Assembly: GCA_019635485.1 (NCBI GenBank) | Contig: JAHBZL010000033.1 | Span: forward strand, 1-58,822 | DNA: 58,822 bases | Direction of reading: 5' to 3' | DNA from: Piscinibacter sp. | GTDB taxonomy: Bacteria; Pseudomonadota; Gammaproteobacteria; Burkholderiales; Burkholderiaceae_C | Shown here: positions 1-58,822 of the stretch, piece by piece | Numbering within the stretch: the stretch's first letter is position 1 | Layout of the letters: every line of letters starts with the position of its first letter | Notes under the pieces: generated by a model | Databases searched by the model: none | Seen by the model: only the letters and a program-made list of their open reading frames with translations | What the model was told of the DNA's origin: nothing | Program-made: the position numbers and the translations under genes

Positions 1-727
1 GCAGCCACCACGCCGGCGCCTGGGCCGCGCCGTGCAGCAGCAGCGCGCCCAGGGCGGCCAGCACGGCCCAGCCGAGGCGGTGGGCCGGATCCGCCGCCGT
101 GCTGCGGGCCGGGGCCGGCAGGCGGCCGAACGAGGGCAGCAGCAAGGCAGCGGCGAACGGCACCGCCGCGGCGGCGACGAAGAACACGGAGCGCCAGCCG
201 GCCCAGTGCACCAGCGCGGCGGCCAGCGGCGGACCGACCAGCCCGGGCACCACCCAGGCGGCCGCGAGCAGCGCGAACAGCCGCGGGTGCAGCGCCGCCG
301 GCACCAGCTGGCCCATGCCGACGTACAGCGCGACGCCGAGCATGCCGCCACCCAGGCCCTGCACGATACGGCCGGCGACCAGCCAGCCCATCGACGGCGC
401 CGCGCCGGCCAGCAGCAGGCCGGCCGCGAACACCAGCAGGCCGGCCAGCGTCGCGGCGCGCGCACCGTGACGGTCGCACCAGCGGCCCGCGGCGACCATG
501 CCGATCACCGAGGTCGCGACCATGCCGCCGAAGGCCAGCGCATACAGCGCGAGCCCGTCCAGCGCGGCGGCGATCGCCGGCATCGCAGCGGCCAGCGCCA
601 TCGCCTCGAAGGCCAGCAGCGAGACCAGCGCGATCGCGCCGACGCTGGCGGCGGCGGTGCCGCGCCCGAACAGGGAGAGCCCCGCGGGGCCGGCGGGAGG
701 TGTGGGCAGGGCGGTCGTCGAGTCCAT
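1..727 (-). CDS. MFS drug-efflux transporter (3' end outside window)
   Basis: The reading frame opens with ATG at 727 and runs off the left edge, giving about 242 residues. It encodes successive hydrophobic segments typical of the first half of a major facilitator, with the loop motif GRWCDRHGARAA (motif A-like) after the second helix and the segment GRIVQGLGGGMLG (motif B-like). The protein is expected in the inner membrane as a proton-driven exporter of small molecules. It is divergent from soxR, 39 bp away, and its promoter carries a SoxR operator, so it is probably induced by redox-active compounds such as phenazines or quinones. The predicted transcription start falls at or next to the ATG, so the mRNA may be leaderless. 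Substrate unknown. Confidence 0.9.
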   Translation of the reverse strand, partial: MDSTTALPTPPAGPAGLSLFGRGTAAASVGAIALVSLLAFEAMALAAAMPAIAAALDGLALYALAFGGMVATSVIGMVAAGRWCDRHGARAATLAGLLVFAAGLLLAGAAPSMGWLVAGRIVQGLGGGMLGVALYVGMGQLVPAALHPRLFALLAAAWVVPGLVGPPLAAALVHWAGWRSVFFVAAAAVPFAAALLLPSFGRLPAPARSTAADPAHRLGWAVLAALGALLLHGAAQAPAWWL

Positions 728-733
728 CGCGGC

Positions 734-764
734 AGAATAGGACCTCGAGTTCACTTGAGGTCAA
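734..764 (-). promoter_or_regulatory. SoxR-type operator and promoter of the MFS gene
   Basis: On the minus strand there is a -35 TTGACC (764-759), a 19-bp spacer and a -10 TATTCT (739-734). The spacer holds the inverted repeat CCTCGAGTTCACTTGAGG (743-760 on plus), which differs from the known soxS operator CCTCAAGTTAACTTGAGG at two positions. The overlong 19-bp spacer is the hallmark of promoters activated by MerR-family proteins that untwist the DNA. The same site probably mediates soxR autorepression. Confidence 0.88.
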
Positions 765-766
765 GC

Positions 767-1210
767 ATGGCGTCGGATGTCCTGTTGTCGGTGGGCGAGC
801 TGGCCACGCGCAGCGGCGTGGCCGTCTCGGCGCTGCACTACTACGAGTCGCTCGGGCTGATCGCCGCGCGGCGCACGGCCGGCAACCAGCGCCGCTATCC
901 GCGCGCGGCGCTGCGCCGGGTCGCGTTCGTGCGCGCCGCGCAGCAGCTGGGCATTCCGCTGGCGGAGATCGCCGAGGCGCTGGCACGGCTGCCGGACGCC
1001 CGCACGCCGACCAAGGCCGACTGGGCGCGCCTGTCGACCGGCTGGCGCGCGCGGCTGGACCAGCGCATCGCCGCGCTGCAGGCGCTGCGCGACCGCCTCG
1101 ACGGCTGCATCGGCTGCGGCTGCCTGTCGTTGCGCGCCTGCGCGCTGTACAACCCCGAGGACAGCTGCGCCGCCGCCGGCCCGGGGCCGCAGCGGCTGCT
1201 GCGGCGCTGA
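767..1210 (+). CDS. soxR: Redox-sensitive transcriptional activator SoxR
   Basis: A 147-residue MerR-family regulator. The N-terminal winged helix-turn-helix (about residues 6-75, with SALHYYESLGL) is followed by a dimerisation helix and the C-terminal cluster C114-x2-C117-x-C119-x5-C125 in CIGCGCLSLRAC, the [2Fe-2S] ligand pattern that defines SoxR. Oxidation of the cluster by redox-cycling compounds switches the protein to activation. The ATG at 767 was chosen because SoxR proteins start a few residues before the helix-turn-helix; the open frame further upstream is antisense to the MFS gene. There is no soxS nearby, so it probably acts directly on the divergent pump, as in non-enteric bacteria. 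Confidence 0.96.
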   Translation: MASDVLLSVGELATRSGVAVSALHYYESLGLIAARRTAGNQRRYPRAALRRVAFVRAAQQLGIPLAEIAEALARLPDARTPTKADWARLSTGWRARLDQRIAALQALRDRLDGCIGCGCLSLRACALYNPEDSCAAAGPGPQRLLRR

Positions 1211-1229
1211 GCGTGCGAGAGGCCGGCGC

Positions 1230-2261
1230 CTACCAGCGGGTCGGCTTCGGGTTGCGCTCCTCGAAGCCCATCTGGTGCCAGTACGGGTAGGCGGGCGTCT
1301 GGCGGCTCACGTCGTCGAGGCGCCGCACTTCGTCGGCATCCAGGCTCCAGCCGACCGCACCGAGGTTCTGCACCAGCTGCTCCTCGTTGCGCGCGCCGAT
1401 CACGACGTTGGCGACGCCCGGCCGGCCGAGCACCCAGTTCAGCGCCACCTGCGCGATCGTGCGTCCGCGTGCCGCGGCGATCTGGGCCAGCACCTCGACG
1501 ATGTCGTACAGCTGCTCCTGGTCGACCGGCGGGCCGCCCTGGGCGCCGCCGGCGGCGATGCGTCCGTCCGCCATCGGCTGGCCGCGCCGGATCTTGCCGG
1601 TCAGCCGGCCCCAACCCAGCGGGCTCCAGACCATCGTGCCGACGCCCTGGTCGAGCGCGAGCGGCATCAGCTCCCATTCGTAGTCGCGCCCGATCAGCGA
1701 GTAGTAGCCCTGGTACGCGACGTAGCGGCCGAGCCCGAGCCGCTCGGAGGTCGCGAGCGCCTTCATCAGGTGCCACCCGGAGAAGTTGGAGGCGCCGATG
1801 TAGCCGATCTTGCCGCTCGTCACCAGGTCGTCGAGCGCGCGCAGCGTCTCGTCGACCGGCGTCTGCGCGTCGAAGCCGTGCATGAAGTACAGGTCGATGT
1901 GGTCGGTCTGCAGGCGCTTCAGGCTGGCCTCGCAGGCGCGCAGCAGGTGGTGGCGCGACGAGCCCTTGTCGTTCGGGCCGCTGCCGGTCGCGAACGTCGC
2001 CTTGGTCGAGATCAGCACGGCGTCGCGCCGGCCGCGCAGGGCATGGCCGAGCACCTGCTCGGAGACGCCGTCCGAGTACACGTCGGCGGTGTCGAAGAAG
2101 TTCAGGCCGTGCTCGAGGCAGAGGTCGACCAGGCGGCGCGCCTCGTCGGCCTGCGTGCTGCCCCAGCGTTCGAAGAAGGCGTTGCTGCCGCCGAAGGTGG
2201 CGGTGCCGAGGCTGAGGACCGGTACCTTCAGGCCGGACTGTCCGAGTCGACGGTGTTCCAT
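1230..2261 (-). CDS. Aldo/keto reductase
   Basis: A 343-residue TIM-barrel NADPH-dependent oxidoreductase of the bacterial YajO/IolS-like group. The family tetrad is visible as D57 and Y62 in FDTADVYSDG, K87 in ISTKATF and H128 in LYFMHGFD. The C-terminal cofactor-binding region with ARNEEQLVQNLGAVGW is also present. It would reduce aldehydes or ketones in the cytosol, and its place next to soxR and efflux genes fits a role in removing reactive carbonyls, although that is inference. It is followed on the same strand by nothing closely coupled (soxR converges on it). Length matches the family. Confidence 0.92.
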   Translation of the reverse strand: MEHRRLGQSGLKVPVLSLGTATFGGSNAFFERWGSTQADEARRLVDLCLEHGLNFFDTADVYSDGVSEQVLGHALRGRRDAVLISTKATFATGSGPNDKGSSRHHLLRACEASLKRLQTDHIDLYFMHGFDAQTPVDETLRALDDLVTSGKIGYIGASNFSGWHLMKALATSERLGLGRYVAYQGYYSLIGRDYEWELMPLALDQGVGTMVWSPLGWGRLTGKIRRGQPMADGRIAAGGAQGGPPVDQEQLYDIVEVLAQIAAARGRTIAQVALNWVLGRPGVANVVIGARNEEQLVQNLGAVGWSLDADEVRRLDDVSRQTPAYPYWHQMGFEERNPKPTRW

Positions 2262-2297
2262 CGCGGGCTCCAGGGAATCGAAGGCGCCGATGCTGCC

Positions 2298-2771
2298 TCA
2301 GCGGCGCGCGGTCCGTGGCGCGCCGCGCGGGCCCACTGCCGCCGCCCGGGATTCGCGCCAGCGGTCCCACGCGACGTGGAAGATGAAGGTATAGGGCAGG
2401 AAGAACAGCAGCAGCCCGACGTCCAGCGCCAGGGCGGCCGGCCACGAGATGCCCAGCCACCAGGCGGCGAAGGGCACGCACAGCAGGCCCAGGCCGCCTT
2501 CGAACAGCAGCGCGTGCAGCGCGCGCGAAGTCAGGCCGGGGCGCCGCCGCAGGCGCTGCAGCAGGCGGTCGAAGGCGGCGTTGAAGGCCATGTTCCAGGC
2601 CAGCGCGATCGCGCAGTTGGCCAGCGTGACGACCCCCATCTCGGACCAGCCGGTGCCGAACAGTGCCGCGAACAGCAGCGTGCAGACGAGGATCGCGATC
2701 CCCTCGTACGCGAAGGCCTGCAGCATCCGCTCGCGCGCGGACTTGGGGCGGGGTGGAGTGATGGAGGACAT
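2298..2771 (-). CDS. PACE-family (AceI-like) multidrug efflux protein
   Basis: A 157-residue inner-membrane protein made of two tandem bacterial transmembrane-pair units, each with two helices. Family motifs are present in both: FAYEGIAIL and WNMAFNAAFD in the first unit, ALLFEGGLG and LFFLPYTFIFHVAWD in the second. The membrane-embedded glutamate of the FE motif in the first unit is the known proton-coupling residue. Members export chlorhexidine, acriflavine and short diamines. The LysR gene 74 bp away on the other strand matches the usual aceI/aceR arrangement, so expression is probably substrate-induced through that regulator. Confidence 0.9.
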   Translation of the reverse strand: MSSITPPRPKSARERMLQAFAYEGIAILVCTLLFAALFGTGWSEMGVVTLANCAIALAWNMAFNAAFDRLLQRLRRRPGLTSRALHALLFEGGLGLLCVPFAAWWLGISWPAALALDVGLLLFFLPYTFIFHVAWDRWRESRAAAVGPRGAPRTARR

Positions 2772-2800
2772 GGGCGGATGTTTCCACCGGACTCCGATCG

Positions 2801-2836
2801 TTCAAAGTCAATTACCATCGAAGAATCAGATAGTTT
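2801..2836. promoter_or_regulatory. AT-rich divergent operator between PACE and LysR genes
   Basis: These bases are about two-thirds A+T in a region that is otherwise over 70% GC. On the minus strand they include a TTGACT hexamer (2811-2806) that could be the -35 of the PACE gene. LysR regulators usually bind such a shared intergenic region. No -10 match is convincing, so the exact promoter is unresolved. Confidence 0.45.
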
Positions 2837-2845
2837 GGTGGCCTC

Positions 2846-3703
2846 ATGAATCCCAGCACCGACGCGCTGCAGGTCTTCGTCGAGGCGGTCGGCGCCGGCT
2901 CGTTCTCGGGCGCCGCGCGGGCGCTGGGACGCAGCCAGTCGACCGTCAGCACGACGATCGCCCACCTCGAGATCGACCTGGGCGTGCAGTTGTTCGACCG
3001 CGCCACCCGCAAGCCGACGCTGACCGAGGCCGGCCGGGCGCTGCTGGCGCAAGCGCAGGACGTGCTCGCCGCGGCCGGCCGGCTCGAACGCGCGGCGCTG
3101 GCGCTGGCGGCCGGTACCGAGGCGCGCCTCACGGTGGCGTTGTCCGACACCTACCAGTCCGGTCCGTTCGAGGCGGCGCTGGAGCGCCTCGACACCCGCT
3201 TCCCGCACCTCGAACTGGAATGCCTGATCGCCGAATGCGACGACGTGGTCGCGCTGGTGGGGCAGGGGCGGGCCCAGCTCGGCGTGGTCGAGGCCCAGTC
3301 CCGGTACCCGGCCGGTCTGCAGGTCCAGCCGCTGGCCACGCCGATGGCGCTCGGTCTGTACGTGTCGCTGCGCCACCCGCTCGCCGGACTGGCGCGCATC
3401 GATGCCGACCAGCTGGCGCGCCACCGTGCGCTGCGCCTGACCACCGTGGTCAACCCCGCCGGGCCCGACGACGGCGCGCGCGGCTGGTCGGCGCCGAGCT
3501 ACCTGATGCTGATGGAGCTGGCGCAGCAGGGATTCGGCTGGGCCGCCCTGCCGCGCTGGCTGGTGCAGCGCTACGGCGGCGACCGGCTGAAGGAACTGGC
3601 GGCGCCGGGCTGGCCGCGCCAGGTCGGGCTGGACCTGCTCAGCGCACGCCGCCCGCCGCTGGGTCCGGCCGGGCAGTGGCTGCTGCAGGCGCTGGCGGGC
3701 TGA
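2846..3703 (+). CDS. LysR-family regulator, AceR-like
   Basis: A 285-residue LysR-type regulator. The N-terminal winged helix-turn-helix spans about residues 4-62 (GSFSGAARALGRSQSTVSTT) and is followed by a periplasmic-binding-protein-like effector domain from about residue 90. It is divergent from the PACE efflux gene, the arrangement in which AceR activates aceI when it binds chlorhexidine or a polyamine. The last 65 bp overlap the tail of the convergent hoxW gene, so the two transcripts are antisense to each other there. The effector is not evident from sequence. Confidence 0.88.
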   Translation: MNPSTDALQVFVEAVGAGSFSGAARALGRSQSTVSTTIAHLEIDLGVQLFDRATRKPTLTEAGRALLAQAQDVLAAAGRLERAALALAAGTEARLTVALSDTYQSGPFEAALERLDTRFPHLELECLIAECDDVVALVGQGRAQLGVVEAQSRYPAGLQVQPLATPMALGLYVSLRHPLAGLARIDADQLARHRALRLTTVVNPAGPDDGARGWSAPSYLMLMELAQQGFGWAALPRWLVQRYGGDRLKELAAPGWPRQVGLDLLSARRPPLGPAGQWLLQALAG

Positions 3704-4151
3704 ACTGCGCGAGCCAGCGCAGCGCCAGCGCCTGCGCCTGCGCCAGCCGCCGCGCCGCCGCCGCGCTCAGGCCCTCGCCGAGGCCGAACGCGCTGCCTTC
3801 GATCGCCAGCAGCCAGGCCGGCGGGGGCGGCTCGCGCTGCACCTGCGCGTAGACACCGAGCACCGCCGCCGGTGCCAGCGTGTGGCTGGCCGGCGGGTGG
3901 CCGGCCTGCGGCGCGAGCGGAGTCAGCGCGACGCCGCCTTCGACCGGCGCGCGCGAGGCGTCGACGAACAGCACCGCGCGACGGCCGACGAGGTCGAGCG
4001 CCTGTTCGACCTGCAGCTGGAACTCCTCGATCAGCTCGACCTGCGCGGCATCGGGGCCGGTCTCGCGCAGCGCGTCGAGCAGGCACGGGCCGAGGGCATC
4101 GTCGCCGCGGCTGCGGTTGCCGACGGCGATCACCAGCACCGGCGGGGTCAC
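3639..4151 (-). CDS. hoxW: Hydrogenase maturation protease HoxW
   Basis: A 170-residue member of the HycI/HoxW aspartyl-type endopeptidase family that removes the C-terminal tail of the hydrogenase large subunit after nickel insertion. The N-terminal motif GNRSRGDDALGP holds the nickel-sensing acidic residue, DASRAP supplies the second acidic ligand and SHTLAP the histidine. It starts with GTG at 4151, and that GTG shares bases with the TGA of hoxH (GTGA), so translation is coupled to its substrate gene. It is the last gene of the hox operon; its 3' end overlaps the convergent LysR gene by 65 bp. Confidence 0.9.
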   Translation of the reverse strand: MTPPVLVIAVGNRSRGDDALGPCLLDALRETGPDAAQVELIEEFQLQVEQALDLVGRRAVLFVDASRAPVEGGVALTPLAPQAGHPPASHTLAPAAVLGVYAQVQREPPPPAWLLAIEGSAFGLGEGLSAAAARRLAQAQALALRWLAQFSPPAPAAATARPDPAAGGVR

Positions 4152-5632
4152 GACGCGAGGCGCTCGAAGCGGCCGTCGCCGTGGCGCACGACGGCGTCGA
4201 CAAGCTGCTCCTGCGCATCCACCAGATTCACCTCCAGCGGCATCTGGCCGAGCGCATGCGTGGCGCAGCTGAGGCACGGGTCGTACGCGCGGATCGCCAC
4301 CTCCATGTGGTTCAGCAGGCCTTCGCTGACCTCGCGGCCGTCGAAGTACTGCGCCGCGACCGCACGCACCGACTCGTTCATCGCCTGGTTGTTGTGCGTG
4401 GTGCTGACGATCAGGTTGCACCAGCTGATCAGGTCGTCGTCGCCGATCGTGTAGTGGTGGATCAGCGTGCCGCGCGGCGCCTCGATCACGCCGACGCCCT
4501 CGCGCTTCGCCGGGCGCTGCGCGGGCAGCGGGGCGGTCAGGTCGCCGGCCAGCAGGGCCGGGTCGTCGAGCAGGCGCGCGATCACCTCCATCGCGTGCAG
4601 CATCTCGATCATGCGCGCCCAATGATAGGCAAGCGTCGCGTGCACGGCGCCGTGGGCGAGGAAGCGCTGGCGCTGCGCCTCGGCGCGCGGGGTGTCGATG
4701 AAGTCGCAGGTCTGCAGCCGCGCCAGCGGGCCGACGCGGTACCAGCCGGCGTCGCGGCCGAGCGCGCGCAGGTGCGGGAACTTCATGTAGCTCCACGGCC
4801 GCGTCTCTTCCTCGATCAGCGCCATGTAGCCCTGCACGTCGGCGCCGTCCAGCAAGGTGTCGCCGTCGGCCGTGCGCGCGCGCAGCACGCCGTCGTACAG
4901 CTCCAGCGCACCGTCGCCGGGCCGCACCAGCGACAGGAACGAGGAGCGGAACAGGCCGAACTGCGCATACAGGTCCGGGTTCTGCGCGTGCAGCGTGGCG
5001 ACCAGGTTCACCGCCTGCTCGCACCAGTCGATCATCTGCGGCGCCTGCGCCGCGAGCGTGTCGCGTTCGGTCTGCGTCAGGTGCCGGTTCACGCCGCCCG
5101 GGACCGAGCCGGTGCCGTGGATGCGCTTGCCGGCGGTCAGGCGGATCACCTCCTGGCCGTACTTGCGCAGCATCACGCCCTGGCGCGCGATGTCCGGGTG
5201 TGCGGCGGCGACGCCGACGATGTTGCGCCTGGCGACCTCGCTGTCGAAGCCGAACAGCAGGTCCGGCGAGCTGAGGTGGAAGAAGTGCAGCGCATGCGAC
5301 TGCATGATCTGCCCGTAGTGCATCAGCCGGCGCAGCGCCTCGGCACTGGGCGGCAGCGCGCGGATGCCCAGCGCGCGGTCGATCGCCTTGCTCGCGGCGA
5401 GGTGATGCGACACCGGGCAGATGCCGCACAGCCGCTGCACCATCACCGGCACCTCCCAGTAGGGCCGCCCGACGATGAAACTCTCGAAGCCGCGGAACTC
5501 GACGATGTGCAGCCGCGCCTGCTGGACGCGGTTGTGCTCGTCCAGCAGCAGCGTGACCTTGCCGTGGCCCTCGACACGCGAGACCGGGTCGATGGCGACC
5601 CGCCGCAGGGCCGGCGCGAGGGTGTCAGTCAT
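4148..5632 (-). CDS. hoxH: NAD-reducing [NiFe] hydrogenase large subunit HoxH
   Basis: This 494-residue protein carries the NiFe(CN)2CO active site. The N-terminal pair C69 and C72 lies in RLCGICPVSHH, and the C-terminal pair C453 and C456 lies in DPCLSCATH. The sequence continues 35 residues past H459, the expected cleavage site, so the gene encodes the immature precursor that HoxW trims. The motifs fit group 3d (bidirectional, NAD-linked, cytosolic, relatively oxygen-tolerant). It pairs with HoxY to form the hydrogenase module. Its start overlaps the end of hoxY by 8 bp. No hyp maturation genes are in the window, so nickel and iron cofactor assembly must be encoded elsewhere. Confidence 0.97.
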   Translation of the reverse strand: MTDTLAPALRRVAIDPVSRVEGHGKVTLLLDEHNRVQQARLHIVEFRGFESFIVGRPYWEVPVMVQRLCGICPVSHHLAASKAIDRALGIRALPPSAEALRRLMHYGQIMQSHALHFFHLSSPDLLFGFDSEVARRNIVGVAAAHPDIARQGVMLRKYGQEVIRLTAGKRIHGTGSVPGGVNRHLTQTERDTLAAQAPQMIDWCEQAVNLVATLHAQNPDLYAQFGLFRSSFLSLVRPGDGALELYDGVLRARTADGDTLLDGADVQGYMALIEEETRPWSYMKFPHLRALGRDAGWYRVGPLARLQTCDFIDTPRAEAQRQRFLAHGAVHATLAYHWARMIEMLHAMEVIARLLDDPALLAGDLTAPLPAQRPAKREGVGVIEAPRGTLIHHYTIGDDDLISWCNLIVSTTHNNQAMNESVRAVAAQYFDGREVSEGLLNHMEVAIRAYDPCLSCATHALGQMPLEVNLVDAQEQLVDAVVRHGDGRFERLAS

Positions 5633-6164
5633 AGTGGATCAACCCGTGGCCCAGCGCCGGTGTGCGCCCTTGCAGCAGCGCGGTCAGGAAGCTCCAGATC
5701 GCGTCGGCGCTCGGCGGGCAGCCGGGCAGGAAGTGGTCGATGTGCACCACCTCGTGGATCGGGTGCACGTGCGCCAGCGGCAGCGGCAGCTCGGGGTCGT
5801 TCGGCACCCGGCTGTCCGCCGACAGGCCGGCGCGCGCGTGGTAGACCTCGGCCAGGATGGTGCCGATGTCGAGCGCATTGCGCTGCGCCGGCAGCCCGCC
5901 GTTGATGGCGCAGGCGCCCACCGCCACCAGCACCTTGCACGCGGCGCGGAACTCGCGCAGCACGTGCACGTTCTCGGCGTTGCACAGCCCGCCTTCGATC
6001 AGGCCGACGTCGCAGGGGCCGCAGTGCTTGATGTCGGTCAGCGGGCTGCGGTCGAACTCGACGATCTCCGCCAGCTGGAAGAAGCGCTCGTCGATGTCGA
6101 GGAAGGACATGTGGCAGCCGAAGCAGCCGGCCAGCGACACCGTGGCGATCCTCGGCTTAGCCAT
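5625..6164 (-). CDS. hoxY: NAD-reducing hydrogenase small subunit HoxY
   Basis: A 179-residue short-form small subunit with one proximal [4Fe-4S] cluster. The ligand motifs are AGCFGCHMSFLD (C14 and C17), GACAINGG and PGCPPS; an extra Cys-rich stretch, HCGPCDVGLIEGGLC, sits between. It passes electrons between the HoxH active site and the HoxU/HoxF diaphorase. As in other group 3d enzymes there is no Tat signal, consistent with a soluble cytoplasmic complex. It overlaps hoxU upstream and hoxH downstream by 8 bp each. Confidence 0.96.
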   Translation of the reverse strand: MAKPRIATVSLAGCFGCHMSFLDIDERFFQLAEIVEFDRSPLTDIKHCGPCDVGLIEGGLCNAENVHVLREFRAACKVLVAVGACAINGGLPAQRNALDIGTILAEVYHARAGLSADSRVPNDPELPLPLAHVHPIHEVVHIDHFLPGCPPSADAIWSFLTALLQGRTPALGHGLIHYD

Positions 6165-6873
6165 GTTCCGGCTCCTCCGACACGGGTGCCTTGTCGAAGC
6201 GCCGCTCGCCGATCGGGATCACGAAGCCGCGCCGCTTCGGCAGGATCGCGCCGACCGGGCAGACGCTCGCGGCGAAGTCGGTCTCGGAGAACGCGCTGTC
6301 GCCGAGCCGGCCGCTCGGCGCGTTGACGATCAGGTGCGAGCCGATGCCGTGCCCGCCGATCGCGAACACGTCCTTGCCGTCGATCTCGTGGCTGGCGCGC
6401 ACGCACAGCTTGCACAGGATGCAGCGGTTCAGGTCCAGCCACATCGTCGGGTGGCTCGCATCCACCGGCCGGTGCGGATAGAACTCCTCGAATTGCGGCC
6501 CGTGCATGTCCATCTCGTAGGCGGTGGCCTGCAGCAGGCAGTTGCCGCTCTTCTCGCACGAGGGGCAGAAGTGGTTGCCCTCGACGAACAGCATCTGCAG
6601 CAGCAGGCGCCGGTCCGCGTCCTGCGCCGGCGTGCGGTTCGCGACCGCCAGGCCGGGTTCGGCACGCGTCGTGCACGCCGCGGCCTTGCGCGTGTGGCCG
6701 CGCGTGTCGGTGATCGCGACGGTGCACAGCCGGCAGGCGCCGCTCTGGCCGAGCTTCTCGTGCCAGCACAGGTGCGGCACGTAGTGGCCGGCGCGCTGCG
6801 CAGCCTGCATCAGCGTGTCGCCGGGTTCGAATCCGACCTCGCTGCCGTCGAGCGTGAAGGTGTTGGCGGTCAT
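6157..6873 (-). CDS. hoxU: NAD-reducing hydrogenase diaphorase subunit HoxU
   Basis: A 238-residue protein homologous to the N-terminal part of complex I NuoG. It holds a plant-type [2Fe-2S] centre (HLCWHEKLGQSGACRLC), a His-Cys3 [4Fe-4S] site (HFCPSCEKSGNC) and a ferredoxin-like cluster region (NRCILCKLC, later VCPVG). It forms the diaphorase module with HoxF. The ATG at 6873 overlaps the hoxF stop codon (ATGA), which fixes the start even though the open frame extends far upstream inside hoxF. Confidence 0.96.
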   Translation of the reverse strand: MTANTFTLDGSEVGFEPGDTLMQAAQRAGHYVPHLCWHEKLGQSGACRLCTVAITDTRGHTRKAAACTTRAEPGLAVANRTPAQDADRRLLLQMLFVEGNHFCPSCEKSGNCLLQATAYEMDMHGPQFEEFYPHRPVDASHPTMWLDLNRCILCKLCVRASHEIDGKDVFAIGGHGIGSHLIVNAPSGRLGDSAFSETDFAASVCPVGAILPKRRGFVIPIGERRFDKAPVSEEPEHG

Positions 6874-8675
6874 GGTTCGGTGCGCGACAGGTGCGCGAGC
6901 GCGTCGTCGCGGCCGGTCGCGCGGCGCGCGCTGGCCAGCTCGGCGTCGAGGTCGAAGGCCGGCACGAAACGCGGCGACTGCAGCCGTCGCTCGTAGGCCG
7001 GGCGGAAGCGCTCCAGCGTGTGGCGCAACGGGTTGGCCGCCGTCGCGCCCAGGCCGCAGTGCGTGCTGCCGTGCAGCAGGCTGTCGAGCTCGCGCAGCTC
7101 GGCCTCGTCGAACAGCGAGCCGTGGCCGGCGGCGAGCTTGTCCATGCGGCGCACGATCAGCTCGGTGCCGACGCGGCACGGGGTGCAGAAGCCGCAGCTC
7201 TCGTGCGCGAAGAAGTGGGCAAACCCGCGCGCCACCTCGAACAGGTCGCGCCGCTCGTCGAACACCATGAAGGCTCCCGCGGTCGGCACGTCGTCGAAGG
7301 CGATGCGGCGGCCGAACTCGTGCGCCGCGAGCGTCTGCCCCGACGGGCCGCCGACCTGCACCGCCTGCGTGCGCGTCGCGCCGCAGTCGTCGAGGATTTG
7401 CTGAACGGTGACGCCGAACGGGTACTCGTACAGTCCCGGCCGCGCGCAGTCGCCGCTGACCGAGTGGATCTTGGTGCCGCTGCTGCCCGGCACGCCGAGG
7501 CCGGCCCACCAGGCGCCGCCACGCTGCGCGATCTGCGCCGCGGCGCACCAGGTCTCGACGTTGTTGACCACGGTCGGCTGCCCGAGGTAGCCGCGTTCGA
7601 CCGGGAACGGCGGCCGGATGCGCGGCGTGCCGCGCTTGCCCTCGAGCGACTCGATCAGCGAGCTCTCCTCGCCGCAGACATAGGCGCCGGCGCCGAGGTG
7701 GATCGCGACGTCGAAATCGAAGCCGGCGCGCCCGGCGACCATCGCGCCCAGCAGCCCGGCGCTGCGCCGCGCGGCCAGCACGGCCTCGAGCGCGCCGAGC
7801 AGGTAGCGGTACTCGCCACGCAGGTAGACGAAGCCCTGGCGCGCCCCGAGCACGAAGGCGCCGATCGTCATGCCCTCGATCACCGCGTCGAAGTGGCGCG
7901 TCAGCAGCACGCGGTCCTTGAAGGTGCCGGGCTCGCCTTCGTCGGCGTTGCAGACCACCACGCGCGTGCCGCCCTCGGGCGGAGTGGCCTCGCGGCACAG
8001 GCGCCACTTGAGCGCGGTCGAGAAGCCGGCGCCGCCGCGGCCGCGCAGCCCCGAGGTCTGGATCTCGGCCAGCGTCGCGTCGGCGCCGCGGGCCAGCGCC
8101 GCGCGGATCGCCTCGCCCTGCGGCGGCGGGGCCGACAGCAGCACGTCGGGCCGCTGCACATGGTTCTCGACCTGCTGCCACGCGGCCGGCCATTGCGCCA
8201 CCGGCACCTGGGCGCGCACCAGGTCGGCGATCTCGAAGATGCGCTGGCTGTCCAGCCGCGTCAGCACCTGGTGCTGGTTGACCAGCAGCGCGGGGCCCTG
8301 GTCGCCCATCCCGATGTCGGAGGTGAAGCCGACGCTGACGAGGCCGTCCTCGCTGACCTTGCCGGGCTCGACCCACAGGCGCCGGCACAGGTCCTGTGCG
8401 AGCACGCGGTTGCCGGCCTGCCGGTCGATGACGTTGTCGCTGAACAGCAGGTGGTAGCGCCCGACCGGCTGCAGGTGGAAGAAGCGGTAGAAGCCGGCGA
8501 CGCCTTCGACGACCGCCGCGCTCAGCCCGAGGCCGGCGCCGATGCGCGCCAGCAGCTCGCGCGGCAGCCAGCCGGTGTGTTCCTGCACCTCGCGCAGGAT
8601 CTGCACCAGCTGGTCGCGCCGCCGGCCGCGCTGCGCCAGCGCCTGCTCGACGATGTCCTCAGGCGTCGTGGCCAT
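6870..8675 (-). CDS. hoxF: NAD-reducing hydrogenase diaphorase subunit HoxF
   Basis: A 601-residue flavoprotein that binds FMN and NAD(H). The C-terminal two thirds match NuoF: FMN loop GLRGRGGAGFSTALKW, NAD-site motif CNADEGEPGTFKD and the [4Fe-4S] ligands CGFCTPCR with a later Cys in HCGLG. The first ~160 residues resemble the 24-kDa NuoE/HoxE subunit fused on, but its four cluster cysteines are gone (LFSDNVIDRQAG and TSDIGMGDQG stand at the positions), so this domain is structural. This fusion explains the absence of a separate hoxE gene. It is the first hox gene, with a 60-bp promoter region upstream. Confidence 0.97.
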   Translation of the reverse strand: MATTPEDIVEQALAQRGRRRDQLVQILREVQEHTGWLPRELLARIGAGLGLSAAVVEGVAGFYRFFHLQPVGRYHLLFSDNVIDRQAGNRVLAQDLCRRLWVEPGKVSEDGLVSVGFTSDIGMGDQGPALLVNQHQVLTRLDSQRIFEIADLVRAQVPVAQWPAAWQQVENHVQRPDVLLSAPPPQGEAIRAALARGADATLAEIQTSGLRGRGGAGFSTALKWRLCREATPPEGGTRVVVCNADEGEPGTFKDRVLLTRHFDAVIEGMTIGAFVLGARQGFVYLRGEYRYLLGALEAVLAARRSAGLLGAMVAGRAGFDFDVAIHLGAGAYVCGEESSLIESLEGKRGTPRIRPPFPVERGYLGQPTVVNNVETWCAAAQIAQRGGAWWAGLGVPGSSGTKIHSVSGDCARPGLYEYPFGVTVQQILDDCGATRTQAVQVGGPSGQTLAAHEFGRRIAFDDVPTAGAFMVFDERRDLFEVARGFAHFFAHESCGFCTPCRVGTELIVRRMDKLAAGHGSLFDEAELRELDSLLHGSTHCGLGATAANPLRHTLERFRPAYERRLQSPRFVPAFDLDAELASARRATGRDDALAHLSRTEP

Positions 8676-8695
8676 GTCGGGCCGATTGGAACGGC

Positions 8696-8714
8696 AAGGT
8701 CATGACACGACCTT
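8696..8714. promoter_or_regulatory. Inverted repeat upstream of hoxF
   Basis: A perfect inverted repeat AAGGTC-ATGACAC-GACCTT lies 21-39 bp upstream of the hoxF start in the 60-bp gap after the methyltransferase gene. Its 19-bp length and place fit a dimeric regulator site over the hox promoter. No known hydrogenase-regulator motif was recognised in it. Confidence 0.5.
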
Positions 8715-8735
8715 GACATTCCTCAGCCGCTTCGG

Positions 8736-9557
8736 TCAAGCCCCGCCCGCGTCCGGCCGCGCAGTGATCAGCAGGGCCGGCATCGGGAAGACGATGCGAC
8801 CCTGAGGGTCGACGAACGGCCGCAGCGCCGGCCCGGCCGCGCTGCGCAGGCGCGCGAACTGGTCGTCGTCGAGCAGGCCGCCGAGTGTCCAGGCGCAGGC
8901 CCGTTCGGTCGCGACGAGCGCATCGATCGATGCGAATCGGACCTGCCCGTCACGCGACGCGACCGCGGCCTCCGGCAGGCCGGCCGAGCGGCACAGCGCG
9001 CGCAGCCGCGCCGCGTCGCCGAGCGCGAACGGTGCGCGGAACGCGTCGCCGACACGCCGGCCGAACAGCTCGTCGAGCAGGCGCGCCAGCGCGGCGTAGC
9101 CGGGCGAGCGTTCGACCGCATCGCAGACCGCGATCGCGATGGACCCGCCAGGCCGCCGCACGCGCTGCATCTCGCGCAGCGCGGCGACCGGATCGTCGAA
9201 GAACATCATCGCGAACTGGCTCAGCACGGCGTCGAACGAGGCCGCCTCGAACGGCAGCGCTTCGGCACGGCCGGCGCGCCATTCGACGGCCGACGCATGG
9301 CGGCGGGCCACGGCGAGCATCTCGGGATTCGAGTCCAGGCCGACGACCTGGCCCTGCGCGCCGACCCGGCCGGCCGCGGCGAGCGTCAGCGCGCCGGTGC
9401 CGCAGCCGACGTCGAGGACCCGCTGCCCGGGCGCGAGCGCGGCCGCGTCGCACAGCACCGGACCCCACTGGCGGAACAGCGCTGGCACGAACTGCTCGTC
9501 GTAGACCTCGGCGGGCGGGCGCGTCGGTCGGGTGGTCGGTGGCGTGATCCGGCTCAT
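8736..9557 (-). CDS. Class I SAM-dependent methyltransferase
   Basis: A 273-residue UbiE/COQ5-like methyltransferase. Motif I (VLDVGCGTGALTLAA, near residue 50) binds S-adenosylmethionine, the acidic end of strand 2 is GLDSNPEM, and motif III-like FDDPVAALREMQRVRRPGG follows. The ATG at 9557 was preferred; upstream codons in frame run into the divergent AraC gene. Small-molecule methylation is likely but the substrate cannot be read. The gene is divergent from the AraC regulator (46 bp apart), which may control it. It lies upstream of hoxF on the same strand, but the 60-bp gap with an inverted repeat suggests a separate promoter for hox. Confidence 0.85.
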   Translation of the reverse strand: MSRITPPTTRPTRPPAEVYDEQFVPALFRQWGPVLCDAAALAPGQRVLDVGCGTGALTLAAAGRVGAQGQVVGLDSNPEMLAVARRHASAVEWRAGRAEALPFEAASFDAVLSQFAMMFFDDPVAALREMQRVRRPGGSIAIAVCDAVERSPGYAALARLLDELFGRRVGDAFRAPFALGDAARLRALCRSAGLPEAAVASRDGQVRFASIDALVATERACAWTLGGLLDDDQFARLRSAAGPALRPFVDPQGRIVFPMPALLITARPDAGGA

Positions 9558-9603
9558 GGGCTTCTGTGTTGCGGAGGGCATGGGGCGTAGCATCGGCCGC
9601 GGG

Positions 9604-10638
9604 ATGAACGATCGCCATGCCCGATCGTCCGCGCCGGATGCCCGGCCGTCCGGTGTCGACGTGCTGTCCGACGTGCTCGGCTCGATCCGCCTCACCGGGG
9701 CGATGCTGTTCCTCGTCGAGGCCGCCGAGCCCTGGATCACCTGGGCACCGGCGGCGGAGGCGTTCCGGCCGGCGGTGCTGCCCGATGCCGAGCACCTGAT
9801 CTCCTACCACGTGGTGCTGCAAGGCGCCTGCTGGGCCGGCCTGCAGGGCCGGGCGCCGGAGCGCTTCGAGCGCGGCGACGTGATGGTCGTGCCGCATGGC
9901 GATGCGTATTTCCTCGCCGATCCGGCCGATGCACCGCCAGCCTACGGGGCCGACGAGGCGGTCGACTTCTTCCGCTGCATGGCCGCGGGCGAACTGCCGC
10001 CTCAGGTGCAGGCCGGCGCGCGCGGCCGCGCGGCGACGCGTTTCCTCTGCGGCTTCCTCGGCTGCGCGCGCCGCCCGTTCAATCCGGTGCTGGGCGCGCT
10101 GCCGCCGCTGCTGCACCTGCGGCCGCCGGCCGGTGGCAGCGGGCGGCTGCGGCACCTGATCGCCTTCGCGCAGGACGAGGTGCGCCAGCGACCTTCCGGC
10201 AGCAACGACGTGCTGGCACGGCTCGCGGAGCTGATGTTCGTCGAGGTGGTGCGCCGCCATCTCGACAGCCTCGGCCGCACGGAGCGCGGCTGGCTCGCCG
10301 GCCTGAAGGACCCGCTGGTGGCGCGCGCGCTGGCGCTGCTGCATGGCGCACCGGCGCGCGCCTGGACCCTGGAGACGCTGGCCGACGCGGCCGGCGGCTC
10401 GCGCTCGGTGCTGGCCGAACGCTTCGTGCAGTTCGTCGGCCAGCCGCCGATGCGCTACCTGGCGCAATGGCGCATGCAGCTGGCCGCCCGGCTGCTGGGC
10501 GGCGACCGGCCACCCAAGCTCGCGGCCGTCGCCGAGGCGGTGGGCTACGCTTCCGAGGGCGCCTTCAGCCGTGCCTTCGTGCGAGCCACCGGGCAGCGCC
10601 CGGGCGCATGGCGCCGCGGGGCCGGCGGCGTGACGTAG
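9604..10638 (+). CDS. AraC-family transcriptional regulator
   Basis: A 344-residue regulator with an N-terminal cupin sensor domain (about residues 25-190, with ERFERGDVMVVPHGDAYFL) and a C-terminal pair of helix-turn-helix motifs (about residues 240-335; TLETLADAAGGSRSVLAERF and AVAEAVGYASEGAFSRAFVR). This matches the AraC subgroup with a cupin_6-type ligand domain, whose members often control small redox or resistance genes beside them. The ATG at 9604 gives the normal family start. The divergent methyltransferase gene is the most likely target. Confidence 0.87.
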   Translation: MNDRHARSSAPDARPSGVDVLSDVLGSIRLTGAMLFLVEAAEPWITWAPAAEAFRPAVLPDAEHLISYHVVLQGACWAGLQGRAPERFERGDVMVVPHGDAYFLADPADAPPAYGADEAVDFFRCMAAGELPPQVQAGARGRAATRFLCGFLGCARRPFNPVLGALPPLLHLRPPAGGSGRLRHLIAFAQDEVRQRPSGSNDVLARLAELMFVEVVRRHLDSLGRTERGWLAGLKDPLVARALALLHGAPARAWTLETLADAAGGSRSVLAERFVQFVGQPPMRYLAQWRMQLAARLLGGDRPPKLAAVAEAVGYASEGAFSRAFVRATGQRPGAWRRGAGGVT

Positions 10639-10658
10639 CGGCGGTCGGCGACGGCGTG

Positions 10659-11936
10659 TCAGTCGAACGCCAGCACCTCGCGGGCGCGTTCGCTGGCCGC
10701 GCGCGCGACCTGCCCGGCCAGCGCGAGCGCGACACCGGCCTCCAGCATCCGTTCGAAGGCCTCGCTGACCTGTCGGGCGCTGACCGCGTGCAGGCGCTCG
10801 AGCCGCTCGCCCTCGGGCCGCAGGCGGCCGAGCGCGAACAGGTCCAGTGCCGCGTCCTCCAGCCGGCGGTACGGCCGTTCGAGCGCTCGCAGGCGCCGCA
10901 CGGCGATCTGGTTGCGGGCGCGCTCCAGGTCGAGTGCGGAGACGTCCTCGGCCTGCGCCCGCAGCAGCCGCATCACCTGTGTGAGCAACTCGTCGAGCTG
11001 CTTCGGCGCGGTCGAGACCTCGACGACGAACTGGCCGAACACGTCGTACAGATCGGCCGAGCAGGCGGTGTAGTAGGCCAGCGCACGCCGTTCGCGCAGC
11101 TCGGCCAGCAGCGGCGAGCTCATGCCGTCGCCGAACACCGCCGCGGCCACGCTGCCGGCCGCGTCGTCGGCGGCCAGCGAGGGCAGCGGGAAGCCCAGCA
11201 CCGCATGGGTCTGGCTGCTGCCGGTCAGGCGCAGCGTCTTGATGCCGCCGGCATAGGCAGGCGGCTCGACGCGGTTGGGCGTGCCGGGCGGCAGGTCGCC
11301 GAAGGCGGCCTCCGCGGCGCGCCGCAGCGCATCGGGATCGATGCCGCCGGCGATGCCGACCACCACGTTCGCGCCGGTGTACAGGCGCTGCACGTGGCCG
11401 GCCAGGTCCTCGCGCGAGAAGCGTTCGATGTTGCGCCGCGTGCCGATCACCGGCTGGGCGGCAGGGTGCGCGCCGTAGCAGGCCTTGTCGAACAGGCGGA
11501 AGGCGGCCGACAACGGATCGTCCTCGTCGTCGGTGAACTCGTGCAGCAGCACCTGGCGCTCGCGCTCCAGTTCGTCGGCCGGGAAGGTCGCGTGGCGCAC
11601 CAGGTCGCCCAGCATGGCCACGAAGGCGCCGGCATCGCGCGCCATGCCGTGCATGTGGAACGCGGTGTGGTCCTTGTCGGTGTGCGCGTTGACCTCGGCA
11701 CCGAGCCGTTCGGCGTCCAGGTTGATGCGCGCCGCGTCGCGTGTCGCGGTGCCCTTGAACACCATGTGCTCGAGCACGTGGCCGATGCCGCTGGTCAGGC
11801 GCGTCTCGTGCAGGCTGCCGGCGCGCACGAACACGCTGACGCTGACGGTGGGCAGGGCCAGCGGCACGGTGACGACGCGCACGCCGTTGGGCAGCGTGGC
11901 GAGCTGCGGTTCGGGTTCCGGGGGCAGGGGGATCAT
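10659..11936 (-). CDS. M16-family zinc metallopeptidase (pitrilysin/PqqL-like)
   Basis: A 425-residue protein. The inverted zinc motif HVLEH gives H53, E56 and H57, and the third ligand E133 lies in VLLHEF, exactly 76 residues later as in active M16 peptidases. The second half (from about residue 190) is the inactive M16 C-terminal repeat. There is no signal peptide, so it appears cytosolic. An alternative ATG ten codons upstream (11966) is possible; neither has a clear ribosome site. It follows the TIR-membrane gene on the same strand after 62 bp, so the two may be co-transcribed. Substrate unknown. Confidence 0.88.
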   Translation of the reverse strand: MIPLPPEPEPQLATLPNGVRVVTVPLALPTVSVSVFVRAGSLHETRLTSGIGHVLEHMVFKGTATRDAARINLDAERLGAEVNAHTDKDHTAFHMHGMARDAGAFVAMLGDLVRHATFPADELERERQVLLHEFTDDEDDPLSAAFRLFDKACYGAHPAAQPVIGTRRNIERFSREDLAGHVQRLYTGANVVVGIAGGIDPDALRRAAEAAFGDLPPGTPNRVEPPAYAGGIKTLRLTGSSQTHAVLGFPLPSLAADDAAGSVAAAVFGDGMSSPLLAELRERRALAYYTACSADLYDVFGQFVVEVSTAPKQLDELLTQVMRLLRAQAEDVSALDLERARNQIAVRRLRALERPYRRLEDAALDLFALGRLRPEGERLERLHAVSARQVSEAFERMLEAGVALALAGQVARAASERAREVLAFD

Positions 11937-11998
11937 GGGCGCGGGATCGGGCGGGAGCGCGAGCATACGGCCGGCGCAGCCCGCCGGCCGCCGGCGGT

Positions 11999-13291
11999 TC
12001 AGGCTTCGCCGGCCAGCAGGCGTGTCGGCCCGAAGGCGAACAGCGCCAGCGTGCACGCCAGCACCAGGCCGAGCAGCAGCGCGAACAGCGCGAGGTTCTG
12101 CCAGTCGCGGGCGCGCAGCCCGAGGCCCGAGCGGGCATAGGCGTAGCCCGCGACGAGCGGCGAGATCGCCAGGCACAGCCCCGGGTAACCCACCATCGGC
12201 ACCAGTTCCGCCTCGTTGAGTGCGAAGACGCGTGCCGGCAGCGAGGCCACCAGCGAGGCCGCGAGCCAGGTCATGAACAGCACCAGCAGCCCGCTGACGC
12301 CGTTGATCCCGTGCATGCCCCAGGCGCGCCGTTCCGCGGGCCAGGTGCGCACGCGCGGCTCCCACACCGCGAAGCCGGCGGTCAGCACGACCATCGCCAG
12401 CATGCCGGCGGCCAGCAGCGCGTAGTGCTCGCCGCGCGGGTGCGGCGGAAACACCCACAGCGGCTGCAGGCGCCATTCGGGCAGCGTCGACATCAGCAGG
12501 AAGGTGCCGCCCAGCACCAGCACGCCGGTGGCGTTGGCCACCGAGAGCAGGCCGTGCAGGTTGCGGATCGGCAGCCGCGCGCGGGCGCGCAGTTCGGCCA
12601 CCTGCCAGTACGCGAGGTAGGGGCCGAGCCCCCAGACCGCGGTGGTCAGGGCGTAGCGCAGGCCGTGCCAGAAGGCCGATTCGGCCGGCCGCGCCGCCGC
12701 ATCGCCGAGGGCCATCCAGAGGATCAGCCGGCCGGCGCCCCACAGCGAAAGCACGGCCGCCAGTGCCACCAGCAGCATCGAGAGCACCCAGGCCGTCAAC
12801 GGGGGCGCCGCAGCGCCGGTGGCCGCCGCGGCGGGCGGATCGACCCAGCCATGGTCGTCGGCGATCGACTTGATCATCATCGCGATCGCGGTGTCGAAGG
12901 CGGGCTCGCGTGCGAACACCGCCTGGTAGCGCGCGAAGGCGCGGATCTCCTCGGGCAGCTGGCTCTCGTCGGGCATGTCGATGCTGCCGAACAGCACCGG
13001 GTAGATCGGCTTCTTCAGCTCGATGGCGGTGGCGATCTCCCACACCAGCGGGTCGGGCTCCTCATTGGGCCGGTGGCGGCGCAGCTTGCGCAGGAACTCG
13101 TCGCCGATCATCACCACCACGCCGGTGCTCTCGTCCAGCATCTGGCGCAGGTGCTCGTTCCATTCGCGCCCGGCCGGGATCTCGCGGTCGATGAAGACCG
13201 AGCCGGCGCCGAACTTCTGCTGCAGCAGCAGGCGCACACGGTTCGCGGCATGCGTGGAGTCGACGCGGCGGTAGGAGATGAAGAGCTTCAT
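11999..13291 (-). CDS. TIR-domain protein with multi-helix membrane domain
   Basis: A 430-residue protein. Residues 1 to about 140 form a TIR domain: strand A LFISYRRVDS, the BB-loop region VFIDREIPAGREW, and WEIATAIELKKPIYPVLF, whose E85 is placed like the catalytic glutamate of NAD-cleaving TIRs. Residues from about 165 to the end form seven or eight hydrophobic helices separated by short loops. TIR domains in bacteria act as NADases or as protein-interaction modules, and a membrane-anchored form suggests sensing or effector action at the inner membrane. It lies 51 bp from the divergent START gene and upstream of the M16 peptidase. Function is not established; defence or signalling are both open. 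Confidence 0.82.
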   Translation of the reverse strand: MKLFISYRRVDSTHAANRVRLLLQQKFGAGSVFIDREIPAGREWNEHLRQMLDESTGVVVMIGDEFLRKLRRHRPNEEPDPLVWEIATAIELKKPIYPVLFGSIDMPDESQLPEEIRAFARYQAVFAREPAFDTAIAMMIKSIADDHGWVDPPAAAATGAAAPPLTAWVLSMLLVALAAVLSLWGAGRLILWMALGDAAARPAESAFWHGLRYALTTAVWGLGPYLAYWQVAELRARARLPIRNLHGLLSVANATGVLVLGGTFLLMSTLPEWRLQPLWVFPPHPRGEHYALLAAGMLAMVVLTAGFAVWEPRVRTWPAERRAWGMHGINGVSGLLVLFMTWLAASLVASLPARVFALNEAELVPMVGYPGLCLAISPLVAGYAYARSGLGLRARDWQNLALFALLLGLVLACTLALFAFGPTRLLAGEA

Positions 13292-13342
13292 GGCGCGCGC
13301 CCCGAAGATAGCGCGGTCACGCGGCGGTGGCATCATCCCGGC

Positions 13343-14041
13343 ATGCTGCTGCGCCGCGCACCGCTGGCCGCGCTGGCCCTGGCTGCCTGTGCGCTGGCGG
13401 CCGCCGGGGAGCCCGGCGACGGCTGGGTCGAGCGGGCCCACGACGCCGCCACCGGCACCACGGTGTACCTGCGCGACCTCGGGCCGGAGCGCTTCCCGGC
13501 CTTCCTCGCGATCGCGCGCTGGCCGGTGCGGGTCGCGGCGCTGACTGCCGTGCTGCTGGACACCGAACACATGCCCGAGTGGGTCTACCGGACGCGCCGG
13601 GTCGAGCCGCTCGCGCCGCCGGCCGGCCGCTCGGGGGTGTCGCGGGTGATCAGCAGCTTTCCCTGGCCGCTGTCCGATCGCGATGCGGTCGTCGCCTGGC
13701 GGCTCGAGGTCGACACGGCCCGCGGCGCGGTCGCGATCATCGGCGAGTCCGCACCGGACCGGGTGCCGCCCGATCCCGCGCTGGTGCGCATGCCGTCGTT
13801 CGCGTCGAGCTGGCGCTTCACGCCGCTGGCCGACGGGCAGGTCGAGGTGCGCTTCGAGGGGCAGGGCAATCCGGGTGGCGCGCTCGATTCGGCGCTGCTG
13901 CGCGGCTTCGTCGCCGCGACCGTCTGGGAGGCGCCGCTGCAGACCATGGTGGGGCTGCGCGCGATGGTCGAGCGGCCGGCCTATCGCGACGCGACCTTGC
14001 CGGCAGTGCTGCCGGAATCGGTCCGGGAGCCGCCGCGGTGA
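13343..14041 (+). CDS. START-domain lipid-binding protein, exported
   Basis: A 232-residue protein. The N-terminus MLLRRAPLAALALAAC is a signal peptide that ends in a lipobox-like LAAC (C16), so it may be a periplasmic lipoprotein. The rest resembles START/SRPBCC helix-grip folds: MPEWVYRTRRVEPL, SSFPWPLSDRDAVVAWRLE and FTPLADGQVEVRFEG are typical family stretches, and such domains bind lipids or other hydrophobic ligands. Its stop overlaps the start of the PAP2-like gene (GTGA), so the two act as a pair, perhaps in lipid handling. Confidence 0.8.
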   Translation: MLLRRAPLAALALAACALAAAGEPGDGWVERAHDAATGTTVYLRDLGPERFPAFLAIARWPVRVAALTAVLLDTEHMPEWVYRTRRVEPLAPPAGRSGVSRVISSFPWPLSDRDAVVAWRLEVDTARGAVAIIGESAPDRVPPDPALVRMPSFASSWRFTPLADGQVEVRFEGQGNPGGALDSALLRGFVAATVWEAPLQTMVGLRAMVERPAYRDATLPAVLPESVREPPR

Positions 14042-14625
14042 GGTGGCCGCCCGCGGCGCTGCGCGCGGCCTTCGTGCGCGCAGCCTGGCGCCTGTCGGCC
14101 TGGTTCGCGCTGGTGTTCTACGGCGCCGATGCGCTGACGGCGCTGCATCCGCTGCGCCTGCGCGTGCACTTCGACGGGGAGCTGGCGATCCCGTACTGGC
14201 CGGCCGCCTACCCGCTCTACCTGAGCGTGTTCGCGCTGCCGTTCGTGCTGCTCTGGCTCGCGCACGACGCCGACGACGTGCGCCGCTGGGAGCGCCGCAT
14301 GGCCTGGGCGATCGGCCTGGCCGGGCTGCTCTTCCTGCTGCTGCCGACCCAGCCCGGCTATGCGCCAGCCGACGCGGGCGCCTGGGCCGGCTGGGCCCGC
14401 TTCACCCAGGCGGCGGCGGGCCGCCACAACCTGCTGCCGTCGCTGCACGTGGCGCTGTCGCTGATCACCGTGCGCGCCGCCTGGCCGAACGCCGCGCCGC
14501 TGCCGCGCGCGCTGCTGGGCGCCTGGTTCGCCGGCCTGGTGGTCTCGGTGCTGCTGACGCACCAGCACCACGTGGCCGATGTGTTCGCGGGGCTGCTGCT
14601 GGGCGGCTGGCGCTGGCGGCGTTGA
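14038..14625 (+). CDS. PAP2/AUR1-like membrane phosphatase family protein
   Basis: A 195-residue integral membrane protein with about five or six helices. The C-terminal half contains HNLLPSLHVALS (the PSLH form of PAP2 motif 2) and HQHHVADVFAG (motif 3 with the conserved His and Asp), as in the AUR1-type subgroup that acts on lipid phosphates or transfers headgroups. It starts with GTG at 14038, overlapping the START gene stop by 4 bp, which implies coupled translation. With the START protein it may modify and carry a membrane lipid; this is inference. It converges on the TIR-NB-ARC-WD40 gene with a 22-bp gap. Confidence 0.75.
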   Translation: MRWPPAALRAAFVRAAWRLSAWFALVFYGADALTALHPLRLRVHFDGELAIPYWPAAYPLYLSVFALPFVLLWLAHDADDVRRWERRMAWAIGLAGLLFLLLPTQPGYAPADAGAWAGWARFTQAAAGRHNLLPSLHVALSLITVRAAWPNAAPLPRALLGAWFAGLVVSVLLTHQHHVADVFAGLLLGGWRWRR

Positions 14626-14647
14626 AAGCGCCTGGCACCGACTCCGC

Positions 14648-17600
14648 TCACGCTCGCCACTGCAGCAGGTACAGGCCGCAGGCCCCGGCGGCCGCGAGGC
14701 GGGTCTCGTCCAGCCAGGCGCAGGCGGTGAGCGGCCCGTCGACGATCAGCGCGGCGAGGCAGCCGCCCCCGACCTGCCAGATGCGCACGCCGCCGTCGTC
14801 GGCCACCGAGGCGATCCAGCGCCCGCCCGGGTGCACGGCGCAGCCGTTCACCTCGGCGTGGTGGCCGAGCAGCACCTGGCGCTCGCGCCCGTCCGGCCAG
14901 TGCCACAGGCGCAGGCTGCCGTCGTTCGAGGCGCTGGCCAGGAAGCTGCCGTCCGGCGCGAAGGCGAGCTGGTTCACCGCCTTCGCGTGTTCGCCGAACT
15001 CGAGCAGGGCGAGGCGCTGCTCGGCGACCTCGGCGGCGACCCGCCCGCTGCCGGCGAACCAGGCCTCCCACAGCGCGTCACCGGGTGGCGGCACGCGCCA
15101 GCGGCGCAACGTGCCGTCCACGCTGCCGCTGACCAGGTGCTGCCCGTCGGGACCGAAGGCGCAGGCGGTCACCGCATCGGCATGCGCGACGAAGGTGATG
15201 CGGTGGGTGCGGTCCTGCAGGTCCGCCAGGCGCAGCGAGCGGTCGGCCGAGGCGCTGGCCAGCAGCGTGGCGCCGGGGTCGAAGGCGCAGGCGTTGACGG
15301 CGCCGCGGTGCGTCGACAGGCGTGCCACCGGGCGCGCGGACAGGGTGTTCCACAGCGCCACCGCACCGTCCGCGCCGCCGGTGGCGAGCAGGCGCGCGTC
15401 GCCTGCCAGCGCGCAGCACAGTGCCGGGCCGATGCTGGCCGCGCTGAGCACCCGCAGCTCCTCGCCCTGCGCATCGTGCAGCGCGAGCGCGCCGTCGGCC
15501 CGCGTGCCGGCGATCAGGCCGGCGCCGGCGCTGAACGCGCCGCCGGAGGCGCGCAGCAGCCGGCCGGCGGCCGCCTCGGCGGGCAGGTCCAGCTGCCACA
15601 GTCGCAGGCTGCCGTCGTCGCCGGCCGAGGCCAGCAGGCGGCCGTCGGCCGCCACCGCGCAGTCGTTCACCGCGCCGGTGTGGCCGACGTAGGCGTGCGT
15701 GCACGCGCCGCTGTCGAGGTCCCAGCGCAGCAGCCGCCCGTCCGCCGCGGCGCCGATCAGCGCGCGGCCGTCCGGCGTGAACGCGCAGCGGCTCCAGGCC
15801 GGGCCGCCGCCGGTCAGCACGTGCACCGCTGCGCCGTCGCTGCGCTGCCAGACACGCAGCGTGCCGTCGGCGCCGGCGGAGGCGAGCAACGAGCCGTCCG
15901 GTGCGAAGGCGCAGCCGTTGACGGCCGCGGTGTGGCCGCTCAGCACGCGCTGCGCCCGCTGCCCGGCCAGGTCCCACAGCACGACCGTCTGGTCCGACGA
16001 GGCGGAGGCCAGCCAGCGGCCGTCGCGGCTGAGCGCGCAGCCGTTGACGGCCGCCCAGTGGCCCTCGCCGGCGCGGCTCGTGAACCAGCCGCCGCGCTCC
16101 TCGTCCCAGGCCCGCGCCAGCGTCGCGCGTGCGGCGCCGTCGGCGGCGTCCCACAGGCGCAGCGAGCCGTCCAGCGCGCTGCTGACCAGGAACGAGCCGT
16201 CCGCCGCGACGGCGCAGTCACTCAGGCCGTCGGTGTGGCCGACGAGCGCGGCCAGTTCGTGGCCTGTCTCGACGTCCCACAGGCGCAGGCGCCGGTCCAG
16301 GCCGGCCGACACCAGGCGTCGGCCGTCCGGAAAGAAGGCCAGGCGGCGCACCCAGCTGGTGTGCGCCGCCCAGGCCGCCAGCTCGCGGCCCGAATCGACC
16401 GCCCACAGCCGGATGCGCCCGTCTTCGCCGGCGCCGGCCACGCGGCGGCCGTCCGGGCTGATCGCGCAGGCGAGCAGCGTGCCGCGCGGCAGGGCGAAGC
16501 TGCGCAGCAGGGCCGCCTGCGGCAGGTCCGGCAGCGGGCGCAGCGGCGCCAGCCGTGGAGGCGGAGCGGGCTCCGGCCCGTCGGCCGCCGGGAGCCGGCT
16601 GTACAGCGTCGCGTGCAGCGCGGCCGGGTCGTCGCAACGCGCCAGCAGGTGCTGGCATTGCACGAATGCGATGCGCCAGGCGCGCAGCCCCGGTTCGTCC
16701 GGCGCCGCCCGCTCCGCGGCCAGCAGGTCGCCTTCGGCGGCGAAGGCGTGGCGGGCGCGTGTCTTGGCGGCGAGGTAGTGCAGGTCGCGCACGGTGCGGC
16801 ACAGCTCCTCGGTGCGGCCGGCGGCCACGAGGTGCGTCGCCAGCTGGTCCCACAGGTAGGGCTCGTCGGCGGCCAGGTCGGCCCAGGCGCGCGTGGCCGG
16901 CCGCAGCGACTCGAGCAGCGCGCCGTGCAGGATCGCCGCGTTGCCGCCGAGCCGCTCGAGCAGGAACTGGCGGATCACGTCGTGCAGCCGGATGCGGCGC
17001 CGCGCCGGGTCGAAGTCCAGCAGCAGCGAGCGGCGGTACAGCCGCTCGCACAGCGCCTCGGTGTCGAACTCGTCGAGCGCGCCGGTGCGCTGCCAGTAGC
17101 GCTCCAGCGTCGCGAGCGGGACCGACTGGTCCTCGGGGAACACCGCCAGGTCCGACAGCCGCGCGCGTTCGTCCTCGCCGAGCTGGGCGAGGCTCAGGCC
17201 GAGCGTCTGCGTGACGGCGTGGTCGCGGCTGGCGGCGTCGCGCGCGTCGAAGAAGGTCAGGCCGCGCTTGTCTAGCGCCCGCCCGACCCAGTCCAGCGCG
17301 TCGGGCAGTGCCTGGCCCTGCTGCAGCCGCTCGCGCAGCGCGCCGTTGACGAGCTTGAGCAGCAGCGGCCATTCGCCGAGCCGCCCGGCCAGCGCGGCGA
17401 GCGCCTCGGCGTGGCTCGCGGGCAGTTCGTGGCCGAGCACCGCGGCGGCTTCGTCGCGCTGCATCGCGGCGACGTCCAGGCGCTGCGTGCCGGGCGGCAG
17501 CGTGTCGACGTTGCGCGTCGTGATCAGGCGCGCGCAGCGCGGCCCGCCACGCAGGAACGGGCGTGCGTGCGCGGCCTCCCAGAGGTCGTCGATGACGATC

Positions 17601-18364
17601 AGCAGCTCGCGCTCGGCGAGCAGCTCGGCGAGCGCCGCGCCGGCGGCCTCGAGGCCGGCGAAGCCGGGGCGCCGGCCGCTGAGCACGAAGATCAGGTCCT
17701 CGACCCGGCCGGTCAGGTCGCCCGGCTGTTCGCCGAGCGTGATCCACAGGATGCCGTCGTCGAATGCGGCCTGCACCGCCTCGTCGTGGCAGGCGGCGCG
17801 CGCCAACGCGGTCTTGCCGTAGCCGCCGGCGCCGCGCAGCGCGGTGACCCGCGCCACCGGCTCGCCGCGGTCACGGTCCACGAGGTGCGGCACCAGGCGC
17901 TCGAGCAGGCCGCGGCGCGGGACGTGGTCGGCCGGCAGGTCTTCGACCATGAAGGGCACGCGGCGCGGCTGCGGCGTGCCGTGCAGGTCGCTGACGAACT
18001 TGGCCCACTCGTGCGCCGGGTCGTAGAAGTGCGCGCTGCGCATCCAGCGCGGCATCGCGGCGAAGTCCAGGTCCGGTGCCGCGATCACCGGGTACACGGT
18101 GACGCCGCGCTGCCGCGCGTAGCGCCACTCGCGCCGCACCAGCTCGGAGGCGAGCGCGGCCGGCGTCATCACCAGCACGAGGAACACCACCTGGTCGAGT
18201 GCCTCGGTGATCTGCAGCCACCAGTCGCGCCCGCCTTCCAGGCCCTCGCGGTCGCGCCACAGCGTCAGGCCCTGCGCGGCGAGCCGCTCGCGCAGCCCGC
18301 GTGCGAAGTCCTCGCCGTCGCGGCGGGCATAGGAGACGAAGACGCGCGGCGCTTCGGCGGCCAT
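14648..18364 (-). CDS. TIR-NB-ARC-WD40 protein (APAF-1-like bacterial NLR)
   Basis: A 1238-residue STAND protein. Residues 5-135 are a TIR domain ([14 protein letters not shown]79 in LVRREWRYA sits at the catalytic position). The NB-ARC NTPase follows: Walker A GAGGYGKT (178-185), Walker B LLIVIDD (254-260), sensor LITTRN (280-285) and an MHD-like LHD (460-462). From about residue 622 to the end there are 14 WD40 repeats, which fit two seven-blade propellers. This order matches a sensor-switch-effector design: ligand binding by the propellers, oligomerisation by NB-ARC, then TIR action, probably NAD breakdown. Similar proteins are known or suspected in phage defence; nothing here shows the trigger. 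It is monocistronic or leads no obvious operon. Confidence 0.93.
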
Positions 18365-18374
18365 GTCGGAAGGG

Positions 18375-19031
18375 TCAGCCGGCGAACCCCTGTTCGCCCA
18401 GCAGCGGTACGAAGCGTACGCCGCACAGCGTCTCGACGTGCTCCCTACCTTGCGCGTCGCGCGTCCAGCGGCAAAGTTCCTGGTGGCCGTGCTGCTCGCC
18501 GACCGGCATCACGAGCCGGCCACCGGGCCGCAGCTGGGCCTTCAGCGCGTCCGGCACCTGCGGACCGGCGGCCGTGACCGCGATCGCGTCGTACGGCGCG
18601 GCCGCGGGCCAGCCGAGCGTGCCGTCGCCCTCGTGCACCTGCACGTTCGTGACGCCGGCGCGGGCCAGGTTCGCGCGGGCCTGCGTGGCCAGCACCGCGA
18701 GGCGCTCGACGCTGTGCACCTCGGCGGCGATCTGCGCCAGCACCGCGGCGGCATAGCCGCTGCCGGCGCCGATCTCGAGCACGCGCTCGCCGCCGACCAG
18801 GCCCAGCGCCGCGGTGGTCAGCGCGACGATGTAGGGCTGAGAGATGGTCTGGCCGGCGCCGATCGGCAGCGGATGGTCCTCGTACGCGTAAGGCCGTTCC
18901 GCCTCCGGCACGAAGGCCTCGCGCGGCACGCTGCGCAGCGCGGCCAGCACGAGGGGCTCGGTCACGCCGCGGTCCTCGATCTGCTGCGCGACCATGCGCT
19001 CGCGGGCCGCCGCCAGCGTATCGCCGGTCAT
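18375..19031 (-). CDS. pcm: Protein-L-isoaspartate O-methyltransferase
   Basis: A 218-residue PCMT. Family signatures are [20 protein letters not shown], the SAM-binding [15 protein letters not shown], and [21 protein letters not shown]. It methylates isoaspartyl residues in aged proteins to start their repair, in the cytosol. Its start overlaps the stop of the ABC ATPase gene (ATGA), so it is the second gene of a two-gene unit. Length matches the family. Confidence 0.95.
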
Positions 19032-20032
19032 GATGGCCCTCGCGGGGCTGGTGCCGTCTCCAGCGGGCGCAGGCAGCGCGCGGCGTGGGCGGCGCCGATC
19101 GGGACCTCGGGGGGCGGGGCCGCGCGGCAGGACTCGATGACGAGGCCGCAGCGGTCCGCGAACGGGCAGCCGGCCCCGAGGTCGGCCAGCTCGGGCACGC
19201 GGCCGGGGATGGTCGGCAGGCGCGTGCCGCGCGTCGCGCCGAGTCGCGGCCGCGCGCCGAACAGGCCGCGCGTGTACGGGTGCGCGAGGCGTTCGAACAC
19301 CGCACCGGTCGGCCCGTCCTCGACCACCGTGCCGCCGTACATCACCAGCACGCGGGCGACGTGGCGCGCCATCACGCGCAGGTCGTGGCTGATCAGCAGC
19401 AGCGCCATGCCCGAACCCTGCACCAGTTCGTCGATCAGCGCCAGGATCTCGCGCTGGATCGTCACGTCCAGCGCGGTGGTCGGTTCGTCGGCGATCAGCA
19501 GGTCGGGGCCGCAGGCGAGCGCCATCGCGATCATCACGCGCTGGCGCTGGCCGCCGGAGAGCTGGTGCGGGTAGGCGTCGAGCCGCTGGCGCGCCTGCGG
19601 CAGGTGCACCCGCTCGAGCAGGCGCAGCGCCTCGGCGCGCGCGGCGGTCCGGTCGAGCCCGCGGTGCAGGCGCAGCGGCTCGCCGACCTGCGCGCCCACC
19701 GTGTGCAGCGGGTTGAGCGCCGTCATCGGCTCCTGGAACACCATCGCGAGGCGGTCGCCGCGCAGCTCGGCCAGGGCCGGCTCGGGCAGCCCGACCAGCT
19801 CGCGGCCCTGCAGCCGGATGCTGCCCGCGACGCGCGCGCCCTCCGGCAGCAGGCCCATCAGCGCCAGCGCCGTCAGCGACTTGCCGCAGCCGCTCTCGCC
19901 GATCAGCCCGAGCGTCGCGCCGCGCGCCAGCGTGAACGACACGCCGCGCAACGCCTCGGCCGGCCCACGCGCGGTGGGCAGCACGACACGCAGGTCGCGG
20001 ACCTCGAGCAGGTCGGTCGCTGCCGGGCTCAT
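19028..20032 (-). CDS. Oligopeptide/dipeptide ABC transporter ATP-binding protein (DppD/OppD type)
   Basis: A 334-residue ABC ATPase. Walker A is GESGCGKS, the signature is LSGGQRQRV, Walker B is LLIADEP and the switch His is in LLISHDL. The C-terminal oligo_HPY extension with [14 protein letters not shown] is typical of peptide/nickel importers. Its expected partners (two permeases, binding protein and a second ATPase) are not beside it; a matching pair of permeases lies 22 kb away at 41.6-43.6 kb, with no DppA or DppF visible in the window. Stop and pcm start overlap. Confidence 0.9.
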
Positions 20033-20104
20033 GCGGCGACGATAGCGCGATTCGCGCCGGCCGCGCCCCGGCAGGCGCAGCGCCTGCCGGCCTGACGATG
20101 CCGC

Positions 20105-21271
20105 TCAGCGGTACACGAGGCCGGAGAGCTGCCAGGCGAGGTTGCGCCGCACCGCGGGGAAGCGGGCCACTGTGGCCAGCAGCAGGTTGCGCAGGCCGCG
20201 CAGGCCGGCCGGCACGGTGGCCAGGCGCGTCAGGCGGTCCGCCAGGCCGACGACCCGCTGCGCCACCGGGCGGCGGGCCGCGCCGTAGGCATCGAGCGCA
20301 TCGGCATCGCCGGCCAGCGCACGCTGCAGCGCGGTGGCCAGCGCCAGCGCGTCCAGGATGCCGACGTTCATGCCCTGGCCGCCGGCCGGGCTGTGCACAT
20401 GGGCCGCGTCGCCGGCCAGCAGCACGCGACCGGCGCGGTAGCTGTCGGCCACGCGGTGGTGCAGGCGGAAGCGCGAGGACCAGACCAGCGCCTGCACCGT
20501 GGCGCGCCGGCGCGCCGGGCCGCGGGCGTCGAGCAGGGCCTGCACGTACGCCGCGTCCGGCTGTTCCGGCGCCTCGTCGACGGTGGCGACGACGCGGTGC
20601 TGGCCGTCCGGCAGCGGCGCCACCACCACCATGCCGGCGGGCGAGAAGTACAGGATCACCTCGTCGTGCGGCACGCCGCCTTCCAGCCGCACGTCGGCCA
20701 GCACGAAGGATTCGCCGTAGCTGCCGCCGCTGAACGGGATGCCGGCGCAGGTGCGCACGGTGCTGTGCATACCGTCCGCGCCGACCACGTAGCGTGCGCG
20801 CAGCTGGCCGCCGTCGTCGAGCCGGGCGGTCACGCCGCGCGGGTCCTGGAACAGGCCGTGCAGCACGCGCGGCCGCAGCACGCGGCCGCCCAGTTCGGTC
20901 AGGCGCTGCAGCAGCACCTGCTCGGTGACGGCCTGCGAGATCATCAGCGTGTACGGGTAGCGCGTCGGCAGCCGGTCGAAGCCGATCGGCACCAGCACGC
21001 GGTCGCGGTCGCGGATCGTGAAGCGCTGCGCCGCCAGGCCGCGCGCCACCAGCGTGGGCGTCACGGCCAGCGGTTCGAGCACCTCCAGCGTGCGGGCGTG
21101 CACGACGGCCGCACGCGAGGTGTTGACGCCTTCGGCGAGGCGGTCGATCACCGTGGTGCGCACGCCACCAGCGACGAGCGCGGTGGCCAGCGTCAGGCCG
21201 GTGGGGCCGGCACCGACGATCAGCACGTCGGTGTCGAAGGTGTCGGGGGCGACGATGCGCAGCGGTTCCAC
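20105..21271 (-). CDS. FAD-dependent monooxygenase (PHBH family)
   Basis: A 388-residue flavin hydroxylase. It has the N-terminal FAD fold VLIVGAGPTGLTLATALVAG and the second FAD motif GRVLLAGDAAHVHSPAGGQG, with GADGMHSTVR between. Members hydroxylate phenols and related aromatics, or polyketides, using NAD(P)H and oxygen. A GTG start at 21271 was chosen because GAGGAG lies five bases before it; an ATG ten codons upstream (21301) has no such site. The substrate is unknown and no aromatic pathway genes are next to it. Confidence 0.88.
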   Translation of the reverse strand: MEPLRIVAPDTFDTDVLIVGAGPTGLTLATALVAGGVRTTVIDRLAEGVNTSRAAVVHARTLEVLEPLAVTPTLVARGLAAQRFTIRDRDRVLVPIGFDRLPTRYPYTLMISQAVTEQVLLQRLTELGGRVLRPRVLHGLFQDPRGVTARLDDGGQLRARYVVGADGMHSTVRTCAGIPFSGGSYGESFVLADVRLEGGVPHDEVILYFSPAGMVVVAPLPDGQHRVVATVDEAPEQPDAAYVQALLDARGPARRRATVQALVWSSRFRLHHRVADSYRAGRVLLAGDAAHVHSPAGGQGMNVGILDALALATALQRALAGDADALDAYGAARRPVAQRVVGLADRLTRLATVPAGLRGLRNLLLATVARFPAVRRNLAWQLSGLVYR

Positions 21272-21352
21272 GGGGGCTCCTCGAAGTTCAGGCAGGCCCA
21301 TAGCGTCGCGCCGGCCGGTTGACGGCGGATGTCGCGTCCCGGCGGACGCGTT

Positions 21353-21883
21353 TCAGCTGCAACCGCCGGCCAACAGCAGGTCGAGGTAGGCGCCGCGCAC
21401 GAGCTGTGCGGGCGCGATGCCCAGGCGCTGCATCAGCGCCTGCGCCTCGGCGAGGCCGGCGGCCTCGTCCTCGCCGTCGCGCAGCACCACCTCGAGCTCG
21501 AGGAAGTCGCCCAGGCCCTCGACGCGGTCGAGGTGGATGCGGGTGCGGCCGGCGAGCAGCAGCAGGCGCTGCTTGCGCACGCGGCCGACCAGCCCGAGGC
21601 TGCGCGCGAGCGCCTCGCGCAGCGAGTCGGGTGCGGCGGTCGGCGAGCGCACGTAGGTGGAGGTCTTCGGGCCGGCATCGTCGGCGCGCTGGTACTGGAT
21701 CAGCTCGCCGCGCCCGTCGCCGAAGTCGCGCAGCTTGAGGCGCCCGTGGGCGCAGGTGAAGAAGCTGTCGTCCTGCCGGATCGGCTGCGGCGGGCCGTCG
21801 GCGAGCGGCTGCGCGCGCGCCAGCAGCGCCTCGACGCTGTCGATGCGCGCCTTGATCTCGACGTTGCGCGCCGCGCCGGTCAC
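21353..21883 (-). CDS. CYTH-domain protein (class IV adenylate cyclase / ThTPase-like)
   Basis: A 176-residue CYTH-fold protein with the N-terminal NVEIKARI (ExK signature strand), RLKLRDFG, IQYQRAD, and LELEVVL, giving the alternating charged residues that line the triphosphate tunnel. CYTH proteins hydrolyse or cyclise triphosphates such as thiamine triphosphate, inorganic triphosphate or ATP with a divalent metal. The start is GTG at 21883 and overlaps the stop of the upstream secreted-protein gene (GTGA). Which reaction applies cannot be decided. Confidence 0.83.
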   Translation of the reverse strand: MTGAARNVEIKARIDSVEALLARAQPLADGPPQPIRQDDSFFTCAHGRLKLRDFGDGRGELIQYQRADDAGPKTSTYVRSPTAAPDSLREALARSLGLVGRVRKQRLLLLAGRTRIHLDRVEGLGDFLELEVVLRDGEDEAAGLAEAQALMQRLGIAPAQLVRGAYLDLLLAGGCS

Positions 21884-22386
21884 GGCCGCTGCAGCGCGAG
21901 CGCCGCGGCCAGGTCGAGCGTGGCGACGAGCGCCTGCAGCGTGGCCACGTCGGCGCTGCGGCTCAGCACGACCACGGTCAGGCCGTTGCCCAGCGAACGG
22001 GTCACGCTCGCCTCGCGCGTCGTGGCGTCGAAGGCTTCGTGCTGCGACGCCGGCTCGGCGCGCCGCTCGTCGAACAGCGAGATCGACGCGGACAGCCGGC
22101 CCTGTGCGTACTCGGCGCGCAGTGTCGGCCCCGGCCGGCGGCCGCCGCGCGGCGACTCGAGCGATTCGCGCTGCCAGTCGCCGAGGCGCTCCGGCAGCAG
22201 CGGCACCAGTTGCTGCGGCGTGAAGGCGCGCAGGGCGCCGCGGGCTGGGCTCATCGATGCACTCCTTGCCGACGCGGCAGCTTCCACCGGGCCGGCCGCG
22301 TCCGCCGGCAGCACGAGCACCGCCAGGACGGCGGCCGCCCCCCGCAGGAGGGCGTGCAACGGCAGGGGCGGAGAGGCTCGGCGCAT
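21880..22386 (-). CDS. Exported protein of unknown function
   Basis: A 168-residue protein that I do not recognise. The first ~30 residues form a Sec signal peptide (LLRGAAAVLAVLVLPADAAG), so it should be periplasmic. The mature part has a motif-like stretch LVPLLPERLGDWQRESLESP and a later acid/basic region; this resembles small periplasmic proteins of the DUF-type found near transport or polymer genes, but no family can be named. It is translationally coupled to the CYTH gene downstream. A nested inverted repeat lies immediately upstream of the start codon. Confidence 0.7.
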   Translation of the reverse strand: MRRASPPLPLHALLRGAAAVLAVLVLPADAAGPVEAAASARSASMSPARGALRAFTPQQLVPLLPERLGDWQRESLESPRGGRRPGPTLRAEYAQGRLSASISLFDERRAEPASQHEAFDATTREASVTRSLGNGLTVVVLSRSADVATLQALVATLDLAAALALQRP

Positions 22387-22435
22387 GCGTCGGATGCTAG
22401 CGCCGCGCCGGAGCGGTCCGGCGCCGCGCCGACGC
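22387..22435. repeat. Nested inverted repeats in divergent intergenic region
   Basis: An outer pair GCGTCGG (22387-22393) / CCGACGC (22429-22435) encloses an inner hairpin GCGCCGG (22405-22411) / CCGGCGC (22418-22424). It begins one base upstream of the start codon of the exported-protein gene and lies before the divergent metallopeptidase gene. In that gene's 5' leader it could hinder initiation or act as an operator. Confidence 0.45.
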
Positions 22436-22505
22436 TCAGGCTAGGGGCCCCGGGGGCTGCGGGGGCGCACTAGACTCGCCCGTCCTGTCTCGTGCCGACC
22501 CGACC

Positions 22506-25448
22506 ATGGGCCTTCTCGCCACGCTGGGCCTCACGCCCACTGCCAAGCTCGCCGCCGCGGCCGTGTCCGCGGCCGCCGCCCAACCGGCCGCCGCCGGAGC
22601 ATCGGCCGGGACAGCGGCCGCCACGCCGCCGAGCGCCGCCGACAAGAACCAGGCCGCGTACCAGACGGCGCGGGCGGCGATCCAGAAGCTGGTCGATGCG
22701 CTGTGGGCGCATCCGCAGAAGGACCACATCAGTTTCGAGGCCGGGCAGGCGGCGATCAAGCTCGGCGAGGCCGACGCGCAGGCCGCGCTGCCCGACTGGA
22801 AGCAGGCGCGCGCGCGGCTGGAAGAGGCGAAGGCGATCTGCGTGGCCGCGAAGAAGCTGGCCGACGACTGGGCCGGCTACGCCAGGCGCCGCGCGACCGC
22901 CAGCAGCCTGATCTTCACCTTCAAGGGCGCCGACCAGGGCGACTGGGTGACCAAGCTCGAAGCGACACTGGCCAAGGCCGACCAGGCCGCCAACGCGACG
23001 CCGCCGAAGTTCGCCGACGCACTGAAGGAACTGAAGAAGATCGAGGCCGACACGCTGCCCGACCTGAAGGACTGGCTGGGCACGGCGCGCGAGCGGCTGA
23101 AGGCGGCCGAGTCCGCGCCGCCCAAGGTGCGCGCCTTCCTGCAGGGCGACATCGACCAGGCGCGCCCGCTGGTCGACGGCGCGGCAAAGGCGCTGGCCGA
23201 CGGCGAGTTCGCGCTGGCCGAGCAGAACCGCCGCGCGGCGATGAAGATCCTCGGGCCGGCCGTGCGTTCGATCGAGCGCTACGCGAAGTTCGAGAAGCAG
23301 CGCACTGCGACCGTCGCCGCGATCGCGCCGCTGCGCGGCAAGGCCGGCCTCGAGGCCCGCGTGGCCACGCTCGACCAGATGGTCGCGGACGCCGATGCGC
23401 TGGCCGCGCCCGAGACGCTGCGCATCGAGGAAGGCCTCGGCAAGCTGGTCGACGCGGCGGCGCAGGCGGCGCCGCTGGCCAAGCTGGCGCCGTTGCGGGC
23501 CGCCGCCATGGCGGAGCGGGGCAGCGCCGAGGCCGAACTCGCGGCGCTCGACCAGCATGCCGCCGCGGCCCGGCTGGCACCGCAGCGCGCCGCGATCGCC
23601 GCGCTGCTGCAGGAGGCCGCGACGACGGCGACGATCGCCGACGGCGCCCCCGACCCGCTGACCGGCTGGACGACCGTGTCGACGCAGCTGAAGCGCGCGC
23701 GCGCCGACCTCACGGTGGCGAAGAAGCTGGCCGACAGCCTGGGTGCGGCCGCGGCCGCCGAGACCGCCGCCGCCAATCCGGCCGACACGAAGGCGCTGCA
23801 GGCGGCGCTCGCCAAGCTGCGCGCCGATGGCCAGGCCGCGGCCAAGGCGCCGCATGCGGCCGTGGCCGCGGCCGAATTCGAGCGCCTGCGCACGAGCGCC
23901 CAGGAGGCCGAGCAGGCGCTCGCCGCCGGCGACGGGGCCACGGCCGCCACCGCGCTCGCCGCCGCGGCCGCCGCGCTCGCCGAGGCGAAGACGCTGCAGG
24001 CCGGACACGCCCAGTTCGCGACCACGCTGGCGCAGGTCGAGGCGGAACTGAAGAAGCTGCGCGCCTCGCCGCGCGCGAAGGCGATCCAGCCCCGGCTCGA
24101 TGCCGTGCAGGCGGCGCTGGACGACGCCCGGGCGCAGGACCAGGCGCACGCGCACCCGGCGGCGATGGCCGCGCTGCGCCGTGCCACCGACGCCGAGGCC
24201 GCCGCGCGTGCCGCCGACCAGGCGCGCCACCACTTCGACGACCGCGCCGCGGCGCTGGCGCAGCGCATCGCCGGCCTCAAGGACGCGGCGGCGAAGAAGA
24301 CCCACGGCGACGCGCTGGCGGAGGCGAAGAAGCTCGCCGATGCGCTCGACTTCGCCGCGGCCGACAAGGCGCTCGGCGGCGTCGAGATCGCGCTCGACAA
24401 GGCCCGCCTGGAGGGGCTGCTGAAGGGCAAGAGCCCGAGCGCGAAGGACCTCTCCGCGCTGGCCGACAAGCTGGCCAGAGAAGGCGGCGGCGCCGAGGTC
24501 GACACGCTGATCCAGGGCGTGCCCGACAACGCCGACCCGAAGCTCGTTAACGCGCTGGCCAAGGGCCGCTACGGCGTGGCCTTCAGCACCGGCAAGCCGC
24601 TGGATGCCGGGGGCAACGAGACCAAGGCGATGAAGACCGTGTGCGACATGTTCGCCAAGTTCCCGCAGGACATCCGCGGCAACCCGAGCATCCGCGGCAT
24701 CAGCCACGAGGACAAGATCCCGAGCGCCAAGGGCACCGGCGTCGGCGGCGGCTACTACTTCGACGAGGGCACGATCGAACTCAGCGGCCGGCCGGGGCTG
24801 GCCGCACAGCAGTTCGGTGCGAACCTGAAGTCCAAGGACCCGGTCAGCGGCCTGGACGTGCCGCAGCTGCCCGGCGCGATCGACCCGAAGTGCCAGCCGG
24901 CCAACACCGACCAGGTGGATTTCCTCGCCTACGCCGCGGCGCACGAGGTCGGGCACGGCATCGACGACCAGAACGGCTTCATGAAGCGCCACCAGCACCT
25001 GGACGAGTACGGCGGCTGGATCGTCTACGGCGGCAGCGTGCAGCCGCTGGCGGACATCGTCGCGCCGCACTTCGGCCTGGACAAGAGCGCCGAGCTGCGC
25101 CAGTACGTGTTCGACAAGCTGCAGAGCAAGCCGCCGGCGCGGCCGCTGCCGGCCGATCCGGCCGAGGACCAGGCGATGAAGGACTTCGAGGCCTGGCACG
25201 CGCTCGCGACCTCGAAGAACATCTACCGCCGCCAGGGCGACTGCGACAAGATCAAGATCGGCGACTACATCTACCACGAGGCCTACACGCGCCAGTGGGT
25301 CGGCTACAAGGCGGCGGCGCGCATGAAGGGGCTGACCGGCTACCAGTTCCGCGCGCCGCCGGAGTGGTTCGCCGAGCTGTACGCCGGCTACCGCAGCGGC
25401 AAGCTCGGCCCGGACCACCCGGCGCGCGAGTGGCTGGCCAAACTCTGA
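22506..25448 (+). CDS. Large Ala-rich helical protein with lethal-factor-like zincin domain
   Basis: A 980-residue protein. After an Ala-rich N-terminus (1-45), residues 50-690 are long Ala/Lys/Glu helices with coiled-coil character and loose internal repeats such as AEAKKLADALDFAAADKAL. The C-terminal ~280 residues are a metallopeptidase domain: zinc motif HEVGHGIDD (H813, E814, H817) and PPEWFAELYAGY, whose E953 fits the third ligand of anthrax lethal factor (HEFGH and EFFAE in that toxin). There is no clear signal peptide. A TAGACT hexamer at 22471-22476 could be its -10. The CpXC gene follows after 12 bp. It may be a toxin or an effector protease; no secretion route is visible. Confidence 0.83.
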   Translation: MGLLATLGLTPTAKLAAAAVSAAAAQPAAAGASAGTAAATPPSAADKNQAAYQTARAAIQKLVDALWAHPQKDHISFEAGQAAIKLGEADAQAALPDWKQARARLEEAKAICVAAKKLADDWAGYARRRATASSLIFTFKGADQGDWVTKLEATLAKADQAANATPPKFADALKELKKIEADTLPDLKDWLGTARERLKAAESAPPKVRAFLQGDIDQARPLVDGAAKALADGEFALAEQNRRAAMKILGPAVRSIERYAKFEKQRTATVAAIAPLRGKAGLEARVATLDQMVADADALAAPETLRIEEGLGKLVDAAAQAAPLAKLAPLRAAAMAERGSAEAELAALDQHAAAARLAPQRAAIAALLQEAATTATIADGAPDPLTGWTTVSTQLKRARADLTVAKKLADSLGAAAAAETAAANPADTKALQAALAKLRADGQAAAKAPHAAVAAAEFERLRTSAQEAEQALAAGDGATAATALAAAAAALAEAKTLQAGHAQFATTLAQVEAELKKLRASPRAKAIQPRLDAVQAALDDARAQDQAHAHPAAMAALRRATDAEAAARAADQARHHFDDRAAALAQRIAGLKDAAAKKTHGDALAEAKKLADALDFAAADKALGGVEIALDKARLEGLLKGKSPSAKDLSALADKLAREGGGAEVDTLIQGVPDNADPKLVNALAKGRYGVAFSTGKPLDAGGNETKAMKTVCDMFAKFPQDIRGNPSIRGISHEDKIPSAKGTGVGGGYYFDEGTIELSGRPGLAAQQFGANLKSKDPVSGLDVPQLPGAIDPKCQPANTDQVDFLAYAAAHEVGHGIDDQNGFMKRHQHLDEYGGWIVYGGSVQPLADIVAPHFGLDKSAELRQYVFDKLQSKPPARPLPADPAEDQAMKDFEAWHALATSKNIYRRQGDCDKIKIGDYIYHEAYTRQWVGYKAAARMKGLTGYQFRAPPEWFAELYAGYRSGKLGPDHPAREWLAKL

Positions 25449-25460
25449 TCGGAACCCGGC

Positions 25461-26141
25461 ATGTCGATCTTCCGCACCCACAGCGTGGCCTGCCCGGCCT
25501 GCGCGACCCCGATCGATTTCGAGCTGGTCGTCAGCGTCAGTGCCGACCGCCGGCCCGACCTGCGCGACGAGATCCTCGCCGGTACCTTCCAGCGCGAACC
25601 CTGCCCGAGCTGCGGCGTGCCGTTCCGCGTCGAGCCGCAGTTCACCTACATCGACATCGCGCGCGGCCAGTACATCGGCGTGTGGCCGAAGGCCGACCGC
25701 GCGCAGTGGCAGGAGCGTGCCGCGCAGACACGCGCCAACTTCGACGACGGCATGGGCGTGCGCGCGACGCCCGAGGCGCAGCGCGTCGGTGCCGGCCTCG
25801 CGGTGCGCACCGTGTTCGGCTGGCCGGCGCTGGTGGAGAAGCTGCTCGCGCGCGAGGCCGGCATCGACGACCGCACGCTCGAGGTCGCCAAGCTTGCCGC
25901 GATGCGCGGCGTCGAGGAGGCGCCGCTGCCCGGCCCGTTCGAGATGCGGCTCGCGGCGGTCGACGACGAGGCGCTGCATTTCGCGTGGATCGGCAGCCGG
26001 CCCGAGGCGCCGGAGGTCTGGCGCGTGCCGCGCACCTTGATCGCCGAGATCGAGGCCGAGCCCGAGGCTTGGCAGGCCGCGCGCGAGGCGGTCGCCGAGG
26101 GCGACGTGGTCGACTTCCAGCGCGAGCTGCTGGCGGCGTGA
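25461..26141 (+). CDS. CpXC-domain protein
   Basis: A 226-residue protein. The N-terminal half has two Cys pairs, CPAC (C11, C14) and CPSC (C48, C51), with FEL and FRVEPQFTYID between and after, the pattern of the CpXC family of putative zinc-binding proteins. The second half (about 110-226) is an all-alpha/beta region without a recognised fold. It sits 12 bp after the metallopeptidase gene and overlaps the nucleotidyltransferase gene by 4 bp, so the three form an operon. A role as chaperone, adaptor or immunity partner of the peptidase is a guess from position alone. Confidence 0.8.
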   Translation: MSIFRTHSVACPACATPIDFELVVSVSADRRPDLRDEILAGTFQREPCPSCGVPFRVEPQFTYIDIARGQYIGVWPKADRAQWQERAAQTRANFDDGMGVRATPEAQRVGAGLAVRTVFGWPALVEKLLAREAGIDDRTLEVAKLAAMRGVEEAPLPGPFEMRLAAVDDEALHFAWIGSRPEAPEVWRVPRTLIAEIEAEPEAWQAAREAVAEGDVVDFQRELLAA

Positions 26142-27025
26142 AGCTCGACCCGGCCGACGTCGAGGGCCGGCGCCGCGTGGCGATCGCGCAGCGCGTGGCC
26201 GACGCGCACCGCGGGCTGGACGACGCCTCGCTGCTCGCCTTCGTCTCGGGATCGACCGTCGACGGGCTGGCCGACGAACGCTCGGACGTCGACATGAGCG
26301 TGGTCTTCGCGGCGCTGCCGCCGGAAGAGGCGCTGCGGGTGGCCTGTCGCCGGGTCGGCGGCGACTGGTTCTGGCAGGCCGGCGACCTCGGCGAAGGGCT
26401 GGTGGTCGCGTTCCATGTCGACGGTATCGAGGTGCAGATCGGCTATGCGAGCGAGGCCGGCCTGGTGCACGACCTCGACGAGGTGCTGGTGCGCCACAAC
26501 CCCGACACGCCGCAGCACAAGCTGGCCGAAGGCGTGCTGAAGGCCGTGCCGCTGGCCGGCGCGGAACGCCTCGCGGCGCTGCAGGCGCGGCTGGCGGACT
26601 TCCCGCCTGCGCTCGGCCGCGCGATGGTGGCGCACGGGCTCGTCGCACCGCTGTCCTGGCGCGGCGCGGCGCAGCTGCTGCACCGCGACGCGGCGCTGTG
26701 GTGCCGCGACGTGCAGGTCGACGCCTGCTACCGCCTGCTGCTCGTGCTGTGCGGCCTGAACCGGCGCTACTTCACGCGCTTCCAGGTCAAGCGGCTGCAC
26801 CGCCTCGCGGCACAGCTGGCGATCGCGCCGCCGGACCTGGCCGGGCGCATCGAGCGCCTGCTCGCGGCGCCGGCCCGCGAGGCCTTCGACGCGCTGCACG
26901 CGCTCGAAGGCGAGGTGATCGAGCGGGTCGCGCTGCACCAGCCGGAGATCGACCTCGGGCCGGTTCGGCAGCGGCGCGCGGCCTACCGGCCGGACGCGGC
27001 CGGCAGCACCGCTCAGGGGCGGTAG
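26138..27025 (+). CDS. Nucleotidyltransferase-domain protein
   Basis: A 295-residue protein. The N-terminal ~110 residues form a Pol-beta-type nucleotidyltransferase: FVSGSTVDGLADERSDVDM holds the GS (G38, S39) and the DxD pair D50 and D52, and IEVQIGYASE follows at the third strand. The rest is helical, like the substrate-binding domains of small NTases that transfer AMP to drugs, proteins or nucleotides. It starts with GTG at 26138 inside the CpXC stop (GTGA). The 3' end overlaps the convergent DUF4242 gene by 13 bp. The substrate is unknown; being in the peptidase operon suggests joint action. Confidence 0.82.
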   Translation: MKLDPADVEGRRRVAIAQRVADAHRGLDDASLLAFVSGSTVDGLADERSDVDMSVVFAALPPEEALRVACRRVGGDWFWQAGDLGEGLVVAFHVDGIEVQIGYASEAGLVHDLDEVLVRHNPDTPQHKLAEGVLKAVPLAGAERLAALQARLADFPPALGRAMVAHGLVAPLSWRGAAQLLHRDAALWCRDVQVDACYRLLLVLCGLNRRYFTRFQVKRLHRLAAQLAIAPPDLAGRIERLLAAPAREAFDALHALEGEVIERVALHQPEIDLGPVRQRRAAYRPDAAGSTAQGR

Positions 27026-27288
27026 AAGTACGGGTCGAGCACCGTCACCTCGGTGATGCGGCTGACCGGCAGGCCGTTGCGCTCGGCCACCTTGCGGATG
27101 GCTTCGGGGCTCGGGCCGTCGTAGACGCAGAAGGTGCCGGTGCGGTCCGGGTTCACGTACGAGTGCACCCAGGTGACGCCGTGTTCGGCGTTGTTCGCGA
27201 CGACACTGGCGACGGCCTTCTTGCCGTCGTCGTTCAGCGGGATCGACAGTCCCTGCGGGAAGTGCCGTTCGATCATGTAGCGGGCCAT
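27013..27288 (-). CDS. DUF4242 protein (SCO4226-like nickel-binding family)
   Basis: A 91-residue protein with the family stretch MIERHFPQGL, followed by VTWVHSYVNPDRTGTFCVYD and SPEAIRKVAERNGLP. SCO4226, the structurally known relative, binds nickel through histidines. The ATG at 27288 has a fair ribosome site (AAGGAA, eight bases upstream). It lies 91 bp downstream of the LuxR-type regulator gene on the same strand; the intervening promoter region has several palindromes. It is probably controlled by that regulator. Confidence 0.87.
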   Translation of the reverse strand: MARYMIERHFPQGLSIPLNDDGKKAVASVVANNAEHGVTWVHSYVNPDRTGTFCVYDGPSPEAIRKVAERNGLPVSRITEVTVLDPYFYRP

Positions 27289-27380
27289 GGTGATTTCCTT
27301 TGAAGGTGCCCGGCAGCGGTCGTGCTGCCGTGTCCCGCACTGTGCCGATCGGCCTCGTGGCCCGCGCCGGCAGGCCTGCC
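27289..27380 (-). promoter_or_regulatory. Promoter region of the DUF4242 gene with palindromes
   Basis: Three symmetrical sites occur before the DUF4242 start: hairpin CGGCAGC-N6-GCTGCCG (27311-27330), the palindrome GCACTGTGC (27337-27345) and GGCAGGCCTGCC (27369-27380), the last overlapping the end of the LuxR gene. GCACTGTGC is also the core of the repeated 39-bp element near the osmC and methyltransferase genes, and lies 48 bases before the ATG here against 50 bases for the methyltransferase gene. Confidence 0.45.
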
Positions 27381-29992
27381 TATCTTGATCCGGCGCGTTG
27401 CCCAGATTGCTCGGTTGGTGCCAGCCAGCCTTCGCGTTCGGCCCGGCGCACCGCTTCCAGCCGGCTCGACACGGCCAGCTTGGCGAGCACCGCGGCGACA
27501 TGGTGGTCCACCGTGCGCACCGAGCGGTGCAGGCGCGCGGCGATGTCCGTGTTGCGCAGGTCCTGCGCGAGCAGCGTCAGGACGCGCATCTCCGCACTCG
27601 TCAGCCCGCAGGGGTGGCTGCGCGTGGTGGCGCGGGCCCCGCGCGGCACGCCGCGCACGCCGGCCTCGCGCAGCCGCCGGCGCAGCGCCTCGGCGGCGGG
27701 CTGCGCGCCGAGCCGGTCGAAGCCGGCGAGCGCCTCCTGCTGGGCCGCGGCATCGCCCTCGGCCAGTGCGCGTGCCTGCTCGTAGGGGCAGCCGAGCCGC
27801 TGCCAGGCGTCGGCCGCGTCGCGCCAGCGCCCGGCGATCTCGAGCGCATACGGCGCCGCACAGTCCGCCGGCGCCTCGTGCAGCGTGCCGGCGCGCCAGC
27901 ACCAGGCCGCGAGCTCGCCGGCGAACCAGGCATGCCGGCGCTGCTGCGCCAGCGCGAGTGCCGCGCGCGCCTCGGCATCGCAGGCCTCCCGGTCGCCACG
28001 CAGCCAGGCCGCCTCAGCGCGCAGCGCGCGCACGGGCGCGATGCGTTGCAGCGTGTCGCTGCTGCCGGCCAGCGCGAGCGCTTCGTCGAGCACCTCGGCG
28101 GCGCCCGGGTCGCCGCGCAGCGTGCGCAGCCGGCCGAGCGCGACCAAGGCCATCAGGCGGCTGATCGACCACGCGCCGGCGCGCTCGACGACGTGGCCGG
28201 CCCGTTCCGCCGCCGCGGCCCAGTGCCCGCCGCGCAGTTCGCACAGGGCCAGCCAGGCGCTGGCGTAGTGCAGGCTGCCGTCCATCTCGTGCTCGGTGCT
28301 GAACGCGATCGCTTCCTGCAGCCAGCGCTGTGCACGCGGGAGCTGCATCAGTTCGCCCAGGGCCGAACCGAGGTTGAGCAGCAGGGAGGCGGTGATCGTG
28401 TGGCGCGACTCGGCGCGTGCGATGCGCAGGACGTCCTCCGCCTCCGCGCAGCCCGCATCGAGATCGATGAACATCCGCGCGATGGCGGCGGTGGCTATCG
28501 ACGTCAGTTCGCGCTCGCGGTCGCCGCAGCGCCGCGCCAGCACGACGGATCGGTCACACCAGTCCCGTGCCGATGCGGGCTCGCGGTCGAGCATGCGCAG
28601 TGCGCCTTCGACGCCGTATGCCGTCGCGAGCTCGGGGCCGGGCGGCAGCGCCTCGAGCAGCTCGATCGCGCGCCGGCTGGCGGCGTCGGCCGGCGCCTTG
28701 CGTGCGGCCAGCACCAGCAGCTGCGCGGTCTGGCTCAGGTTCAGCGCCTGGCGGCGCGCGTCGCCGAGGCGCTGGTACGCGGCATCGAGTTCGCGGCGGG
28801 CTGCCAGCGCGTCGTCCAGGCGCGCCAGCTGGCGGCAGGCGTCCGCATAGGCATCGAGCCAGCCCAGCCGCTGCGCATCGTCCGCGGCGACCGCCCCGAA
28901 GTCGAGCGCGCTCTTCCAGTGGTGCGCGGCCTCGCGGTACGAGCTGCGTTGCAGCGCCTCGGCGGCGGCCGCCGGCGCGAAGCGCTGCACGGCGGCGGCG
29001 TCGCCGGCCTGCACCGCGTGATGCGCCAGGCGCGCCGCCGGAATCGGATTGCCGCTGACCACCAGCACCTCGAGCAGGCGGGCGTGCAGCCCTTGCCGGA
29101 CCGGGGTGTCCAGCGCGTTTTCGATGGCCACGCGGGCGAGTTCGTGGCGGTAGTGCAGCCCGTGGCCCTCGGCCTGCAGCAGGCCCGAGGTCAGGCAGGC
29201 CTCGACGTCGGACGCGGCCGGCGCCAGCAACGCCTCCACCAGCCAGCGTTCGACCCGCGCCGGCACCAGCGCCGCGACGCGCAGAATGGCCTGGGCCGCG
29301 CCGCCGAGACGCGCGTAACGCGCCAGCACCAGGTCCTGCACCGTCTGCGGCACGGCCGCACCGGGCTCGCGCAGCACCTCGGTGACGAAGAAGGGATTGC
29401 CGCGCGTGGCCGCATGCAGGCCCGCGGCAGGCTGCCCCGCCGCCTGCGCCAGCTGCTCGACGGCCTGTGCCGACAGGCGCTGCAGCGGCAGGCGGGTCAG
29501 CGCGGCCGCCGGCAACTCGCCGAACAGCCGCCGCAGGGGGTGCGCCGCCGTCACCTCGTCGTCGCGGAAGCTGATCGCCAGCACGGCATGCGTGCCTTCG
29601 ATGCGGCGGCCGACGAACTTCAGCAGGTCGAGCGTGGCATCGTCGGCCCAGTGCGCGTCCTCGACGACGAACAGCACCGGCACCGGGGCGGCGCGAAGCT
29701 CGTCGATCAGGGCGTCGAAGAGCGCCCCGCGCGGGCCCGCCAGCCGGTTCGCGAAGCGCGGCTGCAGCTCGCGCGCGATGTCCAGCAGCGGGGCCAGCGG
29801 CAGCGGCGTGGCGAGGGCATCGCAGCGGCCCCACCAGACCACGGCATGCCCGTCCGCGGCGGCACGCAGCAGCGTGGTCTTGCCGATGCCGGCCTCGCCG
29901 GCCACCAGCACCACGCGGCCGCGGGTGTGCGCGTCCTGCAGCAGCTGCCGCAGCGTGTGCAGCGCGGGCTCGCGTTCGAGGAGTTCAAGCAT
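27380..29992 (-). CDS. LuxR-family ATPase transcriptional regulator (LAL type)
   Basis: An 870-residue regulator. The N-terminal AAA/STAND ATPase has Walker A GEAGIGKTT (about 30-38) and Walker B VLFVVEDAHW; the middle (about 330-770) is a helical, TPR-like array; the C-terminal ~65 residues are a LuxR helix-turn-helix (LTSAEMRVLTLLAQDLRNTD, then VRTVDHHVAAVLAKL). The start was set at the ATG of MLELLEREPAL because the ATPase begins immediately after it; an ATG at 30031 is possible. These large regulators sense small ligands. It most likely controls the DUF4242 gene downstream. Confidence 0.9.
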   Translation of the reverse strand: MLELLEREPALHTLRQLLQDAHTRGRVVLVAGEAGIGKTTLLRAAADGHAVVWWGRCDALATPLPLAPLLDIARELQPRFANRLAGPRGALFDALIDELRAAPVPVLFVVEDAHWADDATLDLLKFVGRRIEGTHAVLAISFRDDEVTAAHPLRRLFGELPAAALTRLPLQRLSAQAVEQLAQAAGQPAAGLHAATRGNPFFVTEVLREPGAAVPQTVQDLVLARYARLGGAAQAILRVAALVPARVERWLVEALLAPAASDVEACLTSGLLQAEGHGLHYRHELARVAIENALDTPVRQGLHARLLEVLVVSGNPIPAARLAHHAVQAGDAAAVQRFAPAAAAEALQRSSYREAAHHWKSALDFGAVAADDAQRLGWLDAYADACRQLARLDDALAARRELDAAYQRLGDARRQALNLSQTAQLLVLAARKAPADAASRRAIELLEALPPGPELATAYGVEGALRMLDREPASARDWCDRSVVLARRCGDRERELTSIATAAIARMFIDLDAGCAEAEDVLRIARAESRHTITASLLLNLGSALGELMQLPRAQRWLQEAIAFSTEHEMDGSLHYASAWLALCELRGGHWAAAAERAGHVVERAGAWSISRLMALVALGRLRTLRGDPGAAEVLDEALALAGSSDTLQRIAPVRALRAEAAWLRGDREACDAEARAALALAQQRRHAWFAGELAAWCWRAGTLHEAPADCAAPYALEIAGRWRDAADAWQRLGCPYEQARALAEGDAAAQQEALAGFDRLGAQPAAEALRRRLREAGVRGVPRGARATTRSHPCGLTSAEMRVLTLLAQDLRNTDIAARLHRSVRTVDHHVAAVLAKLAVSSRLEAVRRAEREGWLAPTEQSGQRAGSR

Positions 29993-30058
29993 GCGAGCCG
30001 CCGAGTCTAGCGACGGCCACGCGGCCGCCACCCCACGGTTCGCAGTCCGCCGGGCGGC

Positions 30059-31330
30059 TCAGGCCGCGACCGCCGCTGCGCGGGGGCGGGCGAGCTGCTC
30101 GAGGTGCGCCACGACGTGCGCGGCCAGTTCGCGCACGTCGTCCTCCGCCCCGTGGATGAAGCTCGACTTGCGGCGGCGCAGGTAGGGCAGGCCGAGCACG
30201 ACCAGGCCCGGGCGGACCACGCCGCGGTCATGGCGCAGGCTGCCGTCGGCACCGAACACCGGCGCCTGCAGCCAGCCGAGCTCGGGGCGGAATCCCGTGG
30301 CCCAGATCACCGTGCGCACCTCGGTGCCGAGCGCGAGCCCGAGGCGCGGCCTGGGACCCACGTCGGTGGGCGCGAAGCGCTCCGGCGGCGCAGCGACCGC
30401 GTCCAGCCCCAGGCGCAGCGCCCATGCATCGAGCGTCTCGAGCAGCCGGTTCATCTTCAGGTCGGCCAGTGCGCAGACGTTGCGCAGCGAGCCGGAGAAC
30501 TGCGCCTGCCTGTCGCGGATGCCGGCGAGGCGGCCGACCACCTCGACACCGTCGGCGCGCAGCGCGTTCAGGTCCAGTGTCGCGCGCTCGGGCGTGCCGG
30601 CGAGCTGCGGCGACGGCACGCGCCGGGCCCGCTCGGCATCGTCGACGTCCTCGATGCGCTGGTCCAGCACGCCGGCGGCGAGCATCCACCACTGGATGTC
30701 GCGGCCGCGGTAGACCCGCGGCAGGCGCACGTGTTCGCCGGCCGCCAGCGTCACGGGCCGGCCGCTGCGCTGGATCTCCTGCGCCAGCTGCACGCCGGTC
30801 GCGGAGGCGCCGACGATCAGCACGCGCCCGTCGTCGAGCCGGTCGGGGCGGCGGTAGGTGTGCGCCGTCAGTTGCGCGATGCCCGGCGGCAGCAGCGACG
30901 CGACGCGCGGCAGCACCGGCCGGCCGAAGGCGCCGCTGGCCAGCACGACAGCCCGGCACAGCCAGTCGCCGCGGTCGGTCGTGACGCGGTAGAGCTCGCC
31001 CTCCGGTTGCACGGCGGTCACCGTGGTGTGCGTGTGCAGCGGTGCCGCGACCCGCCGCGCATAGGCCGCGATGAAGCCGGCGACCTCGGCGGCGCTCATG
31101 TAGCCGTGCGGATCGTCGCCTTCGTAGTCGCAGCCGGGCAGCCGCGTCATCCAGTTCGGGGTGAGCAGGCGCAGCGAGTCCCAGCGCTGCGTGCGCCAGC
31201 TGTGCGCGGCCTCGCCGCGCTCCAGCACCACGTGGTCGACGCCGTGCCGGCCGAGCACCCGGCTCATCGCCAGGCCGCTGTGGCCGGCGCCAATGACGAC
31301 GACGTCGATCCTGCGTGAGGGGGTGTGCAT
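30059..31330 (-). CDS. FAD/NAD(P)-dependent oxidoreductase (FMO-like)
   Basis: A 423-residue flavoprotein with FAD motif VVVIGAGHSGLAMSRVL near the N-terminus, WDSLRLLTPNWMTRLPG, NADPH motif RVLIVGASATGVQLAQEI and the ATG-type signature VIWATGFRPEL. This layout is of flavin-containing monooxygenases and CzcO-like oxidoreductases. It lies 61 bp after osmC on the same strand, so it is probably in the same transcript and under the osmC promoter with its 39-bp element. The ATG at 31330 was chosen so that the FAD fold starts within ten residues; 31345 is an alternative. Confidence 0.88.
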   Translation of the reverse strand: MHTPSRRIDVVVIGAGHSGLAMSRVLGRHGVDHVVLERGEAAHSWRTQRWDSLRLLTPNWMTRLPGCDYEGDDPHGYMSAAEVAGFIAAYARRVAAPLHTHTTVTAVQPEGELYRVTTDRGDWLCRAVVLASGAFGRPVLPRVASLLPPGIAQLTAHTYRRPDRLDDGRVLIVGASATGVQLAQEIQRSGRPVTLAAGEHVRLPRVYRGRDIQWWMLAAGVLDQRIEDVDDAERARRVPSPQLAGTPERATLDLNALRADGVEVVGRLAGIRDRQAQFSGSLRNVCALADLKMNRLLETLDAWALRLGLDAVAAPPERFAPTDVGPRPRLGLALGTEVRTVIWATGFRPELGWLQAPVFGADGSLRHDRGVVRPGLVVLGLPYLRRRKSSFIHGAEDDVRELAAHVVAHLEQLARPRAAAVAA

Positions 31331-31358
31331 CGTGGGGTCTCGCATCCGCGGGGCGCGG

Positions 31359-31386
31359 CGGCGGCGTGCTGCCGCCGGCCGCGGCC
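31359..31386. repeat. GC-rich hairpin and palindrome between osmC and the oxidoreductase gene
   Basis: CGGCGGC (31359-31365) pairs with GCCGCCG (31371-31377) around a GTGCT loop, next to the palindrome GGCCGCGGCC (31377-31386). There is no T-run on the minus strand. It may reduce read-through or protect mRNA between osmC and the oxidoreductase gene. Confidence 0.4.
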
Positions 31387-31391
31387 GCCGC

Positions 31392-31958
31392 TCACGCCTT
31401 CGCGCAGGTGACGGTGACGTCCGTCGGGTTGGTGACGATGTCGAACACCGCCGAACGCTTCTGCGACTGCGCGACCAGCGCGGCGATCTCCGCCGCGGTG
31501 GCATCGGCATCGATCTCGTAGTGCACCTTGACGGCGTCGAAGCCGTTGCGCACGTTCGTGTCGATGCCGAGGATGCCGCGCAGGTCCATCGGTGCTTCCA
31601 GCGTGGCCTTCACCGAGCGGAGCTGGATGTTGCGGCGCTGCGCGACCGCGGCGACGCCGGCCGACAGGCAGCCGGCCAGGCCGACGAGCACCATCTCCAC
31701 CGGCGTGGCGCCATGGTCCTCGGAGGCGAAGATCTCCGGGTGGTCGGTGTCGAAGCGGAACGGCTGGCGATGTTTCTGCTCGCCGCCCAGGCCGTGGAAA
31801 CCTTCGACGCTCGAGCGGGTGTGCGTGCCGCGCTGCCACTCGCTGGTGGCGCGCCACTGGAAGCGGGCCGCCTCGGGCGTGGCCGTGAGCGCCTCGCGGG
31901 CGCCCAGGAGCGCGGTGACGTTGACGCCGTTGTCGACGGTGAGAGTCTGCTGAGTCAT
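31392..31958 (-). CDS. OsmC-family peroxiredoxin-like protein
   Basis: A 188-residue OsmC/Ohr-fold protein. It has the family regions HPEIFASEDHGATPVEMVLVG before the central helix and GLAGCLSAGVAAVAQRR, where the cysteine is one of the pair used for hydroperoxide reduction, and ends in FDIVTNPTDVTVTC with another Cys near the C-terminus. Such proteins detoxify organic hydroperoxides or handle reactive sulfur with low-molecular-weight thiols. The start at 31958 precedes DNG VNVTALL. Its promoter carries the 39-bp element B, shared with the methyltransferase/cysK gene cluster beyond the BTAD regulator. Confidence 0.88.
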   Translation of the reverse strand: MTQQTLTVDNGVNVTALLGAREALTATPEAARFQWRATSEWQRGTHTRSSVEGFHGLGGEQKHRQPFRFDTDHPEIFASEDHGATPVEMVLVGLAGCLSAGVAAVAQRRNIQLRSVKATLEAPMDLRGILGIDTNVRNGFDAVKVHYEIDADATAAEIAALVAQSQKRSAVFDIVTNPTDVTVTCAKA

Positions 31959-32045
31959 GGGTCGGGGTCCTGATTCAAGGGTCGGAGGGGCATCCGGACG
32001 AGACGCCGGACGGCGGGCATGAAGTGCCGTTGCACCCTCCCGCGG

Positions 32046-32084
32046 AGCGCACTGTGCGCAAGCCCGCGTTGCACGCGCGTTCCA
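32046..32084 (-). promoter_or_regulatory. Shared 39-bp promoter element, copy B (upstream of osmC)
   Basis: Read on the minus strand this starts TGGAACGCGCGTGCAACG and ends TGCGCACAGTGCGCT. It matches copy A (35150-35188, plus strand) at 35 of 39 bases, in the same orientation to the downstream gene. It contains two heptamers, TGGAACG and TGCAACG, with starts 11 bp apart, then the inverted repeat GCGCAC-A-GTGCGC. It ends 87 bases before the osmC ATG and lies 30 bases beyond the stop of the BTAD regulator gene. Confidence 0.8.
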
Positions 32085-32113
32085 CGTCCGGCGCCGCGTG
32101 GCGGCGCGGCGGG

Positions 32114-35100
32114 TCAGGCGCCGGCGTCGAGTGCGGCCAGCAGGGGCCCGTGGGCGAGATCGCGCTGCTGGACGATGCCCTGCAGCAGCGCCTCCAGCGT
32201 CAGGCCGGGCCAGGGCGGGTCCACGATCGGCGGCGACGCGCGGCGCGCCCACGCGGCGCGCAGTTCGTCGCGATCGGGCGCGCTCAGCGACGGTTCGTCC
32301 GCGGCGAACGCCAGCACGCGGCGCGCCGCACGGGCGTGGCCCTGCACCTCGAGCAGCTCGGCCCAGGCGAGCAGCACGGCGGGCTTGACCGATTGCGCGC
32401 CGAGTGTCAGCGCCAGTTCGGCGCCGCCGGCCAGCAGCGCGCGCGCCGGCTCGAGCTCGCCGCGCCGGGTGGCCAGCCGCGCGAGCTGCACCTTCAGCCA
32501 GCCGACGAGTGTGCGCAGCCCGCCGGCGAGCGCCACCTCGAGAGCCTGCTCGGCGTGCACGCGGGCCGCCTGCTGGTCGTCCGCCTTGAGCGCCAGCTCC
32601 GTCAGGTTGGCCAGCACGAAGGCGCGGGTGCTGACGAGGCCGTGGCGCTCGCTCAGCTCCAGTGCCTCGCGCAGATGCGCCTGGGCGGCCGCGTCGTCGT
32701 CCATGAAGGTCAGCATCGAACCGAGGTTGTTCAGGCACACCGCCACGCGCGCATGGTCGCCGTGGCGTCGATGCTGGGCGAGCGCCTCGAGCGTGAGGCG
32801 CAGCGCCTCGTCGTAGTGCCCCAGCCGCTTTTCGCACAGCGCGAGGTTGTCGAGCGTCGAGGCCGTGTCGTGGGCGCGCCCGCCGGCCTGCGCCAGCTCC
32901 AGCGCGCGCTGGTAGGCGTAGCGGGCGTCGGCCGGCCGGCCGGTGGCGATCGCGCAGCCGCCCAGCACCGCCAGCGCCTGGAAGCGCGCCTCGCGCGGCG
33001 ACGTCGCCGGGCGTGCGGCCAGCGCGAGCGAGGCGCTGGCCTCGGCCTCGGCGAAACGCGCCAGCCGCATCTCCATCAGGGCGGCCTGGCTCAGCAGCAG
33101 CATGCGCAGCCGCTCGTCGGCCTGGCCGGGCGGCGAATCCACGGCCTGGCGCAGCAGCGCCAGCCCTTCCTCGAAGCGGGCGCGGTGCTCGAAGTAGTTC
33201 AGCAGGGTCGGCGCGCTGTGCTGCAGCGCCTCGGCGCCGCCCGGGGCGCACGAGAACGCCCAGGCGCGCCGGCAGTTCTCGAAGTCGGCGTCGATCGCCT
33301 GCAGGGCTTCGCGCTGCCCGTGTTCCGTCGCGGGCGCGAGCGGCCGCAGCCAGCGATGGAAATACGCCGCGTGGGCCGCCAGCGTCGCATCGCGCGCCGC
33401 GCTCGTGTCGAGCCGCTGCGCGGCCAGCTGCTGCACCAGCGGATGCAGCTGGAGGCGCGCGCCGTCCTTGGCGAGCAGGGACTTGTCGGCCAGCGCGCCC
33501 AGCACCGGCAGCGAGGCGCCGGCCACGGCGCGCGCCGCCTCGATCGAGAAGCCGCCGTGGAAGACCGACAGCCGGGCCAGCGCGTCGCGCTCGACGGGCG
33601 TGAGGTGCCGCCACGAGTGCTCGAACACGGCCTCGATGCTGGCGTGGCGCGGCGGATGGCGGGCATCGGCGGCGCGCAGCAGCTCGGTGCCGCCGCGCAG
33701 TTCGTCGGCGATTGCCTGGCAGGAGAGCATGCGCACCCAGGCGGCCGCGAGCTCGAGCGCCAGCGGCAGGCCTTCGACCAGCCGGCAGATGTCGACGATG
33801 GCCGCCCGCTCGGGCGCCGCGGCGAAGCCGGGCTCGACACGCCGCGCGGCCCGCACGAACAGGCGCACGGCGTCGAAGGACTCGGCGCGGTCGTCGTCCT
33901 CCGGGTCCGGGCAGGGCAGGCCCTCGATCGGCATCGACCACTCGCCCGCCACGGCCAGGCGCAGGCGCGAGGTGACGACGATCTTCAGTCGCGGGCAGGC
34001 CTGCAGCAGCCGGTCCAGCAGCGGCGCGTGCTCGGCCAGCTGCTCGAAGTTGTCGAGCACCAGCAGCAGGGCCCGCTCGCGCCAGGCGTCGATCGCCCGC
34101 GCCAGCGCATCGCCCGGCCCGCGGCCGCTCGCGACATCGGCGGCCCGGGCCAGGCGCTGGCCGAACTGCAGCGGCGTGTCCACGTCCTCCAGGGCGACGA
34201 ACAGCGCGCCGTCGGCGAACGTCGGCCCCAGCTGCTGCAGCACGCGGCGCGCCAGGCGGGTCTTGCCGACGCCGCCGGGGCCGATCAGGCACAGCAGGCG
34301 GCATTCGGCATGCCCGAGCAGGTCGGCGATGCGCTGCAGTTCGATCGAGCGGCCCACGAAGCCGTCGTCGCCCGGGGCGGCGGACGGGGGGGCGTCCGCC
34401 ACGACCGGCGCGGAGCGGGGTGCCACGCTCAGGCTGTCGTGCAGCGCGCGCAGCTCGGTGCCGGGCGACAGCCCGAGGTCCGCCGAGAGCCGTTCGGCGA
34501 ACTGCCGGTAGGCGAGCCGCGCTGCGCCCGCCTGGCCGGCACGGGCGAGGGCGCGCAGGTGGTGCTGCAAGGCCGTCTCGTCCAGCGGATCGGCGTCGAG
34601 CAGCCGGGCCGACAGCGCGACGGCCTCGCCCGCGGCGAGCCCGGCGTCGTCGAGCTGCGCGATCGCCGCGCTGCGCCAGGCGGCGCGCAGGCGTTCGCGC
34701 TCGAAGCCGGCCCAGTGCGTCCAGGCGTCGCTCTGCCCGTCGTCGAAGCCGGCCAGCAGCTCGCCCCGGTACAGCGCCAGCGCCTCGGCCGGACGGGCCT
34801 CGCGCAGCGCCGTCTCGAAGTCCGCCGCATCGGTGGGGAGCAGCAGTCGCAGCGCGGCGCCTTCGGACTCGATGTCCAACGCCCAGGGCAGCGAGGCCAT
34901 CCGGAACAGGGTCTTGCGCAGGTTCGCGAAGGCGAGCCGCGCCGGCTGCTCGGGCCACAGCAGCGCGGCGATCTCGGTGCGCGGCACCCAGTCGCGCCGC
35001 AGCGCCAGCAGCGCGACGAGCTGGGTGCGGCGCTCGAAGGGCAGCGCGGCGGCGGCGCCGCCGCGCACCAGCGCCGGCGGGCCGAACAGGCTCAGGCGCA

Positions 35101-35116
35101 GGTCCGACGCATCCAT
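32114..35116 (-). CDS. BTAD/SARP-type regulator with NB-ARC ATPase and TPR domains
   Basis: A 1000-residue AfsR-like regulator. Residues 5-95 are an OmpR/SARP winged-helix (LRLSLFGPPALVRGG, RTEIAALLWPEQPARLAFAN), 100-245 a bacterial transcriptional-activator domain (ALALYRGELLAGFDD), about 270-560 an ATPase with Walker A GPGGVGKT and Walker B LLLVLDN, and the remainder TPR-like repeats (TASTLDNLALCEKRLGHYDE). SARP domains bind direct repeats spaced by 11 bp, the spacing seen in the element flanking this gene on both sides. It probably controls osmC and the methyltransferase operon, and itself, since copy A also lies in its own upstream region. ATG at 35116 chosen as the first codon before the DNA-binding domain. 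Confidence 0.92.
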   Translation of the reverse strand: MDASDLRLSLFGPPALVRGGAAAALPFERRTQLVALLALRRDWVPRTEIAALLWPEQPARLAFANLRKTLFRMASLPWALDIESEGAALRLLLPTDAADFETALREARPAEALALYRGELLAGFDDGQSDAWTHWAGFERERLRAAWRSAAIAQLDDAGLAAGEAVALSARLLDADPLDETALQHHLRALARAGQAGAARLAYRQFAERLSADLGLSPGTELRALHDSLSVAPRSAPVVADAPPSAAPGDDGFVGRSIELQRIADLLGHAECRLLCLIGPGGVGKTRLARRVLQQLGPTFADGALFVALEDVDTPLQFGQRLARAADVASGRGPGDALARAIDAWRERALLLVLDNFEQLAEHAPLLDRLLQACPRLKIVVTSRLRLAVAGEWSMPIEGLPCPDPEDDDRAESFDAVRLFVRAARRVEPGFAAAPERAAIVDICRLVEGLPLALELAAAWVRMLSCQAIADELRGGTELLRAADARHPPRHASIEAVFEHSWRHLTPVERDALARLSVFHGGFSIEAARAVAGASLPVLGALADKSLLAKDGARLQLHPLVQQLAAQRLDTSAARDATLAAHAAYFHRWLRPLAPATEHGQREALQAIDADFENCRRAWAFSCAPGGAEALQHSAPTLLNYFEHRARFEEGLALLRQAVDSPPGQADERLRMLLLSQAALMEMRLARFAEAEASASLALAARPATSPREARFQALAVLGGCAIATGRPADARYAYQRALELAQAGGRAHDTASTLDNLALCEKRLGHYDEALRLTLEALAQHRRHGDHARVAVCLNNLGSMLTFMDDDAAAQAHLREALELSERHGLVSTRAFVLANLTELALKADDQQAARVHAEQALEVALAGGLRTLVGWLKVQLARLATRRGELEPARALLAGGAELALTLGAQSVKPAVLLAWAELLEVQGHARAARRVLAFAADEPSLSAPDRDELRAAWARRASPPIVDPPWPGLTLEALLQGIVQQRDLAHGPLLAALDAGA

Positions 35117-35149
35117 GGGGGCGCCAGTATGGTGGCAGTCGGCACGGCA

Positions 35150-35188
35150 TGGAACGCCCATGCAACGCGGGCCTGCGCACAGTGCGCC
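35150..35188 (+). promoter_or_regulatory. Shared 39-bp promoter element, copy A (upstream of methyltransferase operon)
   Basis: On the plus strand it starts TGGAACGCCCATGCAACG and ends TGCGCACAGTGCGCC. It lies 47 bases before the methyltransferase ATG and 33 bases upstream of the divergent BTAD gene start. A CATACT hexamer on the minus strand (35131-35126) could be the -10 of the BTAD gene, which would put its -35 on the edge of this element and suggest autoregulation. Confidence 0.8.
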
Positions 35189-35235
35189 ACCTGTCCACTG
35201 CCCGCCCGCCCGTCGTGCGCCCTCTCGCCCCATCG

Positions 35236-36081
35236 ATGCCGTTCCCCGCCGACCCGGCCACCGCGCTGAAGCGCCGCCTGGCGGCGGGCTGGGCGGGCGG
35301 CGACTACGCCGTCATCGGGGCCACCCTGCAGGTGGTCGCCGAGAACCTCGTCGAGGCGGTCGACCTGCGCGCGGGCGAACGGGTGCTCGACGTGGCGGCC
35401 GGCACCGGCAACGCCTCGCTCGCGGCCGCGCGCCGGTTCGCCCACGTCACGTCCACCGACCTGCAGAGCCTGCTGCTGGACAAGGGCCGCGAACGTGCCA
35501 GGGCCGAGGCGCTGCCGGTGACCTTCATCGTTGCCGACGCGGAGGAGCTGCCGTTCGCGGACGCGAGCTTCGACGTCGTGCTCTCGACCTTCGGCGCGAT
35601 GTACGCGCCGGACCAGGCGAAGGCGGCGCGCGAACTGCGTCGTGTGCTCAAGCCCGGCGGCCGCATCGGGCTGGCGAACTGGACGCCCGATGGTGTCGCC
35701 GGGCGCCTCCTGCAGACCCTCGCCGCCCATGTGCCGCCGCCGCCCGGCCTGCCGCCGCCGACCCGCTGGGGCGTGCCGGCCGAACTCGCGGCACTGCTCG
35801 ACCTGGACCCGGCTTGCCTGCGCTGCGCGCGGCGCAGCTTCCACTTCCGCTACCGCTCGGCGCTGCACTGGGTGCAGGTGTTCCGCGACTTCCACGGCCC
35901 GACGCGCCGGGCCTTCGCGGCGCTCGACGCGCCCGGCCAGCGCACGCTGGAGCGCGAGCTCGGCGCGCTGCTGGACGCGGCGAACGCCGGGGGCGCCGGC
36001 TCCCTCGTCGTCGCCGCCGACTACCTCGAAGCGGTGATCCGTCCCGATGGCCCCGTGCCCATTTCCTCCCCCGTCCTCTAG
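35236..36081 (+). CDS. Class I SAM-dependent methyltransferase
   Basis: A 281-residue UbiE-like methyltransferase: motif I VLDVAAGTGNASLAAARR, acidic strand-2 end TSTDLQ, motif II VADAEELPFADASFDVVLST and motif III RVLKPGGRIGLANW. The middle C-x2-C in ACLRCARRSF is unusual but not diagnostic. The ATG at 36 bases after the upstream CATCG tract (35236) gives a normal N-terminus. It is the first gene of a run with the cysteine synthase fusion (10 bp on) and the AhpD-like gene, behind the 39-bp element. Thiol or sulfur methylation would fit the neighbours but is not shown. Confidence 0.86.
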   Translation: MPFPADPATALKRRLAAGWAGGDYAVIGATLQVVAENLVEAVDLRAGERVLDVAAGTGNASLAAARRFAHVTSTDLQSLLLDKGRERARAEALPVTFIVADAEELPFADASFDVVLSTFGAMYAPDQAKAARELRRVLKPGGRIGLANWTPDGVAGRLLQTLAAHVPPPPGLPPPTRWGVPAELAALLDLDPACLRCARRSFHFRYRSALHWVQVFRDFHGPTRRAFAALDAPGQRTLERELGALLDAANAGGAGSLVVAADYLEAVIRPDGPVPISSPVL

Positions 36082-36091
36082 AGAAACACCC

Positions 36092-37603
36092 ATGCCACGC
36101 TACGACAACATCCTGCAGACCATCGGCAACACGCCGCTCGTGCGCCTGAACAAGCTCGCGCCCGCGGGCGTGCACGTGCACGTCAAGATCGAATCCTTCA
36201 ACCCGCTCGGGTCGGTCAAGGACCGGATGGCCCGCGCCGTCATCGAGGATGCCGAGCGGCGCGGCACGCTGCGCCCGGGACAGACGGTCATCGAGGCGAC
36301 CAGCGGCAACACCGGCATCGGCCTGGCGATGGTGTGCGCCCAGAAGGGTTACCCGCTGGTGCTGACGATGGCCGAGAGCTTCAGCGTCGAGCGGCGCAAG
36401 CTGCTGCGCTTCCTCGGCGCGCGCGTGGTGCTGACGCCGGCGGCCGAGAAGGGCACCGGGATGCTGAACAAGGCCGTCGAGCTGGCCGAGGCGCACGGCT
36501 GGTTCCTGTGTCGCCAGTTCGACAACGAAGCCAACGCCGAGGTGCACACGCGCACCACCGCGCAGGAGATCCTGGCCGATTTCGACGGCGAGCGCATCCA
36601 CGCCTTCGTCTCCGGTTTCGGCACCGGCGGCACGCTGCTCGGCGTGGCACGCGGGCTGAAGGCAGCCGACCCGGGCATCCGCGTCGTCGCCGCCGAACCC
36701 GACAACTCGCAGCTGCTGGGCAGCGGCATCCCCCAGGTGCGCGACGCCGACGGCATGCCCAGCGCCAGCCACCCGCAGTTCCGCCCGCACCTGATGCAGG
36801 GCTGGAGCCCGGACTTCATCTCGCGCCTGACCGAGGCTGCGACCGCCGAGGGGCTGGTCGACGAGGTCGTGCCGGTGAACGGCAACGAGGCGCTGCGCCT
36901 GGCGCGCGAGCTGGCGACCAAGGAAGGCATCTTCGTCGGCACCTCCAGCGGCGCGACGCTCGCCGCCGCGCTCGAGGTGGCGCGCCGCGCCCCGCCGGGC
37001 AGCCACATCGTCTGCATGCTGCCCGACACCGGCGAGCGTTACCTGTCGACGCCGCTGTTCGAGGCCATCGGCGTCGACATGAACGACGAGGAGCTGGAAC
37101 TGTCGCGCTCGACGCCCGGCTACCGCTTCGACGCGGCCGCACCGGCACCCGCCGCACCCGCGCCGCAGCCGAAGCCGGTGCAGCCGCAACCGGTCGTCGC
37201 GCTGGACGCCGAGGCGCAGGCCTGCGTCGACCAGGTCATCCGGGACGAGCCGGTGGTGATGTTCGCGCTCGAGTGGTGCGAGTTCTGCTGGGCGGTGCGC
37301 AAGCTGCTCGCGCGGCTGGGCGTCGGCTACCGCAGCGTGGACATCGACTCGGTCGCCTTCCAGCAGCACGACCTGGGCACGCGGATCCGCGCCGTGCTGA
37401 AGGCGCGCACCGGTGCGCCCACCATCCCGCAGATCTGGATCGGCGGCGTGCACGTGGGCGGTGCCATGGACCTGTTCGCCGCGCTGCGCGAGGGTCGCCT
37501 GCAGCGGCTGCTGGCGGACGCCGGCGTCGCCTGTCCGCTCGATGCCGACGTCGACCCGACCCAGTTCCTGCCCAAGTGGCTGCATCCGCGCCAGGCCGCC
37601 TGA
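36092..37603 (+). CDS. Cysteine synthase fused to a glutaredoxin domain
   Basis: A 503-residue fusion. Residues 1-320 are a PLP-dependent O-acetylserine sulfhydrylase: TIGNTPLVRLN, PLP lysine in SVKDRM, EATSGNTGIGLA and GFGTGGTL, with CMLPDTGERYLST at the end. A Pro/Ala-rich linker (about 347-370) leads to a glutaredoxin-like domain of about 100 residues with CEFC (in EWCEFCWAVRKLL), cis-Pro TIPQIWI and GGVHVGGAMD. Cysteine synthase plus glutaredoxin in one chain suggests thiolation coupled to disulfide or persulfide reduction. It is 10 bp after the methyltransferase gene and 13 bp before the AhpD-like gene. Which sulfur donor it uses is unknown. Confidence 0.92.
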   Translation: MPRYDNILQTIGNTPLVRLNKLAPAGVHVHVKIESFNPLGSVKDRMARAVIEDAERRGTLRPGQTVIEATSGNTGIGLAMVCAQKGYPLVLTMAESFSVERRKLLRFLGARVVLTPAAEKGTGMLNKAVELAEAHGWFLCRQFDNEANAEVHTRTTAQEILADFDGERIHAFVSGFGTGGTLLGVARGLKAADPGIRVVAAEPDNSQLLGSGIPQVRDADGMPSASHPQFRPHLMQGWSPDFISRLTEAATAEGLVDEVVPVNGNEALRLARELATKEGIFVGTSSGATLAAALEVARRAPPGSHIVCMLPDTGERYLSTPLFEAIGVDMNDEELELSRSTPGYRFDAAAPAPAAPAPQPKPVQPQPVVALDAEAQACVDQVIRDEPVVMFALEWCEFCWAVRKLLARLGVGYRSVDIDSVAFQQHDLGTRIRAVLKARTGAPTIPQIWIGGVHVGGAMDLFAALREGRLQRLLADAGVACPLDADVDPTQFLPKWLHPRQAA

Positions 37604-37616
37604 GGAGACGACGACC

Positions 37617-38270
37617 ATGAGCTTCATCACCACCACGCCGCCCCAGGGCGCGACCGGAACCGTGGCCGCGATGTACCGGCGCCAGCAGGACAACTGGGGC
37701 TTCGTGCCCAACTACGCCAAGGTGTTCTGCCACCGGCCCGAGGTCATGGCGCGCTGGGCGCAGCTGCTGGCCGAGATCAAGCGCCCGATGGACAAGCGCC
37801 GCTTCGAGCTGGTGACCTTCGTCGCCGCCCACGAACTGCGCCACTCCGCCTGCGCGCTGGCTCACGGCAAGGCGCTGCGCCAGTTCTTCAGCGACGCGCA
37901 GATCGTCGCCATCGCCGAGGATCGCCTGGACGGGCTGCTGGAGGCGCCGGAGCGGGCCATGCTCGCCTTCGCGCGCCGCATCGCGCGCGACGCGGCGCAG
38001 GTCTCGTCCGAGGACGTCGCCGCCTTGCAGGCGGCCGGCTTCGGCGATGCGGAGATCTTCGACATCGCCGCGGTGGCGGCCGGCCGCGCCTTCTTCACCA
38101 AGCTGCTCGACGGCCTGGGCGTGGCGCCGGACGCGCCCTTCCTGGCCCTCGACGAGCCGCTGCGCCGCACGCTGACGCTCGGGCGGGCGATCGACACGCA
38201 GGCCCCGGCGACGCTGCGGCCCGGGACGCCCGCGCCCGAAAGCGCCGCGGCCGGTGGCGTCAGCGGCTGA
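37617..38270 (+). CDS. Carboxymuconolactone decarboxylase / AhpD-like protein
   Basis: A 217-residue alpha-helical protein of the AhpD/CMD superfamily (peroxidase-related group), with FVPNYAKVFCHRPEVMARW at the N-terminal helix and FVAAHELRHSACALAHGKAL at the active-site helix. Normal AhpD proteins have E-x2-C-x2-C-x3-H; here the first Cys is replaced by His (HELRHSACALAH), so the disulfide-based peroxidase cycle is unlikely to work in the usual way. ATG at 37617 follows a GAGGAG ribosome site. It ends the operon of methyltransferase, cysteine synthase-glutaredoxin and this gene. Its tail overlaps the acyltransferase gene by 11 bp. Confidence 0.85.
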   Translation: MSFITTTPPQGATGTVAAMYRRQQDNWGFVPNYAKVFCHRPEVMARWAQLLAEIKRPMDKRRFELVTFVAAHELRHSACALAHGKALRQFFSDAQIVAIAEDRLDGLLEAPERAMLAFARRIARDAAQVSSEDVAALQAAGFGDAEIFDIAAVAAGRAFFTKLLDGLGVAPDAPFLALDEPLRRTLTLGRAIDTQAPATLRPGTPAPESAAAGGVSG

Positions 38271-39495
38271 GACCGCGGGCGCCGGAAGGCGCCCGGATGC
38301 CGAACAGGGTGCGCAGCGGCGGGACGTAGCGGAACACGAAGGTGCACAGCGCGACCACGGCCCACGACAGCAGGACGGAGAGTGCCCAGCGCGGCCAGAT
38401 GCCCAGGTCCGACCCGAGCAGCAGGTAGGTGGCGGCCGTGAGGGGGGCGTAGTGCAGCAGGTAGAGCGGGAAGGACAGGTCGCGGGCCAGGCCCAGCATC
38501 GGCCCGCTCGCCAGCAGGTACCGCCGCCCGAGCCCGATCGCGGCCACGACGAGCCACCATGCGGCGAGCCCGCGCAGGAACTGCGCGAGCAGGTGGAAGG
38601 CCTGGTAGCCGGCGCCGACGGGAAGCCACTCGTAGCAGGCCAGGCGCGCGGCGAAGGCGGCGAGGCCGAGCACGAGCGCGGTGAACCCATGGCGCTCGGC
38701 CGCCTCGGGGAGGCGCGGATCCACACCCGCGAGGTACCCGGACACGAAGAAGCTCAGGTAGACCGTGACGTTGGCCCAATCGTCGACGAGGTTCTGGTAG
38801 CCCGGCCACCCGGGGCGGAACGCCGCCTCGAGCAGGGCGATCCACAGTGCGGGCGCCAGCACGCCCGCCGCGTGCACCGTGCCGGTTGTTCCTGTGCCGT
38901 GCGGCACCGGGGGGCCGCGCCGTCGCCAGGCCTGGAACAACGGCAGCGCGGCGACGGAGAACACGAACAGGTAGACCAGGAACCAGAGATGGCCCCAGTC
39001 GAAATGGCCGGGGCTGCCGGGCCCCGTGCTGATGCCGTCGAAGAAGCGGGGATAGAAGGCGAGGAAACCGCCCTCGAAGGTCCGGAAGTCGAGGGCACGC
39101 AGCCAGGCCTGGATCGGGATCACCAGCAGCGTGATCAGCCCGAAGGGCAGCATCAGGCGGCGCGCCCGTTCGCCGATGAAGGCGGCCGCGCCGCGACTTT
39201 GCAGCGAGTGCGCGGCGCCCATGCCCGACACGAGGAACAGCAGGTGCATGCCCCAGTTGTCCAGGAACACGGTGAACAGGCGCAGGGCGTCGGGGCCGAA
39301 GCGGCCGTACAGGCCGCGACCCGCGAGCACGGCATCGCGCACCGGATCGTCGTAGACGTAGACGACGCCGTAGCCGGTGTAGGACAGTGCCGCGTGGAAC
39401 GGCGCCAGCGAGAGCACGACGATGAAGCGCAGCCAGTCCAGGTAGGCGAGCCGCTGCGCGCCCGGCGGGGCGCCGCCCGGGGGCAACACGCGCAT
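38260..39495 (-). CDS. Acyltransferase 3 family membrane protein
   Basis: A 411-residue inner-membrane protein with about ten to eleven helices. The first helix region AYLDWLRFIVVLSLAPFHAAL has the R/H pair of the acyltransferase_3 family, and DWGHLWFLVYLFVF, SFPLYLLHYAPLTAATYLL and VSGYLAGVDPRL are typical. Members transfer acyl groups to sugars, glycans or other exported compounds; OpgC-like succinylation of glucans is one known case. The ATG at 39495 was selected; the open frame extends further. A stable hairpin sits just upstream in its leader. No polysaccharide genes are close, so the acceptor is unknown. Confidence 0.87.
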   Translation of the reverse strand: MRVLPPGGAPPGAQRLAYLDWLRFIVVLSLAPFHAALSYTGYGVVYVYDDPVRDAVLAGRGLYGRFGPDALRLFTVFLDNWGMHLLFLVSGMGAAHSLQSRGAAAFIGERARRLMLPFGLITLLVIPIQAWLRALDFRTFEGGFLAFYPRFFDGISTGPGSPGHFDWGHLWFLVYLFVFSVAALPLFQAWRRRGPPVPHGTGTTGTVHAAGVLAPALWIALLEAAFRPGWPGYQNLVDDWANVTVYLSFFVSGYLAGVDPRLPEAAERHGFTALVLGLAAFAARLACYEWLPVGAGYQAFHLLAQFLRGLAAWWLVVAAIGLGRRYLLASGPMLGLARDLSFPLYLLHYAPLTAATYLLLGSDLGIWPRWALSVLLSWAVVALCTFVFRYVPPLRTLFGIRAPSGARGLSR

Positions 39496-39504
39496 CGAGA
39501 ATCT

Positions 39505-39540
39505 CCGCCGAGCGTGGGACCGGCCACCCGGGCTCGGCGG
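39505..39540 (-). promoter_or_regulatory. Long hairpin in the acyltransferase leader
   Basis: CCGCCGAGC (39505-39513) pairs with GCTCGGCGG (39532-39540), with an inner GTGG/CCAC pair (39514-39517, 39524-39527). It lies 10-45 bp upstream of the acyltransferase ATG on the transcribed strand. It could be an mRNA stem that limits initiation, or an operator; no T-run follows. Confidence 0.5.
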
Positions 39541-39638
39541 CGGGTGACCGTCGCGCAGGTTAGGCGCGCGAGCCCGGCGGGCGTTGCGCCCGATCAAGCC
39601 GCGTGAAGTGCGCCGCCCGAGGCTGCCCTCACACCTTG

Positions 39639-40874
39639 TCAGTCGACCAGCAGTTCGATCGCCTGCAGGTCGAAGTGCTCGGGCGACATGGCGCGGCCGT
39701 CCGAATCCACTGCGACGATCTTCAGCGCCGCCATCCCCGTCTTGGCCGCCAGGCGGCGCAGCGCCGGCGCGATCTCGAGCTCGAGTTCGAACCGCTCCTC
39801 GCCCGCCGCGGCAGAACCGTCGCCGCCATGGCCATGGGGCGCCGCCACGGCGGCGGCCGCCGGCGCGGGCGTTCCCTTGGCATGCGAGTGGGCGGCCATG
39901 CCGAACAGCCCGATCGTGCCGGCCAGGTTCGGGTTGTCCGCCACCGGCGTGGCCTCGTTGGCGTCCGGGTCGTCGATGAACACGCGCAGTTCCGCGGACA
40001 GCTTCGGCATCGCCGTGCTGCGCAGCACCAGGCGGGCGGACCGGGCCTCGTCGAGCACGCGGTGCCGGCTGAAGTCGATCGTCGCCAGCTCCCAGACCAG
40101 GATCGGCGGCAGCACGAAGCAGAAGTTGGCGTAGCGGTACCCGAGCGGGTCGGTCGTCGCGAAGTCCGAGCCCGGCCGCAGCGTCGTGCTGTAGGGCAGC
40201 CGGAACGGGTCGAGCAGGAAGCCGGCCTCCGCCGCCGGCAGGCCGACCGGGTGGCTCGCCTGCCAGCGCGCCCAGAGCCGGTCGACGTTGCAGTGGTGCA
40301 GGTAGAAGAGCGGGTCGTAGCCGGCAAACGCCACCGACCCCATCTGCCCGCCCGTGCGCACGTGCACGCTGCCGTGCGGGCCGTTGAGCGCGCTCTGGAA
40401 GCTGTTGAAGTCGAGGCTGGTGGCCAGCGCGCCCTGCGCGGCCGTGGCGATGTCGCCGAAGGTGGTGGTCGCGATGTCCGCGCGGCGCGCCGTGAACCCG
40501 CCGCCGGGCAGCGGCCCGGCGAAGAGCGGATTCGGCACCGTCGCGCCGCTGCGGTTGACGTAGGTCGGGCTCGCGCAGGCGGCCGGCACGCCGGTCGTCG
40601 GGCCGGAGGACCAGTCCCAGAACGGCAGCGTGATGCTGCTGTCGATGCAGCGCAGCGCCCGCTCGAAGGCGTGCATGTAGGCCCGGTGCCAGGTCAGGAA
40701 ACCGGGCGCGCCATGGCGGCAGTAGTTGCCCGGGCTGCCGTGCAGGCCGGCCAGCGCGGCGAAGCTGTGTTCGTCGGACGCCGGCAGCGTGAACATCTGC
40801 GCCAGCGCCTCGCGCAGATCGTGCAGCGCGTCGCTGCCCAGGCAGTTGATGTTGCGGCGGTAGCGGATGGCCAT
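39639..40874 (-). CDS. Tyrosinase-family copper oxidase
   Basis: A 411-residue type-3 copper protein. CuA ligands are H45 (in GLHGSPGN), H54 and H63 (TWHRAYMHAFE); the CRH segment (C52-H54) resembles the Cys-His thioether seen in plant and some bacterial enzymes. The CuB site is LNGPHGSVHV plus DPLFYLHHCNVDRLW. The first ~280 residues are catalytic, and the rest (YANFCFVLPP onward, with AAHSHAKG and a Gly/Ala/His-rich patch) is a C-terminal domain as in polyphenol oxidases. It would oxidise phenols to quinones. No signal peptide and no caddie protein are seen. An inverted repeat just upstream could be its operator. Confidence 0.93.
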   Translation of the reverse strand: MAIRYRRNINCLGSDALHDLREALAQMFTLPASDEHSFAALAGLHGSPGNYCRHGAPGFLTWHRAYMHAFERALRCIDSSITLPFWDWSSGPTTGVPAACASPTYVNRSGATVPNPLFAGPLPGGGFTARRADIATTTFGDIATAAQGALATSLDFNSFQSALNGPHGSVHVRTGGQMGSVAFAGYDPLFYLHHCNVDRLWARWQASHPVGLPAAEAGFLLDPFRLPYSTTLRPGSDFATTDPLGYRYANFCFVLPPILVWELATIDFSRHRVLDEARSARLVLRSTAMPKLSAELRVFIDDPDANEATPVADNPNLAGTIGLFGMAAHSHAKGTPAPAAAAVAAPHGHGGDGSAAAGEERFELELEIAPALRRLAAKTGMAALKIVAVDSDGRAMSPEHFDLQAIELLVD

Positions 40875-40891
40875 GGCGGGCTCCCGGATGC

Positions 40892-40907
40892 AGTGGTCCG
40901 ATCCACT
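40892..40907. promoter_or_regulatory. Inverted repeat upstream of tyrosinase gene
   Basis: AGTGG-TCCGAT-CCACT lies 18-33 bp upstream of the tyrosinase ATG, in the position of an operator or leader hairpin. The sequence is short, so this is only a candidate. Confidence 0.35.
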
Positions 40908-40918
40908 CTAGGAGCCGC

Positions 40919-40956
40919 GCCGGGCGTCCGCCTCCTGCGCGTTGGGGACGCCCGGC
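40919..40956 (-). terminator. Strong hairpin between VOC and tyrosinase genes
   Basis: GCCGGGCGTCC (40919-40929) and GGACGCCCGGC (40946-40956) form a perfect 11-bp stem with a 16-base loop. It follows the VOC gene stop on the minus strand and precedes the tyrosinase gene. There is no U-run after it, so it could act as a factor-dependent terminator or mRNA stabiliser. The loop contains AGGAGG on the minus strand, but no start codon lies at usable distance. Confidence 0.5.
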
Positions 40957-40983
40957 CTTCAGGTTGGGGCCCCTGTACCGCGC

Positions 40984-41445
40984 TCAGCAGGACATCGCCT
41001 TCGGCATCGCGGCGGCGATCTGCTCGGGCGTCAGGTCGCGCAGGTGCGTCGCGATCGACCAGCGGTGGCCGAACGGGTCCTCGACGATGCCGTAGCGGTC
41101 GCCCCAGAACTGGTCGGCCGCCGGCATCACGACGGTCGCGCCGGCTGCGGCCGCGCGGGCCATCGCGGCGTCGGCGTCCGGGACGAACAGGTGCAGCGTG
41201 ACGGCCGTGCCCTTCAGCGCCTTCGGGCCGAGCGCGCCGTGTTCGGGCATCTCGTCGACCAGCATGACGGTCGAGTCGCCGATGCGGATGGCGCCGTGCA
41301 TCAGCCGGCCGTCGGGTGCGGGCAGGCGCATCAGTTCCTCGGCGCCGAAGGCGCGCTGGTAGAAGCCGATCGCGTCGGCCGCGCCGGCGCAGACGATGTG
41401 CGGGGTCAGGACATGCATGCCGGCGGGAATGTGCGGGGTGGTCAT
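40984..41445 (-). CDS. VOC-family (glyoxalase/PhnB-like) protein
   Basis: A 153-residue vicinal-oxygen-chelate protein with the PhnB/YdcZ-type pattern HIVCAGAADAIGFYQRAFGAEE, AIRIGDSTVMLVDEMPEHG, and DRYGIVEDPFGHRWSIATH at the C-terminal metal-site region. It may be a dioxygenase-like or antibiotic/toxin-binding protein; many members are uncharacterised. The start at 41445 is favoured by a perfect AGGAGG eight bases upstream, over a longer reading frame (to 41523). It lies before the tyrosinase gene on the same strand with a hairpin between. Confidence 0.88.
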   Translation of the reverse strand: MTTPHIPAGMHVLTPHIVCAGAADAIGFYQRAFGAEELMRLPAPDGRLMHGAIRIGDSTVMLVDEMPEHGALGPKALKGTAVTLHLFVPDADAAMARAAAAGATVVMPAADQFWGDRYGIVEDPFGHRWSIATHLRDLTPEQIAAAMPKAMSC

Positions 41446-41548
41446 GGTCGAAGCCTCCTGGGCAGGGGTGGATCGGGGCATCACGCGGCCGTAGAACAGG
41501 AACGGGGTGAGCTTGACGGGCACGGACGGACTCTCCTCTCGACGCGGC

Positions 41549-41571
41549 TCGTGGCCGCATCAAGCCCACGA
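41549..41571. promoter_or_regulatory. Short inverted repeat upstream of the VOC gene
   Basis: TCGTGG (41549-41554) and CCACGA (41566-41571) form a 6-bp pair with an 11-bp spacer in the 169-bp gap between the VOC gene and the permease gene stop. It could be an operator; apart from it the gap shows nothing. Confidence 0.3.
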
Positions 41572-41614
41572 CGAACGAGCCGGGCCGGAATCGACACGGC
41601 CCGCGGCGCGGCCC

Positions 41615-42448
41615 TCAGCGCCGGCGCGCCAGGCGCGGGTCGAGCAGGTCGCGCAGCCCGTCGCCCAGCAGGTTCAGCCCGAGCACGCTGAGCACGATCG
41701 CGAGGCCGGGCCAGACCGCCAGCAGCGGCGCCTGGTACATCATGCTCTGGCCCTCGTTGAGCATGCGGCCCCAGCTCGCCATGGGCGGCTGGGTGCCGAG
41801 GCCCAGGTAGGACAGCGCCGCCTCGGCCAGGATGGCGACCGCGAAGCGGATCGTCGCCTGCACGATCAGCACCGCGGCGATGTTGGGCAGCACGTGCTCG
41901 AAGCTGATGCGCCATGCGCCCTTGCCACAGGCGCGCGCGGCGAGCACGTACTCGCGTGTCCAGACGGCGTTGCCGGCGGCCCGGGTCAGGCGCGCGAACT
42001 CCGGCACGTTGTACAGGCCGATCGCGACGATCGCGGTCACCAGCCCCGGGCCGTAGATCGCGGTCAGCATGATGGCCGTCAGCAGCGCCGGGAAGGCGAT
42101 GCCGAAGTCGGTCAGCCGCATCACCAGCTCCTCGACCCAGCCGCGCCGGGCCGAGGCCAGCAGCCCGAGCGCGACGCCGAGCGTGATGCCGATGCCCACG
42201 GCGATCAGCCCGACGGCGATCGAGGCGCGGCTGCCTTCGATCAGCAGCGAGGCGATGTCGCGCCCCAGGCTGTCGGTGCCGAGCCAGTGCGCCGCCGACG
42301 GCGGCTGCAGCTTGGCCGCCACGTCGATCTCGGCGGCCGGGTACGGCGTCCAGACGAAGGACAGCAGCGCGAAGCCGACCAGCAGCGCGACCAGCACGCC
42401 GCCGGCCACGAAACTGCGGTGCCGCGCCGCGCGGCGCCAGAAGGTCAT
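41615..42448 (-). CDS. Peptide-type ABC transporter permease (DppC/OppC-like)
   Basis: A 277-residue inner-membrane permease of the BPD_transp_1 family with an N-terminal helix (FVAGGVLVALLVGFALLSF), the loop AHWLGTDSLGRDIASLLIEG typical of DppC, four or five further helices and the cytoplasmic EAA loop ARACGKGAWRISFEHVLPN that contacts the ATPase. It is the second of a permease pair; DppB-like lies upstream. No binding-protein or ATPase gene adjoins, so the solute cannot be named; peptides, nickel or other small solutes are all possible. A conspicuous hairpin is just upstream of its start. Confidence 0.9.
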   Translation of the reverse strand: MTFWRRAARHRSFVAGGVLVALLVGFALLSFVWTPYPAAEIDVAAKLQPPSAAHWLGTDSLGRDIASLLIEGSRASIAVGLIAVGIGITLGVALGLLASARRGWVEELVMRLTDFGIAFPALLTAIMLTAIYGPGLVTAIVAIGLYNVPEFARLTRAAGNAVWTREYVLAARACGKGAWRISFEHVLPNIAAVLIVQATIRFAVAILAEAALSYLGLGTQPPMASWGRMLNEGQSMMYQAPLLAVWPGLAIVLSVLGLNLLGDGLRDLLDPRLARRR

Positions 42449-42458
42449 GACGACCCCT

Positions 42459-42524
42459 CGTCCGACGGAGACGTCGGACGATCCCCCGGGGGAATGGCGG
42501 GCCGGCTTGGGAGCGGCCCGGCGC
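42459..42524. repeat. Intergenic repeat element with hairpins, copy 1
   Basis: The 109-bp gap between the two permease genes starts with a perfect hairpin CGTCCGACG-GAGA-CGTCGGACG (42459-42480), then the palindrome CCCCCGGGGG (42483-42492), then the box CTTGGGAGCGGCCCGGCGC (42506-42524), which is itself foldable around TTGGGA. The same 19-base box recurs at 56697-56715, again next to hairpins. Modular hairpin-plus-box elements like this are dispersed chromosomal repeats in some Burkholderiales; that is inference here. Confidence 0.6.
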
Positions 42525-42557
42525 ACGGCCCGCGATGCAGGCCCGACCCAGGGCCAC

Positions 42558-43562
42558 TCATGCGCCCTGCCCCTTCAGCCGCGGGTCGATCGCCGCGTAC
42601 AGCAGGTCGACCACGAAGTTGATCACGATCACCGCCGCGGCCAGCAGCATCACGATCGCCTGCACCAGCGGCAGGTCGCGGTTGCTGATCGCCTGGAACA
42701 CCAGGCGGCCGAGGCCGGGCAGCGAAAACACGTTCTCGATCACGATCGTGCCGGTCACGAGGTTCGCGAACTGCAGCCCCATCACCGTGACGATCGGCAC
42801 CAGCGCGTTGCGCAGCACGTGGCGCCACAGCACGCCGCGCGGCGACAGGCCCTTGGCGCGCGCAGTGCGCACGAAGTCCTCGCGCAGCACGTCCAGCACC
42901 GCCGAGCGCGTGAAGCGCGCGAGGATCGCGGCCTGCACCGCGGCCAGCGCCAGCGCCGGCAGCACCAGCGCCTGCAGGCCGTCCCACAGGCCGCCGCCCT
43001 CGTCCTCGGTCCAGCCCGGGAAGCCGCCGGCCGGGAACCAGCCGAGCTTCACCGCGAACAGCAGCACCAGCAGGATGCCGAACCAGAAGCTCGGCACCGC
43101 GAGGCCGAGCTGGCTGGCGGCCATCACCGCCAGATCGCCCGGGCGGTCGTGGCGCGCGGCGGCGTACACGCCGGCGGCCAGCGCGATCACGGTGGTCAGC
43201 GCCATCGCGAGCAGCGCCAGCGGCACCGTCACCGCCAGCCGCTCGGCGATCAGGCCGGCGATCGGGGTGTCGTAGGCGATGCTGCGGCCCAGGTCCAGGG
43301 TCAGCAGGCCGGCGGCCCAGCGGGCGTAGCGTTCGGCGGCCGGCCGGTCCAGCCCGAGCTGGCCGGCCAGCGCCTGCACCGCCTCGGGCGTCGCGCTCTC
43401 GCCGAGCATCACCTCGGCGGCGTTGCCGGGCAGCAGGTCGAGCACCGCGAACACGACCAGCGAGGCGATGGCGAGCGTCGCGACGAAGATCGCGCAGCGC
43501 TTGAGCAGGAAGAGGCCGATGGCAGGGTCCGGAAGGCGGGCGGGACTTCTATGATGGCCCAT
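42558..43562 (-). CDS. Peptide-type ABC transporter permease (DppB/OppB-like)
   Basis: A 334-residue permease with N-terminal LLKRCAIFVATLAIASLVVFAV, the DppB-type loop NAAEVMLGESATPEAVQALAGQLGLDRP, six predicted helices and the EAA motif ARAKGLSPRGVLWRHVLRN. It works with the DppC-like protein 109 bp downstream to form the transmembrane channel. It is divergent from the aldehyde dehydrogenase gene with only 18 bp between the start codons, so the promoters must overlap the genes or be shared. The nearest matching ATPase gene is the DppD-type one 22 kb away. Confidence 0.9.
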   Translation of the reverse strand: MGHHRSPARLPDPAIGLFLLKRCAIFVATLAIASLVVFAVLDLLPGNAAEVMLGESATPEAVQALAGQLGLDRPAAERYARWAAGLLTLDLGRSIAYDTPIAGLIAERLAVTVPLALLAMALTTVIALAAGVYAAARHDRPGDLAVMAASQLGLAVPSFWFGILLVLLFAVKLGWFPAGGFPGWTEDEGGGLWDGLQALVLPALALAAVQAAILARFTRSAVLDVLREDFVRTARAKGLSPRGVLWRHVLRNALVPIVTVMGLQFANLVTGTIVIENVFSLPGLGRLVFQAISNRDLPLVQAIVMLLAAAVIVINFVVDLLYAAIDPRLKGQGA

Positions 43563-43580
43563 TCCCGCCGGAGCACCGCG

Positions 43581-45038
43581 ATGTCATCCCCCATCGATTT
43601 CGACACGACGACGCTGTTCGTCGCCGGCCGCTGGCGCGCTGCGGCCGGCGGTGCCACGCTGCCGCTGGCCAACCCGTCGGACGGCCGCGAGCTGGCGCGC
43701 ATCGCGCGCGGCAGCGCGGCCGACGTCGACGCCGCGGTGGCCGCCGCGCAGGCCGCGCTGGACGGCCCGTGGGGCCGGCTGACCGCCGCCGAGCGCGGCC
43801 GGGTGCTGACGGCGATGGGCCGGCGCGTGCTCGAGCGCGTCGACGAGCTGGCGCGGCTGGAGGCGCTGGACGTCGGCAAGCCGCTGCGCCAGGGCCGCGC
43901 CGACGCCGTGGCCCTGGCGCGCTACCTCGAGTTCTACGGCGGCGCGGCCGACAAGGTGCACGGCCAGACCATCCCCTACCTCGACGGCTACACCGCATTG
44001 ACGCTGCGCGAGCCGCACGGCGTGACCGGGCACATCGTGCCGTGGAACTACCCGATGCAGATCATCGGCCGCAGCGTCGGCGCGGCGCTCGCGATGGGCA
44101 ACGCCTGCGTGCTCAAGCCCGCCGAGGAGGCCTGCCTGACCGCGCTGGCCTTCGCGCGCATCGCCGAGGAGGCGGGGTTGCCCGCCGGCGCGCTGAACCT
44201 GGTGCCCGGGCTCGGCGAGGAGGCCGGCGCGGCGCTGTCGGCGCACCCCGGCGTGCAGCACCTGTCGTTCACCGGCTCGGTCGCGACCGGCCGGCTGGTG
44301 CAGGCGGCCGCCGCGCGCAACACCATCCCGGTCACGCTGGAGCTCGGCGGCAAGAGCCCGCAGATCGTGTTCGCCGACGCGGACCTGGACGCCGCGCTGC
44401 CCTTCCTCGTCAACGCCGGCATCCAGAACGCCGGGCAGACCTGCTCGGCGGCGTCGCGCCTGCTGGTCGAGCGGCCGGTGTTCGAGGCGGTGCTGGCGCG
44501 GCTGGGCGAGCGCTACCGCGCGCTGCGCGTCGGCCCGGCGCTGGAGGACCTCGACCTCGGGCCGCTGATCTCGGCCCGTCAGCACGAGATCGTCTCCGGC
44601 TACCTGGCGCTGGCGCGCGACGACCGGCTGCGCATCGTCGCGCAGGGCCGGATCGCCGACGCCGCCCCGGCCGGCGGCTGGTACGTCGCACCGACGCTGG
44701 TGGCCGGGCTCGACCCGGCGCACGCGCTCGCGCAGCAGGAGGTGTTCGGTCCATTGCAGGTGGTGCTGCCGTTCGACGGCGAGGCCGACGCGCTGCGCAT
44801 CGCCAACGGTACGCCCTACGGCCTGGTGGCCGGCGTCTGGACGCGCGACGGCGACCGCCACTGGCGCATGGCGCGCGGCCTGAAGTGTGGCCAGGTGTTC
44901 GTCAACAACTACGGTGCGGGCGGCGGCGTCGAGCTGCCGTTCGGCGGCGTGAAGCAGTCTGGCCACGGCCGCGAGAAGGGCTTCGAGGCGCTGTACGGCT
45001 TCTCGACGCTGAAGACGGTGGCGTTCCGGCACGGCTGA
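43581..45038 (+). CDS. NAD(P)-dependent aldehyde dehydrogenase
   Basis: A 485-residue ALDH of the betaine-aldehyde/aminoaldehyde dehydrogenase group. VPWNYPMQ and FTGSVATGRLV line the cofactor site; the catalytic residues are E254 in LELGGKSP and C288 in NAGQTCSAASR; the C-terminal ELPFGGVKQSGHGREKG is a family signature. It oxidises an aldehyde to the acid in the cytosol. The start is 18 bp from the divergent permease gene. It may supply the last aldehyde-oxidising step of the sugar cluster 13 kb away, but nothing in the sequence ties them. Confidence 0.92.
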   Translation: MSSPIDFDTTTLFVAGRWRAAAGGATLPLANPSDGRELARIARGSAADVDAAVAAAQAALDGPWGRLTAAERGRVLTAMGRRVLERVDELARLEALDVGKPLRQGRADAVALARYLEFYGGAADKVHGQTIPYLDGYTALTLREPHGVTGHIVPWNYPMQIIGRSVGAALAMGNACVLKPAEEACLTALAFARIAEEAGLPAGALNLVPGLGEEAGAALSAHPGVQHLSFTGSVATGRLVQAAAARNTIPVTLELGGKSPQIVFADADLDAALPFLVNAGIQNAGQTCSAASRLLVERPVFEAVLARLGERYRALRVGPALEDLDLGPLISARQHEIVSGYLALARDDRLRIVAQGRIADAAPAGGWYVAPTLVAGLDPAHALAQQEVFGPLQVVLPFDGEADALRIANGTPYGLVAGVWTRDGDRHWRMARGLKCGQVFVNNYGAGGGVELPFGGVKQSGHGREKGFEALYGFSTLKTVAFRHG

Positions 45039-45283
45039 GCGCGCCGCGGTTCGCCCCCGGAACCTCCGGCCGCGGCATGCAGGTCCGCAGCGTGCGCCGG
45101 GTGGTCGATCTGCAGGGCTGCGGCACGGCGCAGCAGCCGCGCGCGCGACCGGGCGTGGCGCCAGTCGCGATGGCGCGCGCGCCAGGTGCGAAGCCCCTGC
45201 CGGGCGGCTGCCAGGCAGGCCTCGAAGAAGCGTTCCGGTCCGGAAGGGCCGGCCCCGCCGTGGGTGGTGTAGAGGATGTTCAT
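44909..45283 (-). CDS. Possible small Arg-rich protein in the 304-bp gap after the aldehyde dehydrogenase
   Basis: The gap 45039-45342 holds no recognised gene. On its minus strand an ATG at 45283 opens a frame whose first ~80 residues (MNILYTTHGGAGPSGPERFF, then ARQGLRTWRARHRDWRHARS) are Arg/Ala-rich and helix-forming, vaguely like DUF1127-type small proteins but without their DIGL end. The last ~45 codons are plainly antisense to the aldehyde dehydrogenase gene, and no ribosome site precedes the ATG. It could be a degraded small gene or a chance frame. Confidence 0.25.
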   Translation of the reverse strand: MNILYTTHGGAGPSGPERFFEACLAAARQGLRTWRARHRDWRHARSRARLLRRAAALQIDHPAHAADLHAAAGGSGGEPRRAQPCRNATVFSVEKPYSASKPFSRPWPDCFTPPNGSSTPPPAP

Positions 45284-45342
45284 GTGGGTTCGGGCCGGCC
45301 CGCGCGGCATGGAGCCGCCGCGCGGAGCAGGTGGGTCATGGA

Positions 45343-45930
45343 TCAGAAGGCGTAGCGCACGCCGACGCTGATCAGGTTGGCGCGCACCTTGTCGGAGACC
45401 TTGCCGAGGTCCTCGAACTCCGCGGTCAGCGTCGTCGTCGGCGAGAGCGCGTACTCCGTGCCCACGCCCCACATCGCCGAGCGGTGCGAGCCGATCAGGC
45501 TGGACGAGGCGGGCAGCACCGAAGTGCCGCTCACCTTGCCGAACGAGACGCCGGCCTTGCCGGTCAGCGCGATGCCGTCCGTCAGGGGCAGGCGGCCGGT
45601 CGCGGCGAGGTAGAAGCTGCGGGCGCGGGCCGACTGCCGCACGGCATTGCCGCCGACGTCGACGGTCTCGCTGAAGGCGCCCAGGCGCACCCAGCCGGCC
45701 TCGGCACCGAAGTGTTCGTCGAAGCGGAAGCCGCCGACGAGCTTGCCGGCCACGCCGCGGTCGTCGGCATCGGTGATGGGCAGGCCGAGGTCCCGTGTCC
45801 GCAGCGAACCGCGGCCGATGGCCACGCCCACGTACGGGCCCTCGGTGATGGCGGCGGGAGCCGCATTGACGTCGGCCATCGAAGTGGCGAGGATGCTCAG
45901 CGCGAGCGTGGCAAGAGGGAAGCGGGTCAC
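45343..45930 (-). CDS. Outer-membrane beta-barrel protein (OmpA-like)
   Basis: A 195-residue protein. Residues 1-23 are a Sec signal peptide (LATLALSILATSMADVNA). The rest has alternating hydrophobic strands and ends in GVRYAF, the aromatic terminus of outer-membrane barrels; GPYVGVAIGRGSL and SAMWGVGTEYALSPTTTLTAEFE look like an eight-stranded OmpA/OmpW-type barrel. The frame starts with GTG at 45930; an ATG 14 bases upstream (45944) opens a 5-codon frame MKAFP that stops at the TGA overlapping this GTG (GTGA). A frameshift that removed the natural start MKAFP is possible. It is divergent from the response regulator gene, 219 bp away. Confidence 0.83.
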   Translation of the reverse strand: MTRFPLATLALSILATSMADVNAAPAAITEGPYVGVAIGRGSLRTRDLGLPITDADDRGVAGKLVGGFRFDEHFGAEAGWVRLGAFSETVDVGGNAVRQSARARSFYLAATGRLPLTDGIALTGKAGVSFGKVSGTSVLPASSSLIGSHRSAMWGVGTEYALSPTTTLTAEFEDLGKVSDKVRANLISVGVRYAF

Positions 45931-46052
45931 GGAAAGGCTTTCATGGCATTCGAAGCGGTCAGAGGATCGCTGCCGTGGGAACGACGCTTCGGGGTCGTCC
46001 GGCAGAAGTCGGCAGGTCTTGCTGCGACGAAGTCAGTGTCCCGTCGGCGCAT

Positions 46053-46080
46053 GAAGGCAGGCCAAAGCCTTCCTGAAGGC
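46053..46080. promoter_or_regulatory. Overlapping inverted repeats upstream of the two-component genes
   Basis: GAAGGC (46053-46058), GCCTTC (46067-46072) and GAAGGC (46075-46080) form two alternative inverted repeats, the second being GCCTTC-CT-GAAGGC. They lie 70-97 bp before the response regulator ATG in the 219-bp divergent gap with the outer-membrane protein gene, so they may be the binding site of that regulator. Confidence 0.45.
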
Positions 46081-46149
46081 ACGATGAATCGCGCCGTGGC
46101 ACGCGCCGATTAACCCTTCGTTCATGCGGCGCGGGTCCAATCGCTCGCC

Positions 46150-46827
46150 ATGAACATCCTGCTGGTCGAAGACGATCTCGAGCTCGGCAACGGCGTGCGC
46201 ATCGCGCTTGAGGACGAGGGCATGAAGGTCACGTGGCTGCGCCGCGTCCAGGAGGCGGCGCGCGCGCTCGACGACGCCCTGGTCGATCTGGTGCTGCTCG
46301 ACCTGGGCCTGCCCGACGGCGACGGGCTGAGCCTGCTGGCGCGGCTGCGGCGCGCCAGGGACACGACGCCGGTGCTCGTGCTGACCGCGCGCGACGCGCT
46401 CGAGGACCGCCTCGCCGGCCTGGACGGCGGGGCCGACGACTACCTCGTCAAGCCCTTCGCGCTTGCCGAGCTGGTGTCGCGCGTGCGCGCGCTCGCCCGG
46501 CGCAGCTACGGCCTGGAGGGGCAGGCCCTCGTGATCCGCAACCTGACGCTGCACGAGGCCACGATGCGCGTCACCGTCGACGGCCGGCCCGTCGAGCTCT
46601 CGCGCAGCGAATTCGACCTGCTGTGCCTGCTCGTCAAGCGCGCGGACCGGGTGCTGACGCGCCGCACGCTGGAGGAGCAGGTGCTGCCCGGCGGGCTGAA
46701 CAACGAGAGCAACGTGCTGGACGTGCACATGTCGAACCTGCGCCGCAAGATCGGCGCCGGCTTCGTGCGCACCGTGCGCGGGGTCGGCTACGTGATCGAC
46801 CGCCACGCCGCGGCCGGCGAGCCATGA
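46150..46827 (+). CDS. OmpR-family response regulator
   Basis: A 225-residue two-component regulator. The receiver domain (1-115) has the acid pocket E7, D8 and D9, phosphoacceptor D51 in LLDLGLPDGDG, and K in the PFALAEL loop (VKPFAL). The winged-helix DNA-binding domain (about 125-220) shows VELSRSEFDLLCLL, NVLDVHMSNLRRKIG and VRGVGYVI. It is of the QseB/PmrA/TctD-like group. The kinase gene overlaps its stop by 4 bp. Likely targets include the divergent outer-membrane protein gene and itself. Confidence 0.95.
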   Translation: MNILLVEDDLELGNGVRIALEDEGMKVTWLRRVQEAARALDDALVDLVLLDLGLPDGDGLSLLARLRRARDTTPVLVLTARDALEDRLAGLDGGADDYLVKPFALAELVSRVRALARRSYGLEGQALVIRNLTLHEATMRVTVDGRPVELSRSEFDLLCLLVKRADRVLTRRTLEEQVLPGGLNNESNVLDVHMSNLRRKIGAGFVRTVRGVGYVIDRHAAAGEP

Positions 46828-48221
46828 GCGCGCCGCGGCGCTGGTGGCCGTTCGGCGGCTCGCTGGTCGGGCGCCTGGTGCTGGCGCAGATGGGCATGGC
46901 GCTGCTGCTCTGGCTGGCGGCCTGCGCCTACCTGATCTGGGACACGGCGCGCTACGACGAGATCTTCGAGCCGCGCCTGATGGGCCCGCGCGCCGACATG
47001 ATCCTGAACGTCGTCGATGCGCTGGCCGACCAGCCGCAGCGGCTGGCCGAGGCGCTGGAGAAGATCGACCGTTTCCAGCGCCGCGAGAACGAGGAGGCCG
47101 ACGATCCGGCCCTGCGCATGGCGATGAACGTCTGGTCCGGCTCGCGGCTGCTCTACCGCACCCCGGGCGAGCCGGGCGCCGTTCACACCGAGAAGCTGCG
47201 CCAGCTCGAGCGCCTGGACATCGACGGCAAGCCCTGGCGCACCTACTCGCAGGCCTCGGCGAAGTCCGACGCCCGCGTCACGCTGATCCGCTCCGGGCAT
47301 GTGCCGTCCATCCTGTTCGCGATCGGCGGGCGCGGCATCCTCGTCATGCCGCTGCTCGTCAGCCTGCCGTTCCTGATCCTGCCGGCCTGGCTCTCGGTGC
47401 GGCTCGCGCTGCGGCCGTGGCGCCGCTTCTCGCGCGAGATCGAGTCGCGCGGGCCGGACGATCTGGCACCGCTGCAGTTCGGCTCGCGCTACCGCGAACT
47501 GCGCCCGGTCTCCCGGGCCGTGAACCTGCTGCTCGAGCGCGTGCGCGCCGGCATGGCGCGCGAGCGCAGCTTCATCGCCGACGCGGCCCACGAACTGCGC
47601 ACCCCGCTGGCGGCGATGCGGGTCAACGTCGAGGCGCTGCAGGCGCACGGCGCGGCGCCGCGGGACCGGGAACTGATCGATGGGCTTCTGCGCAGCGGCG
47701 AGCGGGCGCAGCGGCTGGTGGCACAACTGCTCGGCCTGATGCGAAGCGATGCCGGTTCCGCCGCCGCACCACGCGCCGAGGTCGACCTCGGCGCCCTGGT
47801 GCAGGACCGCCTGGCCGAGCTCTCGCCGCTGGCGGACCGGCGCGGCGTCGAGCTGGAGCTGCTGGCGCCGCCGGCCTGCGCGGTGCACGGCGAGCGCGAA
47901 GGGCTCGTCTCGCTGATCGACAACCTGGTCGAAAACGCCATCAAGTACGCACCGGCCGGCTCGACCGTCACGGTGGCGCTGGCGCGCGACGACGCCGACG
48001 TGACGTTGACCGTGGAGGATGCCGGGCCGGGCATCCCGCCCGCGCTGCACGAGCGGGTGTTCGACCGCTTCTACCGTGCCGCCGACCAGGCGCAGCCCGG
48101 CAGCGGCCTGGGCCTGGCGATCGTCAAGGCCGTGGCGGTACGCCACCAGGCGCGCGTGGCGCTGGGGCCGGGGACCGGCGGGCAGGGCCTGCGTGTGACC
48201 GTGAGCCTGCCGGCGTGCTGA
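46824..48221 (+). CDS. Sensor histidine kinase
   Basis: A 465-residue kinase. An N-terminal helix (about 15-37) and a second (about 170-192) enclose a periplasmic sensor region of ~130 residues (2CSK_N-like, as in QseC/TctE kinases) with no recognisable ligand site. HAMP-like RLALRPWRRFSREIESRG is followed by the phosphoacceptor H256 in HELRTPLAAMRVNVEAL, then the ATP-binding N box DNLVENAIKYAP, G1 EDAGPGIPP, F box RFYRA and G2 GSGLGLAIVKAV. ATG at 46824 overlaps the response regulator stop (ATGA). The signal is unknown. Confidence 0.95.
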   Translation: MSAPRRWWPFGGSLVGRLVLAQMGMALLLWLAACAYLIWDTARYDEIFEPRLMGPRADMILNVVDALADQPQRLAEALEKIDRFQRRENEEADDPALRMAMNVWSGSRLLYRTPGEPGAVHTEKLRQLERLDIDGKPWRTYSQASAKSDARVTLIRSGHVPSILFAIGGRGILVMPLLVSLPFLILPAWLSVRLALRPWRRFSREIESRGPDDLAPLQFGSRYRELRPVSRAVNLLLERVRAGMARERSFIADAAHELRTPLAAMRVNVEALQAHGAAPRDRELIDGLLRSGERAQRLVAQLLGLMRSDAGSAAAPRAEVDLGALVQDRLAELSPLADRRGVELELLAPPACAVHGEREGLVSLIDNLVENAIKYAPAGSTVTVALARDDADVTLTVEDAGPGIPPALHERVFDRFYRAADQAQPGSGLGLAIVKAVAVRHQARVALGPGTGGQGLRVTVSLPAC

Positions 48222-48250
48222 GGTTGCGCGCGGCGGCGGGTCAGATCCGT

Positions 48251-48268
48251 CTCGCGGACGCTCGCGAG
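48251..48268. terminator. Small hairpin between kinase and gguB stops
   Basis: CTCGCG (48251-48256) pairs with CGCGAG (48263-48268) in the 54-bp gap between the two convergent genes. There is no T-run. It could serve as a weak two-way terminator. Confidence 0.35.
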
Positions 48269-48275
48269 CCCGGCG

Positions 48276-49478
48276 CTACTTCTTCTTGTTGTACACGTCC
48301 ACGCACACCGCCGCGAGCAGCACCAGGCCCTTGATGACCTGCTGGTAGTCGATGCCGATGCCGAGGATGGACATGCCGTTGTTCATCACGCCCATCACGA
48401 AGGCGCCGATCACCGCGCCCATCACCTTGCCGACGCCGCCAGAGGCCGAGGCGCCGCCGATGAAACACGCGGCGATCACGTCCAGCTCGAAGCCGAGCCC
48501 GGCCTTGGGCGTCGCGGTGTTCAGGCGCGCGGCGAACACCAGCCCCGCGAGCGCCGCCAGCACGCCCATGTTGACGAAGGCGAGGAAGGCCAGCCGTTCG
48601 GTGCGGATGCCAGACAGCCGCGCCGCCTTCTCGTTGCCGCCCAGCGCATAGATGCGCCGGCCGACCGTCGTGCGCGTCGTGACGAAGTCGTAGGCCACCA
48701 TCAGCGCGAACATGATGACCAGCACGTTGGGCAGGCCGCGGTAGGAGGCCATCAGCCAGGCCAGGGCGACGATGACCGCGGCGAACACCGCGTTGCGCAC
48801 GACGAACAGCGCGGCCGGCTCGGTCTCCATGCCGTGCAGCTGCTGGTTGCTGCGCGCTCGCCAGCCCATCGCCACCATGGCCAGCGCGACGCCGGCGCCG
48901 AGCAGCAGCGAGGTCAGGCGCAGGCCGTCGCCGGCGAGGGGGTCGGGAATGAAGCCGGAACTGAGCTTCTGGAAGGCATCCGGGAAGGGACCGACCGACT
49001 GGCCGTTCAGCAGCGCCAGTGCCAGGCCCTTGAAGACCAGCATGCCGGCCAGCGTGACGATGAACGCGGGGATCTTGAAGTACGCGACGAACCAGCCCTG
49101 CGCCGCGCCGATCGTGCCGCCGACGATCAGGCACACCAGCGTGGCGGGCACGAAGTGCCACTCGTACTGCACCATCAGCACGGCCGCGAGCGCGCCAACG
49201 AAGCCGGACACCGAGCCGACCGAGAGGTCGATGTGGCCGGCCACGATCACCAGCAGCATGCCCAGCGCCATGATGACGATGTAGCTGTTCTGCAGCACCA
49301 GGTTCGTCACGTTCAGCGGCTGCAGCAGCGTGCCGTCGGTCATGAACTGGAAGAAGACCATGATCGCGACGAGCGACAGCAGCATGCCGTACTCGCGCAG
49401 GTTCTGCTTCAGGAAGTGGGCGGCGCGCGGGGCCGCGGCAGCGGCGGCGACGGGGGTCTTGGCGAGGGTCTGTTCCAT
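48276..49478 (-). CDS. gguB: Sugar ABC transporter permease GguB
   Basis: A 400-residue inner-membrane permease of the MmsB/XylH/GguB group with about ten helices. Family features are IVAGHIDLSVGSVSGFVGAL, the long insert NQQLHGMETEPAALFVVRN typical of multiple-monosaccharide permeases, GGNEKAARLSGI (ATPase-contact loop) and GGASASGGVGKVMGAVIGA. It imports aldoses with the ATPase GguA and the ChvE-type binding protein. It begins 2 bp after the gguA stop and is the last gene of the operon. Confidence 0.94.
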   Translation of the reverse strand: MEQTLAKTPVAAAAAAPRAAHFLKQNLREYGMLLSLVAIMVFFQFMTDGTLLQPLNVTNLVLQNSYIVIMALGMLLVIVAGHIDLSVGSVSGFVGALAAVLMVQYEWHFVPATLVCLIVGGTIGAAQGWFVAYFKIPAFIVTLAGMLVFKGLALALLNGQSVGPFPDAFQKLSSGFIPDPLAGDGLRLTSLLLGAGVALAMVAMGWRARSNQQLHGMETEPAALFVVRNAVFAAVIVALAWLMASYRGLPNVLVIMFALMVAYDFVTTRTTVGRRIYALGGNEKAARLSGIRTERLAFLAFVNMGVLAALAGLVFAARLNTATPKAGLGFELDVIAACFIGGASASGGVGKVMGAVIGAFVMGVMNNGMSILGIGIDYQQVIKGLVLLAAVCVDVYNKKK

Positions 49479-49480
49479 GC

Positions 49481-51010
<1,530 letters not shown>

Positions 51011-51042
51011 CTCGTCTCCTTGTCGGCTTCGATGTTGCATGG

Positions 51043-51069
51043 AAAAAGGTCCCGCCGCAGCGGGACCTT
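51043..51069 (-). terminator. Rho-independent terminator between the binding-protein gene and gguA
   Basis: AAGGTCCCGC and GCGGGACCTT form a perfect 10-bp stem with a 4-base loop, followed on the minus strand by a run of U (CCUUUUUCC). It sits 21 bp after the stop of the binding-protein gene and 32 bp before the gguA GTG. It would end most transcripts after the binding protein and let a fraction read through to gguA-gguB. Confidence 0.88.
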
Positions 51070-51090
51070 CTCGGGTTGGCAGGCGGCGCG

Positions 51091-52158
51091 TTACTTGATC
51101 TGACTTTCCTTGTAGTAGCCGCTGTCGACGAGGATCTTCTTCCAGTTCGACGCATCCACGGCCACCGGCTTGAGCAGGTAGCTCGGCACGACCTTGATGC
51201 CGTTGTTGTAGGTCTTGGTGTCGTTGATCTCGGGCTGCTTGCCGGCGAGCACCGCGTCCACGAGGTTGGCGGTCACCTTGGCCAGGTCGCGCGTGTCCTT
51301 GAACACGGTCGAGTACTGCTCGCCCTTCAGGATCGACTTGACCGAGGGGATCTCCGCGTCCTGGCCCGAGACGATCGGGCAGGGCTGCGACTTGCTGCAG
51401 TAGCCCACGCCCTTCAGCGAGGACAGGATGCCGATCGACAGGCCGTCGTAGGGCGACAGCACGGCGTCGACCTTGGCGTTGCCGTAGAAGGCCGACAGCA
51501 GGTTGTCCATGCGCGCCTGCGCGACCGCGCCGTCCCAGCGCAGCGTGCCGACCTTGTCCATGCCCATCTGCTTGCTGCGCACGACCAGCTTGCCGCTGTC
51601 GATGTAGGGCTTGAGCACCGACATCGCGCCGTCGTAGAAGAAGAAGGCGTTGTTGTCGTCCGGCGAGCCGCCGAACAGCTCGATGTTGAACGGGCCCTTG
51701 CCCTGCTTCAGCCCGAGCTTGTCGACGATCGAGGTGGCCTGCAGCACGCCGACCTGGAAGTTGTCGAAGGTGGTGTAGTAGTCGACGTTCTTCGAGCCGC
51801 GGATCAGCCGGTCGTAGGCGATCACCTTGACGCCCTTGTCGGCCGCCTTCTGCAGCGCGCCGGAGAGCGTGGTGCCGTCGATGGCGGCGATGACGAGAAC
51901 CTTCACCCCCTTGGTGATCATGTTCTCGACCTGGGCGAGCTGATTGGGGATGTCGTCCTCGGCGTACTGCAGGTCGGTCTTGTAGCCCTTCTCCTTGAAC
52001 ACCTTCACCATGTTGTCGCCGTCGGCGATCCAGCGGGCGGACGACTTGGTCGGCATCGAGATGCCCACGGTGCCCTTGTCCTGCGCGGCGGCGGGCAGCG
52101 CCGTGGCGGCGGCCAGGCCGAGTGCGGCCAGCCAGGTCTTGATCGTGTGTCGCGTCAT
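51091..52158 (-). CDS. chvE: Periplasmic aldose-binding protein, ChvE family
   Basis: A 355-residue solute-binding protein. Residues 1-25 are a Sec signal peptide ending LPAAAQ. The mature part shows the class-I sugar-binding pattern: [56 protein letters not shown], and [14 protein letters not shown]; this resembles ChvE/GguD-type proteins that bind arabinose, galactose, glucose and xylose. ATG at 52158 follows GGAGA. The following terminator gives it higher expression than gguAB. In Agrobacterium the relative also relays sugar signals to a sensor kinase; no such partner is seen here. Confidence 0.93.
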
Positions 52159-52199
52159 GCGCTTGTCTCCTCGGGGTTGAGCCGTCGTGCGGCCTTTGG

Positions 52200-53138
52200 T
52201 CAGGAACGGGGTTCGGGCCGCAGGCGCCAGTGCACCCGCAGCGTCAGTGATTCGCCGGCCGCGAGGTCCACCAGGCCGGGGCGGCCGGCGAGGTGGAACG
52301 CGTCGATCGGCTGCGTGATCGGTTCGAAGCAGAACGCCTCGCCGTGCGGCGTGCCGGCGGGCGGGCGGAAGACCAGGCAGTATGCGGGTGCGCGCGGGCC
52401 CTGGGGCGTCTGCAGCGGTTCCATCGTCACCTGCAGAGCGAGGCCGTGTTCGGGCCAGGCGATCGTCGCAGCGCCGTCCCAGCCGGTGTAGCCGTTGTCG
52501 ATCAGCGCGCCGGCGCGCATCGGCGCGCCGAGGTTCAAGTCCCAGTCGGGCGGCAGCGCGGTGACGTGGCGGGTCGGGATCGGGTCCGAACCGCTCAGCC
52601 ACACGCCGTCGACATGGGCCGTCACGCTGCAGCGTGACGTGCGCGGGAACCAGGGGTGCAGGCCGAGCCCGTAGGGCAGCGCGTCCGCCCCGCGGTGCGT
52701 GACGGTGACGCTCTGCACCAGGCCGCCGTCGACCAGTTCGAAACGCTGCAGCGCGTCGTACTCGTACGGGCTGCCGCCGTGGCGGCGCGAGGCGAGCCGC
52801 AACTCCGCGACGCCCGCGGCTGGCCGCTCCAGCGTCCAGGCCTGCAGCCAGCCGTCGCCATGGATCGGGTAGGGCTCGCCGGCGCGGTTCGGCGCCATCG
52901 GCACCCAGCGCCCGTGCTGCTCGAAGCCGCCGCGGCTGATGCGGTTGGACCAGGGCAGCATCGCGAAGGAGGCGAGGCGGTAGCGGTCCTCGCCGACACC
53001 GTCCCAGGGCCGCCACAGCGGCCACTCCGCGCCGCCGCCGAGCCAGTCCCACCGTGCAACGCCGCCGCCCAGCGACGGCACGAGGCCGAGCCGCTGGCCC
53101 GCGGCCTCGATCCAGGCGATCTCGTGCGGCGCCGCCAT
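52200..53138 (-). CDS. Aldose 1-epimerase (mutarotase) family protein
   Basis: A 312-residue beta-sandwich mutarotase. Regions [29 protein letters not shown] (the catalytic His), [10 protein letters not shown] (second His) and [14 protein letters not shown] (the catalytic Glu side) match galactose mutarotase-like proteins. It interconverts alpha and beta anomers so that the sugar dehydrogenase has its substrate. The start is 2 bp after the lactonase stop, and the gene lies upstream of the binding-protein gene in the same operon. Cytosolic, no signal peptide. Confidence 0.9.
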
Positions 53139-53140
53139 GT

Positions 53141-54037
53141 TCAGCCCGCGTAGAGGTGGGCGGCGCAGCCGGCCACGTCGGTGTCGATCGCGAACAGCGC
53201 ACCTGCCAGCGGCTGCGCGGCGAGCTGCGCCTCGGTCAGGCCGGTGCACGCGCTGGTGACGAACAGGGTCGTCAGCGCCGGCCCGCCGAACGCGACATTG
53301 GTGATGTTCGAGGTGGGCAGCGCGATGCGGGTGATCTCCGCGCCGCTGTCGGCGTCGTGGCAACTCACGCAGCCACCGTCCCAGTGCGCGATCCACAGCC
53401 GCCCCTGCGCGTCGGTCGTCATGCCGTCCGGGAAACCGTCGCCCTTCGGGAAGCGCAGGAGCAGCCGCGGTTCACCGAGCGAGCCGTCGCGCGGGTCGAA
53501 CGGGAACGCGAAGACGTTGCGGCGCGCCGTGTCGTTGACGAACATCGTGCGGCCGTCCTTCGACCAGGCCGGCCCGTTGGTCACCGGGTAGCCGGCGTCG
53601 AACGCCCGCACGCAACGGCCGGCGCCGTCCACGCGGTACAGCGCGCCGGTGGGTGCCTCGCAGTCGATGTCCATCGTGCCGCCCCAGAAGCGCCCCTGGG
53701 CGTCGCACTTGCCGTCGTTGAAGCGGTTGGCGGTGCGCTCCGGCTCGGGCTCCACGCCACGCTGCAGGATGCCGTCGGCCGGGTCGAAGAACGCGAACCC
53801 GCGCCGCAGCGTGACCAGCAGGCCGGGCGCCGACGCCCGCTCGGCGACCGCCGAGATGGTGTCGGGGAGTGTCCAGCTGCGCTGCTCGCCGTCGGCGCGC
53901 CAGCGATGCAGGCGGCAGCCGAGGATGTCGACCCACCATAGCGCCTGCTCGCGCACCGACCAGCACAGGCCTTCACCGAGCATCGCGCCGGCAGCCCAGA
54001 GGCAGCGCGGCGTGCCGAAGGCGAGGGGCGTGGCCAT
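53141..54037 (-). CDS. SMP-30/gluconolaconase-family sugar lactonase
   Basis: A 298-residue six-bladed propeller of the SMP-30 family. [19 protein letters not shown] at the first blade has the metal-ligand Glu, [20 protein letters not shown] the Asn/Asp site, [19 protein letters not shown] the second Asn, and [21 protein letters not shown] the catalytic Asp. It hydrolyses a 1,4-aldonolactone with a divalent metal, most likely arabinono- or galactonolactone here. It follows the dehydratase gene after 4 bp. ATG at 54037 chosen; the upstream frame is out of family. Confidence 0.92.
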
Positions 54038-54041
54038 GGTG

Positions 54042-55763
54042 TCAGTGCGAGTCGCGCGGGATCGGCGCGCCGCTGCCGCCGACCAGGAAGTCGAGGTCGG
54101 CGCCGAGGTGGGCCTGCTGCACATGGTCGACGTAGAGTTTGTACCAGCCGCGTTGCGGTGTCGCGGGCGCCTGCCAGGCGGCGCGCCGGCGGGCCAGTTC
54201 GGCGTCGTCCACTTCCAGGTGCAGGCGGCGCGCCGGCACGTCGAGCTGGATGATGTCGCCGTTCTTCACCAGCGCCAGCGGCCCGCCGGCGGCCGCTTCC
54301 GGCGAGGTGTGCAGCACCACGGTGCCGTAGGCGGTGCCGCTCATGCGCGCGTCGCTGATGCGGACCATGTCGGTGATGCCCTTGCGCAGCACCTTGGGCG
54401 GCAGCGGCATGTTGCCCACCTCCGCCATGCCCGGGTAGCCCTTCGGGCCGCAGTTCTTCAGCACCAGCATGCAGGTCTCGTCGACGTCCAGGGCCTCGTC
54501 GTCGATGCGCGCGTGGAAGTCCTCGATGTCCTCGAACACGACCGCGCGGCCGCGGTGCGTCAGCAGATGATCGCTGGCCGCCGAGGGCTTGATCACCGCG
54601 CCCTCCGGCGCGAGGTTGCCGCGCAGCACCGCGATGCCGGCGGCCGGCTTGAACGGCTCTGCCAGCGGCTTGATGACCTCGCGGTTCCAGCACGGCGCGT
54701 CGGCGGTGTTCTGGCCCAGCGTGCGGCCATTGACGGTCGGCGCGTCCAGGTGCAGCAGGTGGCGGATCTCCTTCAGCACGGCCGGCAGGCCGCCGGCGTA
54801 ATAGAAGTCCTCCATCAGGAAACGCCCGGAGGGCTGCAGGTCGACGAGGCAGGGGATCTCGGCGCCGAGCCGGTCCCAGTCCTCGAGCGTCAGGTCCACG
54901 CCAATGCGCCCGGCCACCGCGAGCAGGTGGATCACCGCGTTGGTCGAGCCGCCGATCGCGGCGTTGGTGCGGATCGCGTTCTCGAAGGCCTGGCGGGTCA
55001 GGATCTTCGACATGCGCAGGTCCTCGTTGACCATCTCGACGATGCGCCGCCCGGTCAGCTGCGCGAGGCGGTTGCGGCGCGTGTCGGCGGCCGGGATCGC
55101 GGCGTTCTCGGGCAGCGCCATGCCCAGCGCCTCGACCATCGAGGCCATCGTCGAGGCGGTGCCCATCGTCATGCAACTGCCCTTGCTGCGGTGCATGCAG
55201 CTCTCGGCCTGCGTGAACTCGTCCATCGTCATCTCGCCGGCCCGCACCATCTCGCTCATCTGCCAGACGCCGGTGCCCGAGCCGATGTCCTTGCCGCGGA
55301 ACTTGCCGTTCAGCATCGGCCCGCCGGACAGGCCGATGGTCGGCAGGTCGCAACTGGCCGCGCCCATCAGCAGTGCCGGCGTGGTCTTGTCGCAGCCCAT
55401 CAGCAGCACCACGCCGTCGATCGGGTTGCCGCGGATCGATTCCTCGACGTCCATCGACGCGAGGTTGCGGAACAGCATCGCGGTCGGCCGCAGCTGCGTC
55501 TCGCCGAGCGACATCACCGGGAACTCGAGCGGGAAGCCGCCGGCCTCGTAGACGCCGCGCTTGACGAACTCGGCCAGTTCGCGAAAGTGGCCGTTGCAGG
55601 GCGTCAGCTCGCTCCAGGTGTTGCAGATGCCGATCACCGGGCGGCCGTCGAACAGGTCGTGCGGATAGCCCTGGTTCTTGATCCAGCTGCGGTGGACGAA
55701 GCCGTCGCGGTCGGTCCGGCCGAACCAGGCCTGGCTGCGGCGGGCAGGTTTCTTGGCGGTCAC
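54042..55763 (-). CDS. IlvD/Edd-family sugar-acid dehydratase (L-arabinonate type)
   Basis: A 573-residue iron-sulfur dehydratase. Cluster and Mg ligands are seen in GICNTWSELTPCNGH, LMGCDKTTPALLMG and ESCMHRSKGSCMTMGTAST. The overall length and HRSWIKNQGYPHDLFDGRPV match the L-arabinonate/xylonate dehydratase subgroup, which removes water from an aldonic acid to give a 2-keto-3-deoxy sugar acid. The start is GTG at 55763, with GGAG 11 bases upstream. It is the first gene of the dehydratase-lactonase-epimerase-chvE-gguA-gguB operon, facing the divergent SDR gene. Confidence 0.93.
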   Translation of the reverse strand: MTAKKPARRSQAWFGRTDRDGFVHRSWIKNQGYPHDLFDGRPVIGICNTWSELTPCNGHFRELAEFVKRGVYEAGGFPLEFPVMSLGETQLRPTAMLFRNLASMDVEESIRGNPIDGVVLLMGCDKTTPALLMGAASCDLPTIGLSGGPMLNGKFRGKDIGSGTGVWQMSEMVRAGEMTMDEFTQAESCMHRSKGSCMTMGTASTMASMVEALGMALPENAAIPAADTRRNRLAQLTGRRIVEMVNEDLRMSKILTRQAFENAIRTNAAIGGSTNAVIHLLAVAGRIGVDLTLEDWDRLGAEIPCLVDLQPSGRFLMEDFYYAGGLPAVLKEIRHLLHLDAPTVNGRTLGQNTADAPCWNREVIKPLAEPFKPAAGIAVLRGNLAPEGAVIKPSAASDHLLTHRGRAVVFEDIEDFHARIDDEALDVDETCMLVLKNCGPKGYPGMAEVGNMPLPPKVLRKGITDMVRISDARMSGTAYGTVVLHTSPEAAAGGPLALVKNGDIIQLDVPARRLHLEVDDAELARRRAAWQAPATPQRGWYKLYVDHVQQAHLGADLDFLVGGSGAPIPRDSH

Positions 55764-55847
55764 GTGAAAGGCGTCTCCGGGCGCTTGACGCGGCGGATGC
55801 TATCCCCGCACACTGATGCCTGAAAAATAACTATTGAGAGACAAAGG
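55764..55847. promoter_or_regulatory. Divergent promoter region of sugar-cluster operons
   Basis: The 84 bp between dehydratase and SDR genes include an AT-rich segment around GAAAAATAACTATTGAG. The motif CTATTG (55831-55836) recurs at 57767-57772 in the gbpR/gguC gap, next to a similar GAAAA run, so this may be the site of the GbpR-like regulator. -35-like TTGACG (55785-55790) is present, without a clear -10. Confidence 0.45.
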
Positions 55848-56636
55848 ATGTCAGTTTCAGTATCAGACGCTGCTTCGCGGGTGCAGTACCCGAGCCTGCG
55901 CGACCGCGCGGTGTTCGTCACCGGCGGCGGTTCGGGCATCGGCGCCACGCTGGTGGAAGCCTTCGCCGCGCAGGGCGCGCGGGTGGCGTTCGTGGACGTC
56001 GCCGAGGCCTCGAGCCGGGCGCTCGCCGACGCGCTGGCCGCGGCGGGGCAGGCGCGCCCCTGGTGGCGCGCCTGCGACGTGCGCGACGTGCCGGCGCTAC
56101 AGGCGGCGATCGCCGACGCGGCCGCCGCGCTGGGCGACTTCCACGTGCTGGTCAACAACGTCGCCAGCGACGACCGCCACAGGCTGGCCGAGATCACGCC
56201 CGACTATTACGACGACCGCATCGCGATCAACCAGCGCGCCGCGCTGTTCGCGCTGCAGGCCGTGGTGCCGGGCATGCAGCGGCTGGGTGGCGGCTCGATC
56301 GTCAACCTCGGCTCGATCAGCTGGCAGATCAAGCAGGCCGACCTGCCCTGCTACACGATCGCCAAGTCGGCCGTCAACGGGCTGACGCGCAGCATGGCCG
56401 GGCTGCTCGGCCGCGACCGCATCCGTGTCAACACGGTCACGCCCGGCTGGGTCATGACCGAGCGGCAGCTGAAGCTGTGGGTGACGCCGGAGACCGCGCA
56501 GGAGATCGAGCGCAACCAGTGCCTGCCGGACCGGCTGGAGCCGCGGGACATCGCCGCGATGGTGCTGTTCCTCGCCTCCGACGACGCGCGCATGTGCACC
56601 GCGCAGGAGTTCATCGTCGACGGCGGCTGGCGGTGA
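55848..56636 (+). CDS. Short-chain dehydrogenase, probable sugar 1-dehydrogenase
   Basis: A 262-residue SDR. The cofactor motif TGGGSGIG (25-32) with D50 ending strand 2 indicates NAD(H), NNVA (103-106) is the structural motif, and the triad is S156, Y169 and K173 (YTIAK). The C-terminus with GRDRIRVNTVTPGWVMTERQ is family-typical. In this context it most likely oxidises L-arabinose or D-galactose to the lactone. It is divergent from the dehydratase operon. A LysR gene converges on it with a 121-bp gap full of hairpins. Confidence 0.9.
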   Translation: MSVSVSDAASRVQYPSLRDRAVFVTGGGSGIGATLVEAFAAQGARVAFVDVAEASSRALADALAAAGQARPWWRACDVRDVPALQAAIADAAAALGDFHVLVNNVASDDRHRLAEITPDYYDDRIAINQRAALFALQAVVPGMQRLGGGSIVNLGSISWQIKQADLPCYTIAKSAVNGLTRSMAGLLGRDRIRVNTVTPGWVMTERQLKLWVTPETAQEIERNQCLPDRLEPRDIAAMVLFLASDDARMCTAQEFIVDGGWR

Positions 56637-56648
56637 GATGGGGCACCC

Positions 56649-56690
56649 GGCGCCCGGGGTACCGGGCGCCACCCGCCGGGCGGGTGGCGC
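56649..56690. repeat. Two mutually exclusive hairpins between SDR and LysR genes
   Basis: GGCGCCCGG (56649-56657) pairs with CCGGGCGCC (56662-56670), while GCGCCACCCGC (56666-56676) pairs with GCGGGTGGCGC (56680-56690). The two share bases 56666-56670, so only one can form. The site is between convergent genes and could be a two-way terminator without a T-run. Confidence 0.55.
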
Positions 56691-56722
56691 GGCCGCCTTG
56701 GGAGCGGCCCGGCGCCGGCCGC
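56691..56722. repeat. Intergenic repeat element, copy 2
   Basis: The box CTTGGGAGCGGCCCGGCGC (56697-56715) is identical to 42506-42524. It is flanked by GGCCGC and GCGGCC arms around CTTGGGA and sits next to the hairpins at 56649-56690, as copy 1 sits next to its own. See copy 1. Confidence 0.6.
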
Positions 56723-56757
56723 GTGGAGCACCCGGCGCCCACCCCCACCGCGGACTG

Positions 56758-57729
56758 CTACTCCAGCCCGGTGAGGTCCATCTCGGTGCCGTAGACCGTC
56801 AGCGCGGCCGACTTGATCGCGCGCAGCATCACCTTGGCGGCCGGGGAGAGCAGCCGGTCGGTGCGGGTGATCAGGCCGAAGGCGTCCATCTTGCAAGGCA
56901 GCGCGATCGGCAGGATCGCCACCATGCCGTGCTGCGCGTAGTAGCGGGCCACGTCGGTGGCGATCACCGCGAGCGCCTCGCTGCCCTGCAGCATCTTGGT
57001 CACGAACAGCAGCGCGGTGGTCTCGATCAGGTCGGCCGGCGCCTCCAGCCCTTCCTCCTGGAACATCAGCTCGAAGCGGTGCCGCAGCACACTGCCGGGC
57101 GGCGGCACGATCCAGGCCTGCCCGACCACGTCGCGCAGCGTCAGGCGGGGGTGCGCGAGCAGCGGATGGCCCGGCCGCGTGATCGCGCTGACCGGCTCCT
57201 CCACCAGCGCCTCGTAGCGCAGGTCGGTCTTGTCGTGGCGCTCGAACAGCCGCCCGACCGCCATGTCGAGCTTGCCCTGGGCGAGGCGCTCCATCAGCAC
57301 GTCGCTGGTTTCGATCGCGAGCTGCACACGCAGGCTCGGGTGCTGCTGCTTGACGCGCGCCACGGCCGCCGGCATCAGGTTGAGCCCGGGTGAGGTGATG
57401 GCGCCGACGCTGACCTGGCCGTAGCGCCCGGACTTCAGCGCCTCGATCTCGTCGTGCGCCTGCGACAGGCTGGCCAGCGCCATGCGGGCGTGGCGGATCA
57501 TCGTCTCGCCGTACCAGGTGGCGCGCATGCCGCGCGGCAGCCGCTCGAACAGCTGCACGCCCAGCATGTCCTCCAGCTCCTTGAGCAGCTTGGAGGCCGC
57601 CGGCTGGGTCATGTTCAGCACCTGGGCCGCACGGTGGATGTTGCCCTCCTCCTCGAGCGCCATCAGCAACAGCAGCTGCCGGGTCTTGAGCCGCGCGCGG
57701 ATGAACCAGTGGGTGTAGTTGTTGGCCAT
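56758..57729 (-). CDS. gbpR: LysR-family regulator, GbpR-like
   Basis: A 323-residue LysR regulator. Helix-turn-helix residues are about 20-60 (EEGNIHRAAQVLNMTQPAAS), and the effector domain follows (KSGRYGQVSVGAITSPGLNLMP). It resembles GbpR, which controls ChvE and GguABC uptake genes in response to galactose and arabinose in Agrobacterium; the gene symbol is by that analogy. It is divergent from gguC by 90 bp and converges on the SDR. It probably binds AT-rich sites in the two intergenic regions of this cluster. Confidence 0.88.
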   Translation of the reverse strand: MANNYTHWFIRARLKTRQLLLLMALEEEGNIHRAAQVLNMTQPAASKLLKELEDMLGVQLFERLPRGMRATWYGETMIRHARMALASLSQAHDEIEALKSGRYGQVSVGAITSPGLNLMPAAVARVKQQHPSLRVQLAIETSDVLMERLAQGKLDMAVGRLFERHDKTDLRYEALVEEPVSAITRPGHPLLAHPRLTLRDVVGQAWIVPPPGSVLRHRFELMFQEEGLEAPADLIETTALLFVTKMLQGSEALAVIATDVARYYAQHGMVAILPIALPCKMDAFGLITRTDRLLSPAAKVMLRAIKSAALTVYGTEMDLTGLE

Positions 57730-57819
57730 CGGTATCTCGAATCGTATATGTCGCGGCCCCGAAAATCTATTGGATTGTTATCGGTCGCCTTCGTACGATC
57801 CGCCCGGACAGAGGGCCTC
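57730..57819. promoter_or_regulatory. Divergent promoter region of gbpR and gguC
   Basis: These 90 bp are notably AT-rich for the window. They hold GAAAATCTATTGGATTGTTATC (57761-57782), sharing CTATTG and the preceding A-run with the dehydratase/SDR gap. It is the expected place of the regulator's own operator. Confidence 0.45.
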
Positions 57820-58822
57820 ATGCGATTCATCCAGTACCTCGACGACGATGGCAACCAGCGGGTCGGCTGCACCAGCAGCGATGCCGGCCGTGTGCGGCGC
57901 CTGGACGGCACCGCCAGCATGGTGGCGCTGGCTCAGGCGGCCTGGGAGCACGGCCGCACCGTGACGCAGATGGCCGAGGCGCGGCTCGGCGCGCTCGAAG
58001 CCACGCCGCTTGCGCGGCTGCTCGACGGCCTGCGCGTGCTGACGCCGCTGACGCACGACGACCCCGCGCACTGCCTGGTCAGCGGCACCGGGCTCACGCA
58101 CCTGGGCAGCGCGGCGACGCGCGACGCGATGCACCAGAAGGTCGGCGCGCAGCCCGAGGAGGCGCTGTCCGACTCGATGCGCATGTTCAAGTGGGGCCTG
58201 GACGGCGGCCGTCCCGCCCCCGGCGAGGCCGGCGTGCAGCCCGAGTGGTTCTACAAGGGCGACGGGCGCAACGTCGTGGCGCCCGGCGCGCCGCTGCCGT
58301 CACCGGCCTTCGCGCTGGATGCCGGCGAGGAGCCGGAGCTGGTCGGCCTGTACTGGATCGCGCCGGACGGCACGCCTTGCCGGCTCGGCTTCGCGCTCGG
58401 CAACGAGTTCTCCGACCATGTCACCGAGCGGCAGAACTACCTGTACCTCGCCCATTCGAAGCTGCGCGCCTGCGCGGTCGGCCCGGAACTCGCGGCCGGC
58501 CCCTTGCCGGCGGACCTGCAGGGCACGAGCCGCATCCGCCGCGAAGGCCGCGTGGTCTGGGAAAAGCCGTTCGCGACCGGCGAGGCCAACATGTGCCACA
58601 CGCTGGCCAACCTCGAGTACCACCACTTCAAGTACGCGCCGCATCGCCGTCCGGGCGACGTGCACCTGCACTTCTTCGGCACCGCGACGCTGAGCTTCGC
58701 CGACGGCGTGAAGGTCGAGCCCGGCGACCGCTTCGAGATCGGGCAGCCGGCGCTCGGCGCGGCGCTGGTCAATCCGGTGGTCGTCGAGGCGGCGCGCTTC
58801 GCGCCGGGGTCGGTGCGCGTCC
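57820..58822 (+). CDS. gguC: GguC / AraD1-family sugar-acid breakdown protein (3' end cut)
   Basis: The frame runs off the right edge after 334 residues. It is a fumarylacetoacetase-fold protein: DSMRMFKWGLDGGRPAPGEAG, PEWFYKGDGRNVVAPG (metal and substrate region), GFALGNEFSDHVTERQNYLYLAHSKLR and LHFFGTATLSF are typical GguC/AraD1 stretches. It most likely acts on the 2-keto-3-deoxy sugar acid formed by the IlvD/Edd dehydratase, perhaps as the dehydratase giving a ketoglutarate semialdehyde; this is inference from context. ATG at 57820. It is divergent from gbpR. Confidence 0.88.
   Translation, partial: MRFIQYLDDDGNQRVGCTSSDAGRVRRLDGTASMVALAQAAWEHGRTVTQMAEARLGALEATPLARLLDGLRVLTPLTHDDPAHCLVSGTGLTHLGSAATRDAMHQKVGAQPEEALSDSMRMFKWGLDGGRPAPGEAGVQPEWFYKGDGRNVVAPGAPLPSPAFALDAGEEPELVGLYWIAPDGTPCRLGFALGNEFSDHVTERQNYLYLAHSKLRACAVGPELAAGPLPADLQGTSRIRREGRVVWEKPFATGEANMCHTLANLEYHHFKYAPHRRPGDVHLHFFGTATLSFADGVKVEPGDRFEIGQPALGAALVNPVVVEAARFAPGSVRV

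Follow-up and report, generated by a model that had tools for sequence, protein, structure and literature searches.

We found a gene for a large ATPase-type regulator in a 58,822-nucleotide stretch of Burkholderiales DNA (the window), flanked by two copies of a promoter element that very probably belongs to it. The layout resembles that of AfsR, an antibiotic regulator of Streptomyces, and regulator and element stay together in many related bacteria. Sequence comparison makes it highly likely that this regulator, here termed REG, is a Gram-negative activator of the AfsR/SARP type, and that the 38-bp element is a promoter activated by REG. AfsR/SARP activators are described from actinomycetes in the available parts of PMC10972967, PMC5930380 and PMC10936776. 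Among the literature matches listed, as starts of abstracts, no paper dealt with SARP binding sites in Proteobacteria, which is not proof of absence. A Gram-negative regulator clade with a promoter element readable by comparison would allow a direct test of whether the activation geometry of AfsR is general across phyla.

Two inverted copies of the element flank REG in the window (Table 1), each in the same orientation to the gene that it precedes, namely osmC on the minus strand and the methyltransferase/cysK-grx/AhpD-like genes on the plus strand. The copies are identical at 35 of 38 positions; an earlier note on this DNA had given 35 of 39, which is obtained when one mismatched base is added. 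Other observations of that note were confirmed: the start-to-start distance of the heptamers TGGAACG and TGCAACG is 11 bp in either copy, the gene between the copies encodes BTAD, AAA and TPR domains in keeping with the SARP/BTAD regulator that it proposed, and a flavin oxidoreductase lies downstream of osmC. A search of the assembly containing the window (81 contigs, 5.0 Mb in total, 84% complete) with ≤3 mismatches allowed matched these two places only, and the reversed-pattern control gave 0 matches.

Table 1. Positions of the element copies, REG and the flanking genes in the window
Feature	Position	Strand	Details
Element copy 1, osmC promoter	32047..32084	-	direct repeat 1 32084-32074; direct repeat 2 32073-32063
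-10-like hexamer of copy 1	32056-32051	-	CACAGT, after a 6-bp gap
Element copy 2, methyltransferase operon promoter	35150..35187	+	direct repeat 1 35150-35160; direct repeat 2 35161-35171
-10-like hexamer of copy 2	35178-35183	+	CACAGT, after a 6-bp gap
REG, 1000-aa AfsR/SARP-type regulator	32114..35116	-	wHTH + BTAD (Pfam BTAD 98-228); AAA / STAND NTPase (about 253-478); TPR (about 714-936)
OsmC-like protein	31392..31958	-	first gene after copy 1
Flavin-dependent oxidoreductase	30059..31330	-	related to TIGR04046 (MSMEG_0569 family) and ArsO, under both curated cutoffs
LuxR-type large ATPase regulator	27380..30031	-	AAA_16 + GerE; next after flavin oxidoreductase
SCO4226-like small protein	27013..27288	-	PF14026; last of osmC run
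Methyltransferase, UbiE/Methyltransf_11-type	35236..36081	+	first gene after copy 2
Cysteine synthase-glutaredoxin fusion	36092..37603	+	
AhpD-like peroxidase-related protein	37617..38270	+	TIGR01926-like, below cutoff; resembles PDB 6k40 and 2oyo

The ATG at 35116 fits the ortholog alignment as the start of REG; a longer open frame, to 35233, also exists. The BTAD domain scored 62.3 bits against a Pfam cutoff of 22.1, AAA_22, AAA_16 and TPR_12 were above their Pfam cutoffs, and NB-ARC was just under (20.4 of 23.5); a separate Pfam wHTH match in REG was not found. The six best PDB matches of a model of the N-terminal part (pLDDT 86.4), over about 250 residues, were AfsR (8k60, 8hvr) and EmbR (2ff4, 2fez), with E values of 2e-10 to 3e-9. 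AfsR was the best of these, with 26% identity in the structural alignment, and the next PDB match after AfsR and EmbR had an E value of 0.019. EmbR of Mycobacterium tuberculosis, whose targets differ from those of REG, has the wHTH-BTAD fold in common with it. By sequence, AfsR aligned with REG over 4-576 (E 2e-10). REG combines the OmpR-type wHTH followed by BTAD that marks AfsR-type SARPs with the STAND/NB-ARC-type NTPase and TPR that follow BTAD in large SARPs. On the AfsR equivalog model NF053617 it reached 66.1 bits against a curated cutoff of 1430, and is therefore AfsR-like, not an AfsR ortholog.

The same anatomy was seen at 23 sites in 17 of 17 ortholog loci: two 11-bp direct repeats carrying heptamers, 6 bp, and a -10-like hexamer, mostly CACAGT. 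The repeat consensus is NGGAACGC + 3 bp, then NG[GC]AACG + 4 bp. Invariant in 23/23 sites were G2, G3, A5, C6, G7, G13, A16, C17, G18, A30 and T34. Part of the agreement among later sites follows from their having been chosen with a weight matrix; A30 and T34 were already 9/9 in the first nine. Single repeat bases deviate in L126, L127 and L128, and the L127 element is divergent (19.5 bits). A start codon lies ≤70 nt past the hexamer at 21 of the 23 sites, the exceptions being the window osmC (92 nt) and L127 (130 nt), and a purine-rich stretch often stands ahead of it. The element lies far beyond chance, because in leave-one-locus-out weight-matrix scans the nine true sites of seven loci ranked top with 27.9-46.0 bits and the next best position reached ≤9.3 bits. 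The arrangement on both sides of the regulator, stressed by the earlier note, holds in 4 of the 17 loci (window, L055, L121, L128) and is not general; the L130 locus ends inside REG.

Element and regulator travel together. The 17 loci comprise the window and 16 orthologs at 48-66% identity; ten of them were found after the motif had been fixed (49-66%), and all ten carry the element, at 19.5-50.3 bits. None of 16 homologs at 31-42% identity, scored alongside the new orthologs, had a match >9 bits. The one exception among 17 scored distant homologs, outside those 16, was a 41% paralog with variant repeats in the window's own genome (L023/L034; 22.9 and 18.5 bits), and distant homologs beyond those scored by matrix were covered by a plain consensus scan. 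In a family sample of 399 genomes, the element with ≤1 mismatch was present in 12/12 genomes with a REG ortholog and 0/387 others (one-sided p = 3.5e-23, or 1.7e-18 when the three of the 12 that had served to make the pattern are left out); both p values assume independent genomes, an assumption that does not hold. The ortholog survey scored ≤2 candidates per genome, and 360 genomes without listed rows were assumed to be the same as those of the element scan. The 12/12 agreement is limited to the tight pattern, because the site in G057 has three mismatches to the search pattern. An element adjoining REG is inherited with REG. The earlier note had named wide occurrence of the element without the regulator as evidence against its proposal; matches fell in exactly the 12 of 399 genomes with REG orthologs, and the proposal was not refuted. 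The co-occurrence supports its idea that a SARP/BTAD regulator has a heptamer-repeat promoter element of its own ahead of both flanking operons, and the link of element to REG is strongly supported by these comparisons; stronger support than the p values comes from conservation of the element against diverged flanks, together with unlinked sites.

AfsR of Streptomyces coelicolor and REG have the domain order wHTH-BTAD, NOD/STAND and TPR in common (excerpts of PMC10936776; PDB 8k60, 8jke, 8hvr). As given there, the AfsR box at afsS is a pair of 11-bp repeats spanning -40 to -19, and the -10 is CACTGT. In both systems an 11-bp repeat pair directly precedes a weak -10 (CACTGT for AfsR, CACAGT for REG); the match in spacing assumes that the hexamer lies at -12 to -7. 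The two differ in host (Burkholderiales for REG), in repeats (GGAACGC for REG, CGTT(T/C)ATCG for AfsR) and in targets, the REG element preceding enzyme operons beside the regulator whereas AfsR acts on afsS (same excerpts), and the likeness does not extend to kinase or phosphorylation evidence. The SARP-LAL regulator PimR likewise has direct repeats of heptamers separated by 4 bp (11-bp units), a SARP domain on a large regulator and a target adjoining the regulator gene, for PimR in related clusters (excerpts of PMC5930380). Its main operator, unlike the REG element, has three CGGCAAG-type repeats without -35 overlap, and PimR serves polyene biosynthesis in Streptomyces with a C-terminal half of another type (same excerpts). 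EmbR carries an FHA domain where REG has STAND/TPR (excerpts of PMC10936776).

By analogy with AfsR at afsS, two wHTH-BTAD protomers of REG would sit next to each other on the pair of 11-bp direct repeats, which would stand in for a -35 box (about -40 to -19 from the predicted start site) just upstream of the weak -10 CACAGT, and REG would recruit RNA polymerase. The STAND NTPase and TPR part presumably keeps the activator inactive until a ligand or an ATP state lifts the block. Lying inside its own target region, REG would drive outward operons, in the window OsmC, flavin oxidoreductase, LuxR-ATPase and SCO4226-like protein on one side and methyltransferase, CysK-Grx and AhpD-like protein on the other.

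Alternatively, the element could be an ECF-sigma promoter, or could serve as operator for a different regulator (for example the LuxR-ATPase within the osmC run), with REG a mere neighbour; co-occurrence would also arise from linkage alone. GGAAC resembles the -35 of RpoE-like ECF promoters, in which about 15-17 bp separate it from the -10; in the element, however, the distance to the hexamer would be 22 bp from a GGAAC at positions 2-6 and 11 bp from one at 13-17, and the ECF-sigma reading was rejected on spacing. Both versions leave the 11-bp repetition unexplained and are at odds with the tracking of REG across the 399 genomes, and the LuxR gene could be identified in two of the 17 loci (window and L055; the automatic rule had labelled that of the window unknown), so that we consider this explanation improbable. 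Even less credit is due to the GCGCAC-A-GTGCGC inverted repeat as an additional operator, bound by a dimeric redox repressor: the repeat reported by the earlier note is indeed perfect in both window copies, but in only these 2 of the 23 sites, it overlaps the -10 region, and its conserved bases, A30 and T34, have the pattern of a -10 hexamer. The palindrome was rejected as an operator, and activation by REG through the direct repeats is preferred.

What the regulon is for is less clear-cut. The gene content of the window suggests a response to sulfur, peroxide or electrophile stress, and the signal to REG is probably peroxide, electrophile or small-molecule stress. The thiol/redox regulon of the earlier note fits the window, but four of the 17 loci have thiol/peroxide genes (window, L055, L121 with CysK only, L126), L055 being counted by hand since its minus-strand element, where the methyltransferase frame is interrupted, drew no gene automatically. 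Methyltransferase (12 of 17), hydrolase (9), diiron (8), DUF1127 and haloperoxidase-like genes are commoner; haloperoxidase-like and/or DUF3455 genes, lumped by the automatic rule behind these counts and recounted from rows, occur in 10. Six of eight DUF1127 calls pass the Pfam cutoff of 23.3 (L057, L058, L122, L124, L126, L129), and L055 (17.9) and L130 (19.6) are under it. Genes were called with a simple codon-bias caller, which miscalled the REG start in L124. Small-molecule biosynthesis targets are usual for SARPs, and a biosynthesis or modification pathway to which thiol/peroxide genes are accessory has somewhat less than an even chance. The preponderance of methyltransferase, hydrolase, AurF-like diiron and haloperoxidase-like/DUF3455 genes favours such a pathway, as do the haloperoxidase-like proteins themselves, with K-x6-RP and PS[GA]H motifs in 9/9 checked (strict third motif in 4/9) and one match to a PDB vanadium haloperoxidase (E 2e-25). 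DUF1127 and OsmC/AhpD/Grx genes suggest stress instead, and no PKS or NRPS domain was found among the operon genes scanned with Pfam, which are part of the genes in the runs. The window flavin oxidoreductase is a relative only of TIGR04046 (323.8 bits against a cutoff of 498.35), and its order with the LuxR-ATPase is kept in L055 and L051. The idea that CysK-Grx homologs are selenoproteins was dropped because the TGA in L046 and L047 ends the open frame and L048 and L049 have CysK without Grx; OsmC_like_Se matches were below cutoff.

Three perfect sites unlinked to REG, in two genomes, precede gene families of the linked operons, namely DUF3455 (L093), DUF1127 (L094; 23.5 bits against 23.3) and haloperoxidase-like (L152), and on this basis the 38-bp motif may predict regulon members. 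The motif would offer a first handle on DUF1127, DUF3455, OsmC-like and CysK-Grx genes under a common switch. Some unlinked sites may be chance or serve other regulators, because four of the seven examined (≤1 mismatch) precede genes without a tie to the linked operons (L140, L145, L151, L156). A further site, in L096 (20.4 bits), lies ahead of an unannotated gene.

In a same-genus genome (L051), the orthologs of the OsmC and CysK-Grx operons lie beside a different regulator, SARP-like by its N-terminal sequence and AAA domain and without a Pfam BTAD match, and both promoters carry TCCACG/C triple repeats instead, spaced 12 and 11 to 12 bp. These triple repeats occur nowhere else in the 0.83 Mb of loci examined, for a motif chosen after L051 had been seen. 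L051 looks like a naturally occurring swap: the operons correspond, and their regulator and operators are both different. A generic 11-bp scan did not support flanking repeats as a universal rule for BTAD-STAND regulators: it gave nothing convincing beside L034 7320, L035, L036, L038 12241 and L051, missed L034 17204 and L095 by its own rules, and had a per-flank shuffle frequency of up to 0.08 for true sites (L055), whereas the value of 0.000 given for flanks without a match carries no meaning. No simple recognition-helix code relating regulator to repeat was seen. We tentatively propose that betaproteobacterial AfsR-type cassettes, each a regulator with its own promoter and differing repeats, have been swapped onto the same operons, and that the window cassette may control previously undescribed haloperoxidase/diiron/methyltransferase and thiol-peroxide chemistry. 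Beside other BTAD-type or SARP-like regulators, the repeats were CGAAACG, CGTAACG, CCAAACG and TCCACG.

The two copies of the promoter element stand as an inverted pair around REG, the large BTAD-type regulator of the window, and share 35 of 38 bases (35 of 39 when the extra base of the earlier note is counted). As that note described, both contain the heptamers TGGAACG and TGCAACG, whose starts are 11 bp apart. Copy 1 is followed, in order, by genes for an OsmC-like protein, a flavin oxidoreductase, a LuxR-type ATPase, and an SCO4226-like protein, and copy 2 by genes for a UbiE-type methyltransferase, a cysteine synthase-glutaredoxin (CysK-Grx) fusion, and an AhpD-like protein, beside which an acyltransferase-3 membrane protein and a tyrosinase-domain protein are encoded. 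In REG, AAA_22, AAA_16, and TPR_12 all scored above their Pfam cutoffs, as did BTAD. A structure model of residues 1-255, for which the window protein and five orthologs served as input, had a mean pLDDT of 86.4; a PDB search with this model gave six matches below E 0.001 (2e-10 to 3e-9), all AfsR (8k60 twice, 8hvr once) or EmbR (2ff4 twice, 2fez once), and the seventh match had E 0.019. A second large gene of the window (1238 aa) locally resembles REG, though weakly (33% over 124 aa).

Coordinates of the features in the window and in the compared loci
Feature	Location	Positions	Strand	Remark
Element copy 1	window	32047-32084	minus	
REG	window	32114-35116	minus	1000 aa; Pfam BTAD 62.3 bits (cutoff 22.1)
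Element copy 2	window	35150-35187	plus	
Acyltransferase-3 gene	window	38260-39597	minus	
Tyrosinase-domain gene	window	39639-40874	minus	
Second large gene	window	14648-18364		
Methyltransferase gene	L055	9043-9900		
Triple repeats	L051 (G005:C41)	8927-8970; 12520-12560		TCCACG/C
Repeat elements	L034 (G000:C9:58000-77900)	13942; 17204	minus; plus	CGAAACG; AGCAACG/CGGAACG
Repeat element	L095 (G064:C35)	9950		CGTAACG
Regulator gene	L038 (G001)	8345-11320		CCAAACG repeat just after it
Element-like site	L096 (G064:C110)	9959		20.4 bits

A search of genome contigs yielded five REG orthologs at 48-61% identity, in Rhizobacter sp. Root404 (L055), Aquabacterium terrae (L056), a betaproteobacterial MAG (L057), and two Rubrivivax MAGs (L058, L059), and a sixth (G057, locus L033; 52%) came from elsewhere in the order. 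The element adjoins REG in all six. Across nine sites its information content was 1.40 bits per column, compared with 0.51 in each 45-bp flank. When weight matrices were built with the locus under test left out each time, the true site ranked first in 7/7 loci (27.9-46.0 bits; next best position at most 9.3 bits), and the two sites of the window and of L055 took ranks 1 and 2. The methyltransferase gene after the element in L055 appears frame-interrupted in this record.

With the matrix fixed, the element was found near REG in all ten ortholog loci scored afterwards (L098, L101-L108, and L115; 49-66% identity), and none of 16 distant homologs at 31-42% identity, twelve from the family search and four from an earlier homolog search, had a score above 9 bits. 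The window genome's own paralog (41%, read as L034), scored separately, has two sites with variant repeats (22.9 and 18.5 bits), so that 1 of 17 distant homologs has element-like sites once it is added. REG homologs at E 1e-110 or less occur in 19 of 399 genomes from the family to which the window belongs. Wide occurrence of the element without the regulator would have counted against the reading of the earlier note; at one mismatch or fewer, the pattern was confined to 12 of the 399, exactly those with a REG ortholog of about 49% or more. With kinship ignored, this co-occurrence has p = 3.5e-23, or p = 1.7e-18 without the three of these 12 genomes (the window's, L055's, and L056's) that had fed the pattern. 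Matches with exactly two mismatches added seven family genomes, a number equaled by the reversed control (7 genomes, 8 places). In an order sample of 399 genomes, searched with the pattern alone, two had it at one mismatch or fewer, both adjoining REG; this threshold misses G057, whose site has three mismatches. No third place within three mismatches was found in the window's own assembly, where the reversed control also gave 0; as this assembly is 84% complete, further places could be missing from it. The central idea of the earlier note, that the flanking operons carry a promoter element belonging to the BTAD regulator, is well supported at the level of sequence, and extends to a conserved clade.

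Over the 23 sites of 17 loci (the window and 16 REG ortholog loci), G2, G3, A5, C6, G7, G13, A16, C17, G18, A30, and T34 are invariant, and C8 (21/23) and A4, A15, and C36 (22/23 each) nearly so, an agreement that is partly built in because later sites were chosen with the matrix; A30 and T34 were already 9/9 in the first nine sites. These two occupy the second and sixth places in a hexamer at positions 29-34, most often CACAGT; in -10 elements, the bases at those places are the most conserved. A start codon follows the hexamer within 70 nt at 21/23 sites (distances are 52 and 92 nt in the window and 130 nt in L127). The inverted repeat GCGCAC-A-GTGCGC of the earlier note is perfect in both window copies but is not general, being perfect in 2/23 sites.

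With the hexamer placed at -12 to -7, the element repeats would span -40 to -19, the same range as the AfsR box at afsS, where the -10 is CACTGT, according to PMC10936776. That paper also describes AfsR on this box as a side-by-side dimer offering sigma region 4 another docking place, and ATP as relieving the inhibition that its NOD and TPR parts exert. REG would work likewise, as a side-by-side dimer on the repeats providing alternative docking for sigma region 4, and ATP would relieve inhibition by its NOD and TPR parts. The REG system is, judging by sequence, a variant of the AfsR/SARP activator, with REG a predicted activator; in the literature consulted on this family, such activators are described for actinomycetes, outside which the REG clade lies.

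Genes in the predicted regulon were counted over the 17 loci by an automatic rule, and L055 was added by hand for methyltransferase, CysK, and AhpD (one more each). The rule gave methyltransferase in 12 loci, haloperoxidase-like and/or DUF3455 proteins in 10, alpha/beta hydrolase in 9, an AurF-like diiron protein in 8, and DUF1127 in 8 (6 above the Pfam cutoff). OsmC and flavin oxidoreductase were found in 3, CysK in 3, and AhpD in 2; the name "thiol/redox regulon" fits the genes of the window but not the loci in general. The diiron label derives from a weak AurF match of one member (19.1 bits; cutoff 29.6) and motifs seen by eye, and no PDB match was found. K-x6-RP and PS[GA]H motifs occur in 9/9 haloperoxidase-like proteins checked, one of which matches a vanadium haloperoxidase in the PDB (2e-25). 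Some runs close with RTX-repeat, TonB receptor, decarboxylase, MFS, or glycosyltransferase genes, which may already be outside the operon. Seven unlinked element sites in four genomes were examined: perfect sites precede genes for DUF3455 (L093) and DUF1127 (L094) proteins in G064 and, by 32 nt, a haloperoxidase-like gene in G596 (L152; 63% identical to that of L033), and four (L140, L145, L151, L156) precede genes without a tie to the linked operons. In L096, an element-like site precedes an unannotated gene, after which come genes for Tll0287/HAMP and Ser/Thr kinase proteins.

CysK-Grx at 63% or more occurs in five of the 399 family genomes; in three it lies in a run adjoining REG elements, and the fourth, G005, of the same genus as the window, has one copy in the module L051. 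This module has the two-sided layout of the window around a different regulator of 979 aa, with AAA_16, an N-terminus of SARP-like type, and no match to Pfam BTAD, and the proteins of the module are 79% (OsmC), 65% (flavin oxidoreductase), 66% (LuxR-ATPase), 76% (CysK-Grx), and 64% (AhpD) identical to those of the window, with a 2OG-Fe(II) oxygenase in place of the methyltransferase. The matrix found no site above 8.5 bits in L051; triple TCCACG/C repeats lie at both promoters, with CACAGT again after the repeat at the osmC promoter. The triple, a motif chosen after seeing the L051 pair, was found nowhere else on either strand of 0.83 Mb of collected loci. Compared with the window, L051 is a predicted natural swap, in which orthologous operons have another SARP-like regulator and other repeats.

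Own repeats are not a universal rule, as an 11-bp repeat scan showed none beside several other BTAD-type regulators. In L034, a REG paralog of the window's genome (about 40-41%) is flanked on both sides by other repeats, which precede an InlB-repeat protein gene on one side and, on the other, a small ORF with an RCC1-repeat protein gene after it. The repeat element of L095 begins right where another BTAD-ATPase gene ends. That of L038 is an 8/8 perfect direct repeat, CCAAACGC, with an 11-bp period, and the hexamer TAGATT stands at the same distance.
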